A program made the translations under genes and the position numbers. This document shows positions 1 to 40,392 of a stretch of DNA of 40,392 bases, one piece after another. The notes under the pieces are model-generated. The model did not search any database and was not told the origin of the DNA. It worked only from the letters and a program-made list of their open reading frames with translations. The stretch's first letter is position 1. The number at the start of each line of letters is the position of its first letter. Source of the stretch: Ruminococcus sp. (GTDB lineage Bacteria > Bacillota > Clostridia > Lachnospirales > Lachnospiraceae); contig JAMPIB010000034.1 in assembly GCA_023663085.1 (NCBI GenBank), forward strand, positions 1 through 40,392, in the 5' to 3' direction.

Positions 1-158
1 ATATGATATGGGAAAAAGGAGACACTATGTTTTATAAAAAGGGCGTTACAGACCCTGATTATTGTGTTTTAAGATTTACAGCTGAGAATGGAAGATATTA
101 TTGCGATTTGAAAACAAAAGACTTTAATATTGAACAAAATGCCAGTTTGTGGGAATAA
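1..158 (+). CDS. C-terminal end of a pyridoxamine 5'-phosphate oxidase-like protein (5' partial)
   Basis: The reading frame is open from the left edge (frame beginning at base 3) to a TAA at 156-158, so only the last ~51 residues are present. The visible text includes GDTMFYKKGVTDPDYCVLRF and a C-terminal GRYYCDLKTKDFNIE. From memory this resembles the C-terminus of small FMN-binding split-barrel proteins annotated as pyridoxamine 5'-phosphate oxidase family; the cofactor-binding part lies outside the window. An internal ATG at 27 has an AGGAG-like site before it, but the frame stays open upstream and the family-like text begins before it, so continuation from the left is preferred. The family call is recognition only and is tentative. 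Confidence 0.5.
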   Translation, partial: MIWEKGDTMFYKKGVTDPDYCVLRFTAENGRYYCDLKTKDFNIEQNASLWE

Positions 159-207
159 AAAGTAATCACATGATTTTTCGTGAGAAGCCCTGATGCAAGT
201 AAGACCG

Positions 208-236
208 TTGAAAAGATAGAGAAGATACAGTATAAT
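208..236 (+). promoter_or_regulatory. Sigma-A-type promoter of the antitoxin/PIN-toxin operon
   Basis: TTGAAA at 208-213 and TATAAT at 231-236 are separated by 17 bp. They lie about 40 bp upstream of the antitoxin start at 277. No operator palindrome is obvious. Confidence 0.6.
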
Positions 237-276
237 ATATTGGGGTATAATGATAGAAGATGAGGAGGTTATTGCC

Positions 277-528
277 ATGTTAGCAGCGGTAAAAGGTTAT
301 TATGATGGAAATCAGATAGTTGTGAATGAAGATGACCGCAAAAATCTCAGTATTGGGGATGAACTGATCATCACTATTTTAGATAAAATTACTGGGCAAA
401 AAGTGGAAACCAGAGCAGAGAGGCGGAGACGTTTGGTTGATTCGGAGGCGTTTGTTTCTTCTACTGGAAGAACTGCGAAAGAGATAGATGAATATATAAG
501 GGAGATGAGAGATAATGACAGATTCTAA
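277..528 (+). CDS. Antitoxin-like protein of a type II toxin-antitoxin pair (PIN-toxin partner)
   Basis: This 83-residue protein begins MLAAVKGYYDGNQIVVNEDD and has a short beta-rich N-terminal half followed by a charged helical tail (ETRAERRRRLVDSEAF...). That is the usual layout of small antitoxins encoded before PIN-domain toxins: an N-terminal DNA-binding part and a C-terminal toxin-binding helix. The start at 277 is chosen because GGAGG at 264-268 is well spaced from it; an earlier in-frame ATG at 250 lacks such a site. The 3' end overlaps the PIN remnant (515) by 14 bp, typical of translationally coupled TA operons. Because the partner is broken, it may be an orphan antitoxin. The specific antitoxin family was not identified. 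Confidence 0.65.
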   Translation: MLAAVKGYYDGNQIVVNEDDRKNLSIGDELIITILDKITGQKVETRAERRRRLVDSEAFVSSTGRTAKEIDEYIREMRDNDRF

Positions 529-738
529 AAAGATTTTTTTAGATACATCTCCGATTGTGTATTACTTGGAGAATAATGAACGATATTATGGAAACATGAA
601 AAGGTTCTGGAAAGACTATGAGAACTCAATGGATGCTTTACAGATTGCATTACAGGCTGTGATTTATTCTTGACGAATGATAAACAGTTAAAGCAGTTTA
701 AAGAGATTCAGTGTATTATGATTGAAGAGCAGGATTGA
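515..738 (+). pseudogene. Decayed PIN-domain (VapC-like) toxin
   Basis: The first frame reads MTDSKKIFLDTSPIVYYLEN, the classic PIN N-terminus with the first catalytic Asp (FLDTSPIVYYLE). It stops at 671-673 after 52 codons. In another frame the text continues as CDLFLTNDKQLKQFKEIQCI and ends with TGA at 736-738, matching the usual PIN C-terminus (DLFLTNDKxL). One frameshift near 650-655 joins the halves. Even joined, the product is only ~75 residues against ~130-150 for the family, so a central segment between KDYENS and MDALQIA is also missing, with its acidic metal ligands. A ribonuclease role is known for the family, but this copy should be inactive. Confidence 0.75.
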
Positions 739-750
739 TTATGGAAAAAC
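688..750 (+). repeat. Direct repeat copy 1: 3' end of the PIN toxin gene
   Basis: About 61 bp beginning TTAAAGCAGTTTAAA and ending at ATTATGGAAAA recur at 1733-1794 with roughly 6 mismatches in 60. The two copies flank the HAD hydrolase gene. Confidence 0.75.
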
Positions 751-948
751 TTGTTTTAAGTCCGGATAGAAGTTGAAAAGTGTGTTAAGTATGAGCGTGT
801 TTGTAAAGAGAATTATGGCTTGGTGCTGTAGTACGACGAGAGTAAGACCGTTACAAGACCATTGCCTCATAGAAACACCGTAAACTCGGCACTTACTGTT
901 CCTATCGAGGCGGCAGCGAAGGCAGACTGGTATTTTTGAGGAAACAAA

Positions 949-1623
949 ATGATAAAAGCTATATATTTTGACTTGTTTTATACTTTAATTATTCCTGCTT
1001 ATGACAAAGAAAATAATGAGTTTGAGATTGTAAACTTATCCATGCGTGAATGGGAAAAATATGCAGAGGCTGATTTTTTATATCAAGAAAGAGCGTTAGG
1101 CTTAGTTAAGTCAGAGGCAGAAATTATAGAGAAGATTGTAGCCAATATTCCATTTGATATTAGTGATATTCAAAAAGAAAAGTTGCTAATTGCTCGTGAA
1201 AAGCGAATGAAAACGGCATTACAAAGTGTTTCAGATAGTATAATAAATGTCCTGAAAGAATTGAAATCAAAGAATATAAAGCTTGGGTTAATAAGTAATG
1301 CAGATATTATTGACTGTAAGTATTGGAAACAATCCAGTTTGGCTCTTTTTTTTGATGATACAATATTTTCTTGCAATGTAGGTTTATTAAAGCCTGATGA
1401 ACATATTTATGAGCTTGCAATGCAGCATTTAGGCGTTTTACCAAATGAGAGTCTATTTGTCGGTGATGGTGGTTCAGAAGAATTGTATGGTGCAAAGGCA
1501 GTTGGTATGAAAACAATGTTTACAGAGGCACTTGAAACGAAAAGCAGCGAACAAAGAAATTGTATTATGGGAAATGCTGATTATCATATCAAAGATTTTG
1601 TAGAAATATTGAAGTATATTTAA
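949..1623 (+). CDS. HAD superfamily hydrolase with an atypical motif I
   Basis: This 224-residue protein has the four HAD motifs in order. Motif I is YFDLFYTLI near residues 6-14. Motif II is LGLISNAD around residue 120. The motif III Lys lies in LLKPDEHIY. Motif IV is FVGDGGSEELYGAKAVGM near residue 170. In most HAD phosphatases motif I is DxDxT; here the second Asp is replaced by Phe (D-L-F-Y-T), a position that is Tyr in haloacid dehalogenases. A phosphatase role is therefore doubtful and a dehalogenase-like or altered chemistry is possible. GAGG precedes the ATG. The gene stands alone between two copies of the PIN toxin 3' end, suggesting it was acquired with, or inserted into, a TA locus. 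Substrate unknown. Confidence 0.75.
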   Translation: MIKAIYFDLFYTLIIPAYDKENNEFEIVNLSMREWEKYAEADFLYQERALGLVKSEAEIIEKIVANIPFDISDIQKEKLLIAREKRMKTALQSVSDSIINVLKELKSKNIKLGLISNADIIDCKYWKQSSLALFFDDTIFSCNVGLLKPDEHIYELAMQHLGVLPNESLFVGDGGSEELYGAKAVGMKTMFTEALETKSSEQRNCIMGNADYHIKDFVEILKYI

Positions 1624-1723
1624 AAACCATCAATGCAGTAGTTTCAAGCTTAAGTTGGGAAAAAACCACTTGCACAGTTAAAGTACTTTACAATATGTAT
1701 CAGATGACTCAGGAATCTGCCAG

Positions 1724-1794
1724 TGCAAAGATTTAAAGCAGTTTAAAGGAATTCAATGTATTATGATTGAGGAACAGGACTGATTATGGAAAAC
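1724..1794 (+). pseudogene. Second copy of the PIN toxin C-terminus (gene fragment and direct repeat copy 2)
   Basis: The frame at 1724-1783 reads CKDLKQFKGIQCIMIEEQD and stops, nearly the same as the end of the toxin remnant at 671-738. At DNA level 1733-1794 matches 688-750 at about 90 percent. No start codon or N-terminal PIN text precedes it. The upstream stretch (1624-1720) encodes a short unrelated open segment ending in MTQESASAKI that I do not recognise. It is best read as debris from duplication or recombination of TA cassettes. Confidence 0.65.
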
Positions 1795-1861
1795 CCAAGG
1801 GAGGATTTGATTATACGAAATATACATTCGGATTCGTCTAAATAATGGGGTACAAACAAAT

Positions 1862-2176
1862 ATGAAAACAGTTACACTATGCGGAAGTATGAAATTCAAG
1901 AAAGAAATGCAAAGAATAGCGTTCATGTTAGAAATAAAGCATAATATGAATGTTTTACAATGTGTATATAATGTGGACGATCTGGATATGACACCGATGG
2001 AATTGACTTCACTTGAAAATGCGCATTATAGAAAAATTGAACTTTCAGATGCAATTTATGTTGTTGACATACAAGGATATATTGGAAATCAAGTTTCAAA
2101 GGAGATAGCTTTTGCGAGAAGTAAAGATAAGGAAGTGATTTTCCATTCAGAGTATGGAAAAAATCTTTTGTTTTGA
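1862..2176 (+). CDS. Small nucleoside 2-deoxyribosyltransferase-like protein
   Basis: The 104-residue product begins MKTVTLCGSMKFKKEMQRIA, with the glycine-rich VTLCGSMKF start characteristic of nucleoside 2-deoxyribosyltransferase-like (TIR-related fold) proteins. Its second half, YRKIELSDAIYVVDIQGYIG followed by VSKEIAFARSKDKEVIF, matches the family pattern of an acidic 'sDaiyVvd' strand and a glycine loop before a helix. Known members cleave or transfer nucleoside bases; short standalone members are mostly uncharacterised. The ribosome binding site is weak (GGGG about 12 bp upstream). The gene converges with the secreted-protein gene at 2321 and shares the terminator between them. Confidence 0.65.
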   Translation: MKTVTLCGSMKFKKEMQRIAFMLEIKHNMNVLQCVYNVDDLDMTPMELTSLENAHYRKIELSDAIYVVDIQGYIGNQVSKEIAFARSKDKEVIFHSEYGKNLLF

Positions 2177-2220
2177 AACGCCGTAAAATCAGCACTTTGT
2201 GAGTTAAACGTGAAATAGAA

Positions 2221-2275
2221 AATCAAAAACCAAAACCACCGCCGCAGGCAATCCGGCCTGTATGACGGTGGTTTT
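2221..2275 (-). terminator. Stem-loop terminator after the secreted-protein gene, possibly bidirectional
   Basis: AAAACCACCG at 2232-2241 pairs with CGGTGGTTTT at 2266-2275, and an inner CAGGC/GCCTG stem extends it. Read on the minus strand, the 3' arm is followed by a T-rich run ending near 2215. It also lies just downstream of the plus-strand gene ending at 2176. Confidence 0.75.
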
Positions 2276-2320
2276 CCACACTCATGATAAAATTGTTGTA
2301 TAGCAAATGCAATAAAAGAA

Positions 2321-3238
2321 TTATTTCTGGATAAAAGCGACAATGCCGTTCTGTTTCAGATTCAAGACAACATGGTCGGCTCTTATTTCTGTAATTTCTA
2401 CGTCTGTCCATGTACCATTGGCATATTGCAAGGCAATGACCTCAGCGTCACCTGTAACGCCGGGCATATAGAAATTGATGGTAGCTTCGAGAGCTGGGAA
2501 CTGTACATCAACAACGTTTAATACGGCCCCTTCCGTTACCGCACGGACTGAATCTACATATGTGCGGTTTACCTTGGAAATGGTTGCTGCCATATTGGTC
2601 ACTTCGCCGTTTACGATCAGATTACCGCCCTGTCCTACAGGGGTTGCATTCTCAATACCGGGAGTGCTGGTAACGGCATTGTTATAGTACTCGCCTGCGC
2701 TCATATTCTTTTCAGCGGCTTTATACATGTCAGCAACATTTGAAAATCCTGCATCCAGCGCAGCGTTCTGATTGGCAATGGCTTCTGCATGTGACCTGAT
2801 CTGATAGAATTCCTCTGTAGTCATATATCCGCCTTCGCTGAAGTATCCGGGATTGCTATCATCGCCGCCGGGAGCATTGCCCCATGTATAACCACCGCCG
2901 TCACGTACCCAATAGGTGCCATCAAATGCATAATCGCCCTTATATTCCCATTCTCCGGAACTGTTTTTTTCCATATGATAGAACCAGGAACCTGTGGCTG
3001 CCGTAGCAGGAGGTTCTATACCAGTATAAACATCCACCATGCCAACGGCTCCAGGACCTGGAAAAGAATTGGAATAATAATAACCATTAGCTGAATAATC
3101 CAAAGTTGGATCGTCAAGGGCTGATCCTATTCCGCTACCGTTAATATAACTGTATCCGCCTGCCTGTACCGTGAGAGCGGACATCATCAATCCTGCTGCG
3201 CATACAAACGCTAGACATTTCTTTATTACTGTTTTCAT
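2321..3238 (-). CDS. Secreted protein of unknown function with Sec signal peptide
   Basis: Read from 3238, this 305-residue protein starts MKTVIKKCLAFVCAAGLMMS and continues to a likely signal-peptidase site after TVQA. This start is preferred over an upstream ATG at 3262 because AAAGGAGG sits about 6 bp before it. The mature protein opens with a Gly/Tyr/Ser-rich segment (GGYSYINGSGIGSALDD) and has a WVRDGGGYTWGN stretch in the middle. The end looks beta-rich (VLNVVDVQFPALEATINFYM and a closing ADHVVLNLKQNGIVAFIQK). There is no C-terminal membrane segment or sorting motif, so it is probably released. It has its own strong promoter and terminator, so it is monocistronic. I do not recognise the family. 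Confidence 0.75.
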   Translation of the reverse strand: MKTVIKKCLAFVCAAGLMMSALTVQAGGYSYINGSGIGSALDDPTLDYSANGYYYSNSFPGPGAVGMVDVYTGIEPPATAATGSWFYHMEKNSSGEWEYKGDYAFDGTYWVRDGGGYTWGNAPGGDDSNPGYFSEGGYMTTEEFYQIRSHAEAIANQNAALDAGFSNVADMYKAAEKNMSAGEYYNNAVTSTPGIENATPVGQGGNLIVNGEVTNMAATISKVNRTYVDSVRAVTEGAVLNVVDVQFPALEATINFYMPGVTGDAEVIALQYANGTWTDVEITEIRADHVVLNLKQNGIVAFIQK

Positions 3239-3333
3239 TTCATTCCTCCTTTTAGGGATCATATATACATAAAATGTCAGAATCCCTTTTATAAATTATA
3301 ATTTTTGAGTGTGGCTGTTTTTGCATATGTATC

Positions 3334-3362
3334 ATTATAACTTATTTGAATGTATATTGCAA
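3334..3362 (-). promoter_or_regulatory. Promoter of the secreted-protein gene
   Basis: On the minus strand TTGCAA (3362-3357) and TATAAT (3339-3334) are separated by exactly 17 bp, about 95 bp upstream of the start codon at 3238. A T11 tract at about 3367-3377 lies just upstream and could act as an A/T-rich UP-like element. Confidence 0.7.
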
Positions 3363-3415
3363 ATCGTTTTTTTTTTTGCGTTATAAAGTCCATTAAAACA
3401 TCATGCGACGGTACA

Positions 3416-3480
3416 TCACATGGCATTCTCTACGACAAACCTGCTTGTCGTGTGATTTTAAGATGCCGTAAAGCGGCATC
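3416..3480. repeat. Two tandem hairpins in the intergenic region
   Basis: ACGACAA (3432-3438) pairs with TTGTCGT (3445-3451), and the stem is bracketed further out by TCACA (3416-3420) and TGTGA (3451-3455). Immediately after it GATGCCG (3462-3468) pairs with CGGCATC (3474-3480) around a TAAAG loop. No T-tract follows on the plus strand. The rest of the 3239-3615 gap holds two promoters and no gene. Confidence 0.5.
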
Positions 3481-3490
3481 ATGGCGGTTA

Positions 3491-3556
3491 GTATGCTAAA
3501 AAGATATATGTGTTTACTGCGCTATGCTTGATTTTTTACCTTTATTAGCATACAAT
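3491..3556 (+). promoter_or_regulatory. Promoter and candidate operator of the Panacea/MazF-like operon
   Basis: TTGATT (3528-3533) and TACAAT (3551-3556) are 17 bp apart. GTATGCTAA (3491-3499) and TTAGCATAC (3545-3553) form a perfect 9-bp inverted repeat whose right arm overlaps the -10 element. Such placement fits autorepression, common in TA operons; binding by the encoded antitoxin is inferred. Confidence 0.5.
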
Positions 3557-3615
3557 ATTATGTATCAGAAAATATGAAATGTTTATTTGGAATGTGTTGG
3601 CTGGAGGTGATATGC

Positions 3616-4110
3616 ATGGAAAGGATCATAGATGTTGCGCAATATATATTTGATGAATACAGGAGGCAGTCAGGAGAAGTTATTGATGAGATGAAACTTC
3701 ATAAATTATTGTATTTTGCGCAGAGAGAAAATCTTGCTATTACAAATGAACCTTTGTTTGAAGAAGTTTTTGAAGGTTGGAAATACGGGCCTGTGTCGAA
3801 GGATGTCCGCATGCATTATACAGTTGATGGCATGTATTATAGAGATAAGAGAGCGATTTCTACTGAAGGAGCTTATATTGTGAAAAATGTAATACTTCAG
3901 TACGGAGCATTGGCTTCGTGGAAATTAAGCCAGCTTTCACATAATGAGATTTCCTGGCGAAATTCGCGAAAAGGACTTGCAGAAGGTGAGAATGGGGATG
4001 CTTTATTATTAATAGAGGATATAAGAAAAGATGCAGAAAAAGTCAGACCTTATGATGCGATATATGATATGTATTATGATGAATTTGATGATGCGGAGGT
4101 GGCTCAATGA
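3616..4110 (+). CDS. Panacea (DUF4065, SocA-like) antitoxin domain protein
   Basis: The 164-residue protein contains MKLHKLLYFAQRENLAITNE early and EGWKYGPVSKDVRMHY around residue 55, the two signatures of the Panacea/DUF4065 domain. This domain is known as a promiscuous antitoxin module that neutralises varied toxins. The start at 3616 is preferred over one 14 codons earlier because GGAGGTGA at 3603-3610 is correctly spaced. Its TGA overlaps the ATG of the next gene (ATGA at 4107-4110), indicating translational coupling to a MazF/PemK-like toxin. An acidic tail (YDMYYDEFDDAEVAQ) may contact the toxin. The partner is frameshifted, so the antitoxin may now be an orphan. Confidence 0.8.
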   Translation: MERIIDVAQYIFDEYRRQSGEVIDEMKLHKLLYFAQRENLAITNEPLFEEVFEGWKYGPVSKDVRMHYTVDGMYYRDKRAISTEGAYIVKNVILQYGALASWKLSQLSHNEISWRNSRKGLAEGENGDALLLIEDIRKDAEKVRPYDAIYDMYYDEFDDAEVAQ

Positions 4111-4483
4111 TTGGAAAGGTATATTGGGCCACTTTTAATATTATAATAGTTCGTTACGTAAAATGGCATTTAAGAAACGTCCGATATTGATTATTGGACA
4201 GGCTGATGAAAGAAATTATATCGTTTTGCCAATTTCCAGAGTGACTCGAAGAGAACATTTGGATCCACATTACGATTTTGAAATGCAGATATTAGAATAT
4301 CCAGTATTAGTGTTAAAAGAAACGTCTTATATTCGTACACATAAACAAACTGTTGTTAATGAGGGTGAACTTGCAGATTGTATTGCAGATTTTAAGAAAG
4401 AGTATCCGGAGGCATATATTTCGGTACTTGCTTTAGTAGAGGAGTTTCAAAAAGACCTTATTGACAAGGCTATTTCAGATTGA
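4107..4483 (+). pseudogene. MazF/PemK-like toxin gene with a one-base frameshift near codon 11
   Basis: The gene starts at the ATGA overlap with MIGKVYWATF, then runs out of frame to a stop after 27 codons. From 4139 another frame reads YYNSSLRKMAFKKRPILIIG and continues as QADERNYIVLPISRVTRREH to a stop at 4481-4483. This resembles PemK/MazF-type proteins, which begin with an 'IGKVYWA' strand and carry a 'KKRPvLIIG' strand. Restoring one base in the codon at 4137-4138 (TTT AA_ TAT TAT) joins the two halves perfectly, so a single-base deletion is the simplest explanation. Translation from an internal ATG at 4163 would lack the first strand and probably the activity. Family members are sequence-specific endoribonucleases. 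Confidence 0.75.
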
Positions 4484-4508
4484 CATAGCAAATAAGTCAT
4501 TATATATT
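4480..4508 (+). promoter_or_regulatory. Promoter of the rubrerythrin gene
   Basis: TTGACA (4480-4485, overlapping the toxin stop codon) and TATATT (4503-4508) are 17 bp apart. The next 30 bp are almost pure A/T with alternating TATTATATA, which could hold a PerR- or Fur-type operator, but the match to a consensus is too loose to call. Confidence 0.6.
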
Positions 4509-4599
4509 AGTATTATATATTTCATTATGTATCTATGCCCCGGATATAAGCAGAAACATAAAATATCAGGACATAAGACAAGATCAGGAGGAACAGAAA

Positions 4600-5151
4600 A
4601 TGAGTGAGAAAAATCAAAACAAATACGCAGGAACACAGACCGAGAAAAATCTTCAGGCCGCTTTTTCCGGTGAATCGGGTGCCAGAAACAAATATACTTA
4701 TTTTGCTTCTGTAGCGAAAAAAGAGGGGTATGAGCAGATATCGTCTATCTTTTTAAAGACGGCTGAAAATGAGCGTGAGCATGCCAAGATGTGGTTAAAA
4801 GAATTATGTGGTATCGGTAATACGGCAGATAATCTGGCCGCGGCGGCGGAAGGCGAGAACTTTGAATGGACGGATATGTATGAAGGGTTTGCCAAAACAG
4901 CAGAGGAAGAGGGATTCCCTGAACTGGCGGCAAAATTCCGTATGGTCGGCGCAATCGAGAAACATCATGAAGAGCGTTATCGTGCGTTGCTGCACAATGT
5001 AGAGACTGCCGCAGTTTTTGCCAAAAGTGAAGTGAAGGTATGGGAATGCCGTAACTGCGGACATATCGTAGTCGGTACTAACGCTCCGGAGGTCTGTCCG
5101 GTATGTGCACATCCGCAGAGTTATTTTGAGATCAGTGAAGCGAATTATTGA
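4600..5151 (+). CDS. rbr: Rubrerythrin
   Basis: The 183-residue protein has the standard rubrerythrin layout. An N-terminal four-helix ferritin-like domain carries the diiron ligands: Glu in the first helix ([13 protein letters not shown]), ENEREH near residue 60 and EKHHEERY near residue 128. The C-terminal rubredoxin-like domain has CRNCG and CPVCAHPQ as its four Fe ligands. Rubrerythrins reduce hydrogen peroxide with electrons relayed through the rubredoxin centre and protect anaerobes from oxidative stress in the cytoplasm. GGAGG precedes the ATG. It is monocistronic, with its own consensus promoter and a terminator right after the stop. All metal-binding residues appear intact. Confidence 0.95.
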
Positions 5152-5166
5152 TATAAGTGTTTGTGA

Positions 5167-5209
5167 AATGGTCCCATGCTTGAAGGATAAGTTATGGGGC
5201 CATTTTTTG
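5167..5209 (+). terminator. Rubrerythrin terminator
   Basis: AATGGTCCCAT pairs with ATGGGGCCATT (one wobble pair) around a 16-nt loop, followed by a run of T. Confidence 0.8.
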
Positions 5210-5240
5210 TTATAAAAATAAATCCCAGAGGTCTATCTCA

Positions 5241-7061
5241 ATGATAAAATCCTTACAAACCAGCCTGCAGGATTTCCTGCAAAAAATAAAATATTCTTTC
5301 GCTGACTGCAAAGTCACGTTTATTACGGTCATTTTGCTCACTCTGTATGCGGCGGTCATCGACATACTTCCATATGATTATTTTTCGGAATGGATATTTG
5401 ACGAATCTGCGCCTGCGAGGGTCCTGTTGTTCTTCGCTATAGCCGCCTTTTTCATAGAGACTGCATGGAGAGAAAAAAAGAGGGGTATAAAACTGTGTGC
5501 GTTTACAGCAGCTGCATTATGGGCGGTATTTCTGGCTTATGGACTGGAAGTGCAGGGCCATTATTATTGGGGATGGAAAGTGCCGGAATATTTTTTCTTT
5601 TTTATATGTCCGCTCTTGCGCTGTCTTTTAAATTGCGGCCTGCCGTTACTGCTGCTGGGAACGGTTTATTACAGTTATAAAAAGGCAAAACTGCACTTTG
5701 GCGAATATGTTCTGCGGGTTTTTACGGGATTGTTAAAGATTTTTCTGGTTTATATGATTCTGTTTGTGGGAATTGTTATTATAACATCGATTATGGATGC
5801 ACTCCTTTTTGATGACGGAAATTGGTATTTTGATTCAACGCTTATGATTCTGGTCACCGGATTTTATCTGGCGCCCAAAAGTATCATGGCAATTCGCAGA
5901 CCTGACGGGGAACCGGGAGAGTTTGTGCGCACGATCATAAAATATATTCTGCCGTCTTTATCTGTCTGTGAGATCGCGCTCGTATATCTGTATACGTTTA
6001 AGATACTGATCCACTGGCAGATGCCTTCCAATGAGGTTTTTCCAATCGTAACGGCAGTATTTTGTCTGGGGATGCCGGTCTGGATCATGGCGGAGCACTA
6101 TGCTGGTGAAACGAAGTATTCACGGCTGGTATCGGTACTGCCTTATATTTTTGCGCCGCTCATTCTTTTGCAGATTTATGCTATGGGCGTGAGAATCTTT
6201 CATAACGGGATGACGCCTTCCCGATATTTGGCACTTGTCTTCGTTATCTTTGAACTGGCAGCGCTTTTTATACGGCGTTTTAAACAGAAGCGGTATGAAC
6301 TTTTGCTGCCGTTTACAGGTGTTTTGCTTATCATAGCTATCGTAGTGCCGGGGATCAATATGTATAAAGTTTCCAATATGTGGCAGGGCGCTTTTTTACG
6401 GAAATATTATGCGGAGGTCTCTTCAGGAGGGCAGTTGACGGAACTTTCCTATACGCGGTTAAAAGGTGCGTATGATTATCTGAAAAAAGATGGGCAGATG
6501 CAGACTCTGATACAGGATTATAATATTTATGAAGAGGAGTTTGCGCAGAAACTGAACGAACAGGACATCATAGATGGCACGATGACGGATTATGATAACC
6601 ATACGATCCATTGCTGTCAGCTGGTGGAATCTGTGGATGTCGGTGATTATGAGCAGTTTACGATGTTAAATGAAGATGATAGTTATGAAAAGGACGCGGA
6701 AGGTTCTTTTGTAACGGTTTATCCGGATGAAAATGGAGAAGATAAGGAAATTGCGTACGGGAGCGGGATAGATGTGGATTTTTCGGCGTTCCGTTTTATA
6801 AAGCGCGGTTCGCAGGAGATGATAACTGTAGATATCAGCGATTTTGCCAGAATGTGCATACTTTATGAGAGGGAACATTCCGATGCCGATAAGGAGGAAA
6901 TGAGCGAAGCTATGAGACCTTATAACCGGATAGAACTTGATAAGGATACTGTTTTATATATCAATCATTTCGAGGTCAGGTACAGCGAGGGCGTAAAATA
7001 CGGAGAACCTTATTTCGAGTGGACCAGGGTCAATCTGGGCGGTATTCTGGTGACGAGGTAA
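5241..7061 (+). CDS. DUF4153-type polytopic membrane protein
   Basis: The 606-residue protein has about eight to ten hydrophobic segments between residues 25 and 385, for example VTFITVILLTLYAAVIDILP and LLPFTGVLLIIAIVVPGINM. A soluble, acidic C-terminal domain of about 200 residues follows (from MWQGAFLRKYYAEVSSGGQL to the end). This matches what I recall of DUF4153 proteins, whose function is unknown. The ribosome binding site is weak (AGAGG about 12 bp before the ATG). The gene follows the rubrerythrin terminator and precedes a MerR regulator by only ~77 bp, so it might be cotranscribed with the regulator, although a small hairpin with a T-run lies between. Confidence 0.7.
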   Translation: MIKSLQTSLQDFLQKIKYSFADCKVTFITVILLTLYAAVIDILPYDYFSEWIFDESAPARVLLFFAIAAFFIETAWREKKRGIKLCAFTAAALWAVFLAYGLEVQGHYYWGWKVPEYFFFFICPLLRCLLNCGLPLLLLGTVYYSYKKAKLHFGEYVLRVFTGLLKIFLVYMILFVGIVIITSIMDALLFDDGNWYFDSTLMILVTGFYLAPKSIMAIRRPDGEPGEFVRTIIKYILPSLSVCEIALVYLYTFKILIHWQMPSNEVFPIVTAVFCLGMPVWIMAEHYAGETKYSRLVSVLPYIFAPLILLQIYAMGVRIFHNGMTPSRYLALVFVIFELAALFIRRFKQKRYELLLPFTGVLLIIAIVVPGINMYKVSNMWQGAFLRKYYAEVSSGGQLTELSYTRLKGAYDYLKKDGQMQTLIQDYNIYEEEFAQKLNEQDIIDGTMTDYDNHTIHCCQLVESVDVGDYEQFTMLNEDDSYEKDAEGSFVTVYPDENGEDKEIAYGSGIDVDFSAFRFIKRGSQEMITVDISDFARMCILYEREHSDADKEEMSEAMRPYNRIELDKDTVLYINHFEVRYSEGVKYGEPYFEWTRVNLGGILVTR

Positions 7062-7076
7062 GGAAGTTCTAAAGTT

Positions 7077-7115
7077 TAACCCTGCGAAAGGTTAGCCTGC
7101 CTTGCAGGTCTTTTT
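7077..7115 (+). promoter_or_regulatory. Inverted repeat and small terminator-like hairpin before the MerR gene
   Basis: TAACC (7077-7081) and GGTTA (7090-7094) form an inverted repeat. CCTGC (7096-7100) pairs with GCAGG (7104-7108) and is followed by TCTTTTT. The first could be an autoregulatory MerR site and the second a weak terminator for the DUF4153 gene. Both readings are tentative. Confidence 0.35.
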
Positions 7116-7138
7116 AGGCAGAGAAGGGGTTGTTTTAT

Positions 7139-7996
7139 GTGAAAGATCTATTTACGATAGGCGAGGTTTCCCGGCTGTTTGCCATGAATGTCAGAACGCT
7201 CCGGTATTATGACGATATCGGATTATTAAAACCGGCGGCAGTTGATGAAAAGACGGGATACCGTTATTATTCGACGAGGGAATTTGAACGTTTAAATACA
7301 ATAAAATATCTGCGTACATTAGATATGTCGTTGGAAAATATCGCGCTTTTTTTTGAAAATAAAGAAATCTCCATGATGAAGGAACTGCTTGGCAGGCAAA
7401 AGGATCAGATTCAGGAGCGGATAAGGGAATTAGAGCGGATCGGGACGAAAATTGACAACAGGCTTTTACTTCTGGAAGAGGCGGAGAGTGTTTCCAAAGA
7501 TCAGATCGTTGTCAGGGAAATTGAAAAACGGCGGGTTGTTCGTCTGCGCAAAGAGATCGCTGTGACAGATGATCTGGAATTACCGCTTCGTGAACTGGAG
7601 CGTTTGTATGATCTGGAGCCGATTATTTTTCTTGGTAAAGTGGGCGTTTCGATTGCCAGAGAAAAACTGTGCAGACGGGAGTATACATCTTTTTCCGCTG
7701 TGTTTGTGCTGGTGGAACCGACTGATGCGCAGATGGCGGAGTGCGGCCGGACAAGGCGGGAGGCATGCTTTGGGGATTTTATAGAAGCCGGCACTTATCT
7801 CAGCATCTGTTTCCGGGGGACGCATACGCAGGCAGCGGCTTATTATGAGAAACTGCTCTCATACGCGGAAGAAAATCAGCTGACGGTATGCGGCGACTCT
7901 GTGGAGATAACGCTCGTGGACGCGGGACTTACGAATGATGCGTCCGCCTATGTAACGCAGTTACAGATCCCTGTCCGCAGGGAGAGTTTTGCCTGA
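7139..7996 (+). CDS. MerR-family transcriptional regulator with GyrI-like effector domain
   Basis: The protein (~285 residues) opens with a MerR winged helix: FTIGEVSRLFAMNVRTLRYY, then DDIGLLKP and TGYRYYS. A long dimerisation helix follows (QKDQIQERIRELERIGTKID). A ~160-residue C-terminal part (FIEAGTYLSICFRGTHTQAA, then YYEKLLSYAEENQL) looks like the BmrR/GyrI effector-binding fold used to sense multidrug ligands. The GTG at 7139 is chosen because AAGGGG at 7124-7129 is properly spaced; an upstream TTG at 7130 would abut that site. It converges with the MATE gene and overlaps its 3' end by 36 bp. A MerR-type 19-bp-spacer promoter upstream of the MATE gene makes that pump its probable target. 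Confidence 0.88.
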   Translation: MKDLFTIGEVSRLFAMNVRTLRYYDDIGLLKPAAVDEKTGYRYYSTREFERLNTIKYLRTLDMSLENIALFFENKEISMMKELLGRQKDQIQERIRELERIGTKIDNRLLLLEEAESVSKDQIVVREIEKRRVVRLRKEIAVTDDLELPLRELERLYDLEPIIFLGKVGVSIAREKLCRREYTSFSAVFVLVEPTDAQMAECGRTRREACFGDFIEAGTYLSICFRGTHTQAAAYYEKLLSYAEENQLTVCGDSVEITLVDAGLTNDASAYVTQLQIPVRRESFA

Positions 7997-9355
7997 TGCT
8001 GTCAGCAGTTTTATGCAGTAGATCAGCGTATATAACGCCATGATGCCGGAGACGGCAGGGGCAACGCATCCTAATGCGGCCAGAGAGTCGGGGGCATAGC
8101 GCTGCACCAGATAAAGGAGCGGCATCCTTAGCGCCAGCGCGCCGAAGCAGCTGCTTATCATGGTGAATATGGTCTTGGAATGGCCGTTTAAAAAGCCGTT
8201 TAAGCAGAAGACAAAAGTAACGGCCAGATAATCATAGCTGCATGTGCGGAAAAAGGGTACGCCTGTTTTGATAATATTCGCATCATCGGCAAAGATCCGT
8301 ATCATACTTTCCGGAGAAATCTGTGCCCAGGCAAAAAAGCAGGCTGACATGGAAAGCGCGATACCAAGGCCAGCTGCCACAGACTTTCTGATGCGTTCCG
8401 GTTTCTTTGCACCCAGATTCTGTGCGGTGATGGCGGAAAGCGCGCTGGCAATGGAAGTCGCGGGCAGCATGGCAAAGACGTCATATTTGCTGGCTACGCC
8501 GACCGCCGAGGCGGCATAGATGCCGAGCGAATTGACTACAGCGGTCAAGTATAAAAAAGAAAGCCTTATCATACACTCCTGAAAGGAAATCGGGATGCTT
8601 AATCCTGCCAGTTCCCGTACTTTGTCTTTATCAATACGGAAATTGTGCAGGCGGAAGGTAAAGAGGAAGTTATGTCTGTTTAAGTAAAAAACGGCAAACA
8701 GCATGCTGAAACCCTGCGATAGAATTGTAGCCAGCGCAGTACCCGAAGCATCCATGCCGATATATCTGACAAAGATAATATCCAGAAAGATATTCATGAT
8801 GCAGGCGATAGCCACGAACATCATGGGCCTTACGGAATCGCCGTAACCGCGCAGGATAGAACTGATCGCGTTATAGCCGCAGATAAAGAAAATGCCCATA
8901 AAGCAGATAGCGGTATAATCGTGCGCCGCTGAAAACGCGCTTTCCGGCGTATGCAAAAGGCGCAGGATCGTATCGCCCACAAGCAGCATGATAACAGTCA
9001 AAATGACGGAAAAACCTGCAAAAACAGTCAGCGTGGAGCCGATAGCCTTTCTGGCTTCTTCGGGTTTACCCATACCGATGTATTTGCCGACTAAAATAGT
9101 GCCGCCAAGCGTCATACCGGTGATGATACTGGTGATGATCTGTGTGACCTGCGTGCCGGTAGAGACCGCGGCCACGCTTTCGGCCGTACAATATTTACCG
9201 ATCACCATGAGGTCTACCGCGCCATAGAGCGCCTGAATGATATTGGCTAACAGGAGCGGGATAGAGAAGCGGATCAGCGTCCGGATGATACCGCCCTGCG
9301 TCAGGTCGTTGCTGTTACTTGTATGTGACTGTGACTGTGTATGCTTATTGTCCAT
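7961..9355 (-). CDS. MATE-family multidrug efflux transporter
   Basis: The 464-residue protein has a polar N-terminus, then LIRFSIPLLLANIIQALYGA and VDLMVIGKY, the hallmark first helices of the NorM/DinF-type MATE superfamily. Twelve hydrophobic segments are visible in two homologous halves; the second begins LSIPISFQECMIRLSFLYLT. MATE pumps export cationic drugs and metabolites in exchange for Na+ or H+. The gene is read away from a divergent cysteine-cluster gene. Its promoter (9450-9480, minus) has the stretched 19-bp spacer and central dyad of MerR-activated genes. The 3' end overlaps the convergent MerR gene by 36 bp, so antisense interference between the two messages is possible. Confidence 0.93.
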   Translation of the reverse strand: MDNKHTQSQSHTSNSNDLTQGGIIRTLIRFSIPLLLANIIQALYGAVDLMVIGKYCTAESVAAVSTGTQVTQIITSIITGMTLGGTILVGKYIGMGKPEEARKAIGSTLTVFAGFSVILTVIMLLVGDTILRLLHTPESAFSAAHDYTAICFMGIFFICGYNAISSILRGYGDSVRPMMFVAIACIMNIFLDIIFVRYIGMDASGTALATILSQGFSMLFAVFYLNRHNFLFTFRLHNFRIDKDKVRELAGLSIPISFQECMIRLSFLYLTAVVNSLGIYAASAVGVASKYDVFAMLPATSIASALSAITAQNLGAKKPERIRKSVAAGLGIALSMSACFFAWAQISPESMIRIFADDANIIKTGVPFFRTCSYDYLAVTFVFCLNGFLNGHSKTIFTMISSCFGALALRMPLLYLVQRYAPDSLAALGCVAPAVSGIMALYTLIYCIKLLTASGKTLPADRDL

Positions 9356-9418
9356 GTGCTGTATGATACCTTTCCCTGCTTTAGAGCAGTATTGAATAGC
9401 GGGAACCTGCCTGCTATA

Positions 9419-9446
9419 TTGTTTTCAGTTTTTTGTGAAATATAAT
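9419..9446 (+). promoter_or_regulatory. Promoter of the cysteine-cluster protein gene
   Basis: TTGTTT (9419-9424) and TATAAT (9441-9446) are 16 bp apart. The predicted start point (~9453) falls at the edge of the MerR-type dyad at 9460-9474, so a bound regulator could affect this promoter as well. Confidence 0.45.
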
Positions 9447-9449
9447 AAA

Positions 9450-9480
9450 AGTATAAACCCTCCAGTTACTGGAGAGTCAA
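9450..9480 (-). promoter_or_regulatory. MerR-type promoter and operator driving the MATE gene
   Basis: On the minus strand TTGACT (9480-9475) and TATACT (9455-9450) are separated by 19 bp. The spacer holds the perfect dyad CTCCAGT-A-ACTGGAG (9474-9460). A 19-bp spacer with a central dyad is the signature of promoters that MerR-family activators untwist to make functional. Confidence 0.85.
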
Positions 9481-9498
9481 CGGAGGTCGTGGATTTTA

Positions 9499-10143
9499 AT
9501 GGAAGATCAGAGGCAAAATGCAGGAAACATTTTATATGATGCGAATGACATGGTAAAAGCAGGGTGTAATGACTGCCGGGGATGTTCCGATTGCTGTAGA
9601 GGGATGGGAGATTCCATCATCCTTGATCCTTATGATATCTGGCAGTTGGAAGTCAATTTGAAATGTACTTTTGCGGAGCTGTTACAGGAAAAAATAGAAC
9701 TGCATGTGGAAGAGGGGCTGATCCTGCCGCATCTGAAAATGCAGGGAAAAGCAGAACAGTGCGGATTTCTGGACGAAAACGGCAGGTGCGGCATCCATGT
9801 CTTCCGCCCCGGTCTTTGCAGGCTGTTTCCGTTGGGGAGAAATTATGGGGAAGGGAAACTGCAATACTTTTTACTACAGGAAGTCTGTCCATATGCCGGT
9901 CATACGAAAATGAAAATTAAAAAATGGCTTGCGGTGCCGGAACTCAGAAAATACGAAGCGTTTCTGGTAACCTGGCACGGTCTGCGCAGGACATTGCAAG
10001 ATCAATTAGACGAGGCCCGGATAAAAGAGATCAACATGCAGTTTTTGCATATTTTTTATGAAAAGCAGTACGGGCCGGAAGATTTTTATACGCAGTTTGA
10101 AGAGCGGCTGGCGGCTTATAAGTCTGTTATTGTCTTCAGATAG
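9499..10143 (+). CDS. YkgJ-family cysteine-cluster (Fe/Zn-chelating) protein
   Basis: The 214-residue protein carries a dense N-terminal cysteine cluster, CNDCRGCSDCC (Cys23, 26, 29, 32, 33). Later it has QCGFLDENGRCGIHVFRPGL followed by CRLFPLG, plus a CPYAG near residue 133. This is the pattern of the YkgJ/UPF0153 family, predicted to bind a metal or Fe-S cluster. No enzymatic activity is firmly established for most members. GGAGG lies 12 bp before the ATG, slightly long. The gene diverges from the MATE pump and is followed by a fresh promoter for the next gene, so it is probably monocistronic. Confidence 0.85.
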   Translation: MEDQRQNAGNILYDANDMVKAGCNDCRGCSDCCRGMGDSIILDPYDIWQLEVNLKCTFAELLQEKIELHVEEGLILPHLKMQGKAEQCGFLDENGRCGIHVFRPGLCRLFPLGRNYGEGKLQYFLLQEVCPYAGHTKMKIKKWLAVPELRKYEAFLVTWHGLRRTLQDQLDEARIKEINMQFLHIFYEKQYGPEDFYTQFEERLAAYKSVIVFR

Positions 10144-10178
10144 GCGGCAGGATAAAATGGAGATGACTTGTAAAAACC

Positions 10179-10255
10179 AAAAATTACATTTTTATGTTGA
10201 AATAAATGTAATTTTCAACATTAATATTGACGAATGTAATTTCGATTGTTAAAAT
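10179..10255 (+). promoter_or_regulatory. Promoter with repeated ATGTAATTT boxes before the AAA ATPase gene
   Basis: TTGACG (10227-10232) and TAAAAT (10250-10255) are 17 bp apart. AATGTAATTT occurs at about 10205 and again at 10233 inside the spacer, and its reverse complement AAATTACAT lies near 10181. GTTGAAA/TTTCAAC forms an additional inverted repeat around the middle box. These look like sites for an unknown regulator. Confidence 0.5.
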
Positions 10256-10328
10256 AAAAGTGGAATCATCAAAATATTTATTCATGCGGGCAATAAACCA
10301 GGCAGATGTATTTTAGAAAGGAAGATCA

Positions 10329-11642
10329 ATGAAAAGGAAAATTTTGTCTGCTCTTTTGAAATGGAAGGATATGGAAACAGGGCGTCTGCCTCTGTTGCTA
10401 TATGGAGCAAGACAGGTCGGAAAAACATATATGATGAAAATGCTTGGGATGGCGTATTTCAGGAATACGCTTTATGTTAATTTTGAGGCGGATGGAGAGA
10501 TCGGAGATCTGTTTCAGGTGGATATCCATGCAAATACAATTATCGGGATACTGGAAAGATATTATCATATAGAGCTGATTCCGCAGGAAACGCTTATTAT
10601 TTTTGATGAAATACAGATGTGTGAAAGGGCGTTGGAATCTTTAAAATATTTTGCGGAAGAAGCGCCGGAATACTATATTATTGCGGCAGGGAGTCTTCTG
10701 GGGGTAGCTTTAAACAGGGAAAAGTATTCTTTCCCGGTCGGAAAGGTGCAGATGCTCACTATGTATCCAATGGATTTTGAAGAATATTTATGGGCGAAAG
10801 GGAAAGAACTGTTAGCAGATACGATCCGTGAGCATTTCAGAAAAAATAAACAGATGCAGGAAATGCTTCATAATGAAGCATTGCAGGAATATCAGAATTA
10901 TTGTATTATAGGTGGTATGCCGGCAGTAGTTTTGGCGGATATTTCTGACAATCCTACGATCAGGTCAGATGAAATGCGCAAAATGATATTGGATTCATAC
11001 GTTGCGGATATGGCTAAGTACGCGCAGTCGGGTGAAACTGTAAAGATATATGCGGCATATGATTCCCTTCCGGTACAGCTTGCCAAAGACAATAAAAAGT
11101 TTCAATATAAATTGATCAAGCAGGGCGGAAGAGCCTCACAGTATGGTGATGCCATTGACTGGCTGATCAAAGCGGGGATTGTTCATAAGTGTACAAAATG
11201 TTCGCAGGGATATCTGCCCTCCGCGGCTTATCAGGATTTGACGGCGTTCAAATTATATTACAGCGACATGGGAATGTTATCGGCGCGCACGGATATGACG
11301 CTGCAACGTTTTTGTAGCAGCGAAAGCGAACATTTCAGAGGAATATTTGCGGAAAATTATGTTGCCTGTGCATTAAAGAGTCTGGGGTATGAATTGTTTT
11401 ACTGGGAATCAGATGGTATTTCGGAAATTGATTTTCTGATTACGATCGGTGAGCATGTGATTCCTGTGGAGTGTAAGGCAGGAAATCACGTAAAGGCTAA
11501 AAGTCTGCTGGTTTATCGTGAAAAGTACAAACCGGAATATGCGATCAGAATATCCAGAAGAAACTTTGGTATGGCTGACGGGATCAGAGCAGTACCGTTG
11601 TATGCGGTGTTTTGTATAGGTGAAGAACAGGAAGGGGAATAA
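10329..11642 (+). CDS. AAA ATPase with DUF4143 C-terminal domain
   Basis: The 437-residue protein has Walker A GARQVGKT at residues 26-33 and Walker B TLIIFDEIQ near residue 90. A sensor-like IIAAGSLLGVA follows around residue 118. The C-terminal DUF4143 region ends in a PD-(D/E)XK-like motif, EIDFLITIGEHVIPVECKAG. This AAA_14/DUF4143 architecture is common and highly multiplied in gut Firmicutes and Bacteroidetes; its role is unknown, though a nucleic-acid-related or defence function is often suspected from the nuclease-like end. All nucleotide-binding residues look intact. GGAAGG stands before the ATG. Its promoter region is unusually rich in repeated boxes. Confidence 0.88.
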   Translation: MKRKILSALLKWKDMETGRLPLLLYGARQVGKTYMMKMLGMAYFRNTLYVNFEADGEIGDLFQVDIHANTIIGILERYYHIELIPQETLIIFDEIQMCERALESLKYFAEEAPEYYIIAAGSLLGVALNREKYSFPVGKVQMLTMYPMDFEEYLWAKGKELLADTIREHFRKNKQMQEMLHNEALQEYQNYCIIGGMPAVVLADISDNPTIRSDEMRKMILDSYVADMAKYAQSGETVKIYAAYDSLPVQLAKDNKKFQYKLIKQGGRASQYGDAIDWLIKAGIVHKCTKCSQGYLPSAAYQDLTAFKLYYSDMGMLSARTDMTLQRFCSSESEHFRGIFAENYVACALKSLGYELFYWESDGISEIDFLITIGEHVIPVECKAGNHVKAKSLLVYREKYKPEYAIRISRRNFGMADGIRAVPLYAVFCIGEEQEGE

Positions 11643-11718
11643 CCATGAAGACAGGGATTGTTAAAAAATGTATTCATGCCGTACAGACAGCCCAAAAGCA
11701 GAAAGGAAGATTGAGAAG

Positions 11719-12222
11719 ATGAAACGAATAAAAAAGAGTATATCAGCGCTTATTTTTATAATATGTATGGCACTGTGCTGTGCCTGTGGGAAGACGGACA
11801 CAGGGAGTGCGGCGGGAAATTCTATTGAAGGGGAACTTGTCGATATCATGACGGAAATCTATGCGGGCGTGGATGTGGATGCGGAAACAAAAGAGGCGAT
11901 GCAGGGATATATTACGGATATGCTGACAGCGGATAATGAGCAGGCTCTTCTTGGTGTGGCGGGGATTTCCTATACAGAGGGGGTTTTTTCGGTGCCAATG
12001 ATCTCTTCGATTCCTTATCAGTGTGTATTGTTACGCGTTTCGACTGATGATGTGGAAAGTGTGAAAACAGCGTTAAAAGAAAACGCTGATCTGAATAAAT
12101 GGGTTTGCACCAGTGCGGAAACTGCGCTGGTGGAGAATGTCGGAGACGTTGTTTTATTTATCATGTGCGATACGGATACGGCCTATGCGGTCAGCGAGTC
12201 GTTTCAGGCATTGGGAAAGTGA
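11719..12222 (+). CDS. DUF4358-type lipoprotein
   Basis: The 167-residue protein begins MKRIKKSISALIFIICMALC with a lipobox ending CCAC-GK, so it should be lipid-anchored outside the membrane. The remainder (MTEIYAGVDVDAETKEAMQG, SIPYQCVLLRVSTDD, WVCTSAETALVENVGDVVLF) matches my memory of the DUF4358 domain of Firmicutes lipoproteins, of unknown function. The start at 11719 is preferred over an in-frame ATG 17 codons earlier because AAAGGAAG lies 9 bp upstream and the signal peptide begins there. It follows the ATPase gene by 76 bp with no visible terminator, so cotranscription is possible. Confidence 0.72.
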   Translation: MKRIKKSISALIFIICMALCCACGKTDTGSAAGNSIEGELVDIMTEIYAGVDVDAETKEAMQGYITDMLTADNEQALLGVAGISYTEGVFSVPMISSIPYQCVLLRVSTDDVESVKTALKENADLNKWVCTSAETALVENVGDVVLFIMCDTDTAYAVSESFQALGK

Positions 12223-12297
12223 GATTGCCGGGATAAACTGGTAGCAGCAGGGTGAATTTGAGTCGCCGCAGAGCGACGGCATGGAGGCTGGAACAGG

Positions 12298-13434
12298 GTG
12301 AACAAAGATCCATTTAGGGAATATATCAAAGAAACTGAACCCGCAAAGCGGTACAAAGGGTATGCGTGGCATACAGCTATTGGTCTGCAGGCGGTCGATG
12401 GACTTAGGACATCAGAATATCTGGTGCGTACTGCTGTCCGTAATATTGAGGGCGAGATATCTTTTGAAGAAGCAAATGCGCTTTTGCAGACTTATTACGA
12501 AGAAAATCCTGCCCGTGATGAAGAAGAACGCACCGAGGAGGCCGATAAAGTAGCGGCAAGGATTGCAACGCTTCTGTCCGAGCGGGCATTCAGTTTTACG
12601 CCAAATGAGTATCTTTCCATTCATAGAAAGCTGTTTATCGGTATCTATTCCCACGCGGGACACATCCGGGACTATAACATTACAAAAAAGGAATGGGTGT
12701 TGGATGGGGCGACTGTGCTCTATGGCAGCGCTACAGAGTTGCGGGAGACGCTGGACTATGATTTCTCTGAGGAGAAGAAGTTTTCCTATCGAAATCTTTC
12801 CATGGATGAGATCATTCATCATCTTGCGGTATTTATAGCGAGGCTTTGGCAGATTCACGTATTCGGTGAAGGAAATACCAGAACGACAGCTGTTTTTTTT
12901 ATCAAATATCTGCGCACACTGGGTTTTGATGTGACGAATGACATTTTTGCGGAGAATGCGTGGTACTTTCGGAATGCACTGGTCAGAGCCAATTACAATG
13001 ATTTAAAAAATGGCATTCATGAGACGACAGAGTATCTGGAGGTCTTTCTGCGGAATCTTCTGCTTAATGAGATGCATCCGCTTCATAACCGGACATTGCA
13101 TGTCAGTGGAATTTTTAAAACGATTGAAAAACCGGACATTGGAATGGTGAAACAGGATGTTGTAACGATAAAACCGGACATTTGGACTGAAAAACCGGAC
13201 ATTGGCACTCTGAAAGTGGACATTGAGAAGAGTTTTCTGCCCAAGACGGCAGGTCATATTTTAAAACTTCGTGAGGCTTTTGGAGATCAAACGGTCTTTG
13301 GCCGTTCAGATGTGATGGCAGTAATTGGTATGAAAGCATCCAGAGCGTCTGAGTTTTTGAAAGAGCTGGTGGAGCATGGCATTATCGAGCCGGTGTCTGG
13401 ACATGGAAAGGGGAAGTATCGTTTCAGGTATTGA
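12298..13434 (+). CDS. Fic-domain protein with KPDI-repeat linker and C-terminal winged helix
   Basis: The 378-residue protein starts at GTG, 10 bp after GGAGG. The Fic motif is HVFGEGNTR near residue 186 (canonical HPFxxGNxR; Pro is Val here), with the catalytic His present. Fic enzymes usually transfer AMP to a target hydroxyl. An N-terminal AVRNIEGEISFEE segment resembles the (S/T)xxxE(G/N) inhibitory helix, but with Val at the Ser/Thr position. Residues ~278-310 form a linker of imperfect repeats around KPDI/KVDI. The last 70 residues (FGRSDVMAVIGMKASRASEF) look like a winged helix that would bind DNA. It is monocistronic and ends at a strong hairpin. Confidence 0.85.
   Translation: MNKDPFREYIKETEPAKRYKGYAWHTAIGLQAVDGLRTSEYLVRTAVRNIEGEISFEEANALLQTYYEENPARDEEERTEEADKVAARIATLLSERAFSFTPNEYLSIHRKLFIGIYSHAGHIRDYNITKKEWVLDGATVLYGSATELRETLDYDFSEEKKFSYRNLSMDEIIHHLAVFIARLWQIHVFGEGNTRTTAVFFIKYLRTLGFDVTNDIFAENAWYFRNALVRANYNDLKNGIHETTEYLEVFLRNLLLNEMHPLHNRTLHVSGIFKTIEKPDIGMVKQDVVTIKPDIWTEKPDIGTLKVDIEKSFLPKTAGHILKLREAFGDQTVFGRSDVMAVIGMKASRASEFLKELVEHGIIEPVSGHGKGKYRFRY
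13087..13227 (+). repeat. ACCGGACATT-type repeats inside the Fic gene
   Basis: ACCGGACA occurs at about 13088, 13131, 13173 and 13193, with a diverged GTGGACATTGAG at 13217. The last three intact copies and the diverged one are in frame and encode the KPDI/KVDI repeats. Confidence 0.6.
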
Positions 13435-13439
13435 GAAGA

Positions 13440-13474
13440 AAGTTAAGTCCTATCAATTCAGTAGGACTTAACTT
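13440..13474 (-). terminator. Perfect 13-bp hairpin between convergent Fic and potD genes
   Basis: AAGTTAAGTCCTA (13440-13452) pairs perfectly with TAGGACTTAACTT (13462-13474) around a 9-nt loop. The right arm lies inside the last codons of potD, whose stop is at 13458-13460. Flanking T-richness is modest in both directions (TCTTCT after the minus-strand stem), so it may serve both genes. Confidence 0.65.
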
Positions 13475-14525
13475 CTTTCCATAATTCATTATAGAGCGCA
13501 TCCCCATCTTCACCCAGATAGGTATAGCTTTCCAGATTGTCATACTGTATCAGATCGGGAAAGGCGATAGGTGAATTTTTAATTTCTTCATCTTCAATTA
13601 AGGCCCTGGCCGCGTCGTTGGGAGTCGAGTAGGTGATATACTGGAAATTTTTCAGGGCAATATCTTCCCGGCACATAAAGTCAATGAACTTTTCAGCGTT
13701 TTCCTTATGTGGAGCATCTTTTAAGATGACCCAGGAATCTATCCATACGTTAGTGCCTTCAGTGGGAATGACATATTCCAGATCGGGATTTTCGTATTGT
13801 GTGTAGATTGCTTCACCGGAATAGATAACGCCGATGGCTGCCTCGCCGCTTATCATCTTATCGCGCACTTGATCGACGACATAAGCCTGCACGAGCGGTT
13901 TCTGCGCAATCAAAGCGTCTTTGGCCTGTTGCAGCTTATCGGGGTCGAGTGTGTTCATGGAATAGCCGTATATTTTTTCTGCGACCATGAAAGCGTCCCT
14001 GACGGAGTCCTGCATCAGTATCTCGTCCGTATATTTTTCATCCCAAAGTTGAACCCAACTGGTAATAGGCTCCTCTACCAGGGTCTTATTATAAAGGATG
14101 CCTACAGTGCCCCAGCAATAGGGGACAGAGTATTTATTTTCAGCGTCAAAGGCGCGCGACAGCATCCAGTACTGGCTGCCGATATTGGCTTTGGCATTGG
14201 GAATGTGCGTAAAATCCAGTTCTAAGAGCAGGTCATTTTTGATCATTTTATGGATCATATAATCGGAAGGGCAGACGACGTCATATTCGGCAGCACCGGT
14301 CTCTATCTTGGGATACATGGTTTCGTTTGTCTCAAATTCATCATAGATCACCTTGATGCCTGTTTCTTCTTCAAACTGTGTAAGTGTATCCGGGTCTACA
14401 TATTCGCCCCAGTTATAGACAATGACCACATTTTCATCATCACTCTTTGCACCGCATCCGCTAAGTGCGCAACCGCCGAGCAGGCATAGCGCGGCGCAAA
14501 GATATAATAAAAGCTTTTTTTTCAT
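13458..14525 (-). CDS. potD: Spermidine/putrescine ABC transporter substrate-binding lipoprotein
   Basis: The 355-residue protein begins with a lipoprotein signal (MKKKLLLYLCAALCLLGGCA followed by LSGC). It then has VVIVYNWGEYVDPDTLTQFE, the signature opening of PotD/PotF polyamine-binding proteins. YDVVCPSDYMIHKMI and the ligand-pocket region YSVPYCWGTVGILYNKT are also typical. It captures polyamines outside the cell and delivers them to PotBC. It is the last gene of the minus-strand operon regulator-potA-potB-potC-potD. AAAGGA lies about 12 bp before the ATG. Its 3' end is built into the terminator hairpin. Confidence 0.93.
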   Translation of the reverse strand: MKKKLLLYLCAALCLLGGCALSGCGAKSDDENVVIVYNWGEYVDPDTLTQFEEETGIKVIYDEFETNETMYPKIETGAAEYDVVCPSDYMIHKMIKNDLLLELDFTHIPNAKANIGSQYWMLSRAFDAENKYSVPYCWGTVGILYNKTLVEEPITSWVQLWDEKYTDEILMQDSVRDAFMVAEKIYGYSMNTLDPDKLQQAKDALIAQKPLVQAYVVDQVRDKMISGEAAIGVIYSGEAIYTQYENPDLEYVIPTEGTNVWIDSWVILKDAPHKENAEKFIDFMCREDIALKNFQYITYSTPNDAARALIEDEEIKNSPIAFPDLIQYDNLESYTYLGEDGDALYNELWKEVKSY

Positions 14526-14549
14526 TTTATGAGTTGATCCTTTCTGAAA

Positions 14550-15335
14550 TCAGCCGTTTGATTTTGCACTTTGCTCATTTTTGTCCGGCGTCCTGTTGAC
14601 CAGGATAAGCAAAACCAGCACCGTTACGAAAATAAGAGTAGAAAGCGCGTACATTTCCGGCTTAATCCCTTTTTTGACTTCCGTATATATTTTGGTTGAT
14701 AAAGTGTCGATCCCTGCGCCTTTCGTAAAATGCGTGATGATAAAGTCATCTAACGACATGGTAAAAGCCATTAAAAACCCGGATAAGATACCCGGCATCA
14801 GGTCGGGAAGCATGACCTTGAAAAATGCGGTGACATGTGAGGCGCCGAGGTCAAGTGCGGCCTCGTAGACGTTTCGGTTTAACTGTTTCATCCGTGGCAT
14901 GATGCTAAGTATCACATACGGAATGTTAAAGGTAATGTGGGAGAGCAGGATCGTCCCGAAGCCGAAGCGCAGTCCCAGACTGATGAATAATAGCATCAGA
15001 GAGATACCGGTCACGATATCCGCATTTAGCATGGGGATATTGGTGATGCCCATAAGGATGGTGCGGTATTTTTTTTTCATGCCGTTCATGGCCAGACAGG
15101 CGATCGTGCCGATCACGGTGGCGATGAAGGCGGATAAAAAGGCGATGAGCAGCGTTGTGCCAAGAGCCTCTAAGATAACGTCATCCTCCAGAAGAGAGGC
15201 GTACCATTTAAGAGAAAAGCCGCCCCATTTCGCACGGGTCTTGCTGGCGTTAAAAGACAGTACGATAAGCGTTCCGATCGGCGCGTATAGAAACAGAAAA
15301 ATAAGCGATACATATATTTTTTTAGCAGTCCGCAT
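14550..15335 (-). CDS. potC: Spermidine/putrescine ABC transporter permease PotC
   Basis: This 261-residue inner-membrane permease has six hydrophobic segments. The first is IYVSLIFLFLYAPIGTLIVL. The EAA-type loop that docks the ATPase reads EAALDLGASHVTAFFKVMLP. The sequence SFNASKTRAKWGGFSLKWY after the first helix is typical of PotC. GGAGG overlaps the end of potB and precedes the ATG, with a 12-bp gap between the two genes, indicating coupled expression. Confidence 0.93.
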   Translation of the reverse strand: MRTAKKIYVSLIFLFLYAPIGTLIVLSFNASKTRAKWGGFSLKWYASLLEDDVILEALGTTLLIAFLSAFIATVIGTIACLAMNGMKKKYRTILMGITNIPMLNADIVTGISLMLLFISLGLRFGFGTILLSHITFNIPYVILSIMPRMKQLNRNVYEAALDLGASHVTAFFKVMLPDLMPGILSGFLMAFTMSLDDFIITHFTKGAGIDTLSTKIYTEVKKGIKPEMYALSTLIFVTVLVLLILVNRTPDKNEQSAKSNG

Positions 15336-15347
15336 GATGAGCCTCCT

Positions 15348-16187
15348 TTATTCTTCTTTATCGAACAGGGCGGAGATCACCATATTGATGAGAATAAAGA
15401 TCATCAAAACGATGGATAGTCCGCTGCCAAGATGCCAGTTGCCGGCCTGCGTGAACTCCTGTTCGATCACGTTGCCGATAAGCAGTACCTTACTGCCGCC
15501 AAGTAACGTACTGATCACGAATGTTGTCAGTGCCGGTACGAATACCATAGTGATGCCGCTGATGATGCCGGGCACGCTGAGCGGCAGGATGATGCGAAAA
15601 AAGGTCTGTATCTTATTAGCGCCAAGATCTTTGGCAGCATTAATAACGTTTTCATCTATTTTGGAAAGTGCGTTATATAAAGGCAGCACCATAAACGGCA
15701 GGAAATTGTATACCATACCAAGTATGATAGCATACGAAGTATTGATAATTTTTAACGGCGGCAGGTTAAGGAAAGAAAGGATACCGTTGATGACCCCCGT
15801 TTTCTCCAGCAAAGTCTGCCAGGCAAGCGTGCGCAGTAAAAAGTTCATCCACATGGGCAGGATAAAGATGAGGATGACAAAATTATGTTTTCCGGTCTTC
15901 TTTTCTACCAGTATCATGGCTAACGGATAGGCCAGAAGAAAGCAGATCAGCGTGCACACAACAGATAACAAAAGGGAGCGGCCGAAGGCTCTGGCGTGTC
16001 CGATGGAGGCGATCGCCAGAATATTTTCCATTGTAAAGGCGCCCGTCCTATCTGTGATACCATAGTAGAAGATCATGCCAAGCGGTATGATGATAAAAAA
16101 GGCTGACCAGAATACATAGGGAGCTGCCAACAGTTTTCTGCCGGAAAGGGAATTAAAATATGATAAAATCTTTGTCCTAGATTTCAA
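15348..16187 (-). CDS. potB: Spermidine/putrescine ABC transporter permease PotB
   Basis: The permease has six hydrophobic segments and the EAA-like ATPase-docking loop [24 protein letters not shown] at 16187 is preferred as start because AGGAGG lies 9 bp upstream (minus strand); an ATG at 16205 keeps the same frame but has no ribosome binding site. With the TTG start the protein has ~279 residues and overlaps potA by 11 bp; with the ATG it has 285. It forms the membrane channel with PotC. Confidence 0.9.
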
Positions 16188-17250
16188 GTGCGACAGCCTC
16201 CTCATCTTCAGATTCCGGTTTGTTCATGATCTGGATATTAAAGGGGTCTACCCTGATGCCGACCTTTTGGCCTACAGGCGTAAGCTGGGTGGAGTGTACG
16301 AGCCACTCAAAGCCATTCGCCATAACCTCCATTTCATAGTGGACGCCCTTAAAAATAAGATGTGTGACGACGCCTTGTATTGTACCAGCTTCGGGAACGG
16401 TCAGTTCCACATCTTCCGGACGTATGACTACATCTACGGGTCTGTGCGTACCGAAGCCTGTATCCACGCAGGCGAAGCGGGCGCCTAAGATTTCCACCAG
16501 TTTATCTTCGATCATCGTAGCGGCGATAATATTGCTGTCACCGATAAAATCAGCTACAAAGGCGTTCTCCGGTTCGTTATAGATAGATTCGGGCGTGCCG
16601 ATCTGCTGGATATATCCCTGGTTCATGACGACTATCGTATCGGACATGGTCAGCGCTTCTTCCTGATCGTGCGTAACGTAAACGAAAGTGATACCCAGTT
16701 CGTTTTTCATACGGATGAGTTCATACTGCATCTCCTGACGCAGCTTCAGGTCAAGAGCGCCTAACGGCTCATCCAACAAAAGCACTTTCGGCTCGTTGAC
16801 AATGGCTCTGGCAATGGCGATACGCTGCTGCTGGCCGCCGCTTAGAAGGTCGGGCATACGGTTTTCATAGCCTTCCAGATTGACCAGTTTTAAGGCGTAT
16901 TTTATCTTATCGTCGATATAATTTTTTGTTTTTTTCTTGATTTTTAAGCCAAAAGCGATATTATCTGCGATCGTCATATGCGTAAACAGGGCGTATTTCT
17001 GGAAAACGGTATTCAGAGGCCGCTTATTGGGCGGTACTTTGGTGATGTCCCGGCCATCAAAAATAACCCTGCCGGTATCGGGATTTACGAAGCCGCCGAG
17101 AATGCGCAGAGTGGTCGTCTTGCCGCAGCCGCTGGGGCCGAGCAGGGTCACGAACTCGTTTTCATGTATATTCAGATCAAGGTCATCCAAAACCATCTGT
17201 CCGTCAAACGATTTGGAGATATGTTCTAAGTTTATCAGTTCTTTTTGCAT
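16177..17250 (-). CDS. potA: Spermidine/putrescine ABC transporter ATP-binding protein
   Basis: This 357-residue ATPase has Walker [11 protein letters not shown] near residue 38, the Q-loop [11 protein letters not shown], the signature [15 protein letters not shown] near residue 139 and Walker [13 protein letters not shown]. The switch His lies in [13 protein letters not shown]-terminal TOBE-type domain ([20 protein letters not shown]) is typical of PotA/MalK importers. It powers uptake of polyamines through PotBC. GAGGAGG precedes the ATG. The regulator gene lies 15 bp upstream and potB overlaps downstream. Confidence 0.95.
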
Positions 17251-17265
17251 GAAAAATCCTCCTCG

Positions 17266-17823
17266 CTAAAAGTTGGGCGGGGTAGAAATCCAGAGGAATG
17301 TGGCGCCTGTTTTTTCTCCCGCTTTGATATAGTGCCCGGAATCCGGTCTGAAATAGAAGGATTCTCCTTTTCTGGCCGTTATGGTCCGTTCTCCGAGAAT
17401 GATATGGATCGTACCGGAGAGAACGTAACCGAACTCTTCGCCTTCATGCGGAAGGTCGGGATAAGTGGAGCCTCCGGCTTCTAAAGTGACGCGTATCGGT
17501 TCCATCATGTTTTTCTGTGCGTTGGGGATGATCCATTCTATTTTATTATGCAGTTCGTTATCCAGTTTTTCAAAATAATCGTCGGCACCGAAGACAATCT
17601 GTTCGTCGGCGGTATCTGTAAAAAAGTTTTTTAAGTCTGTTCCCAGACATTGCAGGATGTCAATAAGGGTGGCAATGGAAGGTGAAGTCAGATTATTTTC
17701 CAACTGACTGATAAAACCTTTGGACAGTTCGCAGCGGTCGGCCAGTTCTTCCTGCGTGAGTCCCTTTTTGTTCCGCAGTTCTTTGATCTTATTTCCAATG
17801 TCCATTTTTCCGGCGGAGTCCAT
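17266..17823 (-). CDS. XRE-cupin transcriptional regulator of the pot operon
   Basis: The 185-residue protein has an N-terminal helix-turn-helix (IKELRNKKGLTQEELADRCE, then LSKGFISQLENNLTSPSIAT). A C-terminal cupin follows (HEGEEFGYVLSGTIHIILGE, then ARKGESFYFRPDSGHYI). This architecture is shared with PuuR-type repressors that sense polyamines or related ligands. It is the first gene of the operon, 15 bp before potA, which supports control of polyamine uptake and autoregulation. AAGGAA precedes the ATG at 17823; an alternative ATG six codons later (MDIGNK) has a poorer site. Confidence 0.88.
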   Translation of the reverse strand: MDSAGKMDIGNKIKELRNKKGLTQEELADRCELSKGFISQLENNLTSPSIATLIDILQCLGTDLKNFFTDTADEQIVFGADDYFEKLDNELHNKIEWIIPNAQKNMMEPIRVTLEAGGSTYPDLPHEGEEFGYVLSGTIHIILGERTITARKGESFYFRPDSGHYIKAGEKTGATFLWISTPPNF

Positions 17824-17902
17824 AGATATCGTTCCTTTCGTTAAATGCTTGATTATTCCCGTTTTTTTATGTTTTTCCCACGGTCGGTCGATTCAGTTAT
17901 AA

Positions 17903-17917
17903 TAAACTTTAAGTTTA
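17903..17917. promoter_or_regulatory. Palindrome upstream of the XRE-pot operon (candidate operator)
   Basis: TAAACTT-T-AAGTTTA is a perfect 7-1-7 dyad about 80 bp upstream of the regulator start. It overlaps an A/T-rich region with a possible -10 (TATTAT, minus strand 17904-17899). Binding by the encoded XRE-cupin protein is inferred. The rest of the 17824-18155 gap holds only this and the promoter at 18027. Confidence 0.45.
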
Positions 17918-18026
17918 CTGACACTAAACAAATACTGATACTCATTATACATATGCGGCGGCAAATGTCAATATGTGATCATCATTAACTCATTTTTTTC
18001 TTACTTACTCATAAATATCTACGTAA

Positions 18027-18055
18027 TTGACACCTGATTGGTACATAAATATAAT
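18027..18055 (+). promoter_or_regulatory. Perfect-consensus promoter for the ABC transporter operon
   Basis: TTGACA (18027-18032) and TATAAT (18050-18055) match the vegetative consensus in all twelve positions with a 17-bp spacer. A second TTGACA follows at 18058 without a good -10. The leader to the start codon at 18156 is about 95 nt. Confidence 0.8.
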
Positions 18056-18155
18056 TATTGACAATATGGAAATAAGAGTAATGTTTCTTTTAAGAGTGTA
18101 GAGAGATTTACTGGCTCATCCATAAAGATAATTTGGGAAAGAAGGGAGCAGGACG

Positions 18156-19250
18156 ATGAAATTAGCGTGGAAAGAATTAGTTTACAGTAAGAAGAAGTAT
18201 ATTTTGATTGAACTTATTATTGTACTTCTGGTATTTATGGTATTGTTTTTGTCGGGACTGGTGGAAGGACTCGGCAGGGCGGTAATTTCCGGCATTGAGG
18301 ATATGGATGCAGATTATTTTCTCCTCAGTGATTCTGCAGAAAGTCTGATAACGGTTTCGGATCTGGATCTGGATGTTTATGCACAGGCGGATGGACAGAC
18401 GGACGCGGAACTTGCGGTTTTGGATATACAGCGGATGTATCTGACAAAAGCGGATGATACGGAAAAAATGAATATTACTTATTTTGCCGTTGAAAGAGGC
18501 AGTTTTCTTGAACCGTCTGTGGCGGAAGGCGTACAGTTTGGAGATGCGGATGTGGAAAATCCCATTATCTTAGATGATGATTTCCAATCAGAGGGCATTG
18601 AAACAGGCGATATTGTCTCAGACTCGTCAACAGGTCTGGAATTTACTGTTATTGGTTTTGCAAAAGACCAGATGTACGGACATACTTCGATTGGATTTAT
18701 TCCCACGGATACATACCATGAGCTGCGCACACTGTTGAATCCATTATATGAGAAGTCCTGTCATGCGGTTGTCATCAGGGGAACGGATATAGAGAATATC
18801 CGGATCGAGGGAACAGAGCTGATTTCCAAAGCGGATATTGTGGAAAATATTCCATCTTATAAGGCAGAGCATATGACCATTACCATGATTATCTGGGTTC
18901 TGGAAATTGTTACTGCGGTAGTGATCGGTGTTTTTTATTATATTCTCACGCTCCAGAAACAGAAGCAGTTTGGTGTCATGAAGGCCATTGGCGTGGAGAT
19001 GAAACTGTTAGCCGGCATGGCCGCAGGACAGGTATGTATGATTGCGGTATTCGGCGCGCTCCTTGCGGCTGTCCTGACTTATGGAATGGCGGCGGCGCTT
19101 CCACAGGCGATGCCTTTTTATCTGAAGAATGAAAATGTGTGTATTTTACTGGTGGTATTCATATTGGTTTCTATTGCATCGAGTCTGATTTCCATGTTGA
19201 ATATTGCCAAAGTTGATCCAATGAAAGTGATCGGAGGTGCAGACGAATGA
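18156..19250 (+). CDS. FtsX-like ABC transporter permease
   Basis: The 364-residue protein has one N-terminal transmembrane helix (YILIELIIVLLVFMVLFLSG). A ~200-residue extracytoplasmic domain follows, then three C-terminal helices, the last two around LLAGMAAGQVCMIAVFGALL and CILLVVFILVSIASSLISML. This is the MacB/FtsX/DevC-type topology, used for mechanotransmission or export rather than channel import. The closing NIAKVDPMKVIGG is a common family ending. AGGGAG precedes the ATG. Its stop overlaps the ATG of the ATPase gene (ATGA), so the two make one transporter. The substrate is unknown; lipoprotein, lipid or antimicrobial peptide extrusion are possibilities. Confidence 0.85.
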   Translation: MKLAWKELVYSKKKYILIELIIVLLVFMVLFLSGLVEGLGRAVISGIEDMDADYFLLSDSAESLITVSDLDLDVYAQADGQTDAELAVLDIQRMYLTKADDTEKMNITYFAVERGSFLEPSVAEGVQFGDADVENPIILDDDFQSEGIETGDIVSDSSTGLEFTVIGFAKDQMYGHTSIGFIPTDTYHELRTLLNPLYEKSCHAVVIRGTDIENIRIEGTELISKADIVENIPSYKAEHMTITMIIWVLEIVTAVVIGVFYYILTLQKQKQFGVMKAIGVEMKLLAGMAAGQVCMIAVFGALLAAVLTYGMAAALPQAMPFYLKNENVCILLVVFILVSIASSLISMLNIAKVDPMKVIGGADE

Positions 19251-19924
19251 GTGAATATGTGTTGGAACTGGAGCATATAGCAAAAGCATACCCGGATGGC
19301 GGAAGAAAAAATGTGGTTTTAAATGATATATCTTTAAAGGTGGAAAGAGGAGATTTTATTGCCATCATCGGGCCATCTGGATCTGGCAAAAGTACCTTCC
19401 TGACAATTGCAGGAATGCTGTTGTCGCCGGACGCCGGGAGTGTTACGATCAATGGAGAGAACCTGTCCGGTAATAAGAAAAAGAACTGGACACGGATACG
19501 CAAGGAGCACATAGGATTTATTTTCCAGAATCATCAGCTTCTGCCGTATTTAAAAGCCAGAGAGCAGCTTTCCATGTTCCAGTCTAAAGAGAACCGGGAC
19601 AGGATCAATATTGATGATATGTTTGAGGAACTGGGAATAACGGAATGCAAAACCCAATATCCCTCAAAACTGTCAGGCGGACAGAAGCAGCGTATAGCCA
19701 TTGCCAGGGCATTTGTAAATGACCCGGATATCATCCTTGCGGACGAGCCAACCGCAAGCCTTGACAGAGAGCGGGGCAGACAAGTGGTGGAAATGATGAG
19801 GATGGAAGTGAAAAAATATAATAAAGCGGCCATTATGGTGACGCATGATGAGAGGGTGCTGAATCTGGTGGACAAAGTGTATTGTCTGGAGGATGGAACA
19901 CTGACAGAAAGAACTTTGCGCTAA
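19247..19924 (+). CDS. ABC transporter ATP-binding protein (LolD/MacB type)
   Basis: The 225-residue ATPase has Walker A GPSGSGKST near residue 43, the Q-loop FIFQNHQLLPYL, the signature [15 protein letters not shown] near residue 143, Walker B IILADEPTASLD and the switch MVTHDER. The short length without an extra domain, and 'DEPTASLD', are typical of ATPases partnered with FtsX/MacB-like permeases. It is translationally coupled to the permease before it through a 4-bp overlap. Confidence 0.93.
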   Translation: MSEYVLELEHIAKAYPDGGRKNVVLNDISLKVERGDFIAIIGPSGSGKSTFLTIAGMLLSPDAGSVTINGENLSGNKKKNWTRIRKEHIGFIFQNHQLLPYLKAREQLSMFQSKENRDRINIDDMFEELGITECKTQYPSKLSGGQKQRIAIARAFVNDPDIILADEPTASLDRERGRQVVEMMRMEVKKYNKAAIMVTHDERVLNLVDKVYCLEDGTLTERTLR

Positions 19925-20002
19925 ATGAATCCTGCTAAATGAATGAGACGTTTCTAAAGTGAAAAAGTTATGAGATATGCCTATCGTTTTGTGAAAAAAA
20001 GA

Positions 20003-20031
20003 TTAACAAATGGAGGGAGATGTGGTAGAAT
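20003..20031 (+). promoter_or_regulatory. Promoter of the lactonase gene
   Basis: TTAACA (20003-20008) and TAGAAT (20026-20031) are 17 bp apart, about 32 bp upstream of the start codon at 20063. Confidence 0.55.
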
Positions 20032-20062
20032 CAGGTTAATGAGAGAATGGAGGAACCATCTT

Positions 20063-21124
20063 ATGGAAAAAGGTAAATATGTAGCGTATGTCTCTACCTA
20101 TACGATTGGAAACAAGGACAAATACGGTATCAGGATCTATGATGTGGATATTGAACATGGCCGTATGAGTGAAAAAAACCAGGTGGAGATTACCAATTCA
20201 TCTTATATCAGCATTTCTCATAACCAGAAATTTTTATATTCCATCACAGACTTCGGCGTGGAGGCTTACAGGATCCTGCCGACGGGAGACCTGGAGAAAA
20301 TTAATGACGGCAGTATCAATGGTATGAGAGGCTGCTATCTTTCTACCGATTATGACGATCAGTTTCTGTTTGTAGGCGGTTATCATGATGGGAAGATCAC
20401 GGCCCTGCGTTTGCGCGAGGACGGCGGTATCGGAGAGATCACCGACGAAATCTATCATAAGGGGCTTGGCAGTATCGCGGAACGTAATTTCAGACCGCAT
20501 GTCAACTGTGTGAAGATGACGAGGGACAATAAATATCTGTGCGCCGCCGATCTGGGTATGGATCATACGAATGTTTACCGCCTTGACCATGTAAACGGCA
20601 AGCTGCGTCCAATCGACATGATCCGCAGCGAGCAGGAATCCGCCCCCAGACATCTGAAATTTTCCAAAGACGGCAGATACCTTTATATCGTACATGAATT
20701 AAAGAACTGCATCGACGTCTATACCTATCAGGAGATAAACGGCAATCCGGAATTTGAGAAGATCCAGACGATCTCAACCTTGAATGATTATCATGCGGGC
20801 GGTTCCGCGGCCAGTGCTCTGAATATCTCCGAGGATTTTAAATATATGGTAAGTTCCAATGCCGGAGATAACAGCGCAGTCCTTTATAAGATAGACGAGG
20901 AGAACGGTAAATTAGAGAAAATACTGTGTCTGCCGATCAGCGGCGATTATCCGAAGGATGCGAATCTTTTCCCGGATAATAAGCACCTTGTTTCCCTGAA
21001 CCATGAGTCGAATACGATGACATTTTTCAATGTGGATCTGGAAAAAGGACTGCTCATCATGAACGGAAAAGAAATTGAAGTTCCGCAGCCAAACTGTATT
21101 ATCTTTCATAGACTTGCACAATAG
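20063..21124 (+). CDS. Beta-propeller lactonase-family protein (6-phosphogluconolactonase-like)
   Basis: The protein (~353 residues) begins MEKGKYVAYVSTYTIGNKDK and continues YGIRIYDVDIEHGRM. These are the first blade and the 'YVgTYT' motif of the Lactonase (seven-bladed propeller) family. Repeated blade text such as HLKFSKDGRYLYIVHELKNC and FRPHVNCVKMTRDNKYLCAA is present throughout. Some members hydrolyse 6-phosphogluconolactone in the pentose phosphate pathway; others have unknown substrates. The start at 20063 is chosen because GGAGGAA lies 9 bp before it, although the frame is open further upstream. There is no signal peptide, so it is cytoplasmic. The XrtG operon promoter overlaps its stop codon. 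Confidence 0.82.
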   Translation: MEKGKYVAYVSTYTIGNKDKYGIRIYDVDIEHGRMSEKNQVEITNSSYISISHNQKFLYSITDFGVEAYRILPTGDLEKINDGSINGMRGCYLSTDYDDQFLFVGGYHDGKITALRLREDGGIGEITDEIYHKGLGSIAERNFRPHVNCVKMTRDNKYLCAADLGMDHTNVYRLDHVNGKLRPIDMIRSEQESAPRHLKFSKDGRYLYIVHELKNCIDVYTYQEINGNPEFEKIQTISTLNDYHAGGSAASALNISEDFKYMVSSNAGDNSAVLYKIDEENGKLEKILCLPISGDYPKDANLFPDNKHLVSLNHESNTMTFFNVDLEKGLLIMNGKEIEVPQPNCIIFHRLAQ

Positions 21125-21142
21125 AAAAAAATGTGATATTAT
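21114..21142 (+). promoter_or_regulatory. Promoter of the XrtG exosortase operon
   Basis: TTGCAC (21114-21119, inside the lactonase stop region) and TATTAT (21137-21142) are 17 bp apart. The start codon of the first operon gene is at 21201. No terminator separates the lactonase from the operon, so some read-through is also likely. Confidence 0.6.
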
Positions 21143-21200
21143 AAAATAATCTATAGATAAATGTAAAAAAGTGCAATGAATATAACGCGAAAGAAGCTGA

Positions 21201-23621
21201 ATGTGTCATATGCAGACAAAGAAGTCCAGTCCAGCCCTGTTACAGGCAGGTAATTTTATAGCAGCAGTCATTGGCTCTCTGATCATTGCCGCAGGTATTG
21301 GATTTATTTTGTATGACACCGGGTTATATCTGCATGGCAGTTCTGTTTATGCGCAGATGTACAAGGTCGAAGTTCTGGCGGAGTCGATAGCAGACGGGGT
21401 ATGGTTCCCGCCATATGCCGGAGACTGGTATAACGGTTATGAGATCTTCCGCTATACGTCGCCGTTTGCTTATCTGCCGGCAGCGGTGATCCAGCAGGTT
21501 TTTCATGCCGATATACATATCAGTATCTGTGTGTTTTATGGACTTATGGCGTTTGTTTCCCAAATGGGATTTATGTTATTCGGCATCAGGGAAAAAAAGA
21601 GACTGGCGGCATTTTTGACAGGACTAGCTTTTTTGCTTTTGCCGACTACTTTTTCCATACTGATACTCGAAGGCAGTCTGGATGCGGTCATGAGTCTGGC
21701 GTTTATGCCGCTTGCCCTGTTTTTCCTGCATGATTTTATGAAGCGGAAACACAGGATAGCGTTATTGCCGTTTTCCGGTATCTTTTGTCTGATTATACTG
21801 GCGGATTATATCGCGGCTATCGCTTTCGGTATTGTGTTGTTGTTATATCTTATATTTTACGCGATCGCGGCCAGGGCATGGAGATATGCCGTGGCAGTCA
21901 TCGCCAATATGTTGATCTTATATGTGATAATGGGATATTATCTTTATCCTGCTATTGCAGGCGGCCTGTTAAGTAAGGATAATATCATACACGGCAATGT
22001 GCAGCCGCCTGTCAGCATCGCGCTGCTGGTGATCGCCGTCATCGGTCTGATAACAGCAGACAGGAGCCGGGTTGCGGGTTTTTTATCGACGGTGCTTTTT
22101 ATCGTTCTGGCCTTACCGGTCATGGAGCCGGTCAGAAAGATGATGTCTTCGCCGATCTTAGAGAAAACATACTGGTATCTGCTGATTGCCGTGACAATCT
22201 TCATGGTCACGCTGTTATGCTGGCAAAGACTGCGGCCAGTCTTTTTGGTGATCGCACTCTGTGTCATTGTGGGAGAAAATATCCCGCAGATCGCCTCATT
22301 GGGAGATGGAAATCGTGTTTTGCAGGAAAACGAGGCGTTTGTTACAGATTATCTTTTGGAAGAAGCGGCGGCTTATACGGATAACAGAGTGGTACTGATG
22401 GATCTGACAAGGCTGGGGGCGTTTCCACAGTGGTATTTTGCGGGCAGAGGTGTGGATACTATGGGCGGCTGGGATTTTGACAGCGCGCTTACGACACGGA
22501 ATCTGACCACTTTAAATGAAGCATTCGCCGACGGGTTTTATGATTATATGTTTGACAGGATGCTGCTTTATGGTAATGATACGGCTATTATCTTAAAAGA
22601 ATTTCTGGAAGAGGGGGCCTATGATACGCTGATTGCAGCAGGAGCGCGAAACGGTTACGAAGTGTGGTCGGAGAATGACAAGGCGCTTGTTTTTAAGGCG
22701 GCGGCTGTCAATGGCAGTTACGGTGTGGTCACGCAGTATACGAATATGGCCATAGGCACGGATGCGGCATATATCGCTTACATATATCCTTCTTTTGCTT
22801 ACGGGAACAGCGATTATCTGGATGATTATACGATAACGGAACTGGAGCAGTATCAGAAACTGTTTCTGGCGGGTTTTACTTACCGGGATAAAGAGACGGC
22901 GGAAAATATGCTCAAAGAACTTTCACGCAAGGGAACCGAGATTTATATTGACATGCAGCATATTCCGGTCAACGCCCTTACCGGCAAGAATGAATTCATG
23001 GGCGTGTATGCACAGTATGTCCAGTTTACCGAGGACTTTCCGATTCTGGAGAACGATAACGGCAATCAGTTTAAACTGGATTTTAAAGCGGGCGGATATG
23101 ATGTCTGGGATACCGTATATATTTCCGGATGCGAAGAGATTGTCAAAGAGTCTATTTATGAAAACAACAACCACTTAGTATATTTAGGAAAAAACTATGA
23201 ACCGAATGTAACGTTCATGGGATTTAATCTTCTGTATTATTACTTGACGACACACAATCAGGATTTAAAGCGTTTTCTGGATGAAGCATTACAGATTTCA
23301 TCGGAAGACCTGCACGAACCGGTCATCGTACCGGTACAGATAGAGAAGGAACCTTCCCGGATCACAGTGCACACGGAGGAAGACGGGGTCAACTGCAGCC
23401 TTGCCGCCGTTGATGCGCTCACAGCGGACAGAATCGTTTCCACACAGGAGAATCTGCTCGTGGTCAATCAGGGAGATACCATATTTAATATCGTTTACGC
23501 GGGACGAAGAGAGGGTAAATTTTTCAGCATCATAGGTTTGATCGCGCTTGGAATCATATGGATCAGCGTGTATGTCCTGTTAGAAAACGATGATAGCAAA
23601 AAAACTGATGAGGTGCAGTAA
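21201..23621 (+). CDS. Large PTPS-related integral membrane protein of the XrtG locus
   Basis: The 806-residue protein has an N-terminal half with about ten hydrophobic segments (first FIAAVIGSLIIAAGIGFILY). A ~400-residue extracytoplasmic domain follows, and a final helix (IIGLIALGIIWISVYVLL) is followed by a charged tail. This is the layout of the '6-pyruvoyl-tetrahydropterin-synthase-related' membrane proteins (PTPS_related), which look like polytopic glycosyltransferase- or YfhO-like proteins. The early motif YEIFRYTSPFAYLPAAV is typical. It begins the operon, 15 bp ahead of the surface-protein gene. A plausible role is transfer of a glycan or lipid-linked group at the outer membrane face; this is inference. 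An ATG three codons later is an alternative start. Confidence 0.8.
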   Translation: MCHMQTKKSSPALLQAGNFIAAVIGSLIIAAGIGFILYDTGLYLHGSSVYAQMYKVEVLAESIADGVWFPPYAGDWYNGYEIFRYTSPFAYLPAAVIQQVFHADIHISICVFYGLMAFVSQMGFMLFGIREKKRLAAFLTGLAFLLLPTTFSILILEGSLDAVMSLAFMPLALFFLHDFMKRKHRIALLPFSGIFCLIILADYIAAIAFGIVLLLYLIFYAIAARAWRYAVAVIANMLILYVIMGYYLYPAIAGGLLSKDNIIHGNVQPPVSIALLVIAVIGLITADRSRVAGFLSTVLFIVLALPVMEPVRKMMSSPILEKTYWYLLIAVTIFMVTLLCWQRLRPVFLVIALCVIVGENIPQIASLGDGNRVLQENEAFVTDYLLEEAAAYTDNRVVLMDLTRLGAFPQWYFAGRGVDTMGGWDFDSALTTRNLTTLNEAFADGFYDYMFDRMLLYGNDTAIILKEFLEEGAYDTLIAAGARNGYEVWSENDKALVFKAAAVNGSYGVVTQYTNMAIGTDAAYIAYIYPSFAYGNSDYLDDYTITELEQYQKLFLAGFTYRDKETAENMLKELSRKGTEIYIDMQHIPVNALTGKNEFMGVYAQYVQFTEDFPILENDNGNQFKLDFKAGGYDVWDTVYISGCEEIVKESIYENNNHLVYLGKNYEPNVTFMGFNLLYYYLTTHNQDLKRFLDEALQISSEDLHEPVIVPVQIEKEPSRITVHTEEDGVNCSLAAVDALTADRIVSTQENLLVVNQGDTIFNIVYAGRREGKFFSIIGLIALGIIWISVYVLLENDDSKKTDEVQ

Positions 23622-23636
23622 GAGGAGGAAATTAAG

Positions 23637-25148
23637 ATGAAGAGGCGGACAAAAAAACTGGTGTTTCCCTTGTTGATGTCGGGAATCATGATTGGGTCGA
23701 ACGTATGCTATGTATGTGCGCAGGGCCAGATAGCAGACGTTGCGGTCACAGCAGAAGCACCTGTAGCTGTAAGTGAACCGGAAAGCAGCGTGACGGTACC
23801 GGAGGCACAACCGGCAGCGATGGCACAGGCTGAGCAGACAGTGCAGCCGACAGCAACGGATACACAGACCGAGCAGATGACCCAGCCGGCAGCAACGGAT
23901 ACACAGACTGAGCAGGCGGCGCAGCCGGCAGCAACGGATACACAGACCGAGCAGGTGGCGCAGCCGGCGGCGACAGATACGCAGACGGAACAGACGACCC
24001 AGCCGGAGAGTGAAACGCAGACCGAGGGAACGACAGAAACAAACGGTGATGTGCAAAATGAAGCGGATGTGGTCACGCCTGAGCAGGGCATCGATGTAGA
24101 AACGGGAGAAGGCACAGAGAACGATACAGAGAGTACGGATGTGACCGGAGAAGTATTGCCGGATGACGCTGCGGCGGCAGATGGAGCAGAAGAACTTCCC
24201 GAACAGACTTTTGTAAACGCCAGTGGAGAGGAAGTACTTCCTTCCACGTTAGTCGGTGTAGATTATAATACAGTTTCGGAATTATATGATGGCGCGGCCA
24301 ATGTGATAAAGCAGTATGTGATCTCGGATACCTGTGACAAGGATACAGTCATGGAATGTTATGTCGATGAGAATGGGAGTCTGGTTATGCTCATTTCACA
24401 GGGAGTTCCGAAGAGTGAAATGCCGGAAGAAGAGGCTGGCTTTGTAGAAAAAGTGGCCTATGAACTGGAGGCTGTATTTGGAGACAGCAGTTCCGCTCCG
24501 GCGATAGATGGAAGTTTCACTGGCTGGGATGATATTCCGGCATCTTATGAATTTAACTGGAATAAACCGGACGCATGGGTAGACGGTGTGCACTATACAG
24601 AAACAAACAGCACGGACGTGCGTCATGAGATGAAACTTTACAGCGATGGTGAGAATGTATATCTGAAGGTTATTTTTGCCAGAGAATTCTGCAATGGACA
24701 GGTAGCCAACGGCAATGACTATCAGTTTTGGATTGATGACGGGCAGATGGCGGCTTATCAGGTAGAATGGCCGGATGGATCGAATCTTGCCAATAGTGGC
24801 AGCATACAGCCGGGTGTGTATCAGGTGGATGTCAGACATCGTGACAGTTCCTGGTCATATGTTCTGACAGACGGAGCGGTTGCTTACTATTGTATAAACG
24901 AAGGCAATTTAAATAATGAACTGGAATTAAAAATCCCGATTTCCGAGTTCGTAAAGCAGAATCCCAATATTGATCTGGATAATTATAGTAAGATCGGATT
25001 TTTTACGCCGAATCTGATGCAGGATAAGATATGGACGGCAGGTGCATCTACAGGTGCAGAACCCTTTGCGGCGGCAATGTTCTTATTGGTACCGACCAGC
25101 TACATTGTAATTAAGAAAAAAGACAAAAAGGAGATGGCATTTGCATGA
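23637..25148 (+). CDS. Surface protein with Thr/Gln-rich repeats and Firmicu-CTERM-like sorting tail (probable XrtG substrate)
   Basis: The 503-residue protein has a signal peptide (RRTKKLVFPLLMSGIMIGSN). A low-complexity stretch (residues ~45-185) follows, with four near-perfect 13-residue repeats of the type QPAATDTQTEQxx and then acidic Thr/Glu text. A globular domain (residues ~280-465) reads like a CBM9/DOMON-type beta sandwich (IDGSFTGWDDIPASYEFNW, VYLKVIFAREF, DYQFWIDD). The end is tripartite: a TAGASTGAEP motif (467-476), a hydrophobic FAAAMFLLVPTSYIVI, then KKKDKK. This is the layout of exosortase targets and fits the Firmicu-CTERM domain associated with XrtG. GAGGAGG precedes the ATG. 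The stop overlaps the next gene (ATGA), tying it to the operon. Binding target unknown. Confidence 0.85.
   Translation: MKRRTKKLVFPLLMSGIMIGSNVCYVCAQGQIADVAVTAEAPVAVSEPESSVTVPEAQPAAMAQAEQTVQPTATDTQTEQMTQPAATDTQTEQAAQPAATDTQTEQVAQPAATDTQTEQTTQPESETQTEGTTETNGDVQNEADVVTPEQGIDVETGEGTENDTESTDVTGEVLPDDAAAADGAEELPEQTFVNASGEEVLPSTLVGVDYNTVSELYDGAANVIKQYVISDTCDKDTVMECYVDENGSLVMLISQGVPKSEMPEEEAGFVEKVAYELEAVFGDSSSAPAIDGSFTGWDDIPASYEFNWNKPDAWVDGVHYTETNSTDVRHEMKLYSDGENVYLKVIFAREFCNGQVANGNDYQFWIDDGQMAAYQVEWPDGSNLANSGSIQPGVYQVDVRHRDSSWSYVLTDGAVAYYCINEGNLNNELELKIPISEFVKQNPNIDLDNYSKIGFFTPNLMQDKIWTAGASTGAEPFAAAMFLLVPTSYIVIKKKDKKEMAFA
23844..23999 (+). repeat. 39-bp tandem repeat, four copies, in the surface-protein gene
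   Basis: Units begin at 23844, 23883, 23922 and 23961 with CAGCCGGCAGCAACGGATAC-like starts. Each encodes QPAATDTQTEQ plus two variable residues. A fifth, degenerate unit follows at 24000. The repeat is in frame and changes in copy number would preserve the reading frame. Confidence 0.92.
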
Positions 25149-25624
25149 GCGAACGACATGAAGCATATTTGTATCATGTAACTTTTAATGCAATGCATAA
25201 TCTGGTTGTAAACGATCCTAAGAGAATGCATGCCCACACGTTTTGTGTGGGCATCTATACCATAGAAAAACAGGAAGACCATCCTGTTTTTTTAAGTAGC
25301 GAAAAAATCCTCGAACGGTATTTTGAACGGTTTAAGGGAATCCGGCTGAATGAGGTGCCGCCTTTTATTGAGACTATACCGACGTTGGAGAACATGGGGA
25401 ATGTTTTTTATGAGGATCTCAAACCGCTCTTTGACAGGAACGGCATGCAGCTTCTGCTTCTGGAAGTGGGTGACTCGCCGATCTCTACCTACGGCGTCGG
25501 AGAACGTCCGATGGTCGGCAACGTTTATAATTTAGCGCAGACGGAACTGGTGGACGAGTACTGTGAACGTGTACGGCAGCGATATGAGCAGAGAGTACCG
25601 AAAGGGGGTAAAAATGGCAGGTAG
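25145..25624 (+). CDS. 6-pyruvoyl-tetrahydropterin synthase-like protein, XrtG-associated (first copy)
   Basis: The 159-residue protein keeps the PTPS/QueD skeleton. FNAMHNL gives His18, and MHAHTF gives His29 and His31, the three usual Zn ligands. IPTLENMGNVFYEDL matches the family's 'PTaEN' helix, and LLLEVGDSPIS carries the late Glu (Glu107) that contacts the pterin ring in true PTPS. A Cys at 34, just after the His pair, is a candidate nucleophile, though its position differs from classical members. Real PTPS/QueD makes pterin or deazapurine precursors; the XrtG-associated family is separately recognised and its reaction is unknown. AAGGAG precedes the ATG. It overlaps the surface-protein gene by 4 bp and XrtG by 11 bp. 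Confidence 0.8.
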   Translation: MSERHEAYLYHVTFNAMHNLVVNDPKRMHAHTFCVGIYTIEKQEDHPVFLSSEKILERYFERFKGIRLNEVPPFIETIPTLENMGNVFYEDLKPLFDRNGMQLLLLEVGDSPISTYGVGERPMVGNVYNLAQTELVDEYCERVRQRYEQRVPKGGKNGR

Positions 25625-26222
25625 GATCATTATCTTTATTGTGTTATTTCTTGTATGGTTATATATTCTGACGGTCTTTAAAAGAAAGAAACTGGAATTT
25701 TTTTATTTCCTCTTAGGCAGTATCGGTACTTTTTTATTCAGCTTTGCGCTGTTACGAAATGTGATGACCAAAATACTGACAACGTTGACCTGTTTTTTGA
25801 CGGGATTACTCGGAAATGTGTTGGGGCTTTTCAAAGCCTATACTTCGCATTCTATTCTTTTCATCGAAAATGCGGATGGCCCGATTTCTTTGTATGTGGA
25901 TTTTGAGTGCGGCGGTGTCATAGAGATTCTGGTTTTCATTTCCCTGATCTGGTTTTTTGCCGTATATAAGGTTAAGGAGAAGGCGTTGATATCTCTGGCG
26001 GGTATCGTATGGATCATTCTGGCCAATATCATCAGACTTTTTTCCATCTGCCTGATCATCAACAAATTTGGCAACGAATCATATTATGTGGCACATACGA
26101 TTGTGGGAAGGCTGATTTTCTATGCACTTTCCATTATCCTGTATTTTTATGTTTTCACGAGGGCACAGATACGCAAACAACGAGTAGGAGAGTTTGGTTA
26201 TGATAACGAGGATAGCAAATGA
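25614..26222 (+). CDS. xrtG: Exosortase family protein XrtG
   Basis: The 202-residue polytopic membrane protein has about six to seven hydrophobic segments and the exosortase catalytic residues. These are Cys99 in DFECGGVIE, Arg141 in ILANIIRLFSI and His161 in YYVAHTIVGR. Exosortases are membrane transpeptidase-like enzymes that cut a C-terminal sorting signal and attach the protein to a membrane-linked acceptor. The start at 25614 follows a strong AAAGGGGG. It lies between a PTPS-like protein and a family 2 glycosyltransferase, the neighbourhood described for Gram-positive XrtG. The only visible substrate in the window is the surface protein encoded two genes upstream. Confidence 0.9.
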   Translation: MAGRIIIFIVLFLVWLYILTVFKRKKLEFFYFLLGSIGTFLFSFALLRNVMTKILTTLTCFLTGLLGNVLGLFKAYTSHSILFIENADGPISLYVDFECGGVIEILVFISLIWFFAVYKVKEKALISLAGIVWIILANIIRLFSICLIINKFGNESYYVAHTIVGRLIFYALSIILYFYVFTRAQIRKQRVGEFGYDNEDSK

Positions 26223-27618
26223 GATATTTTTCTGGGCGGCATGGATCATTATACCGCTTTTGATCGAGATCATACCGGCAGTAGGCAATTTTTTTATCCT
26301 GCTGTTTAAACGTATGCGGATAGCGGACGATATCAAACTGGAATATCTGCCGAACATTACGCTGATGATACCGGTCTATAATTCGGGACAGACTTTGTAC
26401 CGCTGTATCAAGTCCATAGATGAATCGACTTATCCGAATCATCTGATTGAGATCATGCTGGTGGATAACGGCTCGAAAGATAACAGTTTTGAGATATTCC
26501 AGAAAGCACAGATTGAATTTCCGACACTGGCCATGTGGTGGATGAATTCCAAGCAGGGAAAGTCCAAGGCATTAAATAAGGCTATTTTTAATAGCAACGG
26601 AAAATATATCATCAATATCGACAGCGATGGCATTCTTGACCAGCATGCGCTTATGAATATCGTCAGACAGTTTGAAACTTTTCATGATATCGACTGCATG
26701 ACGGGTGTTATTTTAATTGAACCGGCGCTGATTGACGAAACAAAGGGCTTTTTCTTAAAGCAGTTCCGGAAACTGGAATTTATGGAATATGCGCAGGCTT
26801 TTCTGGCAGGAAGGAACTTTGAGTCGCAGTTTAACAGTATCTATACGTTATCGGGCGCTTTTTCCTCTTTCCGTAAGTCGGTACTGATGAAGACCTTTTT
26901 ATATAATACCAATACCATTTGCGAGGATACGCATTTAACGTTCCAGATCCGGGCCATCCTTAAGAAAAAGGTGCATTTGTGCAATGACGCTATCTTCATG
27001 GTGGATCCGATTGAGAGCGTGAACAAATTCTATACGCAGAGACAGCGCTGGCAGATAGGGGAGCTGGAAGTTTCCCATATGTTCTTAAAAAACAAACTTC
27101 ACAGACCGCTTACAGGGTATTTTAACGATTTTGTCATCCGTCTGTTGATGACTGACCATACCTTTGCTTTCCCGCGGATGATCTGGTATTTTGTACTGAT
27201 CGCGCTTGGCTGTATGAATTATAATTTCCGTAATGTCGGTATCGCCTGCCTTATCATTTATGCACTGTATGTGTTCAGTTCGTTTTTGTATTATCTGAAT
27301 ATCATTTCTTTCCTGAAAGGATATCCGGATCTGCGCAGATATTATGCGAGAAAATTACTGTACCTTTTCGTGCTGCCTCTCTTTAATCTGTTCGCCTTTT
27401 TCGTCAGATTCGCAGGTATCATCAATTCGATCAAGCGAAAGAGCAGCTGGAAGACGCTGACATTTACGGAAGAGCGTAAGATGGTGGGGGAAACCGTGCG
27501 CAAGGACTTTTTCTTTGTGCTAAACGGCAGGGAATTGCTGTTAAAGATACTGGAAAAGCCGGAACCGACGGACAGAAAACGAACCGCCAGAAGAAAAGTC
27601 AGGCGCAGGACTGCATAG
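26200..27618 (+). CDS. Processive-type family 2 glycosyltransferase, XrtG-associated
   Basis: The 472-residue membrane enzyme begins with a transmembrane helix and then the GT2 domain. ITLMIPVYNSGQTLYRCIKS opens the fold, LVDNGS gives Asp89 and NIDSDG gives the DxD at 141-143. CEDTHLTFQ supplies the base Asp243, and QRQRW at 280-284 is the Q(R/Q)xRW motif of processive synthases. Several hydrophobic helices follow (residues ~320-420), then a basic tail. Such enzymes build polysaccharides from nucleotide sugars on the inner membrane face while extruding the chain. An ATG at 26200 with AGGAG 9 bp upstream is preferred over a TTG six bases earlier. It overlaps xrtG by 23 bp. Confidence 0.9.
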   Translation: MITRIANEIFFWAAWIIIPLLIEIIPAVGNFFILLFKRMRIADDIKLEYLPNITLMIPVYNSGQTLYRCIKSIDESTYPNHLIEIMLVDNGSKDNSFEIFQKAQIEFPTLAMWWMNSKQGKSKALNKAIFNSNGKYIINIDSDGILDQHALMNIVRQFETFHDIDCMTGVILIEPALIDETKGFFLKQFRKLEFMEYAQAFLAGRNFESQFNSIYTLSGAFSSFRKSVLMKTFLYNTNTICEDTHLTFQIRAILKKKVHLCNDAIFMVDPIESVNKFYTQRQRWQIGELEVSHMFLKNKLHRPLTGYFNDFVIRLLMTDHTFAFPRMIWYFVLIALGCMNYNFRNVGIACLIIYALYVFSSFLYYLNIISFLKGYPDLRRYYARKLLYLFVLPLFNLFAFFVRFAGIINSIKRKSSWKTLTFTEERKMVGETVRKDFFFVLNGRELLLKILEKPEPTDRKRTARRKVRRRTA

Positions 27619-27632
27619 AATGGGGGAGATAA

Positions 27633-28082
27633 ATGGAAAAAACATACAGGCAGTATAAATTGAAATCTTATCTGAATATGAATCATTTTATCATAATTGA
27701 TAACAAACCCGGCGAGGTGCATCCGCATACATGGGAACTTATTGTCAGCGTTATTTCCGCGCAGAGCGATATGACGCCCTTTGTCAATATCGAGCGGAGG
27801 ATAGAACAGATTTTAGAGCAGTATCAGGATAAACTGCTCAATGACTGCGCGCCATTTGATAAGCTGGTACCGACCGTGGAGAATGCGGCCAGATATTTTT
27901 TCCGGCTGATACAGGACAGTATCATTCAGGAGGGCTGGATCTTAATGATGTTAGAGGTGAGCGAGACGCCGACCAGATCCTATATCATCAATGCGCTTTT
28001 GAACGAAGACGATATATGGGATGAATGGTATGAGAACATCACCAGAAAGAATATGGGTATTGCAAGACAGATGGATGTCTGA
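27633..28082 (+). CDS. 6-pyruvoyl-tetrahydropterin synthase-like protein, XrtG-associated (second copy)
   Basis: The 149-residue protein is a diverged paralogue of the one at 25145. LNMNHFIII supplies His18 and EVHPHTWEL supplies His30 and His32, so the Zn site is intact. VPTVENAARYFFRLI is the conserved helix and LMMLEVSETPTRSYI the late Glu region. Unlike the first copy it has no Cys next to the His pair; the residue after HT is Trp. Gaps between conserved blocks have the same size in both, so they may form a hetero-oligomer or act in successive steps. It is the last gene of the operon. GGGGGAG precedes the ATG. Confidence 0.78.
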   Translation: MEKTYRQYKLKSYLNMNHFIIIDNKPGEVHPHTWELIVSVISAQSDMTPFVNIERRIEQILEQYQDKLLNDCAPFDKLVPTVENAARYFFRLIQDSIIQEGWILMMLEVSETPTRSYIINALLNEDDIWDEWYENITRKNMGIARQMDV

Positions 28083-28119
28083 ACTTAAGATGATGCTTAA
28101 GATATGAAATCTGAAATGA

Positions 28120-28149
28120 GTCATAAAAGAAAGAACCCCGACATACATT
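28120..28149 (+). promoter_or_regulatory. Sigma-E-like sporulation promoter of spoIVA
   Basis: GTCATAAA (28120-28127) and CATACATT (28142-28149) are separated by 14 bp, matching the mother-cell sigma-E pattern (-35 like GTCATATT, -10 CATACAnT). The predicted start, ~28156, lies inside the loop region of the hairpin at 28134-28170. Confidence 0.65.
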
Positions 28150-28175
28150 TTAGTAAGTATGGAAGGGGTTTTTTT
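28134..28175 (+). terminator. Terminator-like hairpin whose 3' arm carries the spoIVA ribosome binding site
   Basis: AACCCC (28134-28139) plus CATAC (28142-28146) pair with GTATG (28157-28161) plus GGGGTT (28165-28170), followed by a run of T to 28175. It ends the XrtG operon. GGAAGGGG in the 3' arm is also the Shine-Dalgarno of spoIVA, whose ATG begins at 28176. Confidence 0.75.
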
Positions 28176-29663
28176 ATGGACATTAATAACAGAAATGAAT
28201 ATGCGGTATACAAAGACATACAGGATAGAACGGGCGGGGAGATCTACATAGGCGTCGTAGGACCCGTCAGAACTGGAAAATCTACTTTTATCAAACGGTT
28301 CATGGACTTACTCGTTCTGCCTTATATGGAAAATGAGCATGAAAAGGAACGGGCCAGGGATGAACTGCCGCAGAGTGCAGGCGGCAGAACGATCACCACT
28401 ACGGAGCCGAAATTTATTCCCAAAGAGGCGGCACAGATTCATTTAGGCACGGACATTGATGTAAAAGTCCGGCTGATCGACTGCGTCGGCTATATGGTGG
28501 AGGGCGCCTCCGGTCATATGGAAGAAAACGAAGAAAGACTGGTAAAAACACCGTGGTCCGCGGAGGAGATTCCTTTTACAAAAGCGGCGGAGATCGGTAC
28601 GCGCAAGGTTATCAAAGACCATTCGACCATTGGTATCGTTATTACCTGCGACGGTTCGTTCGGAGAACTTCCGCGCAGTAGTTTTGTGGAGGCGGAAGAG
28701 CGGACGATAAAGGAATTACAGGATATACATAAACCTTTTCTGGTGCTGCTCAATTCAGCGAAGCCTTATGCGGAGGAGACAAGGCAGATAGCGGATGAGA
28801 TACACGAGAAATATCGGGTGAGCGTCATGCCGGTCAACTGTGAGCAGTTAAAACAGGAAGATATCAATCGCATCATGGAAAATATTTTATATGAGTTTCC
28901 GTTGACGATGATAGAATTTTATATGCCCAAATGGGTGGAAATGCTCTCTTATGACCATAAGATGAAACAGGACATCATCAGCCGTATCAAAACGCTCATG
29001 AATGAACTGACAAATGTCAGGGATATCACGAAGGCCAACTTTGATCTGGAGAGCGAGTATATCCGGAAATGTAAACTGGACGGTATCAATATGTCGGAGG
29101 GCAGCGTCAAGATCGTACTGGATCTGGATGATACTTATTATTATGAGATGATAAGCGATCTGGTGGGTGAGCCTATCGTCAGTGAATATCAGATGTTATC
29201 TACGTTAAAAGAGATGGCAAAGATGAAGAGAGAGTATACCAAAGTGCTTCATGCGATGGAATCTGTCCGTTATAAAGGATACGGCGTGGTGATGCCGGAT
29301 AAGGAAGAAATCGTATTGGAAAAACCGGAGGTCATCAAACAGGGAAATAAATTCGGCGTCAAGATCAGGGCCGAGAGTCCGAGCATCCATATGATAAAAG
29401 CCAGTATCGAGACGGAAATTTCGCCGATCGTCGGCACCGAGACGCAGGCCAAAGATCTGATACAATATATTTCGGATACCGGAACGAGCGACGAGGGCAT
29501 CTGGGAGACAAATATTTTCGGAAAAACGATAGAACAGCTTGTAAATGACGGTATTTCCACCAAAATTGCCATGATAAACGAAGAGAGCCAGGTCAAATTG
29601 CAGGAAACCATGCAGAAAATTGTCAACGACAGCAACGGCGGCATGGTGTGTATTATCATTTGA
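28176..29663 (+). CDS. spoIVA: Stage IV sporulation protein A, spore coat morphogenetic ATPase
   Basis: The 495-residue protein begins MDINNRNEYAVYKDIQDRTG and has Walker A GPVRTGKST near residue 30, followed by the TRAFAC-like text TITTTEPKFIP and LIDCVGYMVEGASGHMEENE. SpoIVA hydrolyses ATP to polymerise around the forespore and forms the basement layer of the spore coat; the Bacillus protein has almost the same length (492). The C-terminus ends in a hydrophobic MVCIII, typical of the anchoring region that contacts SpoVM in Bacillus. The start is set by GGAAGGGG 7 bp upstream. Expression should be mother-cell specific from the sigma-E-like promoter at 28120. It has no operon partner. Confidence 0.95.
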   Translation: MDINNRNEYAVYKDIQDRTGGEIYIGVVGPVRTGKSTFIKRFMDLLVLPYMENEHEKERARDELPQSAGGRTITTTEPKFIPKEAAQIHLGTDIDVKVRLIDCVGYMVEGASGHMEENEERLVKTPWSAEEIPFTKAAEIGTRKVIKDHSTIGIVITCDGSFGELPRSSFVEAEERTIKELQDIHKPFLVLLNSAKPYAEETRQIADEIHEKYRVSVMPVNCEQLKQEDINRIMENILYEFPLTMIEFYMPKWVEMLSYDHKMKQDIISRIKTLMNELTNVRDITKANFDLESEYIRKCKLDGINMSEGSVKIVLDLDDTYYYEMISDLVGEPIVSEYQMLSTLKEMAKMKREYTKVLHAMESVRYKGYGVVMPDKEEIVLEKPEVIKQGNKFGVKIRAESPSIHMIKASIETEISPIVGTETQAKDLIQYISDTGTSDEGIWETNIFGKTIEQLVNDGISTKIAMINEESQVKLQETMQKIVNDSNGGMVCIII

Positions 29664-29702
29664 TATATAATAGCGCATGTTATTGAAATGAGGAATTTTT
29701 TC

Positions 29703-29736
29703 AAAAAAAGGGATATCGTGAAGGTATCTCTTTTTT
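29703..29736 (+). terminator. spoIVA terminator
   Basis: An A-rich 5' arm ending GGGATATC pairs with GGTATCTCTTTTTT, with two wobble pairs, around a short loop near 29718. Confidence 0.75.
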
Positions 29737-29755
29737 GAAATTGCTCCAAAGAGCG

Positions 29756-29808
29756 GAAGAATGCGAAGCATTCTTCTGAACATAATGCCGAAGGCATTTT
29801 GTTCTTTT
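29756..29808 (+). terminator. Two consecutive GAA-loop hairpins after spoIVA
   Basis: GAAGAATGC (29756-29764) pairs with GCATTCTTC (29768-29776). GAACATAATGCC (29778-29789) pairs with GGCATTTTGTTC (29793-29804) with one mismatch and is followed by TTTT. The second looks like a backup terminator just upstream of the next promoter. The rest of the 29664-29899 gap holds the operator at 29831. Confidence 0.65.
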
Positions 29809-29827
29809 CATCTACTTTGGAAAATGA

Positions 29828-29856
29828 TATACTGATAATATCTGGATATTATCAGT
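29828..29856 (+). promoter_or_regulatory. 26-bp palindromic operator overlapping the nucleoside salvage promoter
   Basis: ACTGATAATATC (29831-29842) and GATATTATCAGT (29845-29856) are perfect inverted repeats around TG. A probable -10, TATACT (29828-29833), overlaps the left arm, with a weak -35 TTTTCA at 29805-29810, 17 bp upstream. A repressor bound here would block transcription; which one is unknown. Confidence 0.65.
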
Positions 29857-29899
29857 TGTAAAGAATCAGAAAAATAACAGGAAAAGGAAGGACTGCGCT

Positions 29900-30736
29900 A
29901 TGAACGAAGTATATGCAAAATTATTAAAATGTTTTGAATGCTATAAAGAAAGGATAGATTTTAAACCGGATGTGGCGGTAGTCTTAGGTTCCGGTCTTGG
30001 CAATTTCGCCAGAGTCGTGGATGTCAAGGCGGAACTTCCCTATTCGGAGATAGCAGGTTTTCCGGTATCTACCGTGCCCGGACATGCGGGTAAATTTATT
30101 TTCGGCTATATCGGAGATGTGGCGGTCGTACTGATGCAGGGCAGGGTACACTATTATGAAGGATATCCTATTACGGATGTTGTACTTCCTGCACGTCTGA
30201 TGAAGATGATGGGAGCGAAGATTCTATTTCTGACCAATGCCTCCGGCGGTATCAATCCGGCGTTCCATGCGGGCAGTCTGATGCTGATTAGAGACCATAT
30301 CTCCTGTTTTGCACCTAATCCGCTGATCGGTGCCAATATTGACGAATTGGGGACAAGGTTCCCGGACATGACACATGTATATGATGAAGATTTACAACAA
30401 ATTATTGTGAGTACGGCTAAAGAACATGATATCGAGCTTTTTGAAGGCGTATATGCACAGCTTACAGGGCCTTCGTTTGAGTCCCCGGCGGAAATTAAGA
30501 TGTTACAGACGCTTGGTGCGAGTGCGGTCGGCATGAGCACGGTCGTAGAGGCAATCGCGGCTAACCATATGGGCATGAAGATCTGTGGTGTTTCCTGCGT
30601 CAGCAATCTGGCGGCCGGCATGAACAGTGCGCCGCTTACGCATGAAGAAGTGCAGGAGGCGGCTAACGCGGTAGCGCCTAAATTTGAGATGCTGTTAAAG
30701 GAGTCTATCATGAAATTTGGTGCGCTATGCAGGTAG
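29900..30736 (+). CDS. Purine-nucleoside phosphorylase (trimeric type)
   Basis: The 278-residue protein has the NP-I/PNP family motifs VAVVLGSGLGNFARVV near residue 28 (phosphate-binding loop), FPVSTVPGHAGKFIFGYIG, VLMQGRVHYYEGY and FLTNASGGINPAFHAG. The closing GVSCVSNLAAGMNSAPLTHE is the typical base-binding region of trimeric PNPs. The enzyme cleaves purine (deoxy)nucleosides with phosphate to free base and (deoxy)ribose-1-phosphate. AAGGAAGG stands before the ATG. The next gene, cytidine deaminase, starts 8 bp after the stop, and an amidohydrolase follows, making a nucleoside salvage operon under the palindrome at 29831. Confidence 0.94.
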   Translation: MNEVYAKLLKCFECYKERIDFKPDVAVVLGSGLGNFARVVDVKAELPYSEIAGFPVSTVPGHAGKFIFGYIGDVAVVLMQGRVHYYEGYPITDVVLPARLMKMMGAKILFLTNASGGINPAFHAGSLMLIRDHISCFAPNPLIGANIDELGTRFPDMTHVYDEDLQQIIVSTAKEHDIELFEGVYAQLTGPSFESPAEIKMLQTLGASAVGMSTVVEAIAANHMGMKICGVSCVSNLAAGMNSAPLTHEEVQEAANAVAPKFEMLLKESIMKFGALCR

Positions 30737-30744
30737 GGATTCAT

Positions 30745-31173
30745 ATGTTAAAAGAGGATGCCATTAAGAAATTGATCCACGAGGCGCTGCGGGCCAGAGA
30801 ATTTTCGTATGCGCCATACTCGGCTTATCATGTCGGTGCCGCGCTCTTAACGGAAAACGGGGATATTTATACGGGCTGTAATATCGAGAACGCGGCCTAT
30901 TCGCCAACTAACTGCGCGGAACGGACGGCTTTTTTTAAGGCGGTCAGCGAGGGAGAAAGAGAGTTTAAGGCCATTGCCATTACAGGCGGCCCCAAAGGGG
31001 AGATCACTACGCAGTATGCCTATCCGTGCGGAGTATGCAGACAGGTGATGATGGAGTTTTGTGATCCTGATAAGTTTCAGATCATTACGGCCAGGTCGGA
31101 AAGCGAATACGAGATAAGAGCGCTGGCGGAGCTTTTACCCGCCGGATTCGGCCCAGCTAATCTGGGCCGGTAG
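30745..31173 (+). CDS. cdd: Cytidine deaminase
   Basis: The 142-residue protein has all catalytic elements of homotetrameric cytidine deaminases: GCNIENAAYSPTNCAERTA with Cys57 (Zn) and Glu59 (proton shuttle), and PCGVCRQ with Cys95 and Cys98 (Zn). It converts cytidine and deoxycytidine to uridine and deoxyuridine. The ATG at 30745 has AGGTAGGG upstream; an ATG at 30727 overlapping the PNP gene is less likely. The last codons (FGPANLGR) are part of a GC-rich perfect hairpin at 31150-31168. Confidence 0.94.
   Translation: MLKEDAIKKLIHEALRAREFSYAPYSAYHVGAALLTENGDIYTGCNIENAAYSPTNCAERTAFFKAVSEGEREFKAIAITGGPKGEITTQYAYPCGVCRQVMMEFCDPDKFQIITARSESEYEIRALAELLPAGFGPANLGR
31150..31168 (+). repeat. GC-rich hairpin inside the 3' end of cdd
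   Basis: GGCCCAG (31150-31156) and CTGGGCC (31162-31168) pair perfectly around CTAAT. No T-tract follows, so it is not a classical terminator; it could slow 3' decay or reduce expression of the downstream gene. Confidence 0.5.
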
Positions 31174-31260
31174 TGGGCCGAGAAAGAAAAAATGAAAAAG
31201 GCTGAAAGAAGACAGGATAAAATGAGATAAGAAATGAAACAACGAAAGGAAAAGTGACTT

Positions 31261-32565
31261 ATGAATATCAGGTTCTATAATGCCAGAATCCTCACCATGC
31301 AGGATAAGAACCTCATAGAAGGCGAAGTATGGGTGCAGAACGAGCATATCATATATGTGGGAGACGGTCTGGATACCGACGCGGTATATGACAGATGTAA
31401 ACTGTGGAGCATCGTCTGGGATCGGGAAATTGACTGCGAAGGGAATCTTCTGATGCCGGGGTTTAAAGATGCGCATACGCATTCGGGCATGACGCTTCTG
31501 CGTTCTTATGCAGACGACCTTCCGTTGCAGGAATGGCTGAATGAGCAGGTATTTCCGGTGGAGGCAAAGTTAAACGGCGAGATGATCTATCATCTGACAA
31601 AACTGGCGATCCTGGAATATCTGACAAGCGGCATCACGGCTATTTTCGATATGTATCTGACGCCGGAGACGATAGCGGATGCCTGTGTGGATATGGGAAT
31701 GCGCTGCGTACAGGTCGGCGCGGTGAACAATTTCAGCCAGTCGGTGGATATGGTAGAGCAGATGTATCAGACATTAAATAATAAACATCCGCTGCTACGC
31801 TATATGCTCGGTTTTCATGCCGAATATACCTGTTCTAAAGAATTGCTGGAAAAAATAGCGCAGCTTTCCCATAAATATAAAGCGCCTGTTTTTGCCCATA
31901 TCTCGGAGACGGCTTCGGAGGTGGAAGAATGCCGGAAACGTTACGGTATGACGCCGCCCGTATTTCTGGATTCCCTCGGTATGTTTGAGTATGGCGGTGG
32001 CGGGTATCATTGCGTGCATATGACCAAAGAAGATATGGATGTTTTTGCAGGGAAGGGCCTCTATGTGGTGACTAACCCGGCGTCTAACGCCAAACTTGCC
32101 AGTGGTACTGCGCCGATCAACGAATACCTGCAAAGGGGCATCCCGGTGGCGATCGGAACGGATGGTCCTGCCAGCAATAACGCGCTGGATATGTTTAGAG
32201 AGATGTTCTTAGTGACCGCGCTTGCCAAACTGCGGGAAAACGACGCTTCGGCGGTGGACGCCTGGGAAGTATTAAAGATGGCGACCGTCAACGGTTCAAA
32301 GGCTATGGGACTTCCTGAAACAGACGTGCTGGCGGAAGGAAAGCTGGCGGATATCATCATGCTGGATCTGAAACAGCCTAACATGCGGCCATTTCATAAT
32401 ATTCCCAAGAATATTGTCTACAGCGGCAGTAAGCAGAACGTGAAGATGACCATGATAAATGGCAGTATTTTGTATGAAAACGGCAGATTTGCAGATTTTA
32501 TTCCGGTAAAGAGTATTTATGACAAGGCGGACGAGATCAAAAAGCAGATAGAGGACAATAAATAA
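31261..32565 (+). CDS. mtaD: Amidohydrolase of the 5-methylthioadenosine/S-adenosylhomocysteine deaminase type
   Basis: The 434-residue protein has the TIM-barrel amidohydrolase metal site. PGFKDAHTHSGMTLLRS gives His72 and His74, GFHAEYTCS and FAHISETASEVEEC supply further ligands, and VAIGTDGPASNN the catalytic Asp. The order and the 'AHTHS.M.LLR' text match MtaD/TrzN-like deaminases, which deaminate adenosine derivatives such as SAH and MTA; guanine-type specificities occur in relatives. It follows the phosphorylase and cytidine deaminase, consistent with nucleoside salvage. AAAGGAAAAG precedes the ATG. The precise substrate cannot be read from sequence. The next gene starts right after the stop. 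Confidence 0.85.
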   Translation: MNIRFYNARILTMQDKNLIEGEVWVQNEHIIYVGDGLDTDAVYDRCKLWSIVWDREIDCEGNLLMPGFKDAHTHSGMTLLRSYADDLPLQEWLNEQVFPVEAKLNGEMIYHLTKLAILEYLTSGITAIFDMYLTPETIADACVDMGMRCVQVGAVNNFSQSVDMVEQMYQTLNNKHPLLRYMLGFHAEYTCSKELLEKIAQLSHKYKAPVFAHISETASEVEECRKRYGMTPPVFLDSLGMFEYGGGGYHCVHMTKEDMDVFAGKGLYVVTNPASNAKLASGTAPINEYLQRGIPVAIGTDGPASNNALDMFREMFLVTALAKLRENDASAVDAWEVLKMATVNGSKAMGLPETDVLAEGKLADIIMLDLKQPNMRPFHNIPKNIVYSGSKQNVKMTMINGSILYENGRFADFIPVKSIYDKADEIKKQIEDNK

Positions 32566-32566
32566 C

Positions 32567-34291
32567 ATGGAATATTTAATTTTTGCAGGGGCGATGCTCC
32601 TTTTTATCATACTGATGTTAGTGAAAGGCTATTATGACAGTATACAGGCGGAAAAGAAATTTGTCAGAAAGCTTTATGAAAACTATGGCGAAGATATAAA
32701 AAGAGAGTATAAGCCGGGCGAGATAGAAGACCATATTTCCATGTATTATAAAAAACATGAAAAAGCGCATCAGATCGACGATATTACCTGGCATGATCTG
32801 AATATGGACGATATCTACCGTAAGATAAATTTTTCCCATAGTTCGGCGGGGGATGAATATTTATATTACAGACTGCGCACACCGATGCAGACAGCGGAAG
32901 AAATAGCGGGTTTCGAGCGGCATACGGCGTATTTCATGGAGCATGATAAAGAGCGTGTGGCTATGCAGTTACAGTTCCACAGACTCGGCAGGATGCGGAA
33001 ATATTCCCTTTATGAATATCTGGACTATCTGGAACTTCTGGGGGAGCGCAATAATAAGCCGTACTATCTGGCGTTAGCCCTTGTTGCTGCCAGTATCGTG
33101 TGCATATTTGTCTCGGTACCGGTCGGCATCTGCGCTTTATTAGTGGTCTTATGCCGCAATATGATATGCTATTATAAAGAGCAGAAAGAGATAGAACCGT
33201 ATATCACCAGTTTCCGTTATATTGCCAGACTTATGGAGGCGGCGGAAAAAATCGGCAAAGAGCCGGTGGAAGAGATAAGCGGGGAACGGGAAGAACTGCG
33301 CGCTCTGGTAAAGACGATGGAACATTTTAAACGCAATTCCTTTATCGTTTTTACGGGTTCCGCTTCTGGCACCGGACTTACGTCCGGGAATATTTTAGAG
33401 GCTGTTCTGGATTATCTGCGGATGATATTTTATCTGGATCTGATGAAGTTTAACCAGATGCTGCGGGTAGTGAGAGAGCATGTTGCGGATATCGACAGGA
33501 TCTATACGCTGATCGGCGAACTGGAGAGTGCGGTTGTTACAGGAGAATACCGCGTGAATCTAGAGGGAAACTATTGTATTCCTGAATTTGTGGCGGAAGA
33601 AGAAAGCGATGACACATACCTTACGATCCGGGGAATGTATCACCCGTTATTAAATGAGCCGGTTAAAAATGATATCACAGTCAAAAGGGGCGTACTCCTG
33701 ACCGGTTCCAACGCTTCTGGTAAATCCACGTTCTTACGGGGCGTAGCGCTTAATGCCATTCTGGCGCAGACGCTGCATACCTGTCTGGCCGACGCCTATC
33801 AGGGAAGGATGTTCCGCGTGTATTCTTCCATGTCCTTACAGGACGATCTGGTGAGCGGAGACAGTTATTACATGGTGGAAGTCAAGTCGATCAGAAGGAT
33901 ACTGGAGCATGTAAAAGAAGCGGAAAAAGATAAAAAACATGTGTTATGCTTTGTGGATGAAGTGCTGCGCGGAACGAATACCGTGGAGAGGATAGCTGCT
34001 TCTACGCAGATCTTAAAGGCACTTGCCCGTAAACATGTAATTTGTTTTGCGGCAACGCATGATGTGGAACTGACAAGGCTTCTGGCGGAGGATTATGACA
34101 ATTATCATTTTGAAGAAGAAATCCTGGAGGATGATATTTTCTTTCCCTACCGCCTGCAGAGTGGGCCTGCGACGACCAGAAACGCCATTGCGCTCCTTAA
34201 GATGCTCGGTTATGATGAAAATCTCGTCAAAGACGCCGAACGGCTGGCGGAGAATTTTTTGCGGAGCGGAAAATGGGACAGGAAAGGTTGA
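32567..34291 (+). CDS. Membrane-anchored MutS-family ATPase
   Basis: The 574-residue protein starts with a transmembrane helix (LIFAGAMLLFIILMLVKGYY). Near residue 170 it has a hydrophobic hairpin (LALALVAASIVCIFVSVPVG). It ends with a MutS-type ABC ATPase: Walker A GSNASGKST near residue 380, VSGDSYYMVEVKSIRRIL, Walker B HVLCFVDEVLRGTN near residue 460 and CFAATHDVEL. The mismatch-recognition and connector domains of real MutS are absent, so mismatch repair is unlikely. Related membrane MutS-like proteins are uncharacterised. The start is adjacent to the amidohydrolase stop (1-bp gap), so translation is coupled to the salvage operon, although a functional link is not evident. Confidence 0.8.
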   Translation: MEYLIFAGAMLLFIILMLVKGYYDSIQAEKKFVRKLYENYGEDIKREYKPGEIEDHISMYYKKHEKAHQIDDITWHDLNMDDIYRKINFSHSSAGDEYLYYRLRTPMQTAEEIAGFERHTAYFMEHDKERVAMQLQFHRLGRMRKYSLYEYLDYLELLGERNNKPYYLALALVAASIVCIFVSVPVGICALLVVLCRNMICYYKEQKEIEPYITSFRYIARLMEAAEKIGKEPVEEISGEREELRALVKTMEHFKRNSFIVFTGSASGTGLTSGNILEAVLDYLRMIFYLDLMKFNQMLRVVREHVADIDRIYTLIGELESAVVTGEYRVNLEGNYCIPEFVAEEESDDTYLTIRGMYHPLLNEPVKNDITVKRGVLLTGSNASGKSTFLRGVALNAILAQTLHTCLADAYQGRMFRVYSSMSLQDDLVSGDSYYMVEVKSIRRILEHVKEAEKDKKHVLCFVDEVLRGTNTVERIAASTQILKALARKHVICFAATHDVELTRLLAEDYDNYHFEEEILEDDIFFPYRLQSGPATTRNAIALLKMLGYDENLVKDAERLAENFLRSGKWDRKG

Positions 34292-34317
34292 CGATACCCC
34301 TGCATTAGTGGTACAAT
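34288..34317 (+). promoter_or_regulatory. Possible promoter of the small membrane protein gene
   Basis: TTGACG (34288-34293) and TACAAT (34312-34317) are 18 bp apart, overlapping the stop codon of the MutS-like gene. Confidence 0.45.
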
Positions 34318-34383
34318 ACTAAATATAAGCAGGAAGAAATTCTCAGGTACTATTCAGGGGATACCGGAAAGGATGAAAAACAG

Positions 34384-34563
34384 ATGACTAATTTAATTTT
34401 ATTTTTAAATTCTTTTTTATCGTATTTATTATTATTCGTATTAATTATAGCACTTGTTATTGTTGCCTGCATCATCGGTGTGAAATGGCGTAAGAGCAAA
34501 GATGCGAAGCTGGCGCTGACAAGCGGCGATACAGAGGGTGTTTCCGGGGAAGATAACGCATAG
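34384..34563 (+). CDS. Small single-pass membrane protein (59 residues)
   Basis: The frame reads MTNLILFLNSFLSYLLLFVL and continues with a hydrophobic run to IIGVKWRKSK, then a polar acidic tail ending GEDNA. It has one transmembrane helix (~residues 10-33) followed by basic residues, giving an outside-in or re-entrant orientation with a cytoplasmic tail. GGAAAGGA lies about 11 bp before the ATG. It has a possible promoter and a clear terminator of its own, arguing for a real gene. I do not know the family; similar short hydrophobic proteins occur in related bacteria. Function unknown. Confidence 0.6.
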   Translation: MTNLILFLNSFLSYLLLFVLIIALVIVACIIGVKWRKSKDAKLALTSGDTEGVSGEDNA

Positions 34564-34574
34564 ACGACTGATCT

Positions 34575-34603
34575 AAGGTGTTCATGAAAGTGGACACCTT
34601 TTT
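34575..34603 (+). terminator. Terminator after the small membrane protein gene
   Basis: AAGGTGT (34575-34581) pairs with ACACCTT (34594-34600), followed by TTT and further T-rich sequence. Confidence 0.75.
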
Positions 34604-34661
34604 CTGATATATTTTTCAGCGTGCCGGACAGGAACTGTACTGAGCAGGAAGGGGGGTTACG

Positions 34662-35654
34662 ATGCCCAGATCCACGAATCAAAAATTGAAATTATTGTAT
34701 ATCTTAAAGATTCTCTCGGAGCAGACCGATGAGGATCACTGTATGAGCGCTGCCGCGATGATCGAAGAACTGGCTAAATACGATATTAAGGCGGAACGCA
34801 AGAGCATTTATGACGATATGAACCAGCTTATGGATTTTGGATATGATATTATCCTGGTCAAGTCCAGAGTAAACGGCGGCTATTATCTGGCCAGCAGGGA
34901 ATTTGAACTGGCGGAGTTAAAACTTCTCGTGGAAGTCGTACAATCTTCCAAGTTCCTTACGGTCAAAAAATCCAAAGAACTGATCGCCAAGATAGAGAAG
35001 CTGACCTCCAAAGCGGACGCGAAGCAGCTGCAGAGGCAGGTCTATGTGGCCAACCGTATCAAAACGGCCAATGAGAGTATTTATTATATCGTGGACGATA
35101 TCCATAAAGCCATTCAGGATAATGTGCAGATTTCCTTCCAGTATCTGGAATGGAATCTGGAGAAACAGCTTGTGCCGCGCAAAGACGGCAAGCAGTATCA
35201 GGTCAGTCCCTGGGCGCTCACCTGTAAGGAAGAGAATTATTATCTGATCGCCCATGATAAAGAAGAAAATAAAATAAAGCATTTCCGCGTCGATAAAATG
35301 GGCAGTATCCGTGTTCTGGCCGGACAGAAACGCGAGGGCGGCGAACTGTTTAAGAGTTTTGATATCGCCGATTACGCCAATAAGACCTTCGGCATGTTCG
35401 GCGGCAAAGAAGAGACAGTCACTTTACAGTTTGAAAATCATCTGATCGGCGTGGTCATGGATCGTTTCGGCAAAGAAGCGGCCATCCGCAGGCGTGACGA
35501 TGGACATTTTTCCGTCAGAGTCACGGTGGCGGTCAGCGGACAGTTCTTCGGCTGGCTGACGGGACTCGGACAGGGGGCCTGTCTGCTTGCACCGGTGGAC
35601 ATTGTCACACAGTATCGCGAATATTTACAGGCGGTGATGCAGAATTATGAATAA
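34662..35654 (+). CDS. WYL-domain transcriptional regulator
   Basis: The 330-residue protein begins with an HTH_11-type winged helix (LKLLYILKILSEQTDEDHCM, then KAERKSIYDDMNQLMDFGYD). A helical linker follows, and a WYL domain around residues 150-230 (ISFQYLEWNLEKQLVPRKDG, VSPWALTCKEENYYLIAHD, with W-A-L/Y in place of WYL). A WCX-type C-terminal extension (VTLQFENHLIGVVMDRFGKE) comes last. WYL proteins sense ligands such as nucleic acids or nucleotides and often control DNA damage or defence genes. GGGGGG lies 5-6 bp before the ATG. It is monocistronic; no divergent target is visible, so its regulon is unknown. Confidence 0.9.
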   Translation: MPRSTNQKLKLLYILKILSEQTDEDHCMSAAAMIEELAKYDIKAERKSIYDDMNQLMDFGYDIILVKSRVNGGYYLASREFELAELKLLVEVVQSSKFLTVKKSKELIAKIEKLTSKADAKQLQRQVYVANRIKTANESIYYIVDDIHKAIQDNVQISFQYLEWNLEKQLVPRKDGKQYQVSPWALTCKEENYYLIAHDKEENKIKHFRVDKMGSIRVLAGQKREGGELFKSFDIADYANKTFGMFGGKEETVTLQFENHLIGVVMDRFGKEAAIRRRDDGHFSVRVTVAVSGQFFGWLTGLGQGACLLAPVDIVTQYREYLQAVMQNYE

Positions 35655-35706
35655 CGTATGATACGTATAAATAGCGTATGATACGTATAAAAATAGCGCA
35701 TGTTAT
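35655..35706 (+). repeat. Short direct repeats after the WYL gene
   Basis: CGTATGATACGTATAA occurs at 35655-35670 and 35675-35690; each contains the dyad CGTAT-G-ATACG. Next comes AATAGCGCATGTTAT (35692-35706), which also occurs at 29669-29683 just after spoIVA. Confidence 0.7.
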
Positions 35707-35723
35707 GTATGGGCGTGTATTTG

Positions 35724-35754
35724 GGATATGTTACAAAACATATCCTCTTTTTTT
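35724..35754 (+). terminator. WYL regulator terminator
   Basis: GGATATGTT (35724-35732) and AACATATCC (35737-35745) pair perfectly around ACAA, then TCTTTTTTT. Confidence 0.9.
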
Positions 35755-35779
35755 GTCTATTTTTATTTTCCCGTACCGA

Positions 35780-35808
35780 TTGACATAGGATGCAGATTAT
35801 CATATACT
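35780..35808 (+). promoter_or_regulatory. Promoter of the nrdD operon
   Basis: TTGACA (35780-35785) and TATACT (35803-35808) are 17 bp apart. The predicted start (~35815) is immediately upstream of the paired NrdR-like boxes. Confidence 0.75.
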
Positions 35809-35819
35809 AATCCTAAACC

Positions 35820-35861
35820 ACAAAATATAGTAATGTTATGTAAACATAAACTATATTTTGT
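35820..35861. promoter_or_regulatory. Paired NrdR-like boxes in perfect inverted orientation
   Basis: ACAAAATATAGT (35820-35831) and ACTATATTTTGT (35850-35861) are exact reverse complements with centres 30 bp apart, about three helical turns. They match the ACAnWATATWTWGTGT style of NrdR boxes and the usual tandem spacing upstream of ribonucleotide reductase genes. An inner TTATGT/ACATAA dyad lies between them. Confidence 0.75.
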
Positions 35862-35957
35862 ATGAATGCAATGGCGCGGGGGCAGTTTGTAATGTGCGCT
35901 GTCTTCTGCTTTTTTGCGAGTACAGAAAGCCAAAATAATGAGGGAATGGAGATCAGT

Positions 35958-38147
35958 ATGAGTAGTCTTTTAGAATCGCCGGATTCAGTACAGGAAAACT
36001 ATGGAGAAGAGTACAGGCCATCCAAAGATGTGAAAGTCATCAAAAAAGATGGCAGTTATGAAAAATTTAATGTCCAGAAAGTTATTGATGCTGTCGGCAA
36101 AAGTGCTTATCGTGCCCTGACAAAATTTACAGAAGAGGAAAAGAGACATATCTGTCAGACGGTAGTAGAACGGGTCAACGGATTGGAAGAGGAAGAGATC
36201 CCGATCCAGATCATGCACAATATCGTAGAGAGCGCTCTGGAAGATGTAAAGCCTATCGTGGCCAAGAGTTATCGCGATTATCGTAATTATAAGCAGGACT
36301 TTGTGCGTATGATGGATGATGTCTATAAAAAGAGCCAGTCTATCATGTATATCGGGGATAAGGAGAATGCTAATACGGACAGCGCCCTTGTTTCCACGAA
36401 AAGAAGTCTGATATTCAATCAGTTTAATAAAGAGTTGTACCAGAAGTTTTTCATGACAACGGAAGAGATACAGGCATGCAGAGACGGCTATCTTTATGTG
36501 CATGATATGTCTGCCAGAAGAGATACGATGAACTGCTGCCTTTTCAATGTAGCCAATGTGTTACAGGGCGGTTTTGAGATGGGCAATATATGGTATAACG
36601 AACCGAAGACCCTGGATGTGGCTTTCGACGTGATCGGCGATATCGTTTTAAGCGCGGCAAGCCAGCAGTATGGCGGTTTTACAGTGCCGGAAGTGGACAA
36701 GATACTTGAACCCTATGCCGAGAAGACTTATCAGAAGAGTCTGAAAAAATATACAGATCTTGGTATTGGTGAAGAAAGAGCGCAGGCGGAGGCTTTGGCG
36801 GACGTGGAACGTGAATTTGAACAGGGCTTTCAAGGCTGGGAATATAAATTCAATACGGTAGCCAGCAGCCGCGGCGACTATCCGTTCATCACCGTGACAG
36901 CCGGTATTGGGACGGGCAGATTCGCTAAAATGGCGACAATTATCATGCTCGATGTGCGCCGGAAGGGACAGGGCAAAAAAGAATGCAAAAAGCCCGTGTT
37001 ATTCCCGAAGATTGTTTTCCTCTATGATGAAAATCTGCACGGGCAGGGGAAAGAACTGGAAGATGTGTTTGAGGCGGGTGTGCGCTGTTCGGCCAAGACC
37101 ATGTATCCGGACTGGCTGAGTCTGACAGGTAAAGGCTATATTGCCAGCATGTATAAGCAGTACGGCAAAGTCATCTCCCCTATGGGATGCAGGGCTTTTC
37201 TCTCTCCTTGGTATGAAAGAGGCGGTATGCACCCGGCGGACGAAGAGGATACACCTGTTTTCGTAGGACGCTTTAATATCGGCGTGGTATCGCTGCATCT
37301 GCCGATGATCCTTGCCAAGGCCCGTCAGGAGGGAAAAGATTTTTATGACGTGCTGGATTATTATCTGAATCTGATCAGACAGTTACATATCCGGACTTAC
37401 GCTTATCTGGGAGAAATGCGTGCATCCACGAATCCGCTCGCATACTGTGAAGGCGGTTTTCTGGGCGGCAATCTGCAGCTTCATGATAAGATCAAACCGA
37501 TCTTGAAGACGGCTACGGCCAGCTTCGGGATTACGGCATTCAATGAACTGCAGGAACTTTATAACGGCAAATCTCTGGTGGAAGACGGGCAGTTTGCGCT
37601 GGAAGTATTGGAGCATATCAATAATAAGATTAATGAATATAAAGAAGCAGACGGGCATCTGTACGCCATTTATGGAACGCCGGCCGAGAATCTCTGCGGT
37701 CTGCAGGTCAAGCAGTTCAGAGCCAAATATGGCATCATAGAGGGCGTATCCGACAGGGAATATGTATCCAACAGTTTCCATTGTCATGTGACGGAGGATA
37801 TCACGCCAATTGAGAAACAGGATCTGGAATACCGTTTCTGGGAACTGATAAACGGCGGCAAGATACAGTATGTGAAGTATCCGATTGATTATAATATCGA
37901 CGCCATCCGCACACTGATACGGCGGGCGATGGATATGGGGCTGTATGAGGGCGTCAATCTGTCGTTAGCTTATTGCGACGACTGCGGTCATCAGGAACTG
38001 GAGATGGATGTCTGCCCCGTCTGCGGCAGCCGTAATCTGACGAAGATTGACAGGATGAACGGTTATCTGGCTTATTCGCGTGTTCATGGCGACAGCAGGT
38101 TGAGCGATGCCAAGATGGCGGAGATCGCAGAGAGAAAGAGTATGTAG
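35958..38147 (+). CDS. nrdD: Anaerobic (class III) ribonucleoside-triphosphate reductase
   Basis: The 729-residue protein starts with an ATP-cone (VIKKDGSYEKFNVQKVIDAV). The catalytic barrel follows (RDTMNCCLFNVANVLQGGFE, GEMRASTNPLAYCEGGF). A zinc site CDDCGHQELEMDVCPVCG comes near the end, then the glycyl-radical loop DRMNGYLAYSR with Gly near residue 702. It reduces NTPs to dNTPs without oxygen, using a glycyl radical installed by NrdG. The ATG at 35958 (GGAG 8 bp upstream) is favoured; the frame is open from 35862, but that first ATG abuts the NrdR palindrome and has no ribosome binding site, leaving a ~140-nt leader. A short leader peptide cannot be excluded. Confidence 0.95.
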   Translation: MSSLLESPDSVQENYGEEYRPSKDVKVIKKDGSYEKFNVQKVIDAVGKSAYRALTKFTEEEKRHICQTVVERVNGLEEEEIPIQIMHNIVESALEDVKPIVAKSYRDYRNYKQDFVRMMDDVYKKSQSIMYIGDKENANTDSALVSTKRSLIFNQFNKELYQKFFMTTEEIQACRDGYLYVHDMSARRDTMNCCLFNVANVLQGGFEMGNIWYNEPKTLDVAFDVIGDIVLSAASQQYGGFTVPEVDKILEPYAEKTYQKSLKKYTDLGIGEERAQAEALADVEREFEQGFQGWEYKFNTVASSRGDYPFITVTAGIGTGRFAKMATIIMLDVRRKGQGKKECKKPVLFPKIVFLYDENLHGQGKELEDVFEAGVRCSAKTMYPDWLSLTGKGYIASMYKQYGKVISPMGCRAFLSPWYERGGMHPADEEDTPVFVGRFNIGVVSLHLPMILAKARQEGKDFYDVLDYYLNLIRQLHIRTYAYLGEMRASTNPLAYCEGGFLGGNLQLHDKIKPILKTATASFGITAFNELQELYNGKSLVEDGQFALEVLEHINNKINEYKEADGHLYAIYGTPAENLCGLQVKQFRAKYGIIEGVSDREYVSNSFHCHVTEDITPIEKQDLEYRFWELINGGKIQYVKYPIDYNIDAIRTLIRRAMDMGLYEGVNLSLAYCDDCGHQELEMDVCPVCGSRNLTKIDRMNGYLAYSRVHGDSRLSDAKMAEIAERKSM

Positions 38148-38171
38148 ACGGTGAAAAAGAGGACGGGTAGA

Positions 38172-38675
38172 ATGAGATATCATAATATAACGAAGGACGA
38201 TATGCTGAATGGGGATGGGCTGCGGGTGGTCTTGTGGGTCGCGGGGTGTTCACATTGTTGTAAGGAATGCCATAATCCGGTCACCTGGGATCCGGAAGGA
38301 GGGCTGCTTTTTGACGAGGCGGCCAAAGCGGAGATCTTTGAGCAGCTTGAGAAACCGTATATTTCCGGCATTACTTTTTCGGGCGGAGATCCGCTCCATT
38401 CGGCTAACAGGCCGGAAGTGAGAAGTCTGGCGGCGCAGATCAAGGAGAAATATCCGCAAAAGACGATCTGGCTTTATACGGGCGACATCTGGGAGAATGT
38501 CGTGCAGGATAATCTGGTGAATTATATAGACGTACTGGTGGACGGAGAATTTATGATTGAAGAAAAAGATGCGACGCTGCATTGGAAAGGGAGCGCAAAC
38601 CAGCGGGTGATCGACGTACAAAAAACGTTACAACAGGCGGATCGCACGGTGCCGGTGTTATATGGTGGGAGATAA
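38172..38675 (+). CDS. nrdG: Anaerobic ribonucleoside-triphosphate reductase activating protein
   Basis: The 167-residue radical SAM enzyme has the CX3CX2C cluster motif at Cys26, Cys30 and Cys33 in [34 protein letters not shown] is the usual SAM-binding GGDP region. It uses a 4Fe-4S cluster and S-adenosylmethionine to abstract a hydrogen from the glycyl-radical Gly of NrdD. The ATG at 38172 is chosen because GAGGACGGG precedes it; a GTG at 38151 would add seven basic residues. It follows nrdD by 24 bp and its TAA overlaps the dut ATG by one base (TAATG). Confidence 0.94.
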
Positions 38676-39115
38676 TGAGAACAGAGACGATAAGAATCAA
38701 ATATTTTACAGACAAAATAGACAAACTGACTTATATCGATGGGAAATCGGACTGGATCGACCTGCGTGCGGCGGAAGATATCACCTTAAAAAAAGGTGAG
38801 TTTAAGCTGGTTCCTTTGGGGATAGCAATGGAACTGCCCAAAGGTTACGAGGCGCATGTCGTCCCGCGCAGTTCAACTTTTAAGAATTTCGGCATCATAC
38901 AGACCAATCATCAGGGCGTCATCGACTGCTCTTACTGTGGCGATAATGACCAGTGGTTTATGCCGGTCTATGCCGTCAGGGATACGCAGATTCATGTCAA
39001 TGACAGGATATGCCAGTTCCGCATCATGGAGAATCAGCCAAAGATCGCTTTTGACGAAGTAGAAACACTCGGACATGAAGACCGCGGCGGCCACGGCAGT
39101 ACGGGGAAACAATAA
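38675..39115 (+). CDS. dut: Deoxyuridine 5'-triphosphate nucleotidohydrolase (dUTPase)
   Basis: The 146-residue protein has the five trimeric dUTPase motifs: DLRAAED (I), PRSST (II), [15 protein letters not shown] (III, with the catalytic Asp84), DRICQFRI (IV) and [11 protein letters not shown] (V). Motif III deviates from the common GVIDxDYxG (CSYCG here), and motif V has His where Phe is usual (GHGSTG). The enzyme hydrolyses dUTP to dUMP, keeping uracil out of DNA and feeding dTMP synthesis, so it fits the nrdD-nrdG operon functionally. GGTGGGAG precedes the ATG, and translation is coupled to nrdG. Confidence 0.93.
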
Positions 39116-39134
39116 CATATGTGATTAAATATGG

Positions 39135-39164
39135 GGAATAATTCGCTCCTTCCCGGACATACTA
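39135..39164 (+). promoter_or_regulatory. Sigma-G/sigma-F-like forespore promoter of the spoVAF-like gene
   Basis: GGAATA (39135-39140) and CATACTA (39158-39164) are 17 bp apart, matching forespore sigma factor promoters (-35 TGnATA, -10 CATACTA). The predicted start (~39171) is past the 5' arm of the hairpin at 39146-39186. Confidence 0.65.
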
Positions 39165-39191
39165 AGAAAAAATGTCTCGGAAGGAGTTTTT
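39146..39191 (+). terminator. Terminator-like hairpin whose 3' arm carries the spoVAF ribosome binding site
   Basis: CTCCTTCC (39146-39153) and GACAT (39156-39160) pair with ATGTC (39172-39176) and GGAAGGAG (39179-39186), followed by TTTTT. It would terminate the nrd-dut transcript. GGAAGGAG is also the Shine-Dalgarno for the GTG at 39196. Confidence 0.75.
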
Positions 39192-39195
39192 ATCT

Positions 39196-40368
39196 GTGCA
39201 AAACGAAAATAATGAAGCTATCATGTCAACATCATTAGAAGAAAACATGCGTTATTTAAAAGAGCGCTTACAGCCGGACGTCAGTTTTGACATTGTCTAT
39301 AGAGTGATCAATGTGGGAGGACGTCAGGCATGTATTTATTTTATCGACGGTTTCTGTAAAGATGAACTGATGCAGAAACTTTTGCAGTATTTTCTGGATA
39401 TCAAACCGGAGGATATGCCGGAAAATGCCTATGAGATGTGCAAAAAGGCGGCTCCCTATGTAGAAGTGGACTTAAAAGATAAGTGGAATGATATTTTTTA
39501 TAATATCTTATCCGGTGTTTTTGCGCTTTTTATCGACGGGTACGATAGATGTGTCCTTATTGATTCGAGGACATATCCGGCAAGGAGCGTATCGGAGCCG
39601 GAGAAGGATAAGACGCTTCGGGGTTCCAAAGACGGTTTCGTGGAGACGGTCGTTTTCAATACGGCACTCATACGCCGCAGGATCAGAAGTACCCAGCTTC
39701 GTATGGAGATGATGAACGCCGGTAAGAGTTCCAGAACTGATATCGTGCTCTGCTATATGGATAACAGGGTCGATCATAAATTCCTGGAAAAAATCAAGAA
39801 GCGTATCTCGGAGATTAAAGTGGACGCGCTGACCATGAATCAGGAGAGTCTGGCGGAATGCCTTTATCAGAGAAACTGGTTCAATCCTTTTCCCAAGTTC
39901 AAATTCACAGAGCGGCCCGACACGGCTTCGGCCCAGATTCTGGAAGGCGATATCATCATTCTGGTGGACAATTCGCCCTCGGCGATGATCGTACCGACGT
40001 CTATCTTTGATATCGTGGAAGAAGCGGACGATTATTATTTTCCGCCGATCACGGGAACTTATCTGCGTCTTTCGCGGTTTTTAATTGGTATCCTGACCTA
40101 TCTGATCACGCCGACGTTCCTGCTTTTGATGCAGAATCCCCAGTGGATACCGGAATCGTTTCGTTTTATCATGGTAAAGGAGACTTCCAATATTCCGTTG
40201 ATCGCGCAGTTTCTATTATTGGAACTGGCGATAGACGGACTGAAACTGGCGGCTATCAATACGCCGAATATGTTGAGCACGCCTTTGAGCGTGATGGCGG
40301 CTCTGGTGCTGGGAGAGTTTTCTGTCAACAGCGGCTGGTTCAATTCCGAAACTATGCAAAACTCTTGA
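39196..40368 (+). CDS. SpoVAF/GerA-family spore germination protein, C-terminally truncated
   Basis: The 390-residue product carries the N-terminal GerA cytoplasmic domain (GKSSRTDIVLCYMDNRVDHK, VDALTMNQESLAECLYQRNW, FNPFPKF, LEGDIIILVDNSPSAMIVPT). The first membrane helices follow (FLIGILTYLITPTFLLLMQN). This closely matches SpoVAF, which acts in spore germination at the inner spore membrane. Family members run to about 490 residues; here the text reaches GEFSVNSGWFNSETM and then ends QNS-stop, so the last ~90 residues, several helices, are missing. No other frame continues the family text. GTG at 39196 is chosen for its strong GGAAGGAG. The product is probably inactive, or the locus was interrupted at ~40353. 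Confidence 0.82.
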   Translation: MQNENNEAIMSTSLEENMRYLKERLQPDVSFDIVYRVINVGGRQACIYFIDGFCKDELMQKLLQYFLDIKPEDMPENAYEMCKKAAPYVEVDLKDKWNDIFYNILSGVFALFIDGYDRCVLIDSRTYPARSVSEPEKDKTLRGSKDGFVETVVFNTALIRRRIRSTQLRMEMMNAGKSSRTDIVLCYMDNRVDHKFLEKIKKRISEIKVDALTMNQESLAECLYQRNWFNPFPKFKFTERPDTASAQILEGDIIILVDNSPSAMIVPTSIFDIVEEADDYYFPPITGTYLRLSRFLIGILTYLITPTFLLLMQNPQWIPESFRFIMVKETSNIPLIAQFLLLELAIDGLKLAAINTPNMLSTPLSVMAALVLGEFSVNSGWFNSETMQNS

Positions 40369-40392
40369 AAGCACGGCAGACGCAATGATTTT

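What the first reader, a model, noticed from the sequence alone, without database searches (positions are those of the whole stretch)
21114..28082. Self-contained XrtG exosortase operon with substrate, glycosyltransferase and three PTPS-related proteins
Six tightly spaced or overlapping genes under one promoter encode everything needed for a dedicated surface-protein pathway. They are a likely substrate with signal peptide and tripartite tail, XrtG (Cys99/Arg141/His161), a processive GT2 enzyme, a large outer-face PTPS-related membrane protein and two PTPS-like proteins. XrtG and Firmicu-CTERM are named families, but to my knowledge the acceptor and the reaction of the PTPS-like proteins are not known. 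A working model is that the GT2 builds a membrane-linked glycan, the PTPS-like pair makes or modifies a small group, and XrtG joins the substrate to that acceptor.
Basis: partly seen in the sequence, partly recalled or inferred. Interest (0 to 1): 0.75.

Follow-up and report, generated by a model that had tools for sequence, protein, structure and literature searches.

The report
XrtG surface-protein and glycan cassette
This gut bacterium carries a clean six-gene cassette that probably builds a membrane-bound sugar structure and attaches one dedicated surface protein near it; the family was already named, but its large 'unknown' membrane protein turns out to have a sugar-transferase fold, and some relatives have fused the surface domain to a disabled version of the attaching enzyme.

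Summary
The six genes are real and form a near all-or-none unit: of 200 same-family genomes the same 14 carry XrtG, its GT2 and its PTPS-like protein above cut-off; Firmicu-CTERM is above cut-off in 13 of the 14, below in the other, above in none outside. In a same-genus genome the flanking genes' matches lie 57 bp apart with the cassette missing. XrtG systems are named families, so this is a new member of a known kind. Three corrections: (1) the 'PTPS-related' membrane protein has a GT-C glycosyltransferase fold; in 40 of 115 loci a PTPS-like domain is fused to its N-terminus. (2) The two PTPS-like proteins belong to two clean classes that keep the zinc histidines (165 of 171) but lack the catalytic Cys (0 of 171), so ordinary pterin chemistry is unlikely. 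(3) In 9 loci (one clade) the substrate domain is fused to XrtG and its Cys is Asn, while GT-C (8 of 9) and GT2 (7 of 9) remain; the misses are at contig ends. Best model: a membrane glycan-assembly machine with one surface protein tethered to or near its product. Acceptor and chemistry are inferred.

The parts
21201..23621 (+). GT-C-fold polytopic membrane glycosyltransferase-like protein (PF10131 'PTPS_related'), 806 aa, with large C-terminal domain and last TM; first-loop acidic position is Ser in this copy
   Evidence: (AftD E 3.5e-7, ArnT 2.3e-6, OST/PglB)
23637..25148 (+). dedicated substrate, Firmicu-CTERM protein, 503 aa: signal peptide, Thr/Gln/Glu repeats, beta-sandwich, sorting tail
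23637..23720 (+). predicted signal peptide (KRRTKK n-region, hydrophobic core, VCA|QG); read by eye
   Evidence: sequence
23824..24006 (+). tandem repeat, 39-nt (13-aa) unit, about 4 copies, Thr/Gln/Glu-rich linker
24498..25034 (+). beta-sandwich 'CBM-like' domain; closest fold CBM9, not significant
   Evidence: 7nwo E 0.044, TM 0.24; 7nwn E 0.67
25035..25145 (+). sorting tail: TAGASTGAEP motif, hydrophobic helix, KKKDKK
   Evidence: helix 190-218 of the model
25145..25624 (+). PTPS-like class A (TIGR03112), the class fused to the GT-C N-terminus in 40 of 115 loci
25614..26222 (+). XrtG exosortase, 202 aa, ATG start
25908..25910 (+). codon of Cys99, predicted nucleophile
26034..26036 (+). codon of Arg141
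26094..26096 (+). codon of His161
26200..27618 (+). XrtG-associated GT2 (TIGR03111), PgaC/IcaA-like with QxxRW
27633..28082 (+). PTPS-like class B (TIGR03112), the class fused to a two-TM sensor-like protein in 6 of 115 loci

Best explanation
A self-contained membrane machine. The GT2 (cytosolic face) elongates a lipid- or membrane-linked glycan; the GT-C protein adds sugar(s) on the outer face from a polyprenyl-phosphate donor; the exported CBM-like protein is held by its tail, and XrtG cleaves the tail near the STGA motif through a Cys99 acyl-enzyme and passes the protein to an acceptor that is most likely the glycan or glycolipid made by the same machine. The two zinc-site PTPS-like domains are cytosolic partner domains, class A docked to the GT-C and class B to a membrane sensor-like protein (absent here), more likely regulatory or structural than pterin-making. 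Shown by computation: gene set, predicted fold of the GT-C, PTPS classes and residues, co-occurrence, fusions. Inferred: every reaction, the acceptor, zinc binding and the order of steps.
For: Near all-or-none co-occurrence in 200 genomes and a site without the cassette in a same-genus genome. In 68 loci with at least 6.5 kb on both sides: GT2 68, GT-C 65, PTPS-like 65, CBM-like substrate domain 66. Fusions link the parts, in loci of 115: PTPS+GT-C 37, PTPS+GT-C+CBM 3, GT-C+CBM 1, CBM+XrtG 11, sensor+PTPS 6. GT-C fold: pLDDT 91.0, 19 PDB hits at E<=0.001, all GT-C enzymes or, by their titles, complexes that hold one (for 9n9j_I this is my inference). GT2 of 946-994 aa in 6 loci; both of those tested by Pfam (L082, L109) end in a sulfatase-fold domain, in L082 nearest to phosphoglycerol transferase (2.9e-53, 181.6 bits against a cut-off of 572). 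Some loci add a GT2 with a GtrA/DPMS domain over cut-off (L043, L096). These point to a membrane-linked glycan. Precedent for a lipid acceptor in this superfamily: archaeosortase ArtA (PMC7157517, passages read).
Against: No acceptor, product or cleavage is shown. TM-scores of the GT-C matches are modest (0.29-0.41 by query length). The GT-C first-loop column is not Asp in 23 of 92 copies (Glu in 7 of these) and is Ser here, so this copy may act differently or be inactive. The substrate's match to CBM9 is not significant. In one clade the module persists with a Cys-less XrtG. Short substrates (L020, L027, 242-243 aa, read whole) have no Thr-rich region, so that region is not an essential glycan acceptor. 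The tail motif varies: G-x-[STP]-[ST]-G in 64 of 99 listed proteins, another motif in 7, neither in 28.
Confidence: 0.5

Rival explanations
1. Plain protein sorting: XrtG cleaves and anchors the substrate to an ordinary membrane lipid or releases it; GT2 and GT-C only glycosylate that protein.
For: ArtA precedent with a proposed phospholipid acceptor (PMC7157517, passages); GT-C fold relatives include the protein glycosyltransferases OST/PglB and DPY19; Thr-rich repeats in this substrate.
Against: Short substrates without such a region occur with the same GT2 and GT-C; GT2 is PgaC/IcaA-like with QxxRW in 109 of 110, which suggests a polymer; GT2 fused to a phosphoglycerol-transferase-like domain.
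Confidence: 0.25
2. The PTPS-like pair is an active zinc enzyme pair making a new small group that XrtG uses.
For: Zinc histidines in 86 of 86 class B and 79 of 85 class A; further well-conserved N15, N70, E83, E/D111, P113.
Against: No Cys between the first and second zinc His in 171 of 171, and the Asp-His pair replaced; fused as N-terminal domain of a membrane enzyme or C-terminal domain of a sensor-like protein; six class A domains lost zinc ligands, which fits docking or sensing better.
Confidence: 0.2
3. An EPS synthase complex under cyclic-di-GMP-type control in which the CBM-like protein is a built-in accessory subunit; XrtG mainly positions it and cleavage is secondary.
For: Sensor-like gene in 40 of 68 loci, with a GGDEF-like end domain in 25 (hhalign of a 31-row against a 2-row profile, prob 63, E 7e-5), and true GGDEF plus HD domains in L112; CBM-like domain fused to XrtG (Cys lost) or to the GT-C.
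Against: The window and its near relatives have no sensor gene; 104 of 104 non-fused XrtG keep Cys, Arg and His, so the reaction looks selected; the GGDEF resemblance is weak and Pfam does not see it in L084 or L109.
Confidence: 0.2

Closest known systems
XrtG / Firmicu-CTERM system (TIGR03110, TIGR03111, TIGR03112, TIGR04145)
   Same: all four models match; [quoted passage not shown] plantarum RNA-seq work (PMC12854382, passages read)
   Different: this version has two separate PTPS-like proteins and a separate GT-C gene; the substrate scores 49.1, just under the cut-off of 50
Archaeosortase ArtA / PGF-CTERM (PMC7157517, passages read)
   Same: exosortase/archaeosortase superfamily (TIGR04178, 53.1 bits, cut-off 23), Cys/Arg/His, tripartite tail
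   Different: XrtG here has one substrate and its own GT2 and GT-C; no phosphatidylserine-type gene in the six-gene unit
GT-C enzymes AftD, ArnT, OST/PglB, DPY19
   Same: predicted fold of the 806-aa protein
   Different: 10-14% identity; no profile match to solved chains at E<=0.1; first-loop position is Ser here
QueD / 6-pyruvoyltetrahydropterin synthase
   Same: PF01242 family (38.2 and 61.3 bits, cut-off 22.4), zinc His triad
   Different: catalytic Cys absent, Asp-His replaced; far under the QueD cut-off (16.5 and 33.1 vs 89.25 bits)
PgaC/IcaA poly-GlcNAc synthase
   Same: 118.9 bits over about 390 aa, QxxRW
   Different: far under the curated cut-off of 422.3; product not inferable

Membership tests
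XrtG exosortase (TIGR03110) | score above curated cut-off | tested here: met
   197.7 vs 102.75 bits
XrtG exosortase (TIGR03110) | Cys, Arg, His of the exosortase triad | tested here: met
   C99, R141, H161
XrtG exosortase (TIGR03110) | cleaves or transfers a tail-bearing substrate | not testable with these tools
   no experiment
Firmicu-CTERM substrate (TIGR04145) | score above curated cut-off | tested here: inconclusive
   49.1 vs 50 for the protein; 52.4 in the genome search
Firmicu-CTERM substrate (TIGR04145) | tripartite tail, beside xrtG, one match in the genome | tested here: met
GT-C glycosyltransferase | GT-C fold | tested here: met
   Foldseek prob 1.00, E 3.5e-7 to 7.5e-4 for 19 chains, GT-C enzymes or complexes that hold one; TM by query length 0.29-0.41
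GT-C glycosyltransferase | acidic residue in the first outer loop | tested here: not met
   Ser in this copy; Asp in 69 and Glu in 7 of 92. The column's role is taken from recalled GT-C knowledge
PTPS / QueD enzyme | zinc His triad | tested here: met
   165 of 171 domains, both window copies
PTPS / QueD enzyme | catalytic Cys between the zinc histidines | tested here: not met
   0 of 171
Sortase (LPXTG) substrate | LPXTG-type motif before the TM | tested here: not met
   TAGASTGAEP stands there (sequence)

The most novel reading that the evidence does not exclude
XrtG modules are membrane glycan synthases in which protein anchoring is a replaceable step: one lineage replaced the exosortase reaction by gene fusion, making a Cys-to-Asn pseudo-exosortase that carries the former substrate domain, while zinc-site PTPS-like pseudo-enzymes act as cytosolic coupling or nucleotide-sensing domains of the GT-C and of a sensor.
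Probability: 0.22. Interest if true: 0.75.

Novelty: new member of a known kind. Interest (0 to 1): 0.55.

Why it matters
Exosortase acceptors in Gram-positive bacteria are not known to me. This compact cassette, absent as a unit from a same-genus genome, makes the question testable: one substrate, one GT2, one GT-C. The fused Cys-less XrtG clade is a natural experiment on what the reaction is for, and reading this PF10131 protein as a GT-C-fold glycosyltransferase gives a concrete function to test in a family whose name points elsewhere.

Tried and rejected
Rejected: LPXTG sortase substrate (no such motif). Rejected: the big protein as a PTPS (fold is GT-C). Led little further: solved-structure relatives by sequence of the GT-C (none at E<=0.1), of class B PTPS (one PTPS chain at E 0.016 and one chance hit), of the substrate domain (five hits, best E 0.22). 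Foldseek gave the substrate domain no hit at E<=0.001 (best CBM9, E 0.044, TM 0.24), and Pfam none above cut-off in 8 hand-picked proteins. GGDEF-like reading of the sensor's end domain is weak. G+C of the cassette (45.1%) does not stand out from its flanks (42.8 and 45.9%), so composition gives no sign of recent transfer.

Literature: no held paper has both 'exosortase' and 'pyruvoyl' or both 'exosortase' and 'pseudoenzyme'; one has both 'exosortase' and 'XrtG'; four have the string 'exosortase g', of which I read passages of two (PMC12854382, PMC8951740) and saw the other two only in the listing. Passages of PMC7157517 and PMC11980579 were read. The 2012 archaeosortase/exosortase paper is not held.

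Sample limits: 115 loci are the window plus 114 fetched. The named scan kept the best 80 of 260 confirmed hits, so it leans to near relatives; L052-L067 are close to the window. Loci are not independent. Genes were assigned with HMMs built from these same loci and mechanical ORFs; genes beyond 8.5 kb from xrtG are missed (L044's GT-C lies there). Structure jobs used 42 of 93 GT-C sequences and 41 of 98 tails beside the window's. Searches used hand-picked proteins. The TIGR03111 search was run at E<=1e-60. The 9 Cys-less XrtG form one clade (support 0.977), hence probably one event. I did not search those genomes for other tail-bearing proteins.

Full report
What is there. Six + strand genes at 21201-28082 encode a PF10131 membrane protein, a Firmicu-CTERM protein, a TIGR03112 protein, XrtG, a TIGR03111 GT2 and a second TIGR03112 protein. 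Neighbours are 14-15 nt apart or overlap by 4, 11 and 23 nt. Upstream lies a lactonase-type beta-propeller gene, downstream spoIVA.

More than chance. XrtG occurs in 14 of 200 same-family genomes; the same 14 have the TIGR03111 GT2 at E<=1e-60 and a TIGR03112 protein over cut-off (four other genomes have weak matches, all under cut-off). Firmicu-CTERM is over cut-off in 13 of the 14, under it in G078 (36 bits), and reaches only 21.7 bits in one genome outside, G133. Wider searches for XrtG: 13 of 398 phylum-level genomes, 9 over cut-off; 9 of 291 class-level genomes; 13 of 54 in the family of G214, 12 over cut-off; 4 of 9 in the family of G330, 1 over cut-off. G060, same genus, has no match to the four TIGR families; there the lactonase match (83%) ends 57 bp before the spoIVA match (80%) starts, and none of the six proteins matches in that 11-kb stretch. 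Synteny was seen for one gene on each side only; the next genes outward did not match there as neighbours. Gain or loss is not resolved, and G+C gives no hint.

Neighbourhoods. Of 115 loci, 68 have at least 6.5 kb on both sides. GT2 is in 68, GT-C in 65, PTPS-like in 65, the CBM-like substrate domain in 66, a two-TM sensor-like protein in 40 and its GGDEF-like end domain in 25. PTPS domains per locus: two in 49, one in 16, none in 3. Missing GT-C: L044 (one lies about 9 kb off), L050, L080. L050 has XrtG and GT2 in one shortened frame and L080 a shortened GT2 joined to a PTPS-like domain; both look decayed.

The large protein. AlphaFold2 with 43 sequences gave pLDDT 91.0, pTM 0.88. Foldseek's 19 PDB hits at E<=0.001 are AftD, ArnT, OST, DPY19 and PglB, or chains of translocon complexes that by their titles or length I take to be the OST subunit (9n9j_I, 8b6l_I); TM by query length is 0.29-0.41. 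In 40 of 115 loci a PTPS-like domain precedes it in the same chain, which I take as the reason for the Pfam name. The first-loop column is Asp in 69, Glu in 7, other in 16 of 92 copies; it is Ser in the window. The fold is well supported; activity of this copy is not.

The PTPS-like proteins. 171 domains from the loci split, in a tree of 170 distinct sequences, into 85 upstream or GT-C-fused (class A) and 85 downstream, sensor-fused or, once, GT2-fused (class B), none misplaced, support 0.94. The window has one of each. The zinc triad is complete in 86 of 86 class B and 79 of 85 class A. No domain has a Cys between the first two zinc histidines, and the Asp-His pair is mostly Asn-Glu (69) or Asn-Asp (41 of 171). 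Which residues are catalytic in PTPS/QueD is recalled.

The substrate. It has a signal peptide (by eye), about four 13-aa repeats, a beta-sandwich (pLDDT 88.5) that starts IDGSFTGW (IDGxxxDW in relatives), and a tail of motif, helix and basic end. Over 99 proteins with this domain and no XrtG, 64 have G-x-[STP]-[ST]-G near the end, 7 of the more distant lineages have a [ST]P-x-P-x-[LM]-[GP] motif instead, and 28 have neither; many of the 28 are near variants such as GTPTMP or ATSTAP, one (second L025 row) has no tail. The best fold hit, CBM9, is below significance.

XrtG and the fused clade. Of 115 XrtG, the 104 not fused to a CBM-like domain all have Cys, Arg, His. Eleven are fused to it: nine have Asn for Cys with Arg kept in nine and His in eight (contig end in L151); two (L100, L116, sister sequences) keep Cys and also keep TPTGP or TSTGP at the junction. 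The nine form one clade whose sister is not fused and keeps Cys. GT-C remains in 8 of 9 (L042's contig starts too late; in L046 it is split in two frames) and GT2 in 7 of 9 (contigs of L045 and L151 end at XrtG). I read this as replacement of the anchoring reaction by fusion, in one event; it is a correlation, and other tail-bearing proteins in those genomes were not sought.

What the extra parts say. In six loci the GT2 is 946-994 aa long; in the two checked by Pfam the extra part is a sulfatase-fold domain, and in L082 its nearest NCBIfam models are phosphoglycerol transferase I and MdoB (2.9e-53, 2.6e-50), both well under their cut-offs. Some loci have a further GT2: with GtrA in L043 and L096; in L070 nearest to polyprenyl-phospho-GalNAc synthase but far under cut-off (46.5 vs 370). 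L112's sensor carries GGDEF and HD domains. Together these suggest a membrane-linked, decorated glycan, perhaps under nucleotide control. None of these extras is in the window's unit.

Known or new. The system is named (NCBIfam) and mentioned as complete in PMC12854382, where its transcripts are raised in L. plantarum strains that induce interferon compared with one that does not (passages). I found no held paper that joins exosortase with the PTPS-like proteins. New here, to my knowledge: GT-C assignment by fold for this protein, the two PTPS classes and their fusions, the fused Cys-less XrtG clade, and the site without the cassette. The window itself is an ordinary member.

Noticed in passing
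window 13458-17823 (-): Solute-binding protein, two permeases, ABC ATPase and an HTH-cupin regulator look like an ABC uptake operon.
   Followed up: partly
window 28104-29663 and 39172-40368: spoIVA directly follows the cassette and a GerA-type germination gene lies near the window's end.
   Followed up: partly
L112:11849-13663; L162: Sensor-like protein of the XrtG locus carries GGDEF and HD domains by Pfam in L112; L162's similar 594-aa protein was read by eye only.
   Followed up: partly
L082, L108, L109, L117, L118, L123: XrtG-associated GT2 of 946-994 aa; in L082 and L109 fused to a sulfatase-fold, phosphoglycerol-transferase-like domain.
   Followed up: partly
L086, L087: Two XrtG loci on two contigs of one metagenome-assembled genome (isolate SUG1695).
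   Followed up: no
L050, L080: XrtG and GT2 in one shortened frame (L050); GT2 shortened and joined to a PTPS-like domain (L080): look like decayed loci.
   Followed up: no
G066:C83:9311-9802: A 1750-aa frame with a CBM-like domain away from the XrtG locus, matching only positions 3-147 of the Firmicu-CTERM model, so without the tail.
   Followed up: no
L127: Contig labelled Anaerolineaceae carries an XrtG 48% identical to the window's; may be misbinned.
   Followed up: no
window clade, GT-C first outer loop: The window and many of its near relatives have Ala, Ser or Asn where most GT-C copies have Asp.
   Followed up: partly
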